Source: Megalonaias nervosa
Lineage: Eukaryota; Mollusca; Bivalvia; Unionida; Unionidae
Length of the DNA stretch: 64,000 bases
NCBI GenBank assembly: GCA_016617855.1
Contig: JAECUM010028897.1
Span: 1 to 64,000 of the forward strand
Direction of reading: 5' to 3'
The notes beneath the pieces are model-generated. The model saw nothing but the letters and a program-made list of their open reading frames with translations. It had not been told where the DNA came from and searched no databases. Shown here piece by piece: positions 1 through 64,000 of the stretch; position 1 is the first letter of the stretch; each line of letters starts with the position of its first letter. The position numbers were made by a program, and so were the translations under genes.

Positions 1-2229
1 TATATATTTGCAACAGCAGTCCCAAGACAGGTTCTGAATAATGTAGAAGCTCCGACCTAAAAGGGATATTTTCCTATTCAACTAACATCAGAAGAAAGAC
101 ATCCTTGATATCTAAATAGCAGGACAGTACTATCGCATATGAATGTTTTCTGACTCAGAATTAATCCAGTGAGTCATGCTTAGTCTGAGTGAGAAGAATA
201 TTCCGTTTTCTCATAAAACTGACATTTAAACTGTCACGGAAGACATCAAAGTTATCAATCGGAGATATATGATTGTTTTCATTGTCTGTGGTCAATCCCA
301 ACGCCTACGTTAAAGATGTGGCTGTCCCTGCTCGATAATAAAGTTTTATTTAGCATGTCATCTCATATAAAATATCTCTAATAATACGCTTTCAATTTTA
401 TTGTCTAGGCGATGAGATAGCAGTTGTGTGTGATGACATCAGCTTTCACGTGTGAACCGTTAATCTTACAAGAAATGAAATAATGCACCAGAGCTCTCTA
501 AAGTGAAAAGTCCCTTTCCGGTGCCACCAGTTTCCGGGCCTGGACTCTGAGCTTTTCGTCTTGGTTACACTGTTCACTACCAGTTTTGTTGAGAAATGTG
601 GTACTGGACAACTGTTCTCTAAATCCTACAGTGAGCTATGGTGTGGTCTACAAACACCTAATGAAATAGTGTAGCTTCAGTTCCGTTGTAATTTTTATCT
701 TTATTAATTTAATGTGATAATTTACAAGGAGAAGCAATAATCATAGGAGACATTTCTGGGTGGGGATGGGGATGGGTTTGTTTTTGCTGGGTTTTTTTCT
801 CGAAATGTTTTATTATTTCTTTCTGCAATGTATTCGTAAACATATGCTTTTATGCAACCAAAGAAGTTACTAATATGTGCAGATATGAAATCTGAATTGC
901 TAGAATTCACTGAAAATAATTAGATTTATTACAGCAGTGAAATCATACATATAATTATAGCATGGGACTGGAAGTCATGAATGACTGTGAACTTCTTAGC
1001 GATAAAACTATGTTTGATGATGATAATGCTAATAAACGTGATTTCATGGTGTAGTTAACAATTATGGCAGCTATAACTCTAGCAGGTTGTTCCATATTAT
1101 CACAATCTTTCTTCTCATTAACATTGCATTCCTATAATGTTACACAGTTCCTTCTTTTTTGTAAGACTTTAATGAACGTATAGGCCCCAACTGTCGACCA
1201 CAAACTGTAAGCTTTATTCACAACTTCAAATTCGTTCTGAGGTACTATATAGCTCGAATGTATTTCTATAGACACCATTCGGGCCACTTTGTTAACGAAA
1301 TAAGGATTGACCGAAATAGCACAGGTGGTTCGAATAGAATGCCGGGGTGGGTGGGTGTTGTTGTTGTGGGGGAGGGGGTTTGTTGGGGTATTTTTTGTTT
1401 CTGAGTAATATTCGGCGAACAAAATTTAAGTAAAACACAACACTGCCTGCACAGACCGTTTGACTCCAGGGTCAGTCTCGTTTTGAGTTGTCATTTCAGT
1501 CATTCTTTGCGTCTAATTTTGGCGAGAAAAGATTGGAAGTGAACTATTACTTACAATGATCGAGATGTTGGCAAAAAGGCTTCAGATATCTCTATTTTCC
1601 TTCTTTATTTTGCAAGTCCCTTGAAAAGTTAGATAAAACTATGACCAGACACTGCAGCTAGATGATTTCAACTTAAGGTGGCAATGGTGTTTCAAAAGAA
1701 GCGAGAGCGTCACATGGGATTAACTTTGACACGTTAATTTGCTATAGGAAGAATGAAGTACATAGTATTAAAACTACAATACAAAAGGAGAAAAAAAACC
1801 CCATATAAATACTTATAAAATATTTCAGAAGCAAAATAACACACTCGATATGTATGTGTACAACACGTATATTCCCACTGCGGAAGTAATGTTTAAATCA
1901 GGAAAGTTGAAAAAATTATAAAAGGTGGTAAAAACCGCTGAAATAGCTAAAAATTCTAATTGTGTCATCTATATGTGCTTACAAACATGCATAGAAAAGG
2001 TTTCATTTTCTACCTCGAGTGATTTTACTTAATTGTGCTAACAAGATTTTCATCCCAAAAGATCTCAAAAGATTTTTTAAAAAACACGCGTGAACATTAG
2101 GATAAATGCTATAATGCCGTGAAAATATAATGAGGTCATCTACATATAAATAACAAAAAATTAATTTCTTTACCTAATGTGGGTTTTACTGAATCGTGCT
2201 AGAAAGAGTTTTGTCAAAAAAGTACAAAA
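1..2229. other. host intergenic DNA, no gene seen
   Basis: AT-rich sequence. Short open frames on both strands have no recognisable domain and look random. A G/T-rich stretch lies near 1340-1390. No RNA gene, coding exon or transposon was recognised here. Confidence 0.5.
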
Positions 2230-2230
2230 A

Positions 2231-2257
2231 TGTCTGTCTGTCTGTCTGTCTGTCTGT
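2231..2257. repeat. (TGTC)n microsatellite
   Basis: Perfect tetranucleotide run next to the SINE that begins about 25 bp to the right. Confidence 0.9.
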
Positions 2258-2281
2258 ATATATGTATGTATGATTTTAAAA

Positions 2282-2575
2282 TAGCTTTAACAATTTTTCA
2301 GCCATATCTCTACGATGTCTGCAAAGTAGCATTTTTATAGTGTTGTCTAGCATTGGGGCATCATGCCGCAGACATGTAGCATCATGTCCCACCCAGTCAC
2401 ATTATCCTGACACCAGGCCGACCAGTCGTAACACTAACCTCTTAATGCAGAGCGACTGCCGAGGCAGCTGTTAGTACCATTTTTATAAGTCTTTGGTATG
2501 ACTAGGTCGGGATTCGAACCCAGAAGCTCCTGTATCCAATGCGGAGGCTCAAACCACTTAGGCCATCGAAGCGGT
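2282..2575 (-). repeat. tRNA-derived SINE, family A, copy 1
   Basis: On the minus strand the copy begins with a tRNA-like head: A-box-like TGGCCTAAGTGG, then a B box GGTTCGAATCC that matches the RNA polymerase III consensus. A body of about 200 bp follows. It is homologous along its length to 7380-7671, including the shared body string TCCCACCCAGTCACATTA on the plus strand. The family name was not identified. Open frames across it are incidental. Confidence 0.75.
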
Positions 2576-3062
2576 TCCAAACAACTGAATTCATCTCTAC
2601 TGTTGGTAATTGAGAGAGTGAAAGTAAAAACCAAACCAAAAAGGGTAAACAAAGAAACAAAAAGAAAAGCAAGTAAGAGCGTTAATATTCTAACTGAAAT
2701 CAACACCATGAAGCGGGGTTATATGTTGGGCTCATTGAATATATATGCACCTTAAAACTAATGCAGTTCATCTCTTGATGTAGAGACTGAGATCAGCTGT
2801 TATAATAATACAAAATATTTTGATTGAATCAAACTGGCCTGATCATAAATATTGTAGTACCCATACTTAAATGAAAAAATCTTAATGATGCCCTTGATCT
2901 CTGTTTTAACATCTCAGCTTCTATTACTGAACTAGATTTACCAGATATACCACTCCAGATTCTGTTCTAACGGTACTATAGAACTGGTATTTAATACAAT
3001 CATTCGGGTAACCTCGACTATGTCCGTGATGCAAAACTATATTGCTCAGATTTATTTAAGCA

Positions 3063-3064
<2 letters not shown>

Positions 3065-3131
<67 letters not shown>
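3065..3131. repeat. (TA)n microsatellite
   Basis: About 67 bp of pure TA dinucleotides. Confidence 0.95.
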
Positions 3132-3134
<3 letters not shown>

Positions 3135-4240
3135 AAAACCTATTCGGAATACCTCTGCTATTGTACGATTTGATAGATAGTAAGGTTAATCCAGAAGGTG
3201 CAATGAAAATATAGTTCGATGCACTGGAAACTTTTCTGTCAATCCTTGATTAGTAATTAGCCGTGGTGGTCCGAATGGCAGCTATCGGCATTACATTCGA
3301 ATCATGATCCGTACTACTGACCTCGAAGGTGCGAATGTCTTGCAGGTAGATTCCAAGAGGCAGTCTGCTCGGGTTGAACACTTCCCATATCTATCAGTAG
3401 CTAGCTGATTTTATATATTGGGTCTTACTTATAATCCATACTGACAAAAGGTTCAGATCGACCGGGCACAATGTTCTTTAGTGAAGCCACTGCCGACGAG
3501 CCCGGAGGCAACGTTCTTTAGTAGCGTCAGTACCTGGTTACAGAGAACAGTTTTTATATCAGTTGCCACCCTCCCTCCTCCTCGCTACTAAACGTAAGTT
3601 TTGTGAAGAATTGTGCCCGTTACACCAAGGTGAAAGTGAAATACTATGCAAATTTCAGCTGCCAAACAAAACTAAAACAAACTCCCGACGGTGCTCCCTT
3701 GGCCTGGCGCCCAGGGCTAATCGCGCCACAGCATACCGATCATACTCCCTATATTGTATTTTTATTTTTTTTTTTCACCCTACAGACAAGGCTAACTATA
3801 TTTGCAAAACTGTTTTTGTTTTTGCAAGGCATTTCACTAACAACAGAACACGACTGATGCGCATGAACTGCACTTACACCCATGGCCTCCTAATCAAAGA
3901 TGGGGCAAAACATTGTATCTTGTACAAATAGGAGATAAAATGCAAACTTCAAAATTACCCATCATTCCAAGCTTGAATGTACTCATCTCTTCAACTTAAT
4001 ACTTTGGAAATGTATATAGCATATACAGGTCTATTTACTATATTGCACGCATCAACCAGAAAACTAAATCTATTTCACATGGGAGCAATTCCAAAATGTA
4101 TAGGAACTGTAATCTTAGTAGACATTTGTTCGAGTTTAATACCTTTCAGAAATTATCGTATAAGATCCGAGATGCTCCAAATGCAACTATATTCACCGTC
4201 ACGTTGATAGTCGTCTTTCGTATATGGTGCAAAATCCATT

Positions 4241-4278
4241 ATGTATGTATGTATGTATGTATGTATGTCTGTATGTGT
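4241..4278. repeat. (ATGT)n microsatellite
   Basis: Tetranucleotide run with a few substitutions at its right end. Confidence 0.85.
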
Positions 4279-4289
4279 GTGCTTCAGAT

Positions 4290-5844
4290 CCTTTGTACCT
4301 GTAAGTATATCATTATATATGAAATCAACGGAACACAAATATTTTACATGTAATACACTGTATCTTTAATTGTAAATGAATTTATATATTATTAATTAAA
4401 TAGGTATTTCCTCACGCAGATTATGTATTTATTTTATTTTACATTTTTGGCAGGCTTGCATGTCTGTGGGGGTGAGCATGCGGGGCCAGTCAGACTGACT
4501 CAGTCCATTAATAGACTTGGCTCTGTAATATCACTAATAATATTCATAAGCAGACGCATCTAATGTGCAACGGAGCACAAGTAAATATCAATATTGCAAA
4601 CATTCATTTTTAAAATGAAAACCTCACAGATCCATTAGACGTTTAGTCTTTTTTATCTTCTTTTTATTGAAGCATGATCGTAATCAGTGTCAATTATAGC
4701 AGTGCAAACAGTTCTGGTAGAGATGGTGATGGAATAATTAAATGAAGGACTCATATGCAACAAGCGTTAAAAAGTGCAGCTTGTACCTATTCCTATGCAG
4801 TACACACAACCCCAGCGAATCTTGTTAGCACTAGTTCTTTCTACCGTTTATTGATGGGTTTAGTTGCTTTCTAAATGTACTCCAGCCCCACACGTTGTAG
4901 ACATTTTAAAAGAGTCATTTGCAGGGAGGTGCGGATGTGTAACATGCAACCGTTGTCGAACAGTGCGGGCATATAATATTTGGCTCAAATTATGAGGTTG
5001 AAAATTAGTTTTCAGCTTTGGGGGTTGTGTTGCTGTGTGTAATAAATTTGGTCTGACATTACCCGATCAGACCTTGTTTACGAGCCGTCGTTACAATAAA
5101 GAACGCATTGATCAATTGTCGAAACTTTTCAATATTAAAATGTCCTCGCTTTGTAAGCTGCATGAGTAGACCACCATAAAATGCTATAATACAACTATAT
5201 TAATTGTATCTCTTTCAAAAGGATCTATTTCAAAATACTTCAAAACCCAGTGTCGGTGCGAGAGTAAAGGAGCGACAGTGTGGTTCTTTTGACCTGTATA
5301 AAAGGGTAATTGAACCTTTTCTCAGAGGAATTCTCGGAGGAATTTACATCTTCCATCGATTTACAAAACGATATGTAATTAACGAACATTAAAATAAACT
5401 AATGAATCAGAGCCAGTCCATTTACTGCCAGAGTTTCCAATAAATAAACAATAAATAGGTTTATTGAATTCGGCATCCCGGCCTTTGCATACAGATTAAA
5501 CAGGTTTGATTCATCCGGTTCCGGAAAGGTTATCTGCATTAAAATTGTTATTCAAATGCAACTATTTCCAGAAAATACAACATTACCAAAAGTAAGATCG
5601 TTTTGGCGCCTCTGAACATACAGCTAATGCACTGGATCTCACAGCAAAAAATGTAGAAACATTTTTTAAAAAAATGAATGGAACTAAACTAGTGTAGTTG
5701 CAATGTACACGTTTCGCAGGTAGTAGATAGAGATGAAAAGTTAATGAAATTGCCGGGAAACTGTTACATAATGAAGTTTCCAGCAAATAATCACTCTCAG
5801 TCTCGAAAGTTTATAAATCAAAGGCCAGCTCTTCTACTAGTTAT
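4290..5844. other. host intergenic DNA, no gene seen
   Basis: No coding domain, tRNA or transposon protein recognised. Only short unstructured open frames on both strands. Confidence 0.5.
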
Positions 5845-6035
5845 GAATTTGGTTTTGTTTGGTGTTTACGGCACCGGAACACTTGGGGGTTAGATTTTGC
5901 AAAGGCAGTTGCTGTGAAGTACCTAGAACGAGTGAACGCCACAAAATGCGGCCCATGTGGATCCAGTAGTATGATTCGAACACGCCTCCTTCGTTCAAGA
6001 GTCCGGGACACTAACCAATGAGATAGCACGGCGAC
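5845..6035 (-). repeat. tRNA-derived SINE, family B
   Basis: Read on the minus strand it has a tRNA-like head with A-box-like TATCTCATTGGTTAGTG and B-box-like GTGTTCGAATCAT, about 50 bp apart, then a unique body ending in CACCAAACAAAACC. Only one copy was noticed. Comparison with repeat libraries would name it. Confidence 0.6.
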
Positions 6036-7137
6036 TCATTTCCATCTCTTAGGTTAATCATGTGGATTTTAACTAGAATGTACACAAATAGCTTCAACTG
6101 GGACCACCTCGGGTATATAAAAACAGGAATTGACCGAGAAGTTGTGAATGCACAGAACAATTTTTTCATTTGCACCTTCTCAGTTGACCCTACGGTCAAT
6201 CCAATCGTAAAAACAGTCTGGTTGGTCAGAACAGACAACGGTTTCATTTTAGTGCAGCTATTTTCAGTGAACAAAATGTATGATTTGTTTCTGTAAATTA
6301 TTGCGCCGATATAAATCCAAGGCACATTTCTTTTTGTCTGGCATCAATAGCCGAGTTGATCCAACTTTTGGGCAACATTAGTCCATTAGTCGCCTCGTCC
6401 GATATGGAATCAGATCACAATTATTAGTTCATGTTCAGTCCCCACGAATGTAGTCCCAGTCTATTTTTAGAGCATATTTTCCTTTCTCCTTTTGTTGGTG
6501 ATATAAGAGTTAGATTTAGGCATTTTTGGTATGGATTTAAAGGTAATTGTATGTTTTTTTAGAATATGAGCCTATGGTGTGGTTGTATGTGTGTGTTTCG
6601 GCGACAGTGCACAGTGAATAATAAGGTCTTGGTGATGATCCGGAAGTGTAATCTGTGTTCCATTGCACGTTGCTTTGTTTACAGTCCAGTCTCTCAAAGA
6701 AATGCCGGTGAACCTATGACAAGAACTTCACCGTGAAGTCATCTCTGAAGGTATTTTAGATTAACGTATGATTTGTATTGATTGTCACACAGTGGAAAGT
6801 TCAGTACTGAGAAATAAATGCAGATAATATATAGTATAATTAATTGTGTTCTGAGTCCATATGCAGGATGGCACATCCGGATTATTCTACATCTCTGAGC
6901 CCGCAGGTGAACAGGAGTTGTGGAATCACTATCAAAATATTGATCAATCGGTATATTTCTTTGAATCGTACAAATGCATAGGCGACGATCGTGCTTTCGG
7001 TAGGCGAGAAAAACTAATTACTCGGTCCGTCGGCGATCACATAAAGTCATAAAATGTTATGATTATATACATGGCCACATTATGGTTCTTAGGGGCCTAC
7101 GGCTAATATGAATGAAGGACCAAAGTACCGTGTATTC

Positions 7138-7290
7138 GCTTATAAGACCAGCCCAACTGCAAACTGCAAAGACCCAGATCTGACATCGCATAATGAACGG
7201 TCAGATATAGATCTGTGCAGTTTGTTAGCAGTAATCAGAAGGACACACAACATATACCCTAATCTGCAGGTGCATTATGATAAGGGAGAG
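7138..7290 (+). repeat. dispersed palindromic repeat, copy 1
   Basis: Homologous in inverse orientation to 16848-17004. Both copies share CTTATAAGA, GACCCAGAT, GTGCAGTTTGTTAG and AGTAATCAG in the same order. The sequence also contains internal inverted pieces around GCATAATG. It is probably a short non-autonomous transposon; the class is not identified. Confidence 0.6.
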
Positions 7291-7379
7291 CAGGATCTTT
7301 GTTTTGCAGTTAGGCCCGACTTATAAGCGAATATAGAGGGTATGTATTATACACTTGGGTGTGATTTGGATTTTTAACG

Positions 7380-7671
7380 TAGTTTCAAAAAGTTTCAGCC
7401 ATATCGCTACGATGTCTGCAGTGTGACAGTTTATAGTGATGTCTAGTAATTGGACATCATGCCGGAGACATATAGCAGCATGTCCCACCCAGTCACATTA
7501 CCCTGATACCAGGCCGACCAGTCCTAAAACTAACCTCTTAATGCTGAGCACCAAGCTAGGCAGCTGCTAGTACCATATTTATAAGTATTTGATATGACTC
7601 GGCCGGGGTCTCAAACCTGCGACCTCCCGCATCCGAGGTGGACGCTCTAACCACTAAGCCACCGGAGCGGT
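7380..7671 (-). repeat. tRNA-derived SINE, family A, copy 2
   Basis: Minus-strand tRNA-like head with A box TGGCTTAGTGG and B-box-like GGTTTGAGACC, followed by the same body as 2282-2575. This copy keeps the better A box, copy 1 the better B box. Confidence 0.75.
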
Positions 7672-7712
7672 CATTACACACTGGAATGGAGGGCCTAAAG
7701 TAGCTATGCTCA

Positions 7713-7778
7713 TTTATATTATATTATATTATATTATATTATATTATATTATATTATATTATATTATATTATATTATT
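7713..7778. repeat. (ATATT)n microsatellite
   Basis: Pentanucleotide run of about 13 units. Confidence 0.95.
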
Positions 7779-8588
7779 GGCACAATATAGTCCCCGGATG
7801 AAAATGACGTTGTATAAGGATTGCATGCAGCAAAAAAAATGTAAAGAATCAAAAAGGATAAACACCGAGTAAATCATCCCATCAAATGCACTGATGGACA
7901 GAAATATGGGCCTCTGTTTGGTGTAAAGCTATCAATGATATAACGCTTTTTCCTCACCTTTTTCGTACACTGTGATAGCCAATCGTTCCAACATAAGTGT
8001 TATAAAAAACGTCAGACTTTTTGAAAGGCATAATCTGTAATTATTGCATGTGTTTCATAGTCGCTCAGAACGATGAAATCCTTCTTGCTGGTAACATTCT
8101 CTTCAAGTAAAAATAGGTCACATAAATACAACTTGAACGTTATTTCCGGACATATATTATAGGAGTAACCTATTACATTTTTTATTTTTAATCATAATGT
8201 AGCCCTATTCCCCATCTATGTTTTCAATTTTACATTTCGTAAACGTAACTGATCTGAACAAATATAGAGAATACAATAGGCATAGGTAAAGAAAGCCAGA
8301 TTTAATTGTCTCATTTACACGGAAATATAGTTAGTAGACGCGAATATTTTTCTATGAGTTGTATGTTATCGTTTATACTGCAAAGCTATCCAACATTAAA
8401 CAACGGATATCTTTCCAAAGAACTACTGGCAAACACAAAAGTACCGGAAGGCAAGCTAAAGTATAGCTGTATACAGTTATGTTAGTTGATATCAACGAAG
8501 ACACGTCGCAGCCACTAATTCATTTATAATGTCCAGTTAAAACAGAAGAGAGACCAAACAAAGAAATCGTTAGGTTTACTTTCATTGC

Positions 8589-8628
<40 letters not shown>
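8589..8628. repeat. (AAT)n microsatellite
   Basis: Trinucleotide run of about 13 units. Confidence 0.95.
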
Positions 8629-8762
8629 TTGTATGTAATAATTTTTTTGTTTTTAAAATAAAAACATACACAATTTCTTTTAAAAAGTATAACACTTTGG
8701 TCATAATGGACCCACACGGTCCTCAACAACATATTTTACATTTTATTTTATAAGAAATCAAC

Positions 8763-8777
8763 TTACACTCTTGTGTA

Positions 8778-8873
<96 letters not shown>

Positions 8874-8884
8874 AGAGTGTACAT
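8763..8884. repeat. (AT)n tract with inverted flanks, potential hairpin
   Basis: About 88 bp of AT dinucleotides sits between ACACTCTTGTGTA on the left and TACACAAGAGTGT on the right, which are exact inverse complements. The whole stretch could fold into one long hairpin or cruciform. Confidence 0.85.
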
Positions 8885-9134
8885 ACATGTATATTATATG
8901 ATCATGATTTGGTATTTATCGACGTGTAAATTTTACCTCATCACTTACAAAGTAAATAAAGTCGGAATCCTTATAATTCCAATTTACATCCTTTCTGTCA
9001 TCCGATCAGAAGATTTCATCAATAAAACATTCACTTTTTGGCACATTGAAGTTTTTTTCGTTAGCATCTTAACTGCGACACAGTATATAGTCCGATCTTT
9101 GCTAGCGAAAAGTCGTCGATTCTTTGTACAGTAA

Positions 9135-11471
9135 TATAGGGTAATGTCAGAGCAGGTCAATGATATATTGTTATGATCATTATTTTAATATATACAAAAT
9201 TGGCTGATGCTGTTTAAACAAGACTATTCCTTATTTTTCACATTACGCTTGCGTATGGCACGTGTTGTTATAGCATTCCATTCCTTGCTGTTGCTTTCTA
9301 CGCATTTCGATCTTTTAAAAGCAAAATTGTGTCCATTTTTAGTGAGATCCCTTGATCGACATATGACCCTGACCTTTAATAACAGCCGGTGAAACATTCT
9401 CGAAGCAAAATGCAATAATTTCTCAAGATCGGCTTGTAAAGCCTGCAATATGTTTTCTTAGATAAAAGTAGTGAGTGTTGAAATGGAGGAATGACTGCAA
9501 TTATACAGTTTTAACTTCTTGGGCGATTCTAATCAGGTGGTTGCAGTTTGGTTGGAAATCACAAAGGTACGTTGATTGTTATTATACTGATGTTAGTATG
9601 GATAAAGCTTCACATAAAATTACATGGGAACTTGGAACCAAAGGTAGTCCGCACAATTTACCGATGCAGAAAATTAGGTCGATTCATAACAACTGGAATT
9701 TGGACAACGTATGAAGTGTCAGTGCCCTTCGCGGAGGCTACTGTATCTCCGTATAGGACTAAAGGTACTTATTATATGCAAAAATGGGAACCAGTCTCGA
9801 AATGGGTGAGGCCGAAATATAATCAGAGCAATCTCGGACTTTTCAGTTAAATCGAGAAAGAAACCTCAGATGTAGTTCGTCGCTATTTAGAATTATATTT
9901 TGAACTACAGTGTATTTAGAACTACTTTGGTTCACATGGAACCATATGGCGGCGAAAAGAGACCAAGTCACAATTGGAAAGATCTCAGCCTTTGTTGTAA
10001 CATATGTGGTGCAATCCGTCAGAGGCGAATCACCAATCAGATCAAATTGATGTGTATTCCTTCAACCACTTCCGAGGTTATTTCACGACTTGACGGAAAT
10101 GGCCGAGCGATGTTCATATAGCAAATTGATGTGTATTTCAACAACTAGTTAGTTCACGACGGAACTGACCGAGCAAAGTTCCGATCGGATAATAGATGGG
10201 TTCGGCTGGCCATGACTGGTTGAAAATGAAAAGTACAGTGCAGCTGTATATATGGTTTTCTACACACAGAAGCTTGCATCAAGCATGGGTCTATATTGAG
10301 AAATATCTCTTTTGATCATGAGCATTCAGAAATTTAAAGTTACTGAATTTTTAACATCATGGTGTTTCCTTGTGCTTACTATATGAGCTGAATTAGTACC
10401 GTGAGGAGTACTGTAAAGGTAAATATGCAAACTCGTTCCCAGATGGAGTCCTCGCTTCTCTCAAATCGCCCTTACCATCACACATAATAATTATTTCTGG
10501 AAAAATCTTGCACAAACACATTTTCCCCGATTGTCTCTCGTTTTCCACGAAAGTAGTTAAAGCTAAAAGAAGTAATGGAGGATATAAAAAAAATTACCCT
10601 TTACATCTAGTGCTGCTATACTTAATTATCTACTTTTTCTCGTCAAAAATTATTGCATAAATGACATCGAAGGTGACTCAAAACGATGTGATCCAAGGGT
10701 CAAACGATCTGTTGAAGTACTGCAGTTTTTCTCCAGTGTTATTTGTGGCAGTAGTTTTGGTAACTATGTATTAGTCAATTGGAACATTCCCAGAATCTTT
10801 TCGGGAGACAGCTATGCTGATCTTTCTTATGCAGACTTTGAGGCTGTTCCAAATGGTGCATAGATGTAATTAGCGCATGTCAACGCAAACGTTTGGTAAT
10901 TGGCGAAGACATGCCGCAAGGTAACATGGCACAACTTGAGATAAAATTGTCTTTATTTTATGTTACCAATGAGCAGCTGGTTCTATACATGTAAATATGG
11001 CTTGTCTTTGGTCTGAGGTTACTGAACTAGGCTGCAAGCTTTCTTTATGGTACAACAAATATTGTTTGTGTCATTCTGTCTAGGAAGAAAGTTACGCCCG
11101 TACAAGTAGCTAGACCAATGAAACCGGCAGTGGTATCGTGGAAACATATTATTACATCTTCCGAGCATGATCGTTTGGAAGATCTGATATCACGTAAGGA
11201 ATAATCGTCTTGCATGACCAAAAAAGTCTTTTGTACCCTCCTGTTATTTTGGGGAAAACCTTTGAAAAACATTATGTACAGCACATTTTTTCTCCCTTTT
11301 TATCACGTTCATTTGAATCACATCTGTATCCTTTAAATAAAGGTCAACACATGAGTTAGGTTTCAATGTTGAATCGTCTCTCTGCTTTTGTTTTTCCCTC
11401 TCTTTAACGATTCATAGTATTTTCATTTGAAAGTTAGAAGCAGAAGAACAGCCTTTAGGTATAACTGATAT

Positions 11472-11515
<44 letters not shown>

Positions 11516-13400
11516 TCATGTTTCATTACATGATATTGGTCAATTGCACGATAGAAACGTAAAAAATCTGTAATTATGCCTAAATTGTGTAAAAGCGAAA
11601 CATGAATAAAAGTAGGTGATAATACTGCCACAGACGTATACCAAATAAATTTAACGAATTAAAAGAGGTAAGGGATTAAAGCAAATTGCAGCGAATGCCA
11701 CCCATGGGAGTAGTATTTGGGATTATTCTGTGAACATGTAGCAGATACCTTATGTCATTTTTGGTCTATGTTACCTTTAAATAAAGCATTTAGAACTGAG
11801 ACTATTGAAAGCTGTGTTGTACACCTTTACGAACAGCAAATGAGTTTTGTTTCTTGTTCACTCCAAACCAGATCCTTACTATATCCTTTATGAAAGCATA
11901 AAGTCACGAACAATACCACGACACCTCTATTCATTTTCCGCTTACCTTAAATAGCAGATAATTATATGAACGAAGACAACGTGGACATGACACTACACGA
12001 GTATCAGGAAAATTGATTGACAAGTAGATTGTTATATTACTGTAATTGTCGAACCATGGAAATGCTATCGTTATTCCGCGACGGCTGTAACAAGAAGAAT
12101 CAAAACAAACCCGCACTGTCATACTACAGCACAAAATACTACGTATTTAAAAAAAGTACTTATGTACGAAAATAATTATCGCAGTTGTCACTGATTCTAC
12201 AGTGCTGAGAAATTTCAAATTACCGCTGAGAAGAATTTGTTTATAAATAAAAAAAATTGCTGGAGATTAAGTACCTGGACAATCAAACTGAAATTCATCT
12301 GAATAGAGAACGGGAGTTACGTATTTTCAATTCACGCACCTTTAACGTTGCCCTATAAAGAATATGCACTTGATAGTTTCAACTGATCATATTTTGACAG
12401 TTGCTTTCGTATAAACGGGAGCCTTGGGAAAAAATGATTTTTAACTTTCATTTTGTATGAGATTATAATCGAAATATGTGATTTTGGAAAGACCGGTTGC
12501 AAATACTTTTAAAGCTGACATTAAAAATATATTGAAAATCACCTTGTTCCATAATAAAAGTATATGAAAAATTTAGCGAATAAGATCAACTATGTCATCC
12601 TTCCTCCATCTCTCTCTTTCTCTCTTTCAAAGAATCACTTACACTGAAACCTTATACTTCCTTTTTCCCCTATTTATGAGAAAGATGAAACACTTTAAAC
12701 TGGTGAAAAGCATTTACAAACGGCCCCTTGTCCGGTGTGAAGTTCTAACTTGATTTTTAAACTTGGTACCGTCAAGACACGTTTTTGGTTATAATTTAAA
12801 AAAACCCAACATATTAGGACAGAGAGATTGTAACTTACGTTTTAATGGCAAATAAGCATTTCACGCGCCGTCTGGCGGACAAGAAACCTTGTTTCCCCTT
12901 CAGAAAATCAGTTTCGGTTTTGGAGGTCAATATATTATGAAGGCAAACTAGTGAACGATTATGAAGAGCACGGATGTTAGTCCCCATGAATGATGTTCTT
13001 AACTGCAAACAATTAATAAATGTCGGCGAGAGGTTGTTTCATGTTGTTAAAGTTGTCATTTATTATATCATGATCATCAGCTACAAAAGAGAGACTTGTT
13101 ATAAATGTACAAGCAAATCCTCCAATAGAATTATCGCATCGGCCAAATGCTACAAACTCCAGAATTTTGATTTTAAATTCATTAAATTTAATTATAAAAT
13201 GATGTATGATCAATGTAACTAACCCACGTATGAGTTTCTTTGACCCAATTCTTTGAAACAGGTCATTTCCATCTATTTCTCTACTACCTCACTCTGTAAC
13301 TGTTTGCTTGTGTATTTATTTTTCCTCGACACAAATTAAAAACGATAAGCAAAAAATTTAAATCCAGTTCATTTTAGGAAAATAAAATTTAACCTACATC
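9135..13400. other. host intergenic DNA with a short duplication and one microsatellite
   Basis: No gene recognised. Around 10040-10190 a segment of about 75 bp containing AATTGATGTGTATT and GACCGAGC-like motifs appears twice in diverged form. A (CTTT)n run lies at 11471-11517. The rest is unstructured AT-rich sequence. Confidence 0.5.
11471..11517. repeat. (CTTT)n microsatellite
   Basis: Pure tetranucleotide run of about 11 units. Confidence 0.95.
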
Positions 13401-13408
13401 AAGCATAC

Positions 13409-13460
<52 letters not shown>
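13409..13460. repeat. compound (CT)n(CA)n microsatellite
   Basis: A CT run changes directly into a CA run at about 13432. Confidence 0.95.
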
Positions 13461-13463
<3 letters not shown>

Positions 13464-14579
13464 CAGCAGCAGCACACAGGCAAACACATTCACAGAAGCA
13501 GGGTAAATAGTTGAAAGAATACATTAAAATTACACCATGAATATTTACGAAACGAAAAATATACAATATGTCCGGCCAAACTTATTACGCAACTTCTCAT
13601 ACGTAAATAGAAAGTGTAACTTTTCACACAAAAGCAAATTAAGCAATCGATATTTGACACAATATTACGTTATGCTTCATAGGCAATGTTTGGCTGATTT
13701 TATGAGCATTTTCAATGCACCCATCGTTGCAGGCAAAAGATGATCACTGTTGCACATTGCATATGTTGCTTGGCTAAATGGCTTTTTAAATTTTGATGAA
13801 CTTGTACATTTATCATAACAAAATGATCGAGATTCCTCGGTATTTAAATTCTAAAGAAAGATCAATAATGATGATCATCATCATCATCGTCATCATTATC
13901 ATCCTCATCGTCGTCGTAATATCTTTATTTTAACTGTAACATAGGCCACATTGTTTCCTTATTTTCGTCGAGTTCAATAGTAAAGGAGGCAGATTATGAA
14001 GGATACAGTAATTGTTATCGCTTCTTTGCAAGTGGTTTGCAACATTTTCATAATGAGATCGTGTGCATACTGTTGAAGGCAAATAAAATTTCTAATATTG
14101 ATTGCACACTGCACAAAGTATTAAAAAGTATAGTCATCTTCTATCGCAGAATGGGCATTTTCGTTGTCAGTCAAATAATCTATTATACATGTATCTCCAC
14201 ACATATTAAACTAACCAGGAAGTTTTTGGAATATATACCCGTAGTTTATAATAAGAAACTGTTTTTATTTGGTTGCTACTTATTTGCTAACCTTTCATGT
14301 TCCCTGAAGTATCCGCCGTTTCTGAATAACACTTCTAGTCTTCTCCGAGTTGCTTTTCAATCTTCTTGGGCACCCGCACATAGGGGCAAGGGTGGGGTTG
14401 GGGTGGGGGTGCTCCCCCTCCCGGATTTCAATTTCTCGCATGTTTTGGACTGCATCCGTAAAACTTAATAGCCGACCACCACATGTTCCAACTCAACCCC
14501 AACCCCCTATAATTCTGCGGACGCCCCTCTCAATCTAAAATGTATTACAGCAAAGCCTATTCAATGCTGACTGTAACTA

Positions 14580-14603
14580 AAAAAAAAAAAAAAAAAAAAA
14601 AAA
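14580..14603. repeat. poly(A) tract
   Basis: 24 adenines. No target duplication or retrotransposon body was recognised next to it. Confidence 0.8.
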
Positions 14604-14619
14604 GAATTAAGTCATCATT

Positions 14620-16630
14620 GTACACCTGTGAGAGTAGTACTGCATACCGAAGTAAAACTCCATAAATATTTCCGAATTGTGTGCTTTCAAATCATTTAGA
14701 AATAACAAGAACAGAATAGAAAACAATATACATCCCTGTTTACCTAATGACGGACAATCTCACGAATAAGTCAAACCGATGGGTGTTGTAACACAAGTCT
14801 TCACAGCTTATAAATCGTCCGTTGCATTATTAACATCTTTGCTTGTGTTCTCGGTTATTAGTTTGTAGTACATCAGACAACGATTTATTCTCTCAAATGC
14901 TTTCTCATCATCAATAAAGACTGCATACTATCTACCTCTTTTTATAACATGTTTATGTATTAATGCATTTCAAGTAAATATATTCTCAGCTGTTGAATGC
15001 CCATTTCTGAACCCTCGATGTTCTTCGTGCTAAATATCATGTTCGTTTACCATTGCGGAAGTGGAGTAGCACCCGCCAAATCAACCAGTGCGTGGCAGGG
15101 GGAGTGAAGAAGACACCCGTGGGATCCAAAAATTCCCTTTTAAGGAACCTTTTTATTGGGAGAAGGACTCAAAATGTAGTCTTGCGCGGTGTGTGTGTGG
15201 GGGGATAATTTCTTGCTTTGTTTCTATAGAATTGACTGTGTAAAATGTTCTAAGTGCACTAAAGGGCTGCTATTTGACCATTCTATAATTTAAACCAAAT
15301 CAAAAGTATAACCTGTCCGATATATTAAAATTTCTAAGGTGTACAGGATTATTGTTTTGGGGTGGGTTTTAGAAAAATTTCATATAATCCACAGCTTTGT
15401 ATATAACTTGCAGACAAGTTTGTAGGGCATTATCAGGTTTTTTTTTCTTCAAATCTTTCAATCATTAATCTATATATTTGGAAAATACCTAGCTGGCAAG
15501 CAAATTAATGTATCCCTGTCTATATAAATCCTATTATACTATCCTTATCTAGGAATAGACATTTTCCCTATATTACAAATTTGTATTTTCAATGCAATAT
15601 ATAGCAATACTATGAATATTTTACATAGGTGCATTGGTTCAGCCATCTCTCCTATTTTAAATTCAGTTGATATACACCAGAGGTAACTTGCAACGTCCTT
15701 GTCCACAACACGACATTAGCTATTCAATTAAGATTTACAATTATTCAGCCTTACAATTAACAAAATCTAAGTAAATTCATCCTTACAGATTTGAATCCCG
15801 TCAGTCCACATTGGCCCAAAGAAAAACATTTAAACATTTTATGTAATAATTATCAAAACCGTCCTCATGAGCAATGAAGTCAGGCTCAGTAACTGCCTTG
15901 TTCGATGGAGCTAATTTTGGAACACTCCAATATGACGAAATGGTCAGCGACTTTTGATGTCAGAGAAGCGATCGGCTTCATATAACAAAAGTTATAGTAT
16001 ACTCTGGGGATGTAGATCATGTCGTTAGCAAAGATAAACGATTACAACATAAATCGAACGGCTCGATGTCATTGTACTCTATAATAAAAGGTAATGACTG
16101 AAATGTTTGTCTGAGGTAATATCACACGACTTGGCTACTCATATATAAAGTGACGTCACAATCAAACACACGCATGTATGATATAAGTATTTCTGTACCA
16201 TATCGACCAATTTTCACTAACACTAAAACAAGACCCCTCAGCATGTATACAGGAACAGTCAAGTGACATATATACAACACACACAAAAATTAGTCATCAA
16301 CCATGATACATGTAACCATATGATATTGTATTATTTACTTGCAGGTTCAACAAGTTTCAACTTATATACCATGCTTTCTTTCATAAAAACTGACACGCTC
16401 CCTGAATTAGGATTATGTAAATTGAATTCAATCTCTGATATTGTCAAAGCATTAGTATTAAATTATATTAAAATTCTCCTTTGCTCCAGTTTGAAAATAA
16501 ACCAAATATGTCAATATGATCAGCAGTAGCTTTCTTAGTCCTGAATGTCCGATAGCAGAATTTCAAATCAGCAACATCGTTTTATCAGATATACAATCAC
16601 TAGCATTCCTCGAGCCTCCGTCTAATCACT
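14620..16630. other. host intergenic DNA, no gene seen
   Basis: Unstructured AT-rich sequence with only short random open frames. Confidence 0.45.
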
Positions 16631-16631
16631 G

Positions 16632-16761
16632 CTGAGTGTTGGAGAGGACAACGCTTTGCTGAGTGTTGGAGAGGACAACTCTTTACTGAGCGTTCGAGAG
16701 GACAACGCTTTCCTGACTGTTCGAGAGGACAACGCTTTACTGAGTGTTCGAGAGGACAGCG
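16632..16761. repeat. 27-bp minisatellite, about 5 copies
   Basis: The unit starts CTGAGTGTTSGAGAGGACAA and ends CGCTTT plus one variable base. Copies differ mainly at TTGG versus TTCG. Confidence 0.9.
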
Positions 16762-16847
16762 CGTTTGCGTATCTTCATGTCTAGGTATTATTTCTTGTTA
16801 TCAATTACCGTCTATACTCACTTCTAAGTGCAAACAACATATATTCT

Positions 16848-17004
16848 GAGCCGCCGTAGCATAATGCGCCTACAGACCTGGGTCTATGTTGTTTGTTCTA
16901 CTGATTACTCCTAACAAACTGCACAAACCCAGACCTGCCGGCGCATCATGCGATAGCATATCTGGGTCTGTGCAGTTGCAGTTGGACTCGTCTTATAAGA
17001 GAGC
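16848..17004 (-). repeat. dispersed palindromic repeat, copy 2
   Basis: Inverse-orientation partner of 7138-7290. It also folds on itself: GCATAATGCGCC and AGACCTGGGTCTATG near the left end face inverse counterparts near 16930-16968. Confidence 0.6.
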
Positions 17005-17778
17005 TAGTTATGGTTTCTGAGATACGCAAAATCACCTTTTTTGAGCAACTATATAATGAACGGATAAAGCGTTGACCATTGACGTCCGACTCTTCAGAAA
17101 TGCGCATGTTAGGTCCAAGAGACGTAGTGCATTAATGTTATCAGTAGTTTCTTCTCTTGTTTTCCTTCTCTTGCGTCCTGTCTCCCCCTTTTTAAATCAT
17201 TTAAACGTATTTTTCTTTTTATCATCTAACGCTACTTTTCTAACGCATGTTCTTTATCCATACAGCGCATGGGTAGCTCGAAAGCTGGTATTCATGTTTA
17301 CTTTGACTTTATTCCGTGTGTCTGCTCAATTAAAATATTTGATCCATTCATATCGAGTTTCTGGCTTATGTAATGCCTAATCGGTAGTTCTGTGTCACTC
17401 AGTTTCCCACCTCTATGCTCAGGCAAGCTATAAAACACAAGACTTCTTGCCGAGATTGAGCTATCCGGTTTTCCATTTTCTTTTTAAATTTAATTTATCT
17501 GTAGTTCTCAGCATGCAATCACGCCGCTTAGCTCATTAACATTTTGTTTTTTCCATCTGTGAGAAACATCCTATTCTGAATCCAAACTTCCCGTTTGAAA
17601 CATTCACTTTCTTTGCGTACACTAAAACACAACAGAGTAACATGCGTTCAGTTACGAAGTGTATGCTTTGTGACTGAATGCAAGCCAATCTGTTCTATTA
17701 TAGTGAGTGCTTGCACGATTACTGCATGATATCCGTCACACAAATATTCCGGGCTATCAGACATGATGATGGTAATGT

Positions 17779-18001
17779 GGTTTGTGGGCTTAAAGCCATT
17801 TTTCAGCACATGATAGGTTATAGATGGCGGCCAGTATATCTAGTGGAGGAAAAATCCGGGAAAACCTCTTGAAGAACTACTTACTCACGGAAGCTACTGG
17901 CTAGCTCTCTCACATACCAACATTGGCTGAACCTGAGGCTCGAACTTACAGACAGAGGTGAGATGGCAGTGATCGGTAAATGCGAGCGCCTTAGACCACA
18001 T
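17779..18001 (-). repeat. tRNA-derived SINE, family C, copy 1
   Basis: On the minus strand it starts GTGGTCTAAGGCGCTCGC, like a tRNA A-box arm. It matches 40981-41210 through its length, sharing GAGAGAGCT-AGCCAGTAGCTTC-like and CCTATCATGTG strings and ending with an ATG-GCTTTAAGCC-type tail. Confidence 0.75.
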
Positions 18002-18126
18002 GATTCATGATTGTAATTCTTACAGACGACATGTTACTTTGCATCATGGGATTCTGAAAGTCCGATGAAACTTTTGATTGATCATAATAAATTGATCGAG
18101 ATTCTTCAGCCTTAAAATCCGCATAT

Positions 18127-18140
18127 AAATAAATAGATAA

Positions 18141-18179
<39 letters not shown>

Positions 18180-18182
18180 ATA
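18127..18182. repeat. (AAAT)n microsatellite
   Basis: Tetranucleotide run of about 13 units. Confidence 0.95.
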
Positions 18183-18189
18183 CAAATGT

Positions 18190-19939
18190 CCAGAAAGAGA
18201 AAACTAAGCCGACAGTTCGAGAATGCGTTAAATTCTCTTTATTTTGTATTGGCACCCAGACCTTAAAATAGCGAATAACAGTTTAAAAAGTCTAATAATA
18301 GAATTCTAAACGAAGGTTTTCACCCATCCTTATATCTTCTACAAGTTGCATTTTAAAATTATTTTGAATTTTTTTATTATTATTCCCATAATAGGTTGAC
18401 AGTTGAGTCGGGAATACCATCCGAAGGTCACTTTACAATCAAACATAATCTAGGGACAATAAATGAAGTGTGCACAAAGTGAGAAAAAAAAAATATTTAT
18501 AAAATAATTTTCTTATGAAAATCAAATCGAATAAAACAACTCTGTACAAACTGACATCCTGTATCTTTAATTAGAACACGCTCTCGAAATATACGATCTA
18601 TTTTGATTACTTTATTCATCTTTTTAAACTCGTTCTTTAGATCGTTTACAAGGTCCTTCGAGACAACTTTCATTTACCAGAGAACTCGAAATTGCTACAA
18701 TAAAAGGACAACTGGAAAGAGAAGGAATGATAATGTTGTTATTTCAAGTGTTTTTAAGTTTCTCCTCAAACAGACCATGTTCTAGTAAAAATGAAGCGTA
18801 CAAATACGTAAGGATAATATTTATCCTAAATCTAGACCATCAGAACAAGACGGACAATAATCAATCATTCGTAAATAAATTCTAAATTTCTAGGTCTTCG
18901 AAGAGAAAACCCATATGAAATCATATTTTATTGTACAATTGTGCAACACCTTCATTGCCAGACCTGAATGTTTGCAAAATAAATTCGATACAAGTGCAAC
19001 AAGTACAAAAGAAACACGATGCCTTACTGAGACAAGAGTCCGCTGTTAACGTTAAACAGTCAAGGGTGTTTCTTATATAAAGGACAAATACATAGCAATT
19101 GTCTTCCAGTATTCCTAAGGGTTCAGTATGAGCAATGTACTTTCTAAAGCAGTGTATTTTAATGCAGGTTCGCACGTTGCATAACTATTTCTTACGAGTT
19201 CCCTTTCTTCTATTAATGACTTATAGTGGTCTTGTTTTTTCTTCATGAATAAAAGCAACAATAAAAAAGAATCTCCGTTACGTTGTTTCATTGTTTGAAA
19301 TCGATCGAAATTAAATATTCAGAATTTGAAAAAGCAATCATCTCTCCTGCTCTTTCCAGCATTGGAGAGATAGTAGGGTGGTCTTAGGCCGATTGGACCG
19401 ATTTGGCCCAATCGGGCCCCGCGTCACAGGGGTTCCGCGCGTTAGTAATTTTTAAAAATATATCTAAAGAGAGAAAGTAATCTTAAAACGATGGAAGAAA
19501 ACTTTAAGTTCAGTATCAAATAAACTTGATTAATAGTTTATTCCCAAATGCCGAGCTTACAGGGCGCCCCGCCAAAATGAATCGGGCCCCGCGTTTGCTA
19601 AGGCCGTTACTGAGAGTGAGATCGGTATCTTTGACTTACAATTTAATCGGACAATGTTATAGAAAAACTGGATATATGCCGTTACAAAAGTGATACAGTA
19701 AATATGTCTAGTGGGTTTATTATGTATCGCAAAAAGGCTTTTAGCGCGAATAAATATAAATTACCAATTATCATTTAGAATTGAATACATTTAGGGTAAT
19801 ATACCATCATGTAATTTTCTACATGTAACATTCATTCTTACATAATCGGGCAAGGTTTGACTGGCATGACGTGTTCGTTTTTGTGACGTAAACGGCACTC
19901 AAAACCATATTCCACACAGTTACTTTTCCATACAGCTCT
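18190..19939. other. host DNA left of the Polinton, no gene seen
   Basis: AT-rich host sequence. Two GGGCCCCGCG-containing patches at about 19380-19440 and 19575-19610 resemble each other and might be remnants of one repeat, but no clean termini are visible. The Polinton target site follows at 19940. Confidence 0.45.
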
Positions 19940-19945
19940 GATAAT
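19940..19945. repeat. Polinton target-site duplication, left
   Basis: GATAAT directly abuts the AGTAGTG terminus and is repeated exactly at 35453-35458. Six base pairs is the usual Polinton duplication length. Confidence 0.95.
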
Positions 19946-20382
19946 AGTAGTGAAGGGGGGCAAATTAGGGTTTATGGGACTTCTATGTTGAAATAGGGTC
20001 CCGGCAATATAGGGTCTATGGGACTTTAACATGGGTGGGCTACACTAGGTTCAGTGGGAATTTAACGAAGGGAATGTATAGCGACAATGGACTGGGCATG
20101 TCTAGGATCAATAAAAATTGGAGGGGGGTGACGTCACGGTGCTAGACACTGGCAACAATATTGCAAGTTGCTGACCTCAATCGGACGGAACAGTGTGGCA
20201 AGGGGCTGACCTGAATACGCGCTACTCTAGGGACAAATGGAGACATAGACATAGAGACGTGGTGATGACAGGGTTAGAGACACGGTTAGAGACATAGACA
20301 GAGACATAGACATACATAGATTTATGAACATAAATCTATCACGCAAAATATCGACTAAAAATTTGTAGGCAAGAGAGAATAG
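19946..20382 (+). repeat. Polinton left terminal inverted repeat
   Basis: Starts AGTAGTGAAGGGGGGCA and is matched, inverted, by 35030-35452 with scattered substitutions and small indels (roughly nine bases in ten by eye). The inner part holds repeated GAGACATAGACATAG-like words and a 22-bp palindrome at 20317-20338. The match stops at GAGAGAATAG, immediately before the 3' processing signal of the leftmost gene. Confidence 0.95.
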
Positions 20383-20421
20383 ATATCTTTTCGAGGTAAT
20401 GGAGTGGCCCTGAAAAGGGCC
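20383..20421 (-). terminator. histone-type 3' stem-loop and downstream element, gene A
   Basis: On the minus strand 20421-20406 reads GGCCCTTTTCAGGGCC, a perfect 6-bp stem with a TTTC loop, fitting the metazoan histone mRNA consensus GGYYCTTYTNAGRRCC. It is followed by ACTCC and, about 12 nt further, CGAAAAGA, like the histone downstream element recognised by U7 snRNA. The stem starts 13 nt after the gene A stop codon. No AATAAA lies between gene and stem-loop. Confidence 0.8.
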
Positions 20422-20434
20422 TATTAACTTTCTT

Positions 20435-20686
20435 CTATTTTCTCTCCTCTCTTCTTCTCCTCCACCAACTACTCATCTTCTCCATCACATTTTTCGTCTT
20501 CTTCTTTTTCTCCTCCTCCTCCTCCTTTTTCTTTTTCTCCTCTTGTTTCCTCTGTTCGTTTTCTTCTTCTTTCATCAATTTTTCGTTGTAAGTTCTTATC
20601 TGTTCTTTTTCCTCTTTGTCCTCTTTTTCTTCCTTGATCATTTCTCTCAATCGGTCCTTAGCCTTCCTTAAACTGTTAATCTCCAT
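20435..20686 (-). CDS. gene A: small Glu/Lys-rich coiled-coil protein (83 aa)
   Basis: Open reading frame of 83 codons from ATG at 20686 to TAG at 20435. It begins MEINSLRKAKDRLREM, continues as an almost uninterrupted heptad-rich Glu/Lys/Gln helix, and ends in a basic tail with two tryptophans (SSWWRRRREERK). No enzyme domain is visible. A long charged coiled coil suggests a structural or nucleic-acid-associated role; this is inference. It is the leftmost gene, transcribed outward towards the left TIR, and is followed 13 nt later by a perfect histone-type stem-loop. Its upstream sequence has GGGATG and TATAGCC but no clear TATA box. Low-complexity composition means coding status rests on the intact frame, the ATG and the 3' signal. 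Confidence 0.6.
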   Translation of the reverse strand: MEINSLRKAKDRLREMIKEEKEDKEEKEQIRTYNEKLMKEEENEQRKQEEKKKKEEEEEKKKKTKNVMEKMSSWWRRRREERK

Positions 20687-21180
20687 CTTTACACGGTGGG
20701 GGCTATAACACCCATCCCCAGATTGTCCAGCACCTCTTGAGAGTGCTAACCTAAAATAAAAGTTTTATACAAAACAACACACTAATACAAACAAAACCAC
20801 AATACTTTTTATCAATACATAGCTGGAGAAGGAAAGTTTTATTTACAAAACACACCATTACCTACAATCGTATCAGCAAAGGAGTTAGTGTTTATAGTCA
20901 CACTACTTCATATTCACACAAAACAAACACTCATGAGTGTAGGGACACGGGGTTTGTTAAGGGAAGAAAGACACACACACGTACGCGCAAGCACACAAAC
21001 ACAAACAAAGAAACCCCACACACAAACACACACAGGTACGCGCACGCACACAAACACAAACAAAAACACACACACAAACACACACACGTACGCGCACGCA
21101 CACAAACACAAACAAAAAAACCCACCCACCCCCACACACATACCCACACAAACACACACATAATTATATGATTGGCAACT
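20687..21180. other. spacer between genes A and B
   Basis: Non-coding. It contains TATAG-CACACT strings that also occur at about 22040, so this spacer and the B-C spacer are related copies. The right half is the AC-rich minisatellite. Frames reading through the AC repeat on both strands are artefacts of the repeat. Confidence 0.6.
20971..21160. repeat. AC-rich minisatellite, units of about 52-55 bp
   Basis: Three units start GTACGCGCAMGCACACAAAC at 20981, 21036 and 21088. Each then runs through ACAAAC and CACACA repeats. The CpG-containing GTACGCGCACGC core stands out from the surrounding AT-rich sequence. Confidence 0.9.
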
Positions 21181-21813
21181 TAATCAGTATCTTTTTCTAG
21201 AGATCTGGTTAGCCCTGAGAAGTGCTGTTTTTTTTCTAACTCGAAATGCACCTGGTTAATGGTGACACCTCCCAGGCCGGGCACCACACACGCATCGCCG
21301 ACTCCAGTCATTCTCCCAATTAATGCGTGTGGTTGGGAGCGCAGATGGTTGATGAGTGACCTCATCATCCCAGTTTTCACGTTAAGGATAGTGAAGACTT
21401 GCTTCCTCTGTCTTCTCCTATGCCAGACCCGGGGATCATTAGGTCTCTGCGGCTCCCACTCTTGCCGCTATCTCTCCAACTCTTCGTCCCAGTTTTCCAT
21501 CTGGGCGACAGCGGCTCTTGGTACTGGTGGTAGTGGTTGTGGCTGTGGCTGACGTGGTGGTAGAGGTGATGGCGTCCTCACCTCAGGCTTGACCTAACAC
21601 GTTTGCCTAAGTACGAGGTGAAGCAAGATCTGTTTTTCTTTTCCTTCTCCTCTTCTTTCTTCTTTTTTCCACCTCTTCCTCAAGTCTGGCACTTTCTGCA
21701 ATGGCCTCCATGGCCAGCTCATCCAGGAGTCGCATGGCATACTCCAGGTGCATTTGGAGTTCCAACAATTTGCTGATTCTGCTAATCTTCTTTGAACTTA
21801 ATCAGTGAACGAT
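21180..21813 (-). pseudogene. gene B: coiled-coil protein, broken
   Basis: Minus-strand coding relic. The N-terminal part is a leucine-rich helix (SKLLELQMHLEYAMRLLDEL, about 21777-21718) followed by Glu/Arg/Lys helix, a Pro/Gln stretch (PPRQPQPQPLPP near 21540), a Trp/Arg-rich part and a C-terminal segment with TILNVKTGMMRSLINHL. No known family was recognised. Breaks: TGA at 21804-21802, a frame change in the Lys/Arg-rich stretch near 21660, another before about 21590, and TAG at 21470-21468. The aligned start (see gene C) is ATC at 21813, so the first usable ATG is 21753. The true stop may be TAG at 21238 or TAA at 21180. Its promoter and 3' end resemble those of gene C, and it ends at a histone-type stem-loop. 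Confidence 0.55.
21187..21226 (-). terminator. histone-type 3' stem-loop and downstream element, gene B
   Basis: Minus strand 21226-21211 reads AGCACTTCTCAGGGCT: six-base arms with one A-G mismatch and loop TCTC, followed by AACCA. GAAAAAGA follows about 14 nt downstream. The 5' flank is A-rich, as in histone mRNAs. Weaker than the gene A copy but at the same position relative to its gene. Confidence 0.65.
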
Positions 21814-21856
21814 GGGTAGCCAGACTGACCAACGCCTCGCTTCATATTTCTAGTGT

Positions 21857-21879
21857 ACGGACGTGAAGGAAAACATCCC
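21857..21879 (-). promoter_or_regulatory. upstream element shared by genes B and C
   Basis: Reads ACGGACGTGAAGGAAAACATCCC on the plus strand and matches 22612-22634 at 19 of 23 positions. On the minus strand it is followed by TAGAAATA where gene C has TATAAAT, and then by CAGTCTG, also shared. A duplicated core promoter is the simplest reading. Confidence 0.5.
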
Positions 21880-22138
21880 CCTTACATAAAAACTAACAAT
21901 ACCCATTCCACCATCAATAACATGGAACGCACGGACCTAAAAGAAACAAACACGTTAACTTTTTTCCTACAAACACACTTTAGTACCACTCATACATATA
22001 AAAAACAAATAGACTATCTTACAAGCCAGAGAAACGAAGTGTTTATAGGCACACTTCTATTTTATTCAACTTACAAACACACAGAAAATTATATAATTGG
22101 CAATTTGACTACAATCTCTTTTCTGGATTGTTGGGGGT
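21880..22138. other. spacer between genes B and C
   Basis: Non-coding, AT-rich with ACAAACAC words. The stretch GTGTTTATAGGCACACTTCT at about 22040 and AATTATATAATTGGCAA at about 22086 have counterparts at about 20889 and 21160, which shows that the spacers were duplicated with the genes. Confidence 0.6.
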
Positions 22139-22154
22139 AGCCCTGAAAAGGGTT
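22112..22154 (-). terminator. histone-type 3' stem-loop and downstream element, gene C
   Basis: Minus strand 22154-22139 reads AACCCTTTTCAGGGCT (one mismatch in six pairs, loop TTTC), followed by ACCCCC and, about 15 nt on, AGAAAAGAGA. The stem starts 28 nt after the gene C stop. Confidence 0.75.
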
Positions 22155-22182
22155 GTTTTGTTGACGGGGTTATGACCATCTT

Positions 22183-22568
22183 TTATCGTCTAAGATTGCG
22201 TTCCCGTCTAGCTACAGGCTTTCCCACATAATAGGATCTGCTTCTTCGGAAGGAGAAGGAGAACTCTTTCGTGTCCACATTGCAGTCCACAAAAGCTCTG
22301 TCTGACTCCTGCTGTTGTTTCTGCTGCTGTTGTTGTTGTTCTCTCTGCTGTTTCTGAAGTCTGTACTTCTCGATCCATTCTTCTTGCTCCTTCTTGATTT
22401 CATATTTAACACCTCTTCTATCAGGTCTTGGGCCAATTCAGCATCCTGACATCTTCAATCTCATCAGGCTTGGGTATCAGGTTTTACCTGATCCGATGCA
22501 AATTCACTGGGGCTACGTTCAGCTTTGCTAGTCTTGAACACATCTTCATAGATTGACGAGTCAACAAT
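22183..22568 (-). pseudogene. gene C: Gln-rich coiled-coil protein, broken
   Basis: Minus-strand relic of about 125 codons in three frame segments. The N-terminal part reads VDSSIYEDVFKTSKAERSP, then an acidic PKPDEIEDVRMLNWP segment, then a Glu/Gln-rich helix ending in a basic tail (ARRERNLRR) before TAA at 22185-22183. The family was not recognised; composition and position match genes A and B. Breaks: frame changes near 22470 and 22440. The expected start shows ATT at 22568 instead of ATG. It has its own TATA box (22601-22595), an upstream element shared with gene B and a histone-type stem-loop 28 nt after the stop, so it looks like a self-contained single-gene transcription unit. Confidence 0.6.
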
Positions 22569-22594
22569 GGATGGTCAGACTGGAGACCGCCCCG

Positions 22595-22634
22595 ATTTAT
22601 ATGGCTCAAGCGCGGACGCGATAGAAAACATCCC
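22595..22634 (-). promoter_or_regulatory. gene C promoter: shared element plus TATA box
   Basis: On the minus strand the element GGGATGTTTTCTATCGCGTC at 22634-22615 is followed by CCATATAAATCGGGG. The TATA box is 22601-22595. The expected start region falls on CAGTCTGACC, an initiator-like sequence also found in gene B. Confidence 0.65.
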
Positions 22635-22719
22635 TACGATTTTGGGGTATTAACGCTATAACTCATCTCATGGTGAGGGACAGAGAGAAGGCAAAGAGCA
22701 TAGATAGTGAAAACCAAAA

Positions 22720-22768
22720 TTTATTGAAACAAACCACAAACACTTTTTCAAACGATAACATTTTTATT
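22720..22768 (-). terminator. two AATAAA polyadenylation signals of the capsid-protease unit
   Basis: Minus-strand AATAAA occurs at 22768-22763 and 22725-22720, about 50 and 93 nt after the protease stop codon. This unit therefore appears to use ordinary cleavage and polyadenylation, unlike the stem-loop genes to its left. Confidence 0.65.
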
Positions 22769-22817
22769 CAACCAACAAACAACCAAACAATTAAATAACA
22801 TCTACACATTTTTTTTT

Positions 22818-23381
22818 TCAAATAAATTTTTGACAAGGTTGACAACGTTGTGAAGTCAAGTTAGACTTCCACTGATGGAGGTCATTTTTCCATTGATGTA
22901 CTCTACGTTTCCTAGCTAAAGACAAGAGATATCCATAATGGTCACAAAACCATCGATCTACTTTTTCATCGTTTCTAGAAGAGTCATGATCAAAATAAGT
23001 CACTAAATGTTCTAAGGGATATCCACGACTGCGTTGATGAAGAAAATACACACAACATTGTCCACACACCATGGAATCTTTGCCTTGTAATTTCACATTA
23101 TTTAATCGTGTCTTCTGGATATTTCTTCTCATAAAGTAGATGATATCGTCTTCCAAAGGTGGTAATCCGCACGAATCAAAATACTCCACACAGGCATCGT
23201 GGGAAAAGTAGACGGTTACCCAGTGGGTTCCTGAGAGATGACTGTCGACCGTGTTGATGACATAAGATTGATGGTCTTTAGATTTGCGATGAGGAAGTTC
23301 ATCTTTAGTGCACATGACAGGATTCCAAGAAGCGGCGTACGAACTGTTTTTCAAAAAGTAATGAAGTTCACAGGCATCCAT
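22818..23381 (-). CDS. PRO: adenovirus-type (Ulp1-like) cysteine protease, Polinton PRO
   Basis: Intact 187-codon frame starting at ATG 23381. In adenoviruses and Polintons this protease is thought to process capsid and core proteins during virion maturation. Visible catalytic residues in the right order: His53 in GTHWVTVYF, Asp69 in EYFDSCG, Gln99 in KLQGKDS and Cys110 in CGQCCVYFL. The C-terminal 40 residues are basic and Trp-rich. It is the last gene of the packed late cluster, about 32 nt after the preceding stop, with AATAAA signals after it. It is the only recognised enzyme in the element with an undamaged frame and full active site, which suggests recent decay elsewhere or chance. Confidence 0.93.
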   Translation of the reverse strand: MDACELHYFLKNSSYAASWNPVMCTKDELPHRKSKDHQSYVINTVDSHLSGTHWVTVYFSHDACVEYFDSCGLPPLEDDIIYFMRRNIQKTRLNNVKLQGKDSMVCGQCCVYFLHQRSRGYPLEHLVTYFDHDSSRNDEKVDRWFCDHYGYLLSLARKRRVHQWKNDLHQWKSNLTSQRCQPCQKFI

Positions 23382-23413
23382 TTTTGTCTTGTTTCACAGG
23401 TGATAATAAGTCA

Positions 23414-23848
23414 TCAATACAATTCTGACTTTTTTGCTTGAATATCTGTCAAGTAAACGGCTCCTGGCTTTGTCTCCGTACTCTGTACCAAGAGAGATTC
23501 GATGCGACGGATATCCAGAGCAGTCAATGGAGGGGAGGAATGGTCACACAAAACTTTATACCACTTATGTAACACTGCTTCTTCCGAGACGAGACCCCAA
23601 GCGTCGTCCAGATACTCGTCCAATTTTTCATCTTGACTCATCATCAGACATTTATCGTGTTGAATTTGACTGGGATGATCATTTTGACATCCATAGCAAT
23701 CCTTCTTGGTCAATTCCGTAATTTTATTCGACAGGTGCATAGCAAAACAGGAGACTAAATAGTCTCCTTGTTCTTGGCATCGTGATATCACCATCACCTC
23801 TTCGTCTTTGTTTTTGGGTTCTGCTTCCAAGATATCCTCCCATTCCAT
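23414..23848 (-). CDS. conserved Polinton protein with CxxC...HPSQ...HxxC motif
   Basis: Open frame of 144 codons from ATG 23848. The same frame is open upstream to a GTG at 23893, 5 nt after the capsid-gene stop, so the original start may have been there. The clearest feature is a possible zinc site CYGCQNDHPSQIQHDKC. The rest is mostly helical and acidic at the N-terminus. I believe this HPSQ-containing protein recurs next to the major capsid gene in other Polintons, but cannot verify that here, and its role is unknown. Position between capsid protein and protease suggests a virion component. No stop or frameshift is seen in this part. Confidence 0.65.
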   Translation of the reverse strand: MEWEDILEAEPKNKDEEVMVISRCQEQGDYLVSCFAMHLSNKITELTKKDCYGCQNDHPSQIQHDKCLMMSQDEKLDEYLDDAWGLVSEEAVLHKWYKVLCDHSSPPLTALDIRRIESLLVQSTETKPGAVYLTDIQAKKSELY

Positions 23849-23898
23849 TTTCAAAGATTCTCCACCATTCAAAGAGGGATAAGGATCTTCCACAGCCT

Positions 23899-25196
23899 CT
23901 AATAGTCTAGAATGACTTCTCTCAGACTGTTGATTTCTATCGTATTGTCGAATTTGGGATACAAGATGACGTTCACCGTCTCGGGTAGAGCTGTAGGAAA
24001 CTGAAGTTCCACACGAAACTGCCCGGATTTTATAGGGTGGAAATGTTTCTCGTCGCTGCCTTTGTCTGGAGTGATATCAAAAGCCCACAAAACGTAACCT
24101 CCTGCATAATTGTCGTACGAAATGCCGTGACTACTATTGGTCCCTTGCTGTCTGGTAGCTTCGTACAGGGACAAGTAAGAACTCAAGTAATTCTTCTTGT
24201 CAAAGTATGGTTCGAAGGGTCTGATACACCAGGTCTTACCATCTCGACTGACTTCAATCTTGGACACGTTGTACTGCTCAAACTCGAAAGGATTTTGATC
24301 GGGGGCTCCGTTGAGTGCTGCATTGCTAACGATGAAAATGATTAAACAATTGGGTAACTGTCCTTGGAACATAGGATTTTCAATCTTGGATCGGAGTCAA
24401 GCGGCAATGGTGAAAGTTTTCACTTCCACTCGTCGTATCGGATACTTGGAGGTCGTTCTGCTCAAAGTGTGACTGATGTCGTTTCCCACTTCAGGTAACA
24501 CTTCCACGCGTCGCATAGAGCCTGTCTTCTTCGATGACTGTTTTGTAATTGGCAGCATCAGCCATCAAATGGAAACCGGTACTGTTGAGATTCAGTCTTA
24601 GGCGGACATCCACTCCGTTCAGCAAATATTTCTCTTGCAACCACATATCCAAATGCAAACGATCCATCAGTTCTAAACTCTGCCCATCCTTGATTTTGTT
24701 TCGTCGGTCGTTGAATCCCACATTGTAGTTTGGTTCTTTATCTGTAATCAAATCGGTGTCTTTTGAATTTGCCTACTGTGTCAGGTTTCCATACCACGCA
24801 AGCATCCAGATGGGTGTTCCTGGCTTCTTTTCTTTACGTCAAGAGATTTTCGAGGTACGTTCGGTAAGGGTAAGTATCCATGCTGATACTGTCCAGTTTG
24901 TTATTCAAGTACAAATCCAATTCACTGAACAAGGAATGCATAAAATTGTTGATGGAGGCTACTTCGTCGTTATCGTCTCTAGAGTTTCGAGTCGGATCGA
25001 GAACTTTGACCGCTATTCAGATAGATGTATCTTCGGGCTGTCCTTTGATTTCAAATTCGATGGGGGCTGAGGTTGTCAAAGAGGAGATGGGATGAAATTT
25101 TACCCACTGAGATTCTTGCATCGTCATCATAGTGGGTGGCATGGCAAACAGATCCAGTTCCGACTTGGAACATTCGCAAGACTCTCGGTGCATCAT
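23899..25196 (-). pseudogene. major capsid protein (double jelly roll), Polinton PY, broken
   Basis: Recognised from Polinton major-capsid signatures read in separate frames: SELDLFAMPPT near the N-terminus, then PIEFEIKG, NNFMHSLFSELD and YPYRTYLENLL; RNKIKDGQSLELMDRLH in the middle; YVLWAFDITPD, LPETVNVILYPKFDN and IEI near the C-terminus. In the family this protein forms the hexon-like shell. Start chosen at tandem ATGs 25196/25193, 16 nt after the previous stop. Breaks: TGA 25019-25017, TAA 24836-24834, TAA 24740-24738, TGA 24399-24397, and frame changes near 24750 and 24490. It cannot make a full capsid protein. The length, about 430 codons, is slightly short of the family's usual size. 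Confidence 0.92.
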
Positions 25197-25212
25197 TTTT
25201 TCTCTCTGTTAT

Positions 25213-25641
25213 TTAATAATCAAAAACATCTAATTCTCTGACGGTTTTTATTTTCTTGGTCTTTCTAGCTCTGGGTATGTGAAGTCCTCTGGTGGGGTGT
25301 TTTCGTCGTCTCTTTCTGCCTTGTCCTTGCTGTGGCATCAGGGAAGCAGGAATGCCTGACTGGGCAGCGTCCAGGGGGCATTTATAGGAGTTTCTCGTCG
25401 ACCCAAAATGTCTTTTCCAGTTTGAAGCAAGACATTTTTTCCTGCTCTCAAGAAGGCTTCTTTGGGGATTTGTTTGTCGATATGATATTTTTGGAGAAAT
25501 TCTTTGCATTGCGTCAAAGCGGCGTCTTTCAAGACGTGCAATCTTCGTGTCACCATGGGCAACCGAACGAAACGTCGATTTCAGCATATCTCCTGAACCA
25601 TGTCCTCGCTGTCAAGCGACTCCTCAGTAAACAGGATACAT
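25213..25641 (-). pseudogene. basic core-like protein between penton and major capsid genes, broken
   Basis: Minus-strand relic of about 140 codons starting at ATG 25641, 3 nt after the minor capsid stop. The first part is helical (VLKDAALTQCKEFLQKYHID), the second strongly basic (GRKRRRKHPTRGLHIPRARK), ending in a short acidic tail before TAA at 25213. A basic protein encoded beside capsid genes suggests DNA binding or a virion-internal role, comparable with adenovirus core proteins; this is inference. Breaks: TGA at codon 6, a frame change near 25590 and another near 25380. Confidence 0.6.
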
Positions 25642-25644
25642 GAA

Positions 25645-26545
25645 TTACACGCCGTTAGAGAATCGTCTTCGAAAATGGAGTTTCACTGTGACTTTCCCTT
25701 TGGTGAATGGAATATTTTGTACCAGATCTCCTTTTATAACAATGTTGACACTGTCGAAATACGACTTTACTGACGAGTAAATAGTGAGCATGTACAAATT
25801 CGCGGTGAACGTGATAGGTGTTTCCACCTTCCTCGTCACTGGTCGTGGCAGAATCCGCTTTGAAAGGACGCGGATGTGTGTCCCACCACGTTGTACTCCA
25901 CCTCATCAGAGTACACAAAGATCAAATTTACTCCTTGGTTCAGTTCTACAAGAGATCGAAAAAACTTCGCAAAATTCAAGTTGTTAGCGATGTGTGGCAT
26001 GTTGTTACCCATGACCATCTTGAGGTCTCCACGCAAAATGTCAAACAATTCAGGACAAAACGTAATGGACAACGTTTTGGCATCCGAAAATTTCATCAGT
26101 AGGCGACGAGCCGCTTTATGGCACTCGAGGGTGGCACTTCATTTGGTTTTCACCAAGGCTTTGCCAAACATCGCATTGAATTTGGAAGCAATCGTGTCTA
26201 CCTGATGTTAACCGTTAAAATAATAGCCTGCAGAAATTTTCATCAGATAGATGTACCGTGGAGTATCGGGGGACACTTGTCGTTTCATAGAGGCATCTAC
26301 AGTTTCGTTTTCATTCAAGTATTGCACTTGGTCGTTCAGAACATCGACCTCAAAGTGTTTTGATTTTCAGTGATGTTGTTGATTTGTGTAGGGTGAATCA
26401 GTTCGACCAAAGCCACTTCCCAATGGGCTTCGTGATCCAATTGCATGGCCTGAAGTAATTTGGCGGTGAAACAGCACAAAGTATTGTGGGGAAACACATC
26501 CATGGAACTGTCACTGGGTAAAATTAAGTAAAATTTGTTATTCAT
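25645..26545 (-). pseudogene. minor capsid protein (penton, single jelly roll), Polinton PX, broken
   Basis: The N-terminal segment from ATG 26545 carries the characteristic NKFYLILPSDSSMDVFP and HWEVALVELIHPTQIN motifs of Polinton penton proteins. Further on are RYIYLMKISAGYY, and near the C-terminus DSVNIVIKGDLVQNIPFTKG. The family forms the capsid vertices. The ATG overlaps the TGA of the upstream membrane-protein gene (ATGA). Breaks: frame change near 26340, TAA 26210-26208, TGA 26141-26139 and a frame change near 25845. About 300 codons in all, normal for the family. Confidence 0.88.
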
Positions 26546-26946
26546 AATTCCAGACTTCTGCTGTCCGTGAGGTCACTGGAGGTCAGGGGAGTGTCTAAAA
26601 GAGGACTGTTGTTGTTATTGTGACTGTTGGAAGGATGACTGGCGTTGGGCGCAAGACGTCCGTTGTTACCGTTAGAGTATTTCAGGGAAGGATTGAGGAA
26701 AAGGTAATCGATGCAACTGCTCAGTAAAATGGTCCACAATTGTTTGTCTCCTTGTTGCAAACTCAGATTGGCAATGGCAGCACCGATGACACAATACAAC
26801 ACAAAAATTTGGCAGAAAAAAACGATTTGCGTTTTAGGCACACGTTCTCCACACCACACCAACAAGGGTTGTTTTTGTAGATCTTGCAGCGAAGAACTCG
26901 GTGAAAGAGTGGTCACTGTGGTGGTTGAGGCTGTGTTGAAGGGCAT
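26542..26946 (-). CDS. small two-helix membrane protein
   Basis: Intact 134-codon frame from ATG 26946, 5 nt after the integrase stop; its TGA overlaps the penton start. Residues 41-63 form one hydrophobic helix (VFFCQIFVLYCVIGAAI) and residues 70-87 a second (LWTILLSSCIDYLFLNP). The N-terminus is Thr/Ser-rich and the C-terminus Asn/Ser-rich. Short membrane proteins with a LLSS-x-YL-x-NP-x-LK segment are, as far as I recall, common in Polinton capsid clusters, perhaps acting at virion membranes or entry; the function is not established. No damage seen. Confidence 0.7.
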   Translation of the reverse strand: MPFNTASTTTVTTLSPSSSLQDLQKQPLLVWCGERVPKTQIVFFCQIFVLYCVIGAAIANLSLQQGDKQLWTILLSSCIDYLFLNPSLKYSNGNNGRLAPNASHPSNSHNNNNSPLLDTPLTSSDLTDSRSLEL

Positions 26947-26951
26947 GATGG

Positions 26952-28232
26952 TCACTTCAATTTATAGTGGATGACTTGCGAAGCGTCGATCCAAGAGTCA
27001 AAACTCTTCGGATATCCTTTCCAATGTACTTTGACTTCTTTGACACGAGGTTCTCCCACTTTACGGGTTCTTCGATCAGGAATGCTTTCGATATCGTACA
27101 CTTCGTCTTCTATTTTGGTCACGCGTTGTAACTCGGCAAGTAGAACGTTCCTTTTAACACTTCCCCGTTCATATCTTCCAATTTATAGACGGTAGGATGA
27201 CGACCACGCACTCGTCCAGTTACACGAAACAATTCGATGGTACAGTTGGGTAAGTAACCTTTGTCGAAAGTGCGTTTGGTTTTGCCAATGCACATTCAAT
27301 CTCCCGTCGTCAACATTCCACCTTTCTTGGGGACAGCCAGAGTCGGGGACGTATCAAACAGGCGCTCAAAGATGGTCACTACGTTGTCGGGAGTCACCTC
27401 TTGGGGGGCACATCCGATGCTTCGATGGTAAGATTGTTTTTACGCTTGGACCAAGTGCGGTAGGACGTCGATGTACTTGAGAGTGTGTTGGTGCGTAAAA
27501 TATTTCCACATGCGTTCTTTCAAGGTGCGTTGATTGAAAACGTTCCACGATGCTGGCTTTGGTTTCTGGATTCTCGGTGGTGAAAAAATGAATGTCTCGT
27601 TTCTTTAATTCTTGTTGGAAAGCTTGGTTCAGAAATTCAGTGCTTTTGTCGGTTTGCCATCGGAGAGGGTGACGACCACTTTGTTTGTTTCAACACCAAT
27701 TTGAGGGCTCTCACTAACTCAGTGCTCGATTTTGAAGTCACTGGTACGACCCAGGCAAATTAAGAAAAGACGTCGATGACACAAAACAAATATTTGTAGC
27801 CACAATTGTAGGTGGCTAAATGAGAGACATTGGCTAAATCGGCTTGCCATTGATGATCAATGCCCTCCACTAGGGTGTGATTTCTGGAAAGTTTTCGTCG
27901 AATGGGTTTGTGTAAGGTGTACGTGGCTTGTTCTTGTAACCATCGTTGCACTTGAGGTAAACGGATACTTCTGAGTCGGGTTTTGGCAGCACGATACAAT
28001 TTCTGAACTCCTCCGTATCACGCGGGATGGGATGGATCGCAGAAAATGCTGGCTAGCAAAATCTCCATTAGGACTTTCCTTTTTAATACGACACCCACTC
28101 TTCACGGATGCTACTCTTTTATTCGTGTGGTATTTTCTTGGATTGTTATGCTTTGCGTGTCCGACATGCAATAGGTGTCGTGGATGATGTCTGAACAGGG
28201 ACAATTGGTTCTTGTTTAACTTCTGTTTTCAC
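26952..28232 (-). pseudogene. INT: retroviral-type integrase with C-terminal chromodomain, Polinton INT, broken
   Basis: Family integrases join the TIR ends to the target and make the 6-bp duplication. Visible pieces: YGGVQKLYRAAK and TYTLHKPIRRK upstream of the core; QWQADL with the first catalytic Asp; CVIDVFS; WQTDKSTEFLN with the second Asp; KASIVERFN with the Glu about 34 residues later; and a chromodomain-like end VKVHWKGYPKSFDSWIDASQ. The N-terminal region holds VKTEVKQEP. Breaks include TGA 28020-28018, TAA ending at 27760, TAA 27442-27440, frame changes near 27700 and several between 27500 and 27100. The start is inferred at GTG 28232 by comparison with the neighbouring promoter. Integrase stop and next ATG are 5 nt apart. 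Confidence 0.92.
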
Positions 28233-28239
28233 CTGTTTG

Positions 28240-28293
28240 GTTCAGGAGCAAACAATATACTGAAGACCATTGCTTGACATGCATCCTTTTATA
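28240..28293 (-). promoter_or_regulatory. promoter of the integrase-capsid-protease unit
   Basis: Minus-strand TATAAAAGGA begins at 28293 and GCTCCTGAAC occupies 28249-28240, exactly 44 nt from the first base of the TATA box. The same pair at the same distance precedes the next gene to the right (28622/28578). No further TATA box is seen until after the protease. Confidence 0.65.
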
Positions 28294-28350
28294 TTATTTT
28301 TTGGGAATGTATTTTTGGATAAGGTTTGATAGACCAGACTGTTTGAGCAT

Positions 28351-28560
28351 ATGTTCTACCATTCCTGTGCAAAAATCCTCTCCTTTGGTACCTCCTCTTT
28401 ATCTTTGGACGATGGGGTCTTTTCTGGGGTAGACGTCGATGCTTGGCTAAACGTTTTTTCGGATGCGGGGTCAAACGTCGAGACTGTCCTTTTCTTTTTC
28501 GTTTTTCTTTTTAACAGGAGAACGACGATGGTAGTGGAGTGCACTTCGTTTAGGTGACAT
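28351..28560 (-). pseudogene. small basic Ser/Thr/Lys-rich protein, broken by one frame change
   Basis: Starts MSPKRSALHYHRRSPVKKK at ATG 28560 and runs into a Lys run where the frame changes (near 28500). The continuing frame reads RTVSTFDPASEKTFSQ and PEKTPSSKDKEEVPKE before the stop near 28356. A second ATG at 28598 is in that later frame but lies only 24 nt from the TATA box, too close to be transcribed. Basic composition suggests nucleic-acid binding. No family recognised. It has its own TATA and GCTCCTGAAC promoter. Confidence 0.5.
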
Positions 28561-28568
28561 CTTTTGGC

Positions 28569-28622
28569 GTTCAGGAGCACAAAAACACTTATACACATCG
28601 TTAGCCCCAGGTCTTTTTTATA
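28569..28622 (-). promoter_or_regulatory. promoter: TATA box plus GCTCCTGAAC element
   Basis: Minus-strand TATAAAAAAG begins at 28622, and GCTCCTGAAC occupies 28578-28569, 44 nt downstream. The ATG at 28560 follows 9 nt after the element. Confidence 0.65.
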
Positions 28623-28635
28623 GTGGAATGCGTCG

Positions 28636-28977
28636 TCACTGATTGTCGGTCCCTCGTATCATTTTCCTAGCAAGCATCACTCGACTTTGAGGGGTTCGCA
28701 ACGGACTAAATCGGGATAGTTCTTGCTTGGATACATCCAGTAAACCCTGTAACATATCAGATCTCTCTAGGACTTTAATTTTGGGAGAGGGTACTTTGTT
28801 AGCAGCTGCCGGAGCAGCTAAAGAGGTGGAGGGTGTCACCGCTGGTGGAGAAGTTTCTGGAGACACAGGTTTCCATTTTTTCATCAAATGAGGAAAGACG
28901 CGTGTCAAATTGGGTTTGGCTGGCATCACCAGCAACGGAGAAGTGAAAGAACCTGAGTCTACTAGAGAAGCAGTCAT
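28636..28977 (-). CDS. Ala/Pro-rich small protein, function unknown
   Basis: Intact 113-codon frame from ATG 28977, 12 nt after the preceding stop. It begins MTASLVDSGSFTSPLLVMP, has an Ala/Pro/Ser-rich middle (PPAVTPSTSLAAPAA) and a basic C-terminus (SRVMLARKMIRG). No family recognised. The stretch DMLQGLLDVSKQELSRF could be an amphipathic helix. Third gene of the unit that starts with the ATPase; probably a virion or assembly accessory protein by position only. Confidence 0.55.
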   Translation of the reverse strand: MTASLVDSGSFTSPLLVMPAKPNLTRVFPHLMKKWKPVSPETSPPAVTPSTSLAAPAAANKVPSPKIKVLERSDMLQGLLDVSKQELSRFSPLRTPQSRVMLARKMIRGTDNQ

Positions 28978-28989
28978 CGTCGCTGCAGG

Positions 28990-29221
28990 TCATGGTTTGG
29001 GAATGTAAGGTTGCCTACTGGCCGAAATGCCTCTCTTGCGGATAGAAGCTGTTTTCTGAGGTCTTTTCTGGGGGCTTTTCTTTTTCTGGGGCTGTGACCT
29101 GGCCTTGACACCACTGCTCTTTTTTCTTCTGGATACGTTTGGGTCGGGGAGTGACTTTTTCCTTGTGTATGACTTTGGGAGCATTGGGATCCCATTTTAA
29201 GATGGGAGCGAATGATGACAC
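28990..29221 (-). pseudogene. small Lys/Arg-rich protein, frame change
   Basis: Two overlapping minus-strand frames form one basic protein: FAPILKWDPNAPKVIHKEK at the N-terminus and, after a frame change near 29120, KKKSPQKRPQKTASIRKRG and ASRQPYIPKP at the end. No ATG precedes it; the first codon open in frame is GTG 29221, just after the truncated ATPase, so the true start may have been lost with the ATPase end. Highly basic like viral DNA-condensing proteins, but no family recognised. Confidence 0.45.
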
Positions 29222-29244
29222 CTCCTAGAGAACCGCTGACTTTG

Positions 29245-29697
29245 TTAGAACAGATTTTGGGTGATGTAAATGACACTGGCATTACGATGATGCCCTTTGC
29301 GCGTAAACCACAGTTTAATTTTTTCTTCGTCTTCTCCTAACATGTCGTCGAAGATGACCAGGTGAGTTTGACTGCGGTCAGACACGATCCCCTCGTCTTC
29401 GTCAGGAATGCCTTCCACAAACACGATGGAATTGCCTTGACTTTCTCGCAGGAGGCTGTACACCGATTGCCATTCTTTGTAACACCACACGATTCGTTGA
29501 GGTGGACGATCGATCAAATGATGTTTATGTTCGATCTAATGTTTGACAAATTCGTTTTTGACTGAGCCGCTTGGTCCACCAATTAACGAATTAAAGGGAT
29601 GGCGAATATACAAGGCCTCCCAGCTAGCACGATCTAAGTTTTCGTCGATGACTTTGAAAGTGGAGGAAGAGGGAGCAGAGACAGCAGAGGTAGCCAT
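29245..29697 (-). pseudogene. ATP: genome-packaging ATPase (FtsK/HerA, A32-like), broken and truncated
   Basis: From ATG 29697. In the family this motor packages DNA into the capsid. The P-loop region reads LIGGPSGSVKNEF: the second Gly and the Thr/Ser of the Walker A consensus are replaced (V and N). A TAG at 29538-29536 follows. Walker B is intact as HLVIFDDMLGE, followed by VIYITQNLF (a family motif) and then TAA. The usual C-terminal third is absent, and the basic-protein gene starts within about 25 nt, so a deletion probably removed it. First gene of its unit, with a TATA box 44-54 nt upstream. Confidence 0.88.
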
Positions 29698-29740
29698 AGT
29701 GCAGGGAATGTCACTTTTGAAACGAAGACAGACAAAACAA

Positions 29741-29751
29741 GAGTTTTTATA
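29741..29751 (-). promoter_or_regulatory. TATA box of the ATPase unit
   Basis: Minus-strand TATAAAAACTC begins at 29751. TCCCTGCAC, a weaker version of the downstream element seen at the two promoters to the left, starts 44 nt on and directly precedes the ATG. Confidence 0.6.
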
Positions 29752-29767
29752 CTTTTTTCAGGACACA

Positions 29768-29773
29768 TTTATT
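29768..29773 (-). terminator. AATAAA polyadenylation signal
   Basis: AATAAA on the minus strand 12 nt after the stop of the membrane-anchored protein gene and only 16 nt before the TATA box of the next unit. Confidence 0.6.
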
Positions 29774-29784
29774 TCAAGATATTT

Positions 29785-30144
29785 TTAAAATTGAACACGA
29801 AAGACAAAAATACACAAAAGCCAAATGGTTAAGTATATCAATAAAATACACATCAAAATGATCAAAGTGGAATATAAACCAGTCACTGGACAACATTTTT
29901 GGTGACAAAGGTATGGTGTCCTAGGGACACTGGGTAATGTTTTTAGAGGCTCTACACTTGGCACAATCACACAGGGGTCCTTTCGGAATGGCCTTTCGGC
30001 GATGTCCATGTCAGTGATGGTCGAGTCCTGAATGGAGTGGTTTTCCTCGGTGTCGGGCTCTTCTTCTGACACTGTGGCTAACACAGGTTTGAAAGTTACT
30101 TTTTTCACTGAACGTTTGAATTTATGATCACAAATATTGGGCAT
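29785..30144 (-). CDS. tail-anchored membrane protein, function unknown
   Basis: Intact 119-codon frame from ATG 30144, overlapping the end of the previous gene by about 17 nt. Residues 10-20 contain SVKKVTFKPV, followed by an acidic stretch (SEEEPDTEE), a Pro-rich part with CHQKCC, and a C-terminal hydrophobic helix of about 23 residues (LIILMCILLIYLTIWLLCIF). The layout is that of a cytoplasmic domain with a C-terminal membrane anchor. No family recognised. It is the second and last gene of its unit. Confidence 0.6.
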   Translation of the reverse strand: MPNICDHKFKRSVKKVTFKPVLATVSEEEPDTEENHSIQDSTITDMDIAERPFRKDPCVIVPSVEPLKTLPSVPRTPYLCHQKCCPVTGLYSTLIILMCILLIYLTIWLLCIFVFRVQF

Positions 30145-30598
30145 AGTTTGCCGCTTCTTTTGTCCAAGCCTCGAAACCGAAACTTTTCCAGTCACGTACA
30201 TCTGGCCAGTGAGGATGTAAGTCACAAGCTATACACACATCTTCGTAAACATCTTCAGTGACTAAAAGTTGATGAATCTTTTTTTCCCGTAGAGGTCGAG
30301 AAGTATCGAGACGAAAGCGCAAGGCTTTTAGCAGAATAAGTCTCTCGTGTACATTTAAAGGTACCACCCTCATGTTTTTGGTGGTACTGTGAGGTACAGA
30401 TTGTAAAGAGCCCACAAGGAATCGGCCTGGTAAAAGAAATCTCGGAAAGGAAGTCACTAAGACACACACCACATGTCAACCCGAATTAATTGGATACAGT
30501 TCTCGTAAAAAGTGTTGTTAATCCGCCACAGTCTGAATACTATCATTGATTTCCTTCCACGGCAATTGTTGTATCAATAATGATAAATGTCGTGGCAT
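30128..30598 (-). pseudogene. unrecognised gene of about 155 codons with two stops
   Basis: One minus-strand frame from ATG 30598 (MPRHLSLLIQQLPWKEIN) to the stop at 30128, interrupted by TAA after about 26 codons and TGA about 14 codons later, and then open through RFLLPGRFLVGSL, VHERLILLKALRF and DLHPHWPDVRDWKSFGFEAW. The even character of the three parts argues for one former protein. An intact fragment could start at ATG 30373. No family recognised. The ATG at 30598 is only 17 nt from the TATA box, so the original start may lie further in. Confidence 0.45.
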
Positions 30599-30606
30599 CG
30601 TAGCAA

Positions 30607-30615
30607 GTTTTTATA
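30607..30615 (-). promoter_or_regulatory. TATA box between polymerase and next unit
   Basis: Minus-strand TATAAAAAC about 55 nt after the polymerase frame ends. It has no GCTCCTGAAC element. Confidence 0.5.
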
Positions 30616-30670
30616 AGTGACTTTTTGCACAGAAATGATCGTACTCCGTCGACGTATCCAAATAGCTTAG

Positions 30671-33600
30671 TCACTCACACACGACACACCGCACAGAATT
30701 TTCCTCTACAGACAAAATTTGATAGCGTAAAAGATTTTGGTAATCTTCTAAGTCTTCCTCTGGAATTCGTTGTAGTATGGACACTATGTAAGTAGAATCA
30801 GTAGCAACCTTGTGGTATTCTTCTGTTATGGGAAAGTGGTAAATTTCGTACACTTCTAACAATTGGTATCCTATATCCAGAGCTTTCAACAATTCCACGC
30901 TGACCCAAGTTCCTGTCAAGGCGCGTTCTACCTGGGTGTAATGACAAGATTGGTCTTGGTTGCATGTTTCGGCACATTGATGGCACAAGGGAAACATCAG
31001 TTTTCCTTGGCAATGGTGAGGTAAATCGGGATAGTACAAGTTCCTGGGAGGCAAGACTTTACATTTAATCAGTCCTTCGTATTGTCGAATGTTGTCCAGG
31101 TCAATGTGTTCCGTCAGCATTTGTGGGTGTCCTGCGTGAACGTGACAATATTTGTACACGTAAGGATACAGCGAACACACGTCCAAGTATTTGATTTCTT
31201 CTCCTTTCTCCTCTTCAGTACAGCAAACAGGTGGCATTCGTCCGTCCTCCGTACAAACTATCCCGCTGAATCAGAGGGTCCACCAGCTTGTAACTTTCCA
31301 CGATAGGTTTAAACTCGGGATCGGTTTTCAAACGGTGATCGTACTCGTGTTCCCACATTTCTACCACTTGGTATCCTTGCTGTTCTCGCTTAAGCGCCGT
31401 TGACAAGTGGCCTCGTACAAGACTTCCATGGTACGTTGTAAAAACTTATTTTGGGTGTACCGTTGATGATAGCAGATCAGACATCCGTGAAATAAGTATC
31501 CGTTAAACTCGTACACGATCTTAGGGTTTTCTAAGTCCCAGCCATCCACCGAACACGTTCCGATGGTCTTTTCACCTCCTCCGTTTCTGGCGTGTTGGAT
31601 CAAATTGTCTTCCTTGTCACACAAGTAATGTAGCCAGCGTCGGGCTTTGACCGAGTATTGACGCTTGGCACAATTGGTCATTTGAAGGCTTATGACAGCC
31701 AGGATCTTTTTGGGCATGAATCGTTTGTGGTACACTAAGGAACACACTTTGGCAATGGGGCAGGCTTTTTCAAAGGATCGATCCCTCATCATCCATGAAC
31801 AATTCTCGAAATTTTCCACAACATCGCCGTAAAATGTCCACGTCGGAACGACAATACTTTAACATTTCTTCCTGAAAGTCGATGGGGTCCGAAGCGTGAG
31901 TTTGGTACCAAGCATAGAAAGCTTCTTGTTGTTCGGTGCGCATGTTGTCGGGGTCATAGTAGTGAGCATCAGGCAAATGTGATAAAATAGCGTGTTGATT
32001 GGCTTCGGTATTGAAAAAGTGCGGCAAATAGCCTTTGGCCATTTCTGTCATTCCAAACGTTTTAGGCATTCGACTCAAAGGCATGGCCAAGTAACTCATC
32101 GAATCTTTAAACTGCACTTGGCCCACTCGCATGGAAATGAGTTTGGCTCCGTTCAAAGTCATTTTAGTACGTTCGGTGCTTTGTTCCGTATAGTATTTGA
32201 GAAGAAACTGTCCAGCGTATCCCGAGAATTTGTGAGCCATCACCGTGACATAGCGATGACAATCTGCATAACGTTCGATGTCATCTTGGCTCCACGTCTG
32301 GTCAATAGGGTTTAAGATCCATTGGGCAAAATCGGCCAGCGTGTTAGGTCCCCGAAAGATTTTTTTCACGTCCTCCAGGAATCTTGCTACAGTGGGGGCA
32401 ATGGCAAAAGATAGGTTCTTGGATGCACTTCTCGCACGCTCGATGAGCCAGAAATTGGGAATGTGAACGCCAGTCTCTTGCATGCATTCAAAATCGAAAA
32501 AATTGAAATTTCCTTTCTTCTTGTGGTCATCTTCTTCCTCCTCCTGTTGGGGTTGGTATCTCTGAATGTAGCATTCGTGTTCCAAGTCCACGATTTGGTG
32601 ACAAATGTGACATCGTTTCTTTCCTGGACATAGGTGTGCCTTGGCATTATTGGCATTATTGCTACGTATAACTTGTCCACAAATAGAACACAATCTCAGA
32701 AGTTGACAAGCACTTTTCTGCTGTGAACCTTGCGTTTTCAAATGTTGGTAACAGGCTGGGTTGACAAACGTTCGCTGACACGTTGGGCAATTTACTCGTT
32801 GTTGTCCTTCGTTAAGACAAGGTTTAGAGACCAGACATCCCTCACATTTTGATCCACAATGCTTGTGTTGCTCTCGATTGTTATGGCGATAGTCACATTT
32901 CTCACAGTAATAACTGTATCCCATGAATCCAGTGATACTGGTAAAGGTATCGAAATGTTCATCGTGATGATAGACTTGAATGTATTTTCCATCTTTGAAA
33001 TTTTTGCCTCGAAACAACAGAGGGCCGCGCACTTCTTGAGGGTGTTCTTTCAATGTGTAGCGTGGAGCCAAGACGTCTTGCAATTTTTGCATTTCAGGAA
33101 TACCGTAGGGTGTGTCCTTGGATAGGCCAGCTTGCTGTCACAGGAGTTCTGCTCCTCTTCGTTGTTTGGCTCGGTCCGATTGTCGAATGTCCTCCCAGAC
33201 TCTTTTCCATTCTACCGTGTCGTTCTTGTCAGCATACGTTCGTCCCACCACGATGGCCCTGGCTAAACACATCTTGTCTTGAGAGTTGTTAATTCGGACG
33301 AGGATCTTTTGGTACTGCGAAGGTCTTCGAAATATAACACCTTTTTGCATCCGGTCCCTTTGGGAAGAGAAACGTGGGCCATGTACAGTGTTGCTTTTCC
33401 ATCGTTGATGCGAAACTTGCCGTTGGACTGCTGCACATGTTGAATCTTGTCGATGACTTTGGAAGGTAAAATTCTGCTGGCCTGCTAAACTCGATCCAAA
33501 CAGGGGACTTCAGACTGTCGTGATAAATGGAGAGTGTCAAGCAATCATCTTCGTTGGTTCGACATTGCCATTTCAGTGTTGTTAACAAAGAATCCCACAA

Positions 33601-33800
33601 ATCTGTGATGAACCCGTTTCTCCAGCGGTACGTCTGATTTGAAATCTTTAAAATTTCACCGTGTACGTGTAGGCCGTGGTTCTAAATTTTCTAGAGGAGC
33701 ATTTCTCCGTCTCGCAAATGTGGTAGTACTTTTCAGGGGTTACTGGCGGTGGAGTCTGGTTTGACGTAGACTCTCTGGGTCTGGATTCTGGCTCACTCAT
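30671..33800 (-). pseudogene. POLB: protein-primed family B DNA polymerase, broken and C-terminally truncated
   Basis: Replicates the element in the family. Start taken at ATG 33800 (MSEPESRPRE); the frame is open further upstream without ATG. Order seen: N-terminal domain with LKSPVWIEFSRPAE and KMCLARAIVVGRTYADK; a Cys/His-rich zinc region (about 32900-32570); ExoI FFDFECMQ; ExoII VMAHKFSGYAGQFLL, where the usual Asp is Ala; ExoIII YCRSDVDIL; a region with DGWDLENPKIVYEFNGYLFHGC; and palm motif A YLDVCSLYPYVYKY. Then the frame ends at 30671 without motif B or the motif C (DTDS) region, so several hundred residues are missing. Breaks: stop near 33650, frame changes near 33320, 31795, 31400 and 31230, TGA near 33140. 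Confidence 0.92.
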
Positions 33801-33900
33801 GTCATCTTCAAAATCGCTGGCATGGATTTGAGCCAAGACTTCAGCAACTCGATAGGTCACGTATCTGGCTCTTACTTTCTTCTCCTTTCTTCACGAAATT

Positions 33901-34476
33901 ATGCGATCATCTCATCTTGATTGCAAAAGGTCAAATGACTACATTTTAACGCCATCGTCCCCTATATATCAATGTAAAGTCAGTGTCCTCCTATACAAAT
34001 GGTCAGTGCCTTCCCTCAGAGTATTCATTTCACTCTCATCCGACCAGAAAGATGGTAGAGCCAAGAAGATCGAACTTCTGATCAGAGCTTTGCGATGTGT
34101 CATACGAAGGTTTTCTTCAGAGAAGCCGACGGACTACCCCACCTCCTTTCGAGATAACAGTCAATATACTTGCTATATCTATCAGAAGAATGGGCATTGG
34201 TCTTCAGAATGTCCACGACGTCAAAGCAAGACAAGCCTCATAAGAGACAAAGGTCAAGATACCTGTTATCATTGTAAAGAGAAAGGACATTGGTCTTCAG
34301 ACTACCCTAAGAAACAACAGGAGGAGGCAGAGAGGGGTTCCGAACAGGAAGAAGAGTTACCCTCCGAAAAGGAAGAACCCAGACACATTCAGAAAGAGAA
34401 GAAAAGAAGCCGAGAAGAAAGTGAAGAAGAAGAAAAACCTGTTGCAGTGAAGAAATTCAAAAAACTGAGAGAGTGA
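33901..34476 (+). CDS. plus-strand zinc-knuckle (CCHC-type) protein with acidic/basic tail, damaged
   Basis: The only convincing plus-strand gene in the element. Two CCHC-like knuckles in tandem: CYIYQKNGHWSSEC (second Cys is Tyr) and CYHCKEKGHWSSDY (last Cys is Tyr). Intact knuckles of this type bind single-stranded nucleic acid and occur in retroviral nucleocapsids and cellular CNBP-like proteins. A Glu-rich segment and a basic nuclear-signal-like end (VKKFKKLRE) follow. The frame is open from ATG 33901, but a TATA-like sequence lies inside it at 33963, so real translation probably began downstream of 34000 and a frame change may hide the start. Each knuckle has lost one ligand, so binding is doubtful. 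It lies between the polymerase and the right-end gene. Confidence 0.55.
   Translation: MRSSHLDCKRSNDYILTPSSPIYQCKVSVLLYKWSVPSLRVFISLSSDQKDGRAKKIELLIRALRCVIRRFSSEKPTDYPTSFRDNSQYTCYIYQKNGHWSSECPRRQSKTSLIRDKGQDTCYHCKEKGHWSSDYPKKQQEEAERGSEQEEELPSEKEEPRHIQKEKKRSREESEEEEKPVAVKKFKKLRE
33961..33975. promoter_or_regulatory. possible divergent TATA sequence
   Basis: CCTATATATCAATG can be read as TATATATC on the plus strand, towards the zinc-knuckle gene, and TATATAGGGG on the minus strand, towards the polymerase. The polymerase ATG at 33800 lies about 165 nt away. Confidence 0.4.
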
Positions 34477-34499
34477 AAAGACAACGAAGAAGTCTATAA

Positions 34500-34680
34500 A
34501 CTTTTTAAATTGATGTGTTGTGAAATTGGATTGTAAATTTTACAGATAATACACCAGAAAGAAAAACGTAAGTGTCTCTTGGTTTTGACTTTTATAATAA
34601 GGACTTACACTCACGCACTCACACACGTCCATCATGGGTAAAAGGGAATTTGAGTTTTATTTGATTTTGGCAAACATTGA
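34500..34680. other. spacer between zinc-knuckle gene and right-end stem-loop
   Basis: Non-coding. A minus-strand TATTATAAAAGTC is present at about 34586-34598 with no convincing minus-strand frame after it; it could be an upstream polymerase promoter, but is about 800 nt from that ATG. No clear AATAAA for the zinc-knuckle gene. Confidence 0.4.
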
Positions 34681-34684
34681 GTAG

Positions 34685-34722
34685 TCTCTTTTCGAGAGAG
34701 GTGGGTGTCCCTGAAAAGGACC
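34685..34722 (-). terminator. histone-type 3' stem-loop and downstream element, right-end gene
   Basis: Minus strand 34722-34707 reads GGTCCTTTTCAGGGAC, with loop TTTC, one G-A mismatch and one G-T pair. Flanks are the best of the four: ACACCCAAC before and ACCCACC after, close to the histone consensus flanks. CGAAAAGAGA follows 13 nt downstream. Confidence 0.72.
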
Positions 34723-34782
34723 GTTGGGTGTTTGTTTTTTGTTTTTTAAAAAAAAACAAATTCAGGAACGGGAAGTAATGAG

Positions 34783-34911
34783 CTATAACTGCCTTATGCC
34801 TTTGCCACGGCCAAGGCCTACTTCTGGACATGCTACTGTCGATGATTTGGTAGAGATCACTAGTGTTGGTATCTCAGGCGTAGTGGGACTGTGGACGGTA
34901 CTGGAATCTTT
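34783..34911 (-). pseudogene. gene D: possible small right-end gene relic
   Basis: A minus-strand frame reading DSSTVHSPTTPEIPTLVIS, then a Gly/Arg stretch GLGRGKGIRQL, ends at TAG 34785-34783, 60 nt before the histone-type stem-loop. It has no ATG; the open frame extends to 34968. Thr/Ser/Pro composition and the DSS beginning recall the first residues of gene C. A weak TATA-like TTAAATAC lies at about 34945. Coding status is uncertain; the main support is the stem-loop. Confidence 0.35.
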
Positions 34912-35029
34912 GGCTCGGGAAGTTTTTTTTTCTCTTGGGTCGTATTTAAGAAGTCTGATACATTTCTTTCAGACTCCTTAACTTTGCCGAAATGTCTAAG
35001 AGTACGGTCACCGTTTGACTTTCACCGTC

Positions 35030-35452
35030 CTATTCTCTCTTGCCTAAAATATTTTTAGTCGATTTTTTGTGTGATAGATTTATATTCATAAATCTATGTA
35101 TGTCTATGTCTCTATGTCTCTAACCGTGTCTCTAACCATGTCTCTATGTCTATGTCTCTATTTGTCCCTAAAGCAGCGCGTATTCAGGTCAGCCCCTTGC
35201 CACACTGTTCCGTCCGATTGAGGTCAGCCACTTACAGCATTGTTGCCAGTGTCCAGTACCGTGACGTCACCCCTCTCTAATTCCTATTGACACTAGACAG
35301 GCCCAATCCATTGTCGCTATACATTCCCTACGTTAAATTCCCATTGACCCTAGAGTAGCCCACCCATGTTAAAGTCCCATAGACCCTATAGTGCCCTGAC
35401 CCTATTTTAATATAGAAGTCCCATAGACACTAAAATGCCCCCCTTCACTACT
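35030..35452 (-). repeat. Polinton right terminal inverted repeat
   Basis: Inverse of 19946-20382, ending TGCCCCCCTTCACTACT. It carries the same inner CATAGACATA-like words and the palindrome at 35075-35096. Confidence 0.95.
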
Positions 35453-35458
35453 GATAAT
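35453..35458. repeat. Polinton target-site duplication, right
   Basis: GATAAT, identical to 19940-19945. Confidence 0.95.
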
Positions 35459-36574
35459 GCTGGCAGAGAAAGTTGAATAAGCTCGCGAAAAGGTTTTCAC
35501 TATTTGACCTTGCTTTCAAAAGAATTTTGAAAACCCCGGATAAAATACAAAAAAATAAAAGATCATGTCTATCGAAATTCACTAAAATGGAAATTTGTCA
35601 TGCTTTTTGTAGAACATTGTGTGTAGATTATAACTCCGTTTCTCCATAAACTTTACTCCAACCCAGTTCCCATAATTTCCCGTAAAATTAATGATTGGTT
35701 ATATTGTCTCACAATGCGCCATAGTCACTAAATAAGCGACTCTGTACCTGGCGATTTTACTGTCCGGTTTTTGATATTATCCCTACGCCAACCAACTCTG
35801 AGGTCACGTCTATATGTTAAGAGCAACAAATTAGTTCCAAACGTGGCCCCATTACTTTGTTCATTTTCATGACTTACTGAAGGCAGTCTAATACATCTCT
35901 TGGAAGTAATTATAAACTAAGCACAATTCTTTCAAAAAAGTGTGTTAATATGTGTTGTTGCAAAGCGTAAAATTGCCGATGATTGTTGGAACTTCGGTTG
36001 CCAAGTCTTCATTTTCGGAGGTGCATAGTTTTGCATTAAACCAAAGTTCTTCAGTTTTGGGGGTAAGTAAATCTTGCTTGTAGTTCGCAATCACATGATG
36101 CCTAAATAGAAGTGATCGGTCCAGTTCTTGTGAAGTTTAATATTGTCGATAACTGGCATCCGCATTACTTCCCTTGATTGAGGCCTAGTTGGCTGTTATT
36201 TCTGTCGTCAGCCACTAATGTAGACGTGTACTGACAGCATGATCATATGAAATGAAAATGACTAGGTTTTTGAAGTATGTAAGTTTGTGCAGTATACAGT
36301 CACAAATTTTGATAAAAAGGAAAAAGTGACAGTCTTTTTCTTTCTTTACGTTTTCTAAATGAAGAAAGACGCAGATAATAGGGATCTACCAATTACGGTG
36401 TCAACCGGAAAGCACTGCGCAGAGCTTTCAAAGAAGGAAATACTGTGTTGTCCATTATAACTCTTTTCCAAGCATGTAGCACGATGTTCAAATCATCACA
36501 AATCTTTACAACGTTGAAAACATGATTTTGACATATAATTTAAGCAATCGTTGGGGCAAAAATATGTGTGCCTA

Positions 36575-36617
<43 letters not shown>

Positions 36618-38613
36618 TCGAGACAATAAATATTTACAAATAAACTTGTATCCTGTCAAAGGTACATTCATTTAAACTGCAAATACATATCTTCATTAAA
36701 TCTTTGCTTTATAGCGTATGATGGGAAATGAGAGCTGCAAATGTCATTTAAAACCTGGCCAACTATCATTTGGGGAGATAAGGGTTACATACAAAGCGGG
36801 TGAGGTCCCCCATGCATCGTTTCAAAGAATTGCAGTTTCTTTTTGAAGAGTTATTGTCGATAATGTGTTGAAAAATGGGGATATGACATTGATTCTCTGA
36901 ATGGCTTATATAATATAAATTTCAGCTGGGACCGCGCATCTGAGTTTGAATCAACAGTATTACGAAATTCTTTCCAACAATTGCCATCATTTGTGTTTTC
37001 TCTCCATTAGTAGATTGACCGTAAGTGTACCATTAGTCGTTTCAATTTTTTGAATTTCCACAGGATTATAGTTCATTTCATACAACCTATTAAGCAAATT
37101 TTTAACACTATAATCACGACATTAGCGACTTCTTGATTCTAGTAACACGTGACTTCCGCATACATAATAGGAACACTGATACCTTATCACTTTTGTGAGG
37201 GTCATACTTCAAGACGCAATTATTCGTAAATTATGTAATATAAATCGATAATAATAACGCATGTGTGTATTCTACTCTTAAAGTTTGTAAAGAAAAAAAA
37301 GCTAGCATATCTAGCGCCGTCATTGTAAATGTATCGAACTTTTCGTCAAAATTCATTGCCAAAATAGCAACAGAAACGTCATTTCAAAATGAGGATGACA
37401 TCCGGGTCAAAAGGTTTGTATAGGCAGCAGTTATGTTTATGACGTCGTTTGGGGAACAGTTTGCGCCACGCTCATCACAGCTCATACTCGTTCAGAATAC
37501 ATCGATGCCATAAGACTGTTTTGACCCCTTGGTTCATGGTTTCGCATTCGAACTCGAGTATATAGATTGGAACACACCTTCCTTCCTTCTCTAATCACAC
37601 ATTTATATCAAACAAGAAAAGGAAGGATTAAAAAAAAACACGGTTCATTGTGATGTGATGGTATATTGTGATGTCTGCTGAGTGCTATCTTGTAATGTCA
37701 TGATTCCTGTGCAGCATGCATAGAAGAAAGAATTCCATACAGTTTCCTCTGACACGTTAGATAAAATCGTAATACGCTACACTAAAGCCATTATAGAGAC
37801 CAAAAAATCGCAGAAAATGCAGCGTAAATTGATGTGATGCAGTCTGATGTACGGTTTTCTCTAGGTAGCATTTTACCACCAAATTTACAGTGTTGTGGCA
37901 GTGTTACTCTTTCCAAAGGGAGTAAACCCGCTGTGAGGAGTCAATCGAAACTTGGCTCAGTCATTTCCGTCAACCCCCCCCCCACCTCGATTGTAGTTTT
38001 AGGAATACACATAAATTTGATGTGTTTGGTGATTCATCCCTGATGGAGTGCACCCTGTGAATAGCCGAAGATGTTCCAGTTGTTAATATCCTTTCACTGC
38101 TCTATTGTTGTGCCATTTGTACAAAATTAGTTCCGAATAGCGTTCTCAATGGCGGCGAATTACATCCAATGATTCTTTACCCACTTATCGGAAAAGGCCA
38201 AGGATGTTCCAGCTGCGTGAGAAGTATGAGATTGCATGAACACGATTTTTGTTTTACTAATGTCGACACCGAGGCGGTCTCAAGTGAATTATGGATGACA
38301 GTATGGTAGGGTGGGAAAGAATTTTATGTTTTAGCCTAAAGTGGACGAAGATACTATTTTGTTGTCATAGGAACAGGAGTATGTGATAAATGAGATAGGG
38401 CTGAATGCAAGACAATATCACAAAACGTAAGTCACGTTTGTGTATCAACTTGCCCTGGTTAACTAATAGTTTAATGGTTTAATTCTTATATGAACAGTGT
38501 GGGATGACTCGTGCTTCGGGGTGATTGTGTGGTAGTTGTTGTTGAAAAGTGCTCATAAAGGTTGCTAATCACGTGCTCATATACGGTTTTGTCTAGGTCG
38601 ATAAATCAGTCCC
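35459..38613. other. host DNA right of the Polinton, no gene seen
   Basis: AT-rich sequence without recognisable coding domains. Contains a (GT)n run at 36577-36616 and a C run near 37975-37985. Short open frames have no coding character. Confidence 0.5.
36577..36616. repeat. (GT)n microsatellite
   Basis: About 20 GT units. Confidence 0.95.
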
Positions 38614-39176
38614 CAAACCTGTTCTGATACTGTCAGACGTTTTGGGTTTGATACTACCTCTTCATAAAATCATGCAATTGACGGAGACAAATCTGTCCGC
38701 ATCACAAAGGCCTACATTTTAGACACTTACCGGTACTTTTCAGTTCCCGAGTTACGGTCTGTTAATGGGACCTTTACGTGATATATAGAGAATATTTCCG
38801 GAACAAATTCTACGTTTAACAACTTGTAAATCCACGTGGAGTAACACAATTATACCTCCAATCACCATTTTAAATTCCATGGCTACTTTCGACTGTTTCT
38901 TCAGATCCAGATGCAGCTTTCACTCATTCGCTCGTTTGAAAATTTTTGTTGCTTTGGTAACGTGACTCGACTCGACAAATATTATCCGCCATGTTTTTTT
39001 TTTACTACGGAGACATGAAATTTAAAATGGTGACTGGAGGTAGGGTTGTGTTGCTCCACGTGGATTTACAAGTTAGTGTCTACAATGTAGACGTTTTTAT
39101 TGCAGAAAGATGTCTCCATCAATTGCACGATTTTATGAAGATGTGATATCATACCTTGAGTATCAGAACAGGTTTG
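38614..39176. mobile_element. fold-back (MITE-like) element of about 560 bp
   Basis: Ends CAAACCTGTTCTGATAC and GTATCAGAACAGGTTTG are exact inverse complements. The arms continue inward with inverted matches such as CTTCATAAAATC and CAATTGA(C/T)GGAGACA, and then a strong pair at 38821-38885 and 39006-39072 around TCCACGTGGA and AAATTTAAAATGGTGA. The central loop is about 120 bp. No transposase inside. Class not identified. Confidence 0.8.
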
Positions 39177-39179
39177 TCA

Positions 39180-40979
39180 GTACAGTAGAGGGGAGGGGGC
39201 TCATTTATCGGGCTATGTTTCGTTGTGTTTGTTTTCTGGAGCATTCGGGACTGACTTAAAATCTTCTGACTTGAATGTCACCCTTAGTGCCCCGGCAAAA
39301 CGTTTGCACACAACAAACCATGTAGAGCAAACGTGTATGATCACAATGTACATCCACATTATTGTATTAGTCAACGTGCATTTTATACGGCTAACACTAA
39401 ACATATCCTTTGAAACCAAACAGAACATGTAATCAGTATTTATGTTAAGATTTACACATACCGTGCTATTTTTTGGCACACATCAAAGTTTCTCCCGTCA
39501 TTAAACATCAGCAAGAATTCGATATAAAATTCGTTTAAAACAGATCCCACCGTACAAATTTCACCTTTTAGTTGGTTGTTCTAAAACAAAGTTGCTTACC
39601 CTTCAGCAAAATCGCTGAGTATCTTATATAGAATCTCTTCCGAGCACATGATTATAATAAATGCCTTAAGGGATAGTTTAAATTGTGTTCTTCAAAGCAA
39701 CTTTTTTAACGTACATTGTCATTCGTGTGAGATACCATGATCACGGTACGGTCAGTAGAATGAGTTATGGTAGCAGACGATACAGACAAAATCCGTTGCG
39801 ACGCAATTGAATGGAGTCTTTTCGCATCTAGTACGCCATCTGCAGTGTTAAAAAATGGACAATACATGTATTAGTAAAGCAGAGGTCCACGAACAGGATT
39901 TGTAGGCCCCTAGAACAAATTCTCAAGTAGGCCCCTATGAATTACAAATTGCAAGGGCGGTGGACCCCCTGACCATTGTGGGCCCTGGAATTTTGTCCTT
40001 GTTGTCGAACATTGTCCGTAGCCCAGGTACAACACATCCACTTGCAACATTAAAGAGACTTAATAGAACCTTTAATTATGCCTTATGTTTAAAGAATATT
40101 ATTACACTCCCTTTTGTTTCAACAATGGTCACTTTGTCAACAAAAGCGAGAAAGAATGAGACCCTGATACTAGATTAAGCTATTACTGCTTTAGAAAGCC
40201 CATAGCAGCATTCTGATATCGACTTCATACTTTGGGCAATCAACAATTTTTTTTCCTCTTCATATGATACAACAAAGATGAAGACATAAAACGACACGTG
40301 ACTTTGACCTTCAGATGCAAAGACAAAATGTTGGTCATGGATAGCCGGCTGCCACTGAACAGACCTAATTGATCGAAAACAATATACAATAAAACAACAT
40401 CGATGAAGTCTTGTGCAAATGCATTGTAGATCAAGCGAGGCGACTGGCAGATCGTAACCGACGACGGCAAAAACATACGTTGTCCCTAGGCATGGCCCTC
40501 CACTAATGTGGTGTTTGTGAAAAATATATATTCATTAATTGTCATTTCTTCATCAAGTGCTGACGTTAAACAGGCTCGGCCTTAGGGCAAGGCAACGAGG
40601 CAACCGCCTTGGGCCTCACATGCTGCCTTGGGCCCCGCACATCTTAGGGCCCGGCCTGACATTAAACAAATACAATAAAGTTTCATCTTTACATTTTTGA
40701 AATATACAAAAGGATATCTAATTGACGGGAAACCACAGGAACTGCGATTAAATTGTCAATATTCGCCACTTTGACAGCCACTTTCGTTATCCACTTGCAT
40801 GTTTTAAAGATATTTTAATAATGACATTTGATCTCAAAGTTGAGGTTCTTCTCATTCCAATGCCATCTATGTAAACTAGTTTCTTTAATGACCTCGAACC
40901 TTCAGTCTCTCTTACTATAAAAATTATTTGTGCATTATTTGGTTTAATCGCCATCTGAATCATTTTCATTTGTGCTGAG
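39180..40979. other. host intergenic DNA with GGCCC-rich patches
   Basis: No gene recognised. Patches at about 39905-39985 (GGCCCC repeats) and 40570-40655 (CTTGGGCC, GGGCCCGG) look like remnants of hAT-type or similar element ends, but no pair of termini could be matched. Confidence 0.4.
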
Positions 40980-40980
40980 A

Positions 40981-41210
40981 GGTCTCGGGTGGCCGAGTGG
41001 TCTACGGCACTCGCCTTTAAAGATCACTGACACCTCACATCTGTCCGCGTTGGTCTCGGCTCGGCCAGCGTTGGTATGCGAGAGAGCTTGCCAGTAGCTT
41101 CTCGTGGGTCGGTGGTTCTTCACGGAGTTTTCCTGGTTCTTCCTCCAGAAAATATACTGGCTACCATGTATAGCCTATCATGTGTTGAAAATGATGTTAA
41201 ACCAACAAAA
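40981..41210 (+). repeat. tRNA-derived SINE, family C, copy 2
   Basis: Starts GGTCTCGGGTGGCCGAGTGG, resembling the A-box arm of a tRNA-Ser/Leu-like gene. Body shared with 17779-18001, ending GATGTTAAACCAACAAAAC. Confidence 0.75.
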
Positions 41211-41439
41211 CTAATCATAAGTACTGAGGATTCCTTCTTTCTGTGACAAACTTTATATGCTATGATGGCGCATAAGTAGAAGAAAAGTAGCGCTTGCAGA
41301 CGACTTTTTGTTTCCTTTGACATGACTTCCTGTGGTTTGAATAGCTGGAGCAGAGGAGTTAAACCCCGAGAAGGAAGCTCATTTGCATCTATAGATAGAC
41401 TATTGCCTATGATTACTCAAGCGATCAAACAGAAATTTT

Positions 41440-41833
41440 GGTCTGCTGTTTTATTAGTAGTATTCAGATTCGTGTGGCCTAACGGTAATCTTGGTCTGCT
41501 GTTTCATTAGTCGCATTCAGATTCGTGTGATCTAACAGTAAACTTGGTCTGCTGTTTCATTAGTCGAATTCAGATTCATGTGATATAACAGTAATCTTGG
41601 TCTGCTGTTTCACTAGTCGCATTCAGATTCGTGTGATCTAACAGTAAACTTGGTTTGCTGTTTCATTAGTCGCATTCAGATTCGTGTGATCTAACAGTAA
41701 TCTTGGTCTGCTGTTTCACTAGTCGCATTCAGATTCGTGTGATCTAACGGTAATCTTGGTCTGCGGTGCTGTTAGCCGCATTGAGATTAATGTGATCTCA
41801 GTAATCATGGTTTGCTGTATTATTAGTCGCATT
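41440..41833. repeat. 53-bp minisatellite, about 7.4 copies
   Basis: The unit starts GGTCTGCTGTTTCATTAGTC and continues with CATTCAGATTCGTGTGATC and TAACAGTAATCTT. The first and last copies are the most diverged. Confidence 0.93.
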
Positions 41834-41839
41834 CCGGAC

Positions 41840-43565
41840 TGAACAAAAGATGATTTTCTCTGTTTGTGTTTTTCCATATGGAAGGTTAATATCAATGTGA
41901 ATATAGGTAGCTATCATCAAAAAAGACACAAAATATGTTAGTCATTTTTTTTCCTGCGTTGGTCTGAATATTTTCCCACGTTTCAAATCACATTCTGCGC
42001 ATTTTACATGTGAATCTACTAACACGCATTTATTAGTTTTTTACTTGTGGAATTACGAGTTTTGCTAATTTAAATGAAACTCTTGGGTGTTAAGTTAGTT
42101 CCATGATTGCTCAAGAACGCTTTGCGCATAACAGTTTCTTCTCTGTCAGAGCTCTAGTGCCTTAATAAAACTTCAGAATGGGTTGATCCACTTCAAACTC
42201 GGACATTGTTTTGCACTGAGCACACAGACGTGGTAAAAAAAAAAAAAACATCAACGCATGACGATTGTTTTCGTCCGTATCTGACATTTGTATTATCACT
42301 ACAACGTTGTCGGTGAACACCGTATCGCAGACAAGACTGTGCGGAGTTATAAAAATACTTAGAAAAACAAAACTTAAATGATCCCTGGTAGTAATTCTTT
42401 TAACTTTTTTTCGGAAGAGATTCTCCTGTCAGATGGGCATTAATTTACTACGCCACCGTGCTCTTGAAAAACCGACGAAAAAGTCAGTTTTGTACGGTGC
42501 GATCAATGCTGAAATGAATTTTTAAAACATATTCTCGTTTAAATACACAAGTTTGATGACGGAAGGAAATCTTTTCCGAAGATGAATATTTTTGCTATAA
42601 TTTAGGCAAGTAAGGCGTGCGATTCTGTGTTGTTATGAGACAGCTATATTACAAAACACTTTGTTTACCCCCATCAAATTAACGTTGACTGAGTCCGAGA
42701 TGATCACAGTGTGATGATCCCAATATTCTTTCTTACATGCTGAGGTTGAATTTACCTGATTTCGAAAATGTGTGCTCCTGTGTACACAAAAAATAAACTT
42801 GAAATAGAGCGAGTGAAAGTAGCTTTGCGTGTTCTTAAAATGTATAAATGAATTTTCAGAGTGTAGTCATTACTATTTTCTGAAAGTGTACCATTTAAAT
42901 AAATAAATAAATAAAAGAATTTCTCAGCTGATTTTTAAATACGGGTTACTTCTTAAGTTCAGAGCGTGAAAATGACCATACAGAGCTAGCAACCCTCTAA
43001 GAAATGCGATAGTCTCGTCCTGCCAGGCCTTCGCGTGGCGCCGAGAGATCTCCAAGTTTGGAGTAGATCTCACGGTACCATGCGAGATTTCTATTCGAAC
43101 GCGGTATCAATAAACATTTTCTTATCGATGACATTAGGCATTAGGGTTAATATTTTATGAAAGAAACAGCCATACTTGATCTCAACGTGTTTTTCTTTCG
43201 TCAGTTATAGTGGTTTCAAAAATGCATGAGCGCAAGTTGCATACATGCGCAAGGGGACAGTTCTAGCGAAGAAATATATTTTCGCTGACCGGGTTTGAGT
43301 TTTAACCTATAGTGTGCTTGAGTTGCTGTCCATTTTCTGACAGTTCTGCTTTGGTTGGTTTATGGAAATTATCATTGCGATTTACACGGAAATCGGTTTA
43401 ATTGTGGTCCGTTTACTTTTTAATGAAAGTAATACCTGGGAGGCAATTTCACCACATTATGCATAAATTACCTCCAATATTGTTCAGTGTAGGTTCTTTA
43501 CAGAGTTGAAAGTCGCAAGACTTGTTGTGATGTTACAAATTGCGGGGAGGATGGTTAGTGTGGCT
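41840..43565. other. host intergenic DNA, no gene seen
   Basis: No coding domain or known repeat recognised; a short (AAAT)n run sits at about 42898-42914. Confidence 0.45.
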
Positions 43566-43570
43566 CTAAA

Positions 43571-43652
43571 GAGGTAATCATAGAAAGAGGTAATCATAGA
43601 AAGAGGTAATCATAGAAAGAAGTAATCATAGAAAGAAGTAATCATAATAGGG
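43571..43652. repeat. 16-bp tandem repeat, 5 copies
   Basis: Unit GAGGTAATCATAGAAA; the last two copies have GAAG. The same AGAGGTAATCAT word recurs at about 47810. Confidence 0.93.
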
Positions 43653-43659
43653 GGCAATT

Positions 43660-46030
43660 ACAGAAGGATACATTTTTGCCATACCAATCTTTTTGCTGAT
43701 TAACGAATCATTCTCTAACAAGTTTGAAAATGAATACATGCTGGTTTTTATTTTGTTTGCGGTTAGTTTAAAAGGTGAGAGGGTACAGTAACGACCCAGG
43801 CCGTAGCCAAATGTGCAATAGCCGAGGAATCGTAATTACCTTTCAAAGCCACTTCACATTTCGCGGTTTCGTTAAATAAAATCAGGCGTATTTATTGTCA
43901 TATGATAGAATAACCCTAAATTTATGCTCACAGTAAACTTTTTTTGTTGTTGTTTTAGTTGTTTTATTTTTTGTTTATTTTTATACACGATGGAATAAGT
44001 TCGATTATCTACTCAACAAGGCTTGCACAAGATAAAAATTATTCGACTGGTACCATAGTTTAATTTGCACTAAGAACTCACGTAATATCCTTTTATGCAT
44101 CATTACTTTGATAAAGAACTCCGAAGAGAGACACATATCTCTAACATCTTGAAAGAGACAGGGATGTATACTCGCAGCTCTTTTATTACCAAAATAATTA
44201 AATGAACCGTCATTTATACAAATATTCTGATTAGAAGGCGTCGATGTATGGTTCAATTAAAGCATTATCTGACAGTCAAACAAATAAAACCTATCTTGTA
44301 AAATAAATATTTAAGAAGTCTGAAGCGCGCCATGGTATCAAATAATACTGGGACAGCTCTACAATACAAAGAAAATATTTTTTTAAAATCAAGGGTGGTC
44401 TAAACACATGATGGACAAAGTAATTTGACAGTGTATTGTACTTGACCATTTTTACCTCTGCATTGAAATTCTGTCTTTTCAAAGGGAAAATGATCAATAG
44501 TCCCATGGCGTTAAAAAAAAAAAATGTATGTTGATGAATTCCTTGCAAATATGTAATTTCAGCTTATGCTGTACAAACTATAAAACAATGTACGTGCTTA
44601 TGTTTTAAAATGCAATTTCATACGTTTTATGTAATTATAATTTTTTTTACTAAAATAGTTTGATCTACAATATGTGCGACCATATACGACAGCGATGGTG
44701 ACAGCAAGGGTGTGGTACCCATGCACTTTGAATTGTACACGAAGTAACCCATTTTATACACCAAAATAAAACCAAGGATTTTTGTTTCTTCTTCAAATTT
44801 TTGTACACTTATAATTTTGTTTTCAAATAACAAAAACACTTTCTCTATCACATAAAATGAGAAGAACTGTAAACCAAGATTTTAATTCTACAATGGATCA
44901 ATATTTTATTACAGTCGGTTCGAGAGGAAAACTTTAAGAAAAAAAACAACAAAACAAACAAACGTGAATGAACTGTGCTGTAATATATTTGCTACAGGAG
45001 AGATGACACTCGTACTGGTTGTATGTGGTACCTTGTCGTCTGCTTTCTTCGTTCATCGACAGTGTTTGATTGACAATGTCTACATCACTAGCATTATAAT
45101 GTATAGCTCGGTCCACACACGGACTGGTAGATCTTGTCTAAGTTTAAAATGTAATTACCCTATTGGTAATGTACCCTTTATATATATTTTATAGAATTCT
45201 AGCATAAAATTTTTACATGGCTTTCTTGCTTCCTAGTAAGAAGACAGAACGACGTTGTAGCCGTTTGAAACGAATAGAGAGATAGCAAAATGTTAGAAAA
45301 AGATACCGGGATGATTAAGTTTTAGAGTAAATATTATGTTTGACAAAGGAAACATAATAAATTTGCGATAGCACAACATACAGATAGAAACAAAATACTT
45401 TCTATCGATGTTTCCAAATATTGCTTTCCAGCAACACGGACATAGAGAAGATAAAGACGATATCATTAACTTTCTCCGTTCATGAACACGATAATCATTC
45501 CCTTACTTCACATGAGAGTACAAATAGAAACATATATTTAAATTTGATTTGGAATTAGGCAAATTTTAGGCAACAGTTTTATTATTTTTGATTAAATTCC
45601 ACTCAAAACTGGAATCTCACATTTCTTTCGAAATGACTGATCCATGTAGGACTATATATTGAGTCCAATTTTTTAATTAGGAACAAGATAGTGGAACCCA
45701 ATGGAGAATCGTCTAGAAATTAAACATAACATGTATAAAAATGCAAACTTCTTCAATATCATTAGTTTGTGATAAAGAACTCGTAATGAGGCGTAAATGA
45801 AGAAAACGTATGTTGTGTTCTAACAAAGAAACAAAGAATCATCCTAGAAAACTGCACTATGCATAGTCATTTTTAGTATAATACAATATTGCGAAGTATA
45901 CTTTCTTCAGTACAAAACGGTTGTAACAAAAGTATAAAAGTGTATATATAAGGGAAGGTATTGAAGAGAGGTTTTCTTCACATCGGAATGAAAACCAAGA
46001 CATGTAGATGAACGTAGTTATATACAAATC
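43660..46030. other. host intergenic DNA, no gene seen
   Basis: AT-rich; only short random frames. Confidence 0.45.
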
Positions 46031-46039
46031 CATAAGGTC

Positions 46040-46075
<36 letters not shown>
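46040..46075. repeat. (TA)n microsatellite
   Basis: About 18 TA units. Confidence 0.95.
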
Positions 46076-46077
<2 letters not shown>

Positions 46078-46145
46078 TGCTTTTCGAATAAAAATAAATA
46101 TGGTTACTTACATGTATAATCATGTATAATAATAATGCTAATGAC

Positions 46146-46146
<1 letters not shown>

Positions 46147-46239
<93 letters not shown>
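46147..46239. repeat. (AAT)n(ATT)n self-complementary microsatellite
   Basis: About 17 AAT units switch to about 14 ATT units near 46200, so the two halves are inverse complements and could form a hairpin. Confidence 0.95.
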
Positions 46240-46299
46240 GCATTAATTTACTTACTTCTTTTCTCCCTGGCCAAAAGGCCGGTCTCATTGCTGACCATC

Positions 46300-49200
46300 C
46301 AGGCAGTCACGTGACAGAGCATTAGTAGCAGACTGGTCAGTACAGTAACAGGACACTGCATTGTACATGTTTTTATAAAGGGTCCGAATAACGCCGACGC
46401 TGACGCCGACTACCGGTGTCAGAATCAGGACACATTGATATCATCTTCACATCTTACGTAAGTTTTTATGGATATAGAAAATAAATATGTTCAAAATATT
46501 TATCCAACATCGAGATAACTGAGGCCTTTTGAGTAATATTTTAGATATTCCATATAGTAAAAGTAACACAGATTTAAAATTCACTTCCCAGAAACACACA
46601 CGTATGCAATATCAACACGGACTAAATGCGATCCGCGCTGATTTATATACACATCTATCCAAGAATTTGTGAATTAATTATTCGGTTGAGGCATATATTC
46701 TTCACGTTGGCGTATAGCGATCGCTGTCGCTGAAACGATCGGTTTATGCCAATAATTGAAGCTCCACACCGTTCGGAATGACTATCAATGGTGCATATTA
46801 AAAAAAAGGAAATGTCCCTCCTACTGAGCTAGCGTGACTGAGACAGATTAAAAAAACCCAACAAAATATTTACCCTTTTCTCTCACTCAATTAAAAATTG
46901 GTATACTGCCAAAGTGAATAATTTGAACACACTATATGCAAACGGCACACATTTCCACAGAATGTTCCTGTATTCAGTTCCAGGAATATATCTCCAAACT
47001 TGAAAATGGATATATGAACATAAAATAAAGAGACCCAATCTAATCCCAATGGATGTTACAAGAAGCTACTCCAAGAAAAATCATAGTACCGAGAAAGAAA
47101 ATCTACTGACTGAGCAGTACATTGTATGAGTGACACTTGTGTGGATCAAATCTGATGTAAATCGTTAGCCCTTCTCTCCATGCAGTTAGGCAGTATCCCA
47201 TCAATACACAAATACTCTTTCTCTCTGGAAGTAGATGCAGCGTATATCGGATTTGTTCGTAATACCTGCGACTGGTCCTCCGGAATATGGACTTATATTG
47301 CTTACTGTACGTACCGTACACACCAATTTGAAAACCCGTCTACATAGATCACAGCGTCAACCTAATGTATCTAGTGATACCCAAAGATCTTGCCTGGGGT
47401 CTGAGATATTTTTGTCCAGAACATTTTCGTCAGAAAACCTAGCAATGCCATTAATGTTTCATTGTTTCAGGTGGTGTGCTCGAGTAGTACGGTTCTTTAC
47501 AAAGAAATATACAGTCAATTTGCGCTTTAATACCCGTGACTGATTTTACTATAGCAATTTCTCTCCCTGAAGGAATTATACCTCCAATGATAACTCGGCG
47601 TATTTACTATAATCAGAGTCTACTGGAGGGCCAGCAGGGTCACAACCAATAAAAACACCTCAATACCTCACAAAAAAGAAAAACATTTGGAAGACTCGCG
47701 CAATTTTCGATGTAGTGCGAGTCGTCCACAATAGGTATGAAATTAGTCAATAAATTAAGCTGGAAGAAAAACATGTCTCTGTTCGAATAGCTAGTTTTTC
47801 AGCTTTAAAAGAGGTAATCATGGATTGTTAAGCCACAGTCAAAGTTTGACAGCTAAACAGCGAATTAGAAATGTCACACGCGGGTATGTACATAGGATGT
47901 GTCAAAAACAATTACATGATGTGTCAGTCTGTTTTCACCATTTTTTAAATAAAGAGCTCCGGGTCTAATAATTCTCAAACGGTTTCTGTCAGGGTATGAT
48001 GGAGCCCAAGTCAATGTCGTCTTCATCTTGTGATAATTATTTCGAGTGTACGAAGAAGAATATAGATTGTTCTTCGTGTAATTTTAAGCATCTTTCCCAC
48101 GCATGATGTCGTAAAATTTGAGCTAATAACATGACTTTTACAACTGTTTATATGATTCTCCTAACAAAGAATAAATACACATATTTTACAAAAACAGGGA
48201 CACCCAAGTCAAGACAGCTGGGGAACCTCGTGCCATTGGGTGGTTTCCAATCATGTTTTCTTGACGCACTGATATCACTGTGTAATAACTGACAAATGTG
48301 TAAACAACCTATCCATAATTAAAACTGAGTTTAATGATCTGGGTGGATTGCGGAGGTGACACACTAAAAGAACTAAAAAGAACATGATCGTAAAGTCTGT
48401 CTAAAACAGCTTCATGGCCAGAATGAAGCTTTTACATAATTTCAAAACTTGTATCAAATTTGTGACTTCGATGAATAGTACTCACGATTTAAAAAATAAA
48501 GAAAACGAAACCAAAACAAATATCACGTGAGTTGCTATTTAAATATTTTGATAAACAAAATCTTCCATGTAATACAGCACCTTCATCATAATTAATATTT
48601 GTATGTTCATCAGTAATATTTGTATATTCATAAATAATTTTCCCCATCAAGAAAAAACCCTTCATACGAATTCATGTTGGTAAACTCCTCCCCCCCCAAA
48701 AAAAACCTTCATAAAGACTAGCGCGTCTCTAAATGTATGCCAGTACATTTTTCAGACTAACAACTTGCATGACACCTAAGTGCGAAGTCTTTTCCGGACA
48801 GAGAACAAAGTTTGACATTGATATTCTAGAAGATTCTTACGCATTTTTAATGATGTTCTACAAATTTTCTTGTAATTTAAATTCGGAGGACGTGCGAACC
48901 TGCGTGTTTGTTGAGATTTGTAACAAATGTGGAAGAACATATCGCTGTATTTCAGTTATGATATTTTCTTTTATATTTTTGTATCCACGAGAAACAAGCA
49001 CGTTTGCTCAAAGCATTTTCAAACAGCATAAACACAGAAGAAACAAAACGTCACCAATTTGCGGCTTTGTATAATGAAATACATAACAAGAGCAAATTGG
49101 GAAGCATGTCCTCGAATAGTGGTTTTTGGTGGTAATATGTATATAGGATGCAATAAATGATCTTACTGTCGTAGTCTAAAGAAAACTTTCATTGAAATGT

Positions 49201-49520
49201 AAAAAGCAAAGGAAAAACAATGAATACGTGAATTTATGTTGTAATTTGAAGATTGAAATTGCGAGAGATATCATGGAAACTATGTCATGAACGCTACTTC
49301 GTATTGCCAATGTTATCTTTTGAGACATAAAATAAATATTAAGTCGTATATGAATGCTTGTTAGTGTATTCATTACCTTCTGCTTATGTAAATAATTAGT
49401 CTTTTTATAAATACAAGTTATGTAAATCATTTATTCACTATATCCTGGTTTATATAAAGATGTAATCCTAGCATAAATTATGCTTCTATATAAATAGCAT
49501 TAGTGAATATTAGGGCTGTG
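46300..49520. other. host intergenic DNA, no gene seen
   Basis: Includes a 113-codon open frame at 48733-49074 without recognisable domain or coding-like composition; judged random. Nothing else identified. Confidence 0.45.
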
Positions 49521-49529
49521 CATCGCTGA

Positions 49530-49530
<1 letters not shown>

Positions 49531-49622
<92 letters not shown>
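49531..49622. repeat. (TA)n microsatellite
   Basis: About 46 TA units. Confidence 0.95.
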
Positions 49623-49624
<2 letters not shown>

Positions 49625-49629
49625 AAATA

Positions 49630-52600
49630 GGGCTGTAAAAAAATGTATAATTTGTTCTAAGTTCTTGGAAAATACCTTGCGAAACTTAGAGCCCGTGTTG
49701 CCTTTGCGGACACTATTAAACTGGTTCATGATTTATTTCATTTTCTCTCACTAGTGGTGAAAGGATGACGTCGGACACTGATTTTCCTAAATATTTGTGC
49801 ATTAACTGATGTGTTTAAAATTGCCTTCTTTATAAAGAAAAATGTTTATGAACCCATTTTCTTAATTTTATTCATACGCTAAATCTCTGCATTAAGGACA
49901 CCTGTTCACAAAGGACTACATTTTAAGATACCATGAATATCTCTAGAGACAGATTTTACCACATCGATGAAAAACACGGAGTTCGAGGCAGGCTCATAAC
50001 AATTTTTTTTTTCTCTCCCAATTACTCGTCCCTTGAACGAGTCAGTTGGAAGAGTTACTCGTCCCTGTCCTCATTATAGACAGCACGATATACTTCTTCA
50101 CTACACTGTTAAACTTTTGACTAAAGAACCGTAGGTACCTGATGCAAACTTGGTACCAAAATGGGTCAAAGCCTTGAATATAGTCTGTTCTAACTGATGA
50201 CTCTTTTGATAACCATGTAATAAGAGACAAGGTTTGTAACTCGAGAAATTGCAGCTTCACACATTTCTCGTTTTCAGTGAAACATTTCAGTAATACAGAT
50301 GTCGTAAATTCCCTGATCATTGAGTTATCACAAATCTTTATGAGTTAGATATGGCTGAACTTAATAGACAGAGAGTGTCAACATTGTTTTTGCTTTCGTC
50401 TGGTCAGGCATTATTACGCTTGCCCCGGTCACCAGCATTTACAAGACTGTGCAACTTTATCAATACATTATCACATCGAAGTAAATAATTCAGTAGATAT
50501 TTATGTAAGTAACTACTTTTTATAAGAAAAAAGTAAGTTATTTGCATTTAAAGAATTCCGGCCCTCTCAGGTTCCACGAACTTTCGTATTAAACGATCCA
50601 TTTTGGCCAAACCTCCATTCTAGAGAGCTGCATACTGGCGCCATATATAAAGGAACGTTCCTGATTGGAACATTACTAGTTCATTACCCCAATTAGATTG
50701 AGACCAATCGGCTGTTGTCTCAACATTATCTGCGTTATAAATGGATTACAAGAGCATGCATTGCGTGAAAGTTGGTGGGAATTTGGTGAGAATTGGCTGA
50801 GACGCTAAAAATACTCATTTCGAAGGTAACATTCATCTTGTGAAAAGCAAGTATATGCTTATAGAAACATCTGCTGGCATCTTCCCTTTGGCAGGACAAC
50901 GTAACAATATAGTTTCAATGGTGGAAATGTCGATAACATTGCCTGAGATATACAAAAAAAATCACAACAATTTTGACATTATCTGTTTCTTAACTTCTTC
51001 AAGGTTTGACATTCAACTGTCTCATTAATCACTGAAAGGAATTTTCCTCCACAACAAAATGACGCCTAAATTACTGAAAAGTGTCACTCTAAATGCAAAC
51101 ACCATCAAGAAACCGAGGTCTAAGTGTGAATCTACGAAATAATACATGTTCATGATATTTACCCATTTTAGAATCAAGCTTACATGCAGCTACCTGTATC
51201 TAAAAAATGAAGTTGTTTCGAATGGAACATGTTCTAAGTGAACAACAAGCAGGCAAATTAGGCATATGTTATTTATAACTCATGCATGCCAAATGTTAAG
51301 CAATGTTGAACTTCAGTGTTTGTTAAAAGCACCAAATACACTCAGATTTATTCTAAAGGTGGGAATTGGGAATCTGCATCTATTCGGCCCAAGGACAAAT
51401 ATATAGTAAAGTTTTACCCGGTCAGGATGAGTGGACGTGTAGTTTTCCTGAGCCTTCGAACGAGGTTTGATCAAAAAGTTTTATAACATACGCTGTAAAG
51501 AAAAAGTTACTTGTTTAAAATAATTTTAGTAGTCGTTCTCAAAGTAACGTCCTTTAGACTTAGTGTACTTCTCACATCTTGTGACCCTTGTCTGGAACAC
51601 GTGCAGCAGCCTTTCACTTGACAGCATATGTAAAAGCTGGAACATTCATATTTATATGTTTTTAAATACCGGGATACGAGAACGTTAAAACTGATATATT
51701 GATATTCGGAAACGGGACATTTATATTGTTATGTTTTTACATCTTGTATATGTTAGCACACTGAAAGCCAAATTAAAAATTTACTGCACCTGCAAGACTC
51801 TGAGGCGTTATTAACAATTTCGTATACAACTAAAATGAAAATCAGTATTCACTGGTGCAAATAGACGAAGTCACAGACACTTATATTCACTAACGCATAC
51901 AGATTAAGGAATTTAGGTTTAGTAACCGAGTCCGCTTGGCTTAGGCCTACAGCGCAAATTACGGATCAAAGGAAGCGGTTATATGAATCGAAAACCTCCT
52001 CTTTGTCTGTTGATGTGACTACACAATATTAAGCAGATCATATCTAAGAAATCTAATAATTTTACAATTAGGAATTGTTTAAAAGGTGAACATAAAATTC
52101 ATGTCATGAGCCACCTCTCCCCCCGCAAAGAAAAGGAAAACCAAACAAAGCCAAACAATAACAAATGAAAACAACAACGAAAACAGATGACAACTTTGCG
52201 TTGAGCAACTTATGCACAGGAGAATCATGACACAGCCAGAGTGTGTACACGACACGCACTGACGTTTAGCGAAAGTCACACATAAAAAGGGCGTAAGAGA
52301 ATGCCTCACTGAAAGTTCACAAAGTTCAACCGCCGAGTGTAGATAAAGAAATGCTGAAAGAAATTTGCCTTCTTCTGTGACTGGAAAGTGCAGAGTTTAT
52401 GGATGGGTATTTTGCAAAAATATATGATAAACGTCAAAGGTTAAATTGTAAAGACACATGTTGAACAGTTAAATGTATATTGAAACGTTTATAATTAAAT
52501 AAATCAAGATGAACACTTGAAAATTTGCAATCACCTTTAGTACGTGTTAAATCTAGAAAAGAAATACGAAATACGAGTAGACAAATGTCAAACAGAATTT

Positions 52601-55600
52601 CAGTTACTTTGTGATTCATTTTTTAAAATCTTATAATGAGAAGAGATTTTAAGGTAGTGGCAACCAGGATTGTCTGAAATTTTAATTACTTGAAACCAGA
52701 TTTGAAGAAGATCATCAGTAGAAAAAAAAAATCAGCAGTCTGGTTGTGCAAGGAAGCTAGACTTAACGATCAGGCTTATGAAGAGATCCACCTAGGAGTC
52801 GGAGAATAGTGGTAAATACATTTCTCCATAGGATAAAAAGGCTCTGATAATATTAAATACAAATTATGACATTGAACGTCTATTTGACATTTTTACATAC
52901 CAAATTTGGAAAAAATAATTGAAAGCTGTTAATAATTTAAAACAAGCTGAAAACACTGTACCCAAAATGTGTTGAGTTGTTTATATACAGTCTTACTAAA
53001 GTTCATCCATAAGAGGAAGAGTTGTTTACATGTGGTGACGAGGATGTCATGACACTTTTCTATTTATTCAGATGTTCTAAGTCTTCCATTTTAACTTATT
53101 CTAAGAAAAAATTTAAATAAATGGATATTTAGCCTTATTCCAAACAAGCTTATAGAAAAATTAATCAAGGTATTGCAATGGTAGCCAATTTCAAGGAGAT
53201 TTTCTTTCATAAATCTATCACTTTGGAGGAGTCCCAATCCAGGTTATATTCTGGGCAAAATTTTATATATGAACCTATTCTATTTCCAACCAATTTTGCC
53301 TTAGATTTTTTTAAGTCCAGAAAATTTGGGATCTTGAGATTTATCCACCAAGACCCAGAATAAGCAAATTGTCGTCAGCATACTGTTGATATTCGATGTA
53401 CTCTGTCATTTACATAAATTCCCAATTATGTGAATTCTTCTGTCAGTAACAAATTTTGTAAGCATTTTGGCAGCCGGTTAGGAATGAATCGTTAGTGCTC
53501 ATTAGCAGGTTACGAATGAACAAGTAGCATTAGTGCTCAGTAGCTGGTTAGGAAGGCACTGATACACCTTCATTGACAAAATAAAAAAAGGTTTAATAAA
53601 TGTTAGTAATAATTTATTTCATTTAACAAATTATGAGAAACAGTTGCATTGTCAAGACTCATTAGTGGCAGGATAGTCTGGCTCTTGAGAACAACTAGAC
53701 AGGTATTGTTTCCCAGCTGAACAAGTTATTATACTACTTGGGTTTTTTACAAGTACATGTATTTTTATCAGCGGTATAAACACATATCTAGCAGATATCT
53801 AGAAGCTAGTAACAGTTTGTGAATTTAAGCTTCGTACACCTTACATCAAAAAGTAGACTATAGAAGTTACTGTAACCATTGTTATCTATATACAAATGAT
53901 TGCTTGCTTATGTCATTATCAATATTTTTATTTTTATATTTTTAGAATTTCAAGATTACCATGTTTAGTCTGAACGGAATATGCGTTAGTTGATATGACG
54001 GTCGGATTGTTGTTATCAAAGTCTTTCTCCTGTACTTAATTTTTAATCACAATATCTTCTTCGCTGTCCTTTATAATTTCTGTTGTACTTGCTTAGATTG
54101 CTTAGACGTTTGGAATAGCGTTCTTTTCTGGTTTAATGTAAGCTTAAACGAGCCGCTGTATTTCTGTAAATTGTTTTCATGACCAGGTCACTCGGTAACA
54201 AAACGAACACCACCAAGAGCAGAGTCCAATTCACGGTTAAATCTATCACATTGTTGTGGATAATTGTCACAATGTTTTCGTAAACTTTCTCTCATAAATG
54301 CATTAGTTTATTAACTTGTGGCTGTGTCTTGAACAGTGGAAACAGGTTGTGTAGTAGGTACTCTGAGTTGTGCTTGTATAAATACCTAGTATGCAGGTTA
54401 CATATACTGTGTTGTTTATATCCATTCTGGCTATACGCTTATTTCTCATACCACTGCTTTCATGTCGAAAACCTGCTGGCTCATCTTTGTCTGCCATCTA
54501 ATTAATTTCATCAGCTGGCAATTTTATCCAGTATTTAACAATAAAATGCCGTTTGCAAGCATTTAATACACCAGAAGGTGTAAGCCCCCCAAAACACATG
54601 GCGTATAGTCGTTTTATGTCTTTCTGGCCGATTATCAATCAAGAATTTTTTTTGGGGGGGATGGGGCACCTTTTTAGGTATCTCCAGTCATAATTTTGTG
54701 CACTCCTGATGACATTTTCCATGTGTACCATTTTGTTATGATATACTTTCTTTTGTCACATTCTAGAATCCCACTGTCATTTAAAAACTTAAGCTGCCAT
54801 GTTCTTTAATGCTACGATTTATGAACTCTTCTTCACCACACCGTTTCTGGACTGGTGTAGAATGTATGTCTCCTTCATTGGCCCAAGAAGAGAAGTGTAC
54901 TTTTGATGCATAATTTATCTAATGGTTTAATGTTTTACTTGGTTTTCAACTTTATACAATTCATCATATCTTTTCCATTTAGCAAGTATATACTTTGTTT
55001 CATTCATATGCTTTGTTTTTAAAATCTTCTCAGTTTTGTATATGTCATCTTGCTTATTGAATAGACATAACTCTTATTTGTAAAGCACGCCTTCCACACT
55101 TATTTCTTTCACGTCCTCCAACTTGCAAACCAAAATGGACCACCTAAAGTTACTTACATAATTTTAAATAGTCTGTCGACAAGGTTAAGAAGTTATCCTT
55201 TTGCAAAGAAATTATTTTCCAATTTGAGAGTCTGGCTGTTTCACATATTTTGAACTGCAACGGTTGTCAGGCACCCAAATAGGTTGATCCACACTTAATC
55301 TGTTGTGTTTTTTTCTTTCTCTAGCTTGCTTCAACTGGGGTCATATATATATATTGATCTATAATAATAGTTATTGTAACACTTAACAATTTGGTAAAAA
55401 CCATTTCATGGGTTTAATTTGAATGTAATGCTTCGTCATTATAGTCTTTTGAGTTGTATTGAACCTTTACACTTCATATGCTCTTTTTTTCTCAGTGTGG
55501 AGAAAATTAGTGAAAGACTTCCTTTCCAATGATATCGGTAACGTTCCATTTTGTAAAACTCGTGTCCTTCATCAGACTGCATCTTTTCAGGTTTTCGTTA

Positions 55601-57360
55601 TTTAAGAGTTCTCTAGAAGCACTGTATATGTTATTTCCCCTTTTGTTTTCGGGATTTCAGTCCAAGACTATTTGAGATAGTATTGCTCTCGAAATGGTTT
55701 TATAGCTATAGTTGAATTTTTCATATCCTTGTATGTTCAATATGTATGCCTGCAACTAATTATCCACGTTATTAACACGTAATGTAAACCTTTTGAAGGG
55801 ATTTTTCCTCTCGTTTGCTTGCAAAATGAGCAGGTTGATTGTTAGCTAACCAGTCTTTCAACTGTTACGTACAAATGTAACAAAAGAAAAAAGTGAAGTC
55901 AACAAGCTTTGTAAATTTTAACAAAATAATTTATTTCCGTAGAAAAAAAGGTAAAAATATGAAATAGGATTTACGGTTTGTGAACATAATCCAAATATTA
56001 ATCCTAGAATTGAAAAATGTAAGTCCTATCACTAAACAGTTCTAATTGAATCCAGGTTCGAATCTCTATGAAGTTCCAGTATGGAAGACGATGACGTCAG
56101 ATGAGGTCGTTATACTGATGGCAACAATTCCTCGTTGAAACACAATTTATAATGTTCTGTTTAGAATTCCAGAATAAATTTCCACTGAATGTTTTTGTCC
56201 CAGAAATTTTATTTTAAAAAAAAGCACTTGTGTAGTTTTCTAGAGAATTTAAATTATTAAATTCCAAAAAATAGATGAACTTCAGAACAAGCTGGCAGCA
56301 ACAATAAAAACCTCTTGAGCCCTCAAGGTTTAAAATACGACTGAACCAGAAAACACTGAGATTGAGAATTAAACCTAACTAAAACGTCATTTTGACACTC
56401 GTGATAGGTCACATGATCACTTACTTTGTCCGAACAGCGCAGTAAAATATATGTCAATTATCACGTAAGCAATAATAGCCCTATCTAAGAATCAGATTCC
56501 CACACTGGAAATGAATTTAAAAATGAAACTGTTTACAACAGACTAACACGTGGGTTAACATGACCTTGGTAATGACCAATCATTTTCACTTAGTGTTTAC
56601 AAAACGTCTCAACCAAGGTGAGCTAAAAATATTGATAATGTAATACCTTTTACGTTCAAATCAGGTCAAAACAGAGAAGTGATTTTTCGAAAATAGTCAA
56701 ATCCCGTAAAAATTATCATTACAATAAATGTAATGAAACAAAAATAAAATAAAAAAGAATTTAAAACTAACACACAAGTAATTAAATTACATACGTAACA
56801 CAATGCAAAGTATTTTCTTTTCCTTTTGTCTCGTTTAATTTGTTCCACAATTGATTGACACTTATATAAGCAACTGACCGTAGCAATGGTGTCCTAAATG
56901 CTGTCCTTGGTCGGCATTTAAAGTGACATGATAACGTGAAAAGTTATGCTTGATAAAATTTTCTCACGTGTTATGAACAAGCAAACATGAGAATTATCTA
57001 GAACAAGTAGATGTATTTCCAGCAATTAACAAAGTGTCTTCAATCGTTTAAAATGTACAAATGATTTCAGATATGTCAGATTTGAGTGATTTAAAAAAAA
57101 TCATGAAATCTATACAAACAAGCGAAAATCCGCTACGCTCTCTTTTCTCAATAAAAGAGAATATAGTGGCTAATCAAACATGAAATTTTTTAAGTTCTTA
57201 CTAAAGGAGAGGCCAAGTTTATTTATTGAATTTCAGTCTTAAAAAGTTACCCTTTTCTTGCCCTCCTCAACATCTACAGTAGAAACGGCCCGTTCATATT
57301 CAAAAGATATAAAGAAATTGCGACTGCGTAACTTGGCAATCACCTCTCACCTTCTTCAGG
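49630..57360. other. host intergenic DNA, no gene seen
   Basis: Long AT-rich stretch. At about 53465-53555 the word GGTTAGGAATG/GGTTACGAATG with TTAGTGCTCA is repeated three times in diverged form. No gene, RNA or transposon protein was recognised. Confidence 0.45.
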
Positions 57361-57365
57361 GATAT

Positions 57366-57387
57366 ATAATAATAATGATGATAATAC

Positions 57388-57425
<38 letters not shown>
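57366..57425. repeat. (AAT)n microsatellite
   Basis: Nearly pure trinucleotide run. Confidence 0.93.
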
Positions 57426-57427
<2 letters not shown>

Positions 57428-57702
57428 AAGAAAAAATAATAATGAAAAAATAATAACAATAATGACCATGGAGCATTCTCAGTGTACAATAATATGATGG
57501 GCCATTCAGTCTGTATTCCCATACAAAAGGCGTAAGTGATACACCGTCGCTCACATTAGTGACGAAATCATACATTTCTCTGTTGACAAATTAGTCTCAT
57601 GACGAACTCGTAAAATTATAAAATTATATGTGATGGCAAATTAGTAGCCCCTCCCTCTGAACTAAAAAAGATTTAAGATGTGTGTCACTGCATAAGGCTA
57701 TG

Positions 57703-57704
<2 letters not shown>

Positions 57705-57764
<60 letters not shown>
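57705..57764. repeat. (AG)n microsatellite
   Basis: About 30 AG units. Confidence 0.95.
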
Positions 57765-57766
<2 letters not shown>

Positions 57767-58661
57767 TTTATTCGAAATCTTATAATTTTAATGAATAATA
57801 ATGCCAATAAAATCTTCATCTGACTGCCAGAAAGTGTATAGCGGTATAAGTTATGATTCATTATTAAAACAATTGTAAAATTCGTTTTCAGCATACTCCT
57901 TGCACAATCTGGTTAGAAGTTACACAAATCCAGGTTTGAGGCTTTTCTGGTCTCACTTTCTTACACTTTCTCAACTTGAACATGTGATCCACCAAGTTTT
58001 CGCCTCTCTGCGAATTTGTTGCAATGTCAAATTATGGTCCATATCCCGATGATAAGTCTCAAGTTATAACCAACTTTCTTTTAAAACGTAGTTTAGTCCA
58101 ATTGATCCAGTTATCTGATGGTAGTTAACACCAATCAGCATGCGCATTCTGAGATAAAGTTTTACCCAAAGTGGAGACTTTTGCAAAAGCAGGACTGGAA
58201 ACAGGGAAAAGATTTGATGACTGTAGGCCGTAATTACATGTTATATTATTTTCAGCTGACTGATCTAATGGTGGTAATATTCTAAATGAATACTGAATGC
58301 AACCAAAATGAAGTCAAATTCATTTCCACTTATTTTATATTGCAAGTAATTCTAAGTCAGTACAATTTGGCGCACATAACCCTTCCAGTTAGAAACAATA
58401 ATCTCTCGCTGATTCCATATCGCTAGAAAGACTTCTTGTATTATTAACGTAGTGTTGATCCTTGAGGCAAACAAGATGAATCTGCTCTCCCAGCAAAACA
58501 CACAATGACTTGCATATACGTGTGAAAGACATGGCCGAGAGGAAAATATTACTGGATGAAAACTAATTAACGCCAAATTACGATTTTGTATAATATTGTC
58601 GATAGTACTACCTTAAGTAACATTATTGGAGAGAAGGCGGCATGATCTACCCATCAGTATC

Positions 58662-58799
58662 TGAGACTATTTCTCCTCTTGCTTTGTGGTTTAGAAGCGC
58701 TGATTTGTATACATATTCTTTATAGTTTCATGAGACTATTTCTCCTCTTACATTGTGGTTTAGAAGCGCTGATTTGTATACATATTCTTTATAGTTTCA
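58662..58799. repeat. 69-bp tandem duplication
   Basis: Two nearly identical units starting TGAGACTATTTCTCCTCTT at 58662 and 58731. Confidence 0.93.
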
Positions 58800-58829
58800 T
58801 TTAGTTTTATTCGATTATTTTATTTATTT

Positions 58830-61200
58830 GTTTGTATATGTCAGTTGGGAGTTCTTGCTAACTTATTTATGTATTGCTATTGTATGTTTCCCTCATTGCC
58901 AGTTAGCATGGAACCTTCATTGGAAATCTGCAGTAAGATTTGCTCTGACTTATCATTGTTATTTTATATGCATTGTTTCCTCGATTTGTCTGTCCTTTGT
59001 TTTTGACAGCCTTGTTTTATGCCGCTAAAGAGTTTTGTCCCATTGACAGTTATCTGATCTTAAATGCCCCATTGCTCCATTACCCTCTTCATCTGCCATC
59101 CGCTGAATATAACTTATGTATTAAATGTCATGGCAGTGCCACTGAAACTAGATCAATATGACCGGTTAGGACCATCAATTTACCCGAGATGTTTACATCG
59201 CGCTTCAACTGGGTACACTTGATATAGAAGCATATATCCTTTAGAACTTTATTATTTTGTCATTATTTTTCTTGTATTTATGAATTTAGACTTAGTTTAA
59301 CACGATTAAAAATTATATAAATCATTTTTAAAGAAAATAAAACATACTTATTTTAGTGTATGTATTCTACGTATCTCAGTAAGCATTGCTGGGAAACCTC
59401 AATTGTTGTAATCCTCAAATTTCCCAAATTTTCGTGTTTAAACGAAAGATTGTTTGAAATTGATGAATTATGGTATAACCGTTATAAATCAGCTGCAGTT
59501 GGAACACCTCGTCAATGACGGTGCATTGATGATTTTCACCGTCTACGATACTCTTCTCGGTGCTAAACGTCTTTCTCAATAGATCGATCGCATTCTCCAT
59601 AACAGCTGACATTGTCTTCTAGAGGCGACCTGCCGAGTTGAATATAGGCGTCTAATGTTTTTTCCCTCTCCTCTAAAGATTAAAAGACTTCTGAGACGAG
59701 AAGAGAAATGGTTTTCGTTCACGAGCATTCCACGATATACCTTCTACCTTATGATATTTTAAAAGGGTTTTCTAGTGCGTATATGTGTTTTGTTGTTGTT
59801 ATTGCTGTTGTTCCCGTTTGTGTTTGGGGTGAGGTCTTACCGTTTTAAAAAAGTTTTATCTTCTCTGTATGGTTAGTCAAAAACGTTCTCTCCTTGTAAA
59901 ACACTAAGACGTGGGTTAAAACTGGAGACGCTATAGAAAATATCGAGGAAAGGATCCGACGAGCTGACTTCCCCACTGCTTTCCTAGTACCAAAAATTGG
60001 CTAATCATTCAACGACTAAGAGCACAAAATAAACAGATCTTATCAAGATTTGTTGAACTTTGTTCTCGGAATTACTATCTAATGAATTGGTGACAAAAAA
60101 TTTAAATGTATTTTATTATGATTCATGTATATGTATTAAGCAGAGAAGCCTCGATCATTTCTAGTTTATTCATTGGATTGTTCCACCATTTTCCTTTGTA
60201 TGCACATCTTTATTACTTGCGGATTTTTATTTTTGCAAAAACTTCAGAATTTCAATATCTATTCGGAGCTATTGGCCGAATTAAACTTTTTTTTGGGGGG
60301 GGGCGGACCTCTCAAGAATTGCAATCATCCGATTGAGCAGAAATGTATTTTGATGTTATTTTTTATGTATATCAGCTTATTTTAATTTCTTCGTCTTACT
60401 AAACAAGTCATTCTATAAATACGTGCTTCAAGTCTGCATTACATCTGTATGATGCTCTGCTTTATTCTCTTACATAAGCTGCTACGTGACTTTGCTGAAG
60501 CTATATTATGTCTTTCCCGCTAAGCGCAGATTTTAGATTGATGCACAATGAATGGAAAATGTGCACACCTACGTACTCATTAATCAACACAGCCACACAA
60601 TAAATTCCAGACATGCAGTGGTTGTTTTATTCCATGTATCTTTAATCAAATAAACGTTTGTCTTAACAGCACATGAACCGACAAGATTAGACGATTAATT
60701 CGCTTTCTGAATCCGAATGAGGGTAAAATGCAAGGTGCCGGTCTTAGTAACAGGTGTTATTGCTTTAATCCGTACTCTATCTACGATATGCAAAGTTCGC
60801 AGCGGTGTAGCCCGAGGTTGAAATTAGCGCTGATAGTATGATTTGATACCCCTTACTTCCGAATGTCTGAAGACGGGAACAGTAGCGAAGCCAGAGATAT
60901 TATCTTGCTTTCGTAAGATACATGGAAGAGAGAATATCAATCGAAAGCGTGAGAAATGTCGAAGACAACTTACAACGAATCGTACTCAGTTTGTATGCCC
61001 ACCCATCAGCATTTTATGCCATGTTTGTCTTGTATCATGTTAGAAGACGAAAACATGTATTTTCAATATTTAGGACGTAAGTGCTATATTATTGCACACC
61101 TGTGTGCAAGTTTTATTAAAAACTACTCAATATATTTTTCACCCGCGTTTTTTTTAAATTTTTAAAACTTTTTGTTTATGAGGGGTATTTAATAAGTTCC
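58830..61200. other. host intergenic DNA, no gene seen
   Basis: Only short random frames; no recognisable repeat. Confidence 0.4.
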
Positions 61201-61210
61201 GAACACTAAT

Positions 61211-61580
61211 CATCGTCTCATGCACTGGGCGATAATCCGCTTCACACCTTTATCACCTGTGGTCTCCTGTGCACAGATTTCCTCGTTTTTCATGGATACG
61301 CATAAACGAAAATACGTCATCAGCTGCACGATGTCACAATCGCCTACTCGTCATTGAAAGTGTCCGTTTTATCGACCGGTTACTGACTGTGCTTGGACGA
61401 GAAACTTTGATTTGCTCATTCAAAAATCGTGAAAGGTCACAATGGCAGAAAATTTTCTCGCGCTAGCAGTGATTGGTTAAGCAGGCTTATGTCTATCATG
61501 TCAAAGGATAAAATCTCTGCATAGGCGGCCACGGGTGATAAAAGAGTGAAGCGGATAATCACCACTGGCTTGAGACGATG
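61211..61580. mobile_element. fold-back element of about 370 bp
   Basis: Arms 61211-61262 and 61529-61580 are inverse complements with few mismatches (CATCGTCTCA, GATAATCCGCTTCAC, TTTATCACC). The interior has no frame of note. It adjoins the mariner relic and may be a MITE or a rearranged end. Confidence 0.7.
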
Positions 61581-61739
61581 AATATTATTGAGCTATACAA
61601 CAAAGTTCTTAAATAGTACGTCAGTTTATCCCCTCAACGTAGGGTACGTGCACCTCAACACCGTTTCTCAGTCGAATTATCCAATTATTAAATGACATCT
61701 TTTATCACTTTTTTGTATGTTGTTCATACACTGGTAAAC

Positions 61740-62500
61740 TACACTTCCTACGGCATAGAGGCTTTCAAATCACCTGCCCCTCAGCAAATCTTTGATAACA
61801 GGATTCAACCAAAAATCACATGGAACTAAATCAGCGCTGTATTGAGGAAGTGGCTGTGTTATTGAGGAAGTGGCAAAGTTTGGATGCTGTGCCCCTTCAG
61901 GAAATCTGTCATGATGGTGGATTTATGCGCTAGTGCGTTGTCATGGATTAGATACCTCGGGTACCGGTACGTGGAAGGGTTGTTCGGTAGTGTTTACACA
62001 ATTTCTGTCAACAATTTTGGAGACATAAAATGTCCAGTGACATCATCAGAGTCTGGCAAAGGTACCTGGAAGAAAGGTATCGAAAAATGTTGTTTATCAG
62101 ACTCTCGTGACAGTCCGACTACGTCTTGCGATTTGTGGTCTCTGCTCGTTTTCTCCGATCTGTACTGTATTAACTTCTCTCGAGTCGGGTTCAAAAAATT
62201 AAATTCATCGCTTGAAATAATCTCATTTAGACGTTTCTGATCACTCTTTTCATATCTGGCGAGTAGCTCTTTGGCGATTTCAACCCTAGTCTGTTTTTGA
62301 TTTGACGTTAAATATGGGGAACATCTTGAACAAACCTTTTTGAGCTTTAAATGATTCTTCTATGTATTAAAAACAGCTGACGAATTAATGTCCGTGATAA
62401 TAGAAATATTTTTATTTGTGTATCGAGCATCTTCATCAATTGCCCGCTTCACAGCAGTCACTTCCTGTTAACCAATCGGAAACAACTGTCCTCTATGACG
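61740..62500 (-). pseudogene. mariner-family transposase relic
   Basis: Minus-strand fragments in shifting frames match mariner (D,D34D) transposases: AIDEDARYTNKNISIITDI (helix-turn-helix region), SPYLTSNQKQTRVEIAKELL, RLNEIISSDEFNF, YLIHDNALAHKSTIMTDFL with the second catalytic Asp, and QYSADLVPCDFWLNPVIKD. Several stops and frame changes. Host-repeat relic unrelated to the Polinton. Confidence 0.75.
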
Positions 62501-62868
62501 TAGGTTATCTTCCATGATTCGCGACCAGCACCTAATAATCGGGATATGACCGAGAATTACATATGTAAACTTTATCCAAGTCGGCCTTTTTATCAGTCAT
62601 ACGATACAAGAGTGCCCGGATTTCACAGTAAGCTCATTGTCTAGTAGCAGAATTGTTCTCGTCCGGAATCTTTTATCTGTTACGCCAAACACATATTCCG
62701 CAGGTGTACGGCCGGCTGCACGTGCAGCTGCAGATCGTCTTATAGAACATTACTTTATCTATCGATCGGCATTAAATTTACTGAAAGGTTCAAAGGAACC
62801 AAAACGTTCTAACAAAATATCCAGAATTTTTCAAATTTGTTCAGTTAAATGCAAAATAGGCAGACGTT

Positions 62869-62975
62869 GACCTTGCAATTTCAGATTTCTTCACCAGCAT
62901 TTCAGTACTTCTTTAATTGACCTTGCATCTTCAGTTTTATTCACCAGCATTTAATTACTTCTTTAATTAAAAGCA
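62869..62975. repeat. short tandem duplication of about 53 bp
   Basis: TTGACCTTGCAATTTCAGAT and TTGACCTTGCATCTTCAGTT each lead into TTCACCAGCATTT and ACTTCTTTAATT. Confidence 0.85.
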
Positions 62976-62979
62976 ATTT

Positions 62980-63815
62980 AATGTACTGCAAATAAGCAAG
63001 AGAAGAAATAATATGACATTCTAAAGACGGCATATAGAACTAGATTTATTGCCATATATTACCATGTTTTCTTACATTTTTGCATTGTAAGAGGGTACAG
63101 AATGTATTGTAAATAAACAGTGTCATTCACTAGAGAAGATGGTGTTGAGTTTAGGTGAAATTATTTGAGATTTGACTTTATTTAATCCGAATTTTTCTCT
63201 TGACTGTATGGAAAACATAAATAAATAAATTTTAACAAATATTATTTAAAGATTATGCCAGGTTACACGGCAATTTCTGTCTCTGTTTGGATAGCGCCTA
63301 TGACACTTCTGTTTCATTGAAAGTAAGGTGATGTACAGGACTTATTTGTATTGTAGCATTTCGCCATATGAACTAGTCCAGTAATACAACGAAGGCGAAG
63401 TCTCCTGATTTCCATCTTTGTGGTCATTTTCTATTGTCTTTGATAAACATTGCCCAGGTCATTTATTGAAATTGTTTGAATCATGAATTATTTCCACCTT
63501 ATTCTTTAAAATTACCTCCCCTCCCCTCCCCTCAATCCGCAAACAATTAAAGAACTCCGTATTTAATAAACAAAACTGTATTTTTTCTAAAATCATTTTA
63601 CTGATTTTTGGGCATATTTTAAACAATCGTTAGTATTTCTTACTCCATTTTGTTTGCCCACCAAATAAAATCTTTGATTGCGATTCACGACCAATTAATG
63701 GTTGCAAAATGGATGGGCCGCTTTGCCGCAAACCTGGTTCTGAAACGGTTCAGTGCCATTTCAAAACCATACTTTTGCCATTTCATTTGCATTTTGACGA
63801 ATACATACAGACAAA
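62980..63815. other. host intergenic DNA, no gene seen
   Basis: AT-rich, no recognisable feature. Confidence 0.45.
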
Positions 63816-63914
63816 TGTACCTACCTACCTACCTACCTACCTACCCACATACATGCATGCATACATACATACATAGATACATACATACATACATACATAC
63901 ATACATACATACAG
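63816..63914. repeat. compound (TACC)n and (ATAC)n microsatellite
   Basis: A TACC run to about 63845 followed by ATAC units to about 63914. Confidence 0.93.
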
Positions 63915-64000
63915 GCACCAACGTTTGAAACGATATGTTATAAATAGTCAATAATGCTTATTTATCCATGAGTAAGCCCGCTTTAGTGAAATTTAATGTT

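What the first reader, a model, noticed from the sequence alone, without database searches (positions are those of the whole stretch)
20383..34722. Histone-mRNA-type 3' ends on the small terminal genes of a Polinton
Four minus-strand sites (20421-20406, 21226-21211, 22154-22139, 34722-34707) fit the 16-nt histone stem-loop pattern with loops TTTC or TCTC. Each has an ACCCA-like 3' flank (ACTCC, AACCA, ACCCCC, ACCCACC) and a GAAAAGA-type purine element 12-15 nt further, the spacing of the U7-binding histone downstream element. Each follows a small gene or gene relic. The central units have AATAAA instead. In animals this signal is known almost only from replication-dependent histone genes, where stem-loop-binding protein and U7 snRNP give non-polyadenylated, S-phase mRNAs. 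If functional, the element would time its terminal genes to host DNA replication. I know of no such report for Polintons.
Basis: partly seen in the sequence, partly recalled or inferred. Interest (0 to 1): 0.92.

Follow-up and report, generated by a model that had tools for sequence, protein, structure and literature searches.

The report
Histone-style mRNA endings in Polintons
A family of virus-like mobile elements in an animal genome ends its small terminal genes with the RNA signal that animals otherwise use for histone genes, which suggests that these genes are tied to the host cell's DNA-replication phase.

Summary
The window holds a decayed Polinton (19946-35452; 6-bp duplication GATAAT; PolB, protease, chromodomain integrase). 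All four hairpins are at the stated places. Site A scores 33.8 bits with Rfam Histone3 (E 5.8e-6, whole window), 0.2 under the cut-off; the others 15.6-17.8. Two equal-sized flanks give none.

Recurrence decides it. A PolB search of bacterial and archaeal genome records returned one contaminant contig (L006) with a distant Polinton; it has a Histone3 match above the cut-off, 28 nt after an intact zinc-finger ORF. In the window's own genome, 13 of 20 regions around top Histone3 matches carry Polinton genes, none a histone gene. The exact 16-mer of one site class occurs 3,001 times (reversed control 0), and 7 of 7 protease copies that could be checked have it 657-701 nt downstream, same strand. 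Stem pair 1 swaps G-C for A-T. A purine element follows 12-15 nt after the five stems compared.

Not shown: SLBP or U7 binding, cleavage, missing poly(A) tails, S-phase timing. Host U7 was not found, and U7 pairing tests were weak. My paper searches found no report.

The parts
19946..35452 (-). Polinton/Maverick (adintovirus-like) element; most genes on the minus strand; decayed
   Evidence: Terminal inverted repeats; termini AGTAGTGAAGGGGGGC..GCCCCCCTTCACTACT flanked by GATAAT on both sides; arm divergence K2P 0.089 over 418 columns
19946..20362 (.). left terminal inverted repeat
35051..35452 (.). right terminal inverted repeat
20406..20421 (-). site A: histone-type stem-loop, 6 of 6 pairs, 13 nt after the stop of the small K/E-rich ORF
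   Evidence: Histone3 33.8 bits; frame 1 of unit A; flank
20381..20393 (-). purine element after site A (GAAAAGATAT.., starts 13 nt after the stem)
21211..21226 (-). site B: decayed stem-loop, 5 of 6 pairs; purine element 13 nt after the stem
   Evidence: 15.6 bits
22139..22154 (-). site C: decayed stem-loop, 5 of 6 pairs; purine element 15 nt after the stem; AATAAA 73 nt after the hairpin
   Evidence: 17.8 bits
34707..34722 (-). site D: decayed stem-loop, 5 of 6 pairs; purine element 13 nt after the stem; AATAAA 46 nt after the hairpin
   Evidence: 16.4 bits
20434..20685 (-). unit A small ORF (K/E-rich), kin of ORFs before stem-loops elsewhere in the genome (e.g. L019)
21750..21900 (-). promoter-like stretch of unit B, similar to that of unit C
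   Evidence: pairwise alignment
22470..22640 (-). promoter-like stretch of unit C with ATATAAAT at 22602
22818..23381 (-). protease ORF (187 aa), followed by AATAAA 50 nt after the stop
   Evidence: relatives incl. one with PF00770
26955..27182 (-). chromodomain piece of the integrase gene
   Evidence: Pfam Chromo 3.2e-7
30671..31237 (-). PolB piece
   Evidence: Pfam DNA_pol_B_2 1.5e-11
31770..33092 (-). PolB piece (440 aa)
   Evidence: Pfam DNA_pol_B_2 1.4e-12; 35 relatives, including a coral adintovirus and mollusc, echinoderm and spider records
33901..34476 (+). zinc-knuckle ORF running against its neighbours
   Evidence: Pfam zf-CCHC 5.6e-8
34723..35050 (-). unit D gene relic, kin of the ORFs ending ..RGKG..SRS before stem-loops elsewhere (e.g. 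L023)

Best explanation
The small terminal genes of this Polinton family carry genuine histone-type 3' ends: a 6-bp stem with a 4-nt UYUC-type loop, an ACYC-like cleavage flank, and a purine downstream element. The likely mechanism is that host SLBP binds the hairpin, host U7 snRNP binds the purine element, and CPSF73 cuts between them, so the mRNAs end without a poly(A) tail and are made and kept mainly in S phase, as histone mRNAs are. This would couple the terminal (probably regulatory or DNA-binding) gene products to host DNA replication, when an integrated nuclear DNA element can best replicate; the AATAAA found after some hairpins would act as a fall-back. Shown here: the signals, their order and spacing, placement after small ORFs near the element ends, recurrence across copies and in a distant Polinton, and a compensatory pair change. 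Inferred: SLBP and U7 recognition, cleavage, lack of poly(A), S-phase timing, and the benefit.
For: Histone3 match E 5.8e-6 in the window; three weaker matches exactly at the other named sites and none in equal-sized flanks. L006, found by PolB and not by hairpin: Histone3 35.8 bits, above cut-off, 28 nt after an intact 89-aa C2H2 ORF, purine element 12 nt after the stem, AATAAA 71 nt after the hairpin. Own genome: 75 scored matches, 66 over cut-off; 0 of 30 loci near a histone gene; 13 of 20 larger regions with Polinton genes; 15 further hairpin-plus-purine sites in those 20 regions against 1.0 expected, 14 of them histone-like; pair 1 A-T in 7 and G-C in 7 of those 14. 3,001 exact copies of AGCCCTTTTCAGGGCT, 0 of the reversed control; 7 of 7 checkable protease copies have it 657-701 nt downstream, same strand. 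A 77-aa ORF before the hairpin keeps pN/pS 0.34 over 7 copies with pS up to 0.44, and the hairpin is identical in all 7. The site A 16-mer is on a published list of human histone stem-loops (PMC7807067, passage). The AAAGA core starts 15-17 nt after the stem; in a mouse H2a construct the core position is 16 nt after the stem (PMC7026596, passage; my count).
Against: No transcript data. In the window copy 3 of 4 stems have a mismatch and score far below the cut-off. Host U7 not found, though that search's control was also empty. Predicted pairing of the five downstream stretches with human or fly U7 is weak: shuffle p 0.44, 0.03, 0.01, 0.11, 0.21 (human) and 0.10, 0.40, 0.03, 0.02, 0.01 (fly), and ranks within the element are mostly unremarkable. 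AATAAA soon after sites C, D and the L006 site would allow ordinary polyadenylation. The top own-genome sites were picked by the histone model, so their perfect stems are partly selection. 7 of 20 regions showed no Polinton gene by tblastn. Many copies are near-identical, so counts are not independent events.
Confidence: 0.78

Rival explanations
1. Dual-end reading: the hairpin binds SLBP and affects translation or decay, but most transcripts are polyadenylated at the AATAAA downstream, as in some histone genes outside S phase.
For: AATAAA 73 and 46 nt after sites C and D and 71 nt after the L006 hairpin. Histone genes with both kinds of end are described (PMC7807067 and PMC9756948, passages); C. 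elegans histone genes have AATAAA close behind the hairpin yet end at the hairpin (PMC1924863, passages).
Against: Site A has no AATAAA within 450 nt. Only 5 of 30 own-genome loci have AATAAA within 300 nt after the hairpin. The purine element at processing distance is kept.
Confidence: 0.12
2. The hairpin is a Polinton-specific processing or DNA element (a terminator, a viral hairpin end signal, or a packaging or recombination site) that only resembles the histone signal.
For: Giant viruses and virophages are known to use hairpins as end signals (recalled, no call). All sites lie near element ends.
Against: The match includes histone-specific loop letters, the ACYC flank and the purine element, and reaches 44 bits with a model built on histone genes. 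The hairpin lies on the sense strand after several different small genes, which does not fit a DNA site.
Confidence: 0.06
3. Decoy: thousands of hairpin transcripts titrate SLBP or U7 and disturb host histone supply, rather than timing the element's genes.
For: 3,001 exact copies of one hairpin class; at least 150 protease copies.
Against: The hairpins end coding units, at least one under purifying selection; a decoy would not need that.
Confidence: 0.03
4. Chance hairpins in A+G-rich sequence.
For: Sites B, C and D are individually weak.
Confidence: 0.01

Closest known systems
Replication-dependent histone mRNA 3' end (Rfam RF00032 Histone3; stem-loop plus histone downstream element; SLBP and U7 snRNP)
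   Same: Stem, loop, 5' CCAAA-like and 3' ACYC-like flanks, purine element at similar distance, placement soon after the stop codon
   Different: Follows non-histone genes of a mobile DNA element; processing not shown; downstream purine core in sites A and B is AAAGAT, not AAAGAG
Polinton/Maverick elements and adintoviruses
   Same: Inverted termini, 6-bp target duplication, protein-primed type PolB, protease, integrase with chromodomain, capsid relatives
   Different: Small terminal genes end in histone-type signals; I found no report of that
Histone genes with two kinds of 3' end (e.g. H2A.X, H2AC18)
   Same: Hairpin plus downstream element with AATAAA in reach
   Different: Host histone genes; expression data exist there and not here
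Hairpin end signals of giant viruses and virophages (recalled)
   Same: Hairpin at the transcript end in a virus-like element
   Different: Those hairpins lack the histone letters and downstream element (recalled)

Membership tests
Histone-type 3' end | 6-bp stem, 4-nt loop of the histone kind | tested here: met
   Site A and L006 by covariance model; B, C, D below the cut-off with 5 of 6 pairs; 66 own-genome sites over the cut-off
Histone-type 3' end | purine-rich downstream element at processing distance | tested here: met
   12-15 nt after the stem at A-D and L006
Histone-type 3' end | complementarity of that element to the host's U7 snRNA | tested here: inconclusive
   No host U7 found, control empty; human and fly U7 give weak pairing
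Histone-type 3' end | mRNA ends a few nt after the hairpin, no poly(A) | not testable with these tools
   No RNA data at hand
Histone-type 3' end | SLBP binding and S-phase expression | not testable with these tools
   Needs experiments
Replication-dependent histone gene | encodes a histone | tested here: not met
   0 of 30 own-genome loci near a histone by tblastn; window units are K/E-rich, Q-rich or relic ORFs
Polinton/Maverick | terminal inverted repeats and 6-bp target-site duplication | tested here: met
Polinton/Maverick | PolB, retrovirus-like integrase with chromodomain, adenovirus-like protease | tested here: met
   PolB; chromodomain piece, the integrase core gave no Pfam match in the pieces tried; protease gave no Pfam match itself, but a relative bears PF00770
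[quoted passage not shown]
   Definition seen in passages of PMC11071296; a coral adintovirus PolB is a relative

The most novel reading that the evidence does not exclude
A large, widespread Polinton lineage has put its terminal genes under the host's replication-dependent histone mRNA pathway, using SLBP and U7 snRNP as an S-phase switch. It would be the first mobile DNA element or virus known to me to do so, and in this genome its hairpins seem to outnumber those of the host's own histone genes.
Probability: 0.7. Interest if true: 0.95.

Novelty: new variant of a known kind. Interest (0 to 1): 0.9.

Why it matters
Histone-type 3' ends are regarded as almost private to replication-dependent histone genes. 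Their systematic use by a virus-like element would show that the SLBP/U7 pathway can be borrowed, give Polintons a cell-cycle timer, and offer thousands of natural sequence variants for dissecting SLBP and U7 recognition. It also makes testable when in the cell cycle Polintons express their genes.

Tried and rejected
Chance was tested with shuffles, equal-sized flanks and a reversed-pattern control and rejected. Viral contigs (IMG/VR): six protein scans found no relative, and two hairpin-pattern scans gave 3 and 2 stretches that look like phage DNA by eye; L001-L003 had no Histone3 match, L004 and L005 were judged only from ORFs and sequence. So recurrence outside the host rests on one locus, L006. 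The phage collection gave no match. A U7 search of the host gave nothing, with an empty control. Column conservation around own-genome hairpins (hairpin 0.99, purine element 0.90, far flanks 0.55-0.60) used only 17 of 30 loci, because minus-strand loci had not been turned round, and the sites were picked by the model; I do not rest on it. Human and fly U7 pairing did not give clear support. A histone H4 search of the genome gave 7 matches, one strong (94%, residues 3-89); this suggests, but does not show, that histone clusters are poorly assembled, which may be why no histone gene was near the top hairpins. My note says only one of the seven had no stop; that is wrong, three had none. The class labels come from crude text rules; 4 of 30 loci stayed unclassed.
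Full report
WHAT IS THERE. The element spans 19946-35452. Its arms are inverted repeats (88.6% identical over 438 columns and K2P 0.089 over 418 columns), and GATAAT flanks both ends, a 6-bp target duplication. Two PolB pieces match Pfam DNA_pol_B_2 with relatives in mollusc, echinoderm, spider and coral-adintovirus records. The protease ORF has close relatives and a remote one bearing PF00770. A chromodomain piece marks the integrase. Frames are broken in many places, so this is an old copy.

THE FOUR SITES. The Histone3 model gives A 33.8 bits, E 5.8e-6 over the whole window, just under the cut-off of 34 (therefore lists nothing). In the element-only scan C, D and B score 17.8, 16.4 and 15.6, with no other Histone3 match; two flanks of 15,507 bases give none. 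Of 32 hairpins in a relaxed scan of the window, 5 have a purine element 5-25 nt on, and 4 of the 5 are the named sites. The purine element starts 13, 13, 15 and 13 nt after the stems. A follows a K/E-rich ORF whose stop is 13 nt before the hairpin; C follows an open frame whose TAA is about 29 nt before it (by eye). B and D follow relics. Units B and C share a promoter-like stretch and are probably tandem duplicates. AATAAA follows C at 73 nt, D at 46, B at 368 and A not within 450; among 8 central ORFs only 2 have AATAAA within 100 nt.

A DISTANT POLINTON. A PolB profile scan of bacterial and archaeal genome records matched 69 stretches, of which one encodes a relative: L006, 8,883 nt, in a Bacteroidia MAG, by its genes a eukaryotic contaminant. 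It carries PolB, an integrase with chromodomain, a TATA-binding protein and a two-finger C2H2 ORF; its putative capsid protein resembles mollusc and scorpion proteins. Its only Histone3 match is 35.8 bits, above the cut-off, E 1.5e-7, on the sense strand 28 nt after the intact 89-aa zinc-finger ORF, with a purine element 12 nt after the stem and AATAAA 71 nt after the hairpin. It was found by PolB and not by its hairpin; the count is 1 of 1.

THE HOST GENOME. Histone3 gave 75 scored matches (of 423,121 first-look candidates, 75 scored), 66 over the cut-off, best 44.1 bits. The window's own site A is not listed, so this is a lower bound. Of 30 loci of about 3 kb, 0 have a core or linker histone and 7 have a zinc-knuckle or protease piece by tblastn. 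Of 20 larger regions, 13 have Polinton genes and 0 histones. Those 20 regions hold 15 further hairpin-plus-purine sites that the model had not picked, against 1.0 expected from block shuffles; 14 are histone-like. Pair 1 of these is A-T in 7 and G-C in 7, all paired, although the scan asked for only 5 of 6 pairs. Sister copies with fully paired stems at the B and C positions exist. By crude text rules the ORF before the hairpin is a 77-aa family in 11 loci, K/E-rich in 10, unit-D-like in 5 and unclassed in 4. A terminus-like motif lies 279-434 nt downstream in 8 of 30, and at 1,071 in one more. Only 5 of 30 have AATAAA within 300 nt. The 77-aa ORF has pooled pN/pS 0.34 in 7 copies, pS 0.10-0.44; the hairpin is identical in all 7, while the 27-nt stop-to-hairpin spacer differs by 22% in the 5 copies that have it. 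Six of those 7 hairpins had been picked by the model.

AN UNPICKED TEST. The 16-mer AGCCCTTTTCAGGGCT occurs 1,459 + 1,542 times; the reversed pattern 0 times; about 0.2 would be expected at an assumed 38% GC. The protease search gave 150 scored matches of 19,435 candidates. The pattern list shows only its first places, up to contig C849; 7 of the 150 protease matches lie in contigs C1-C849, and all 7 have the 16-mer 657-701 nt downstream on the same strand (window, site C: 666), 4 of 7 with a second one at 1,534-1,646 (matched by eye; distances). These copies are similar to one another and are not independent events, but they were not chosen by hairpin.

HOW IT MAY WORK. Known: U7 snRNP cuts histone pre-mRNA 4-5 nt after the hairpin, and the CUCUUU core of U7 pairs with the purine core (PMC7026596, passages). 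The site A hairpin is on a list of human histone hairpins (PMC7807067, passage). The AAAGA core lies 15-17 nt after the stems here, against 16 nt in a mouse H2a construct (my count from the passage). I infer that host SLBP and U7 snRNP make hairpin-ended mRNAs for the terminal genes and so tie them to S phase. Against this stand the weak pairing with human and fly U7, the missing host U7 (empty control) and the lack of RNA data.

WHAT IS KNOWN. Searches of the held papers for histone stem-loop with Polinton, stem-loop binding protein with Maverick, a four-term viral query, and histone stem-loop with transposon returned 0, 0, 0 and 2 papers (the two seen in the listing only). Broader searches showed nothing on this in the titles and abstract starts listed; lists were capped. 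Most subscription papers are not held, so this does not prove novelty. A preprint describes zinc-finger regulators in some adintoviruses (PMC11071296, passages), which fits the L006 gene.

VERDICT. A real, recurrent histone-type 3' end signal in a Polinton family; the function is very plausible and untested.

Noticed in passing
L006:7189-7725 (-): A TATA-binding-protein homologue (Pfam TBP 1.5e-27) inside a Polinton contig.
   Followed up: no
L006:8042-8311 (+): Small two-finger C2H2 ORF right before the histone-type hairpin.
   Followed up: partly
L016:1237-1470 (+) and kin: A 77-aa ORF family ending ..RCPLC, without Pfam match, under purifying selection.
   Followed up: partly
window 33901-34476 (+): Zinc-knuckle ORF running against the neighbouring genes; relatives lie near hairpins in many host copies.
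   Followed up: partly
own genome (G000): At least 150 protease copies about 80% identical to the window's, over a hundred of them with nearly the same score, which suggests a recent burst.
   Followed up: no
20 regions L039-L058: In six regions an outward-reading hairpin lies 613-1,153 nt from a unit-D-type hairpin, in five of them 1,123-1,153 nt.
   Followed up: no
sites A-D, about 20-30 nt after the purine element: A shared TTGCC stretch further downstream in all four window sites, of unknown meaning.
   Followed up: no
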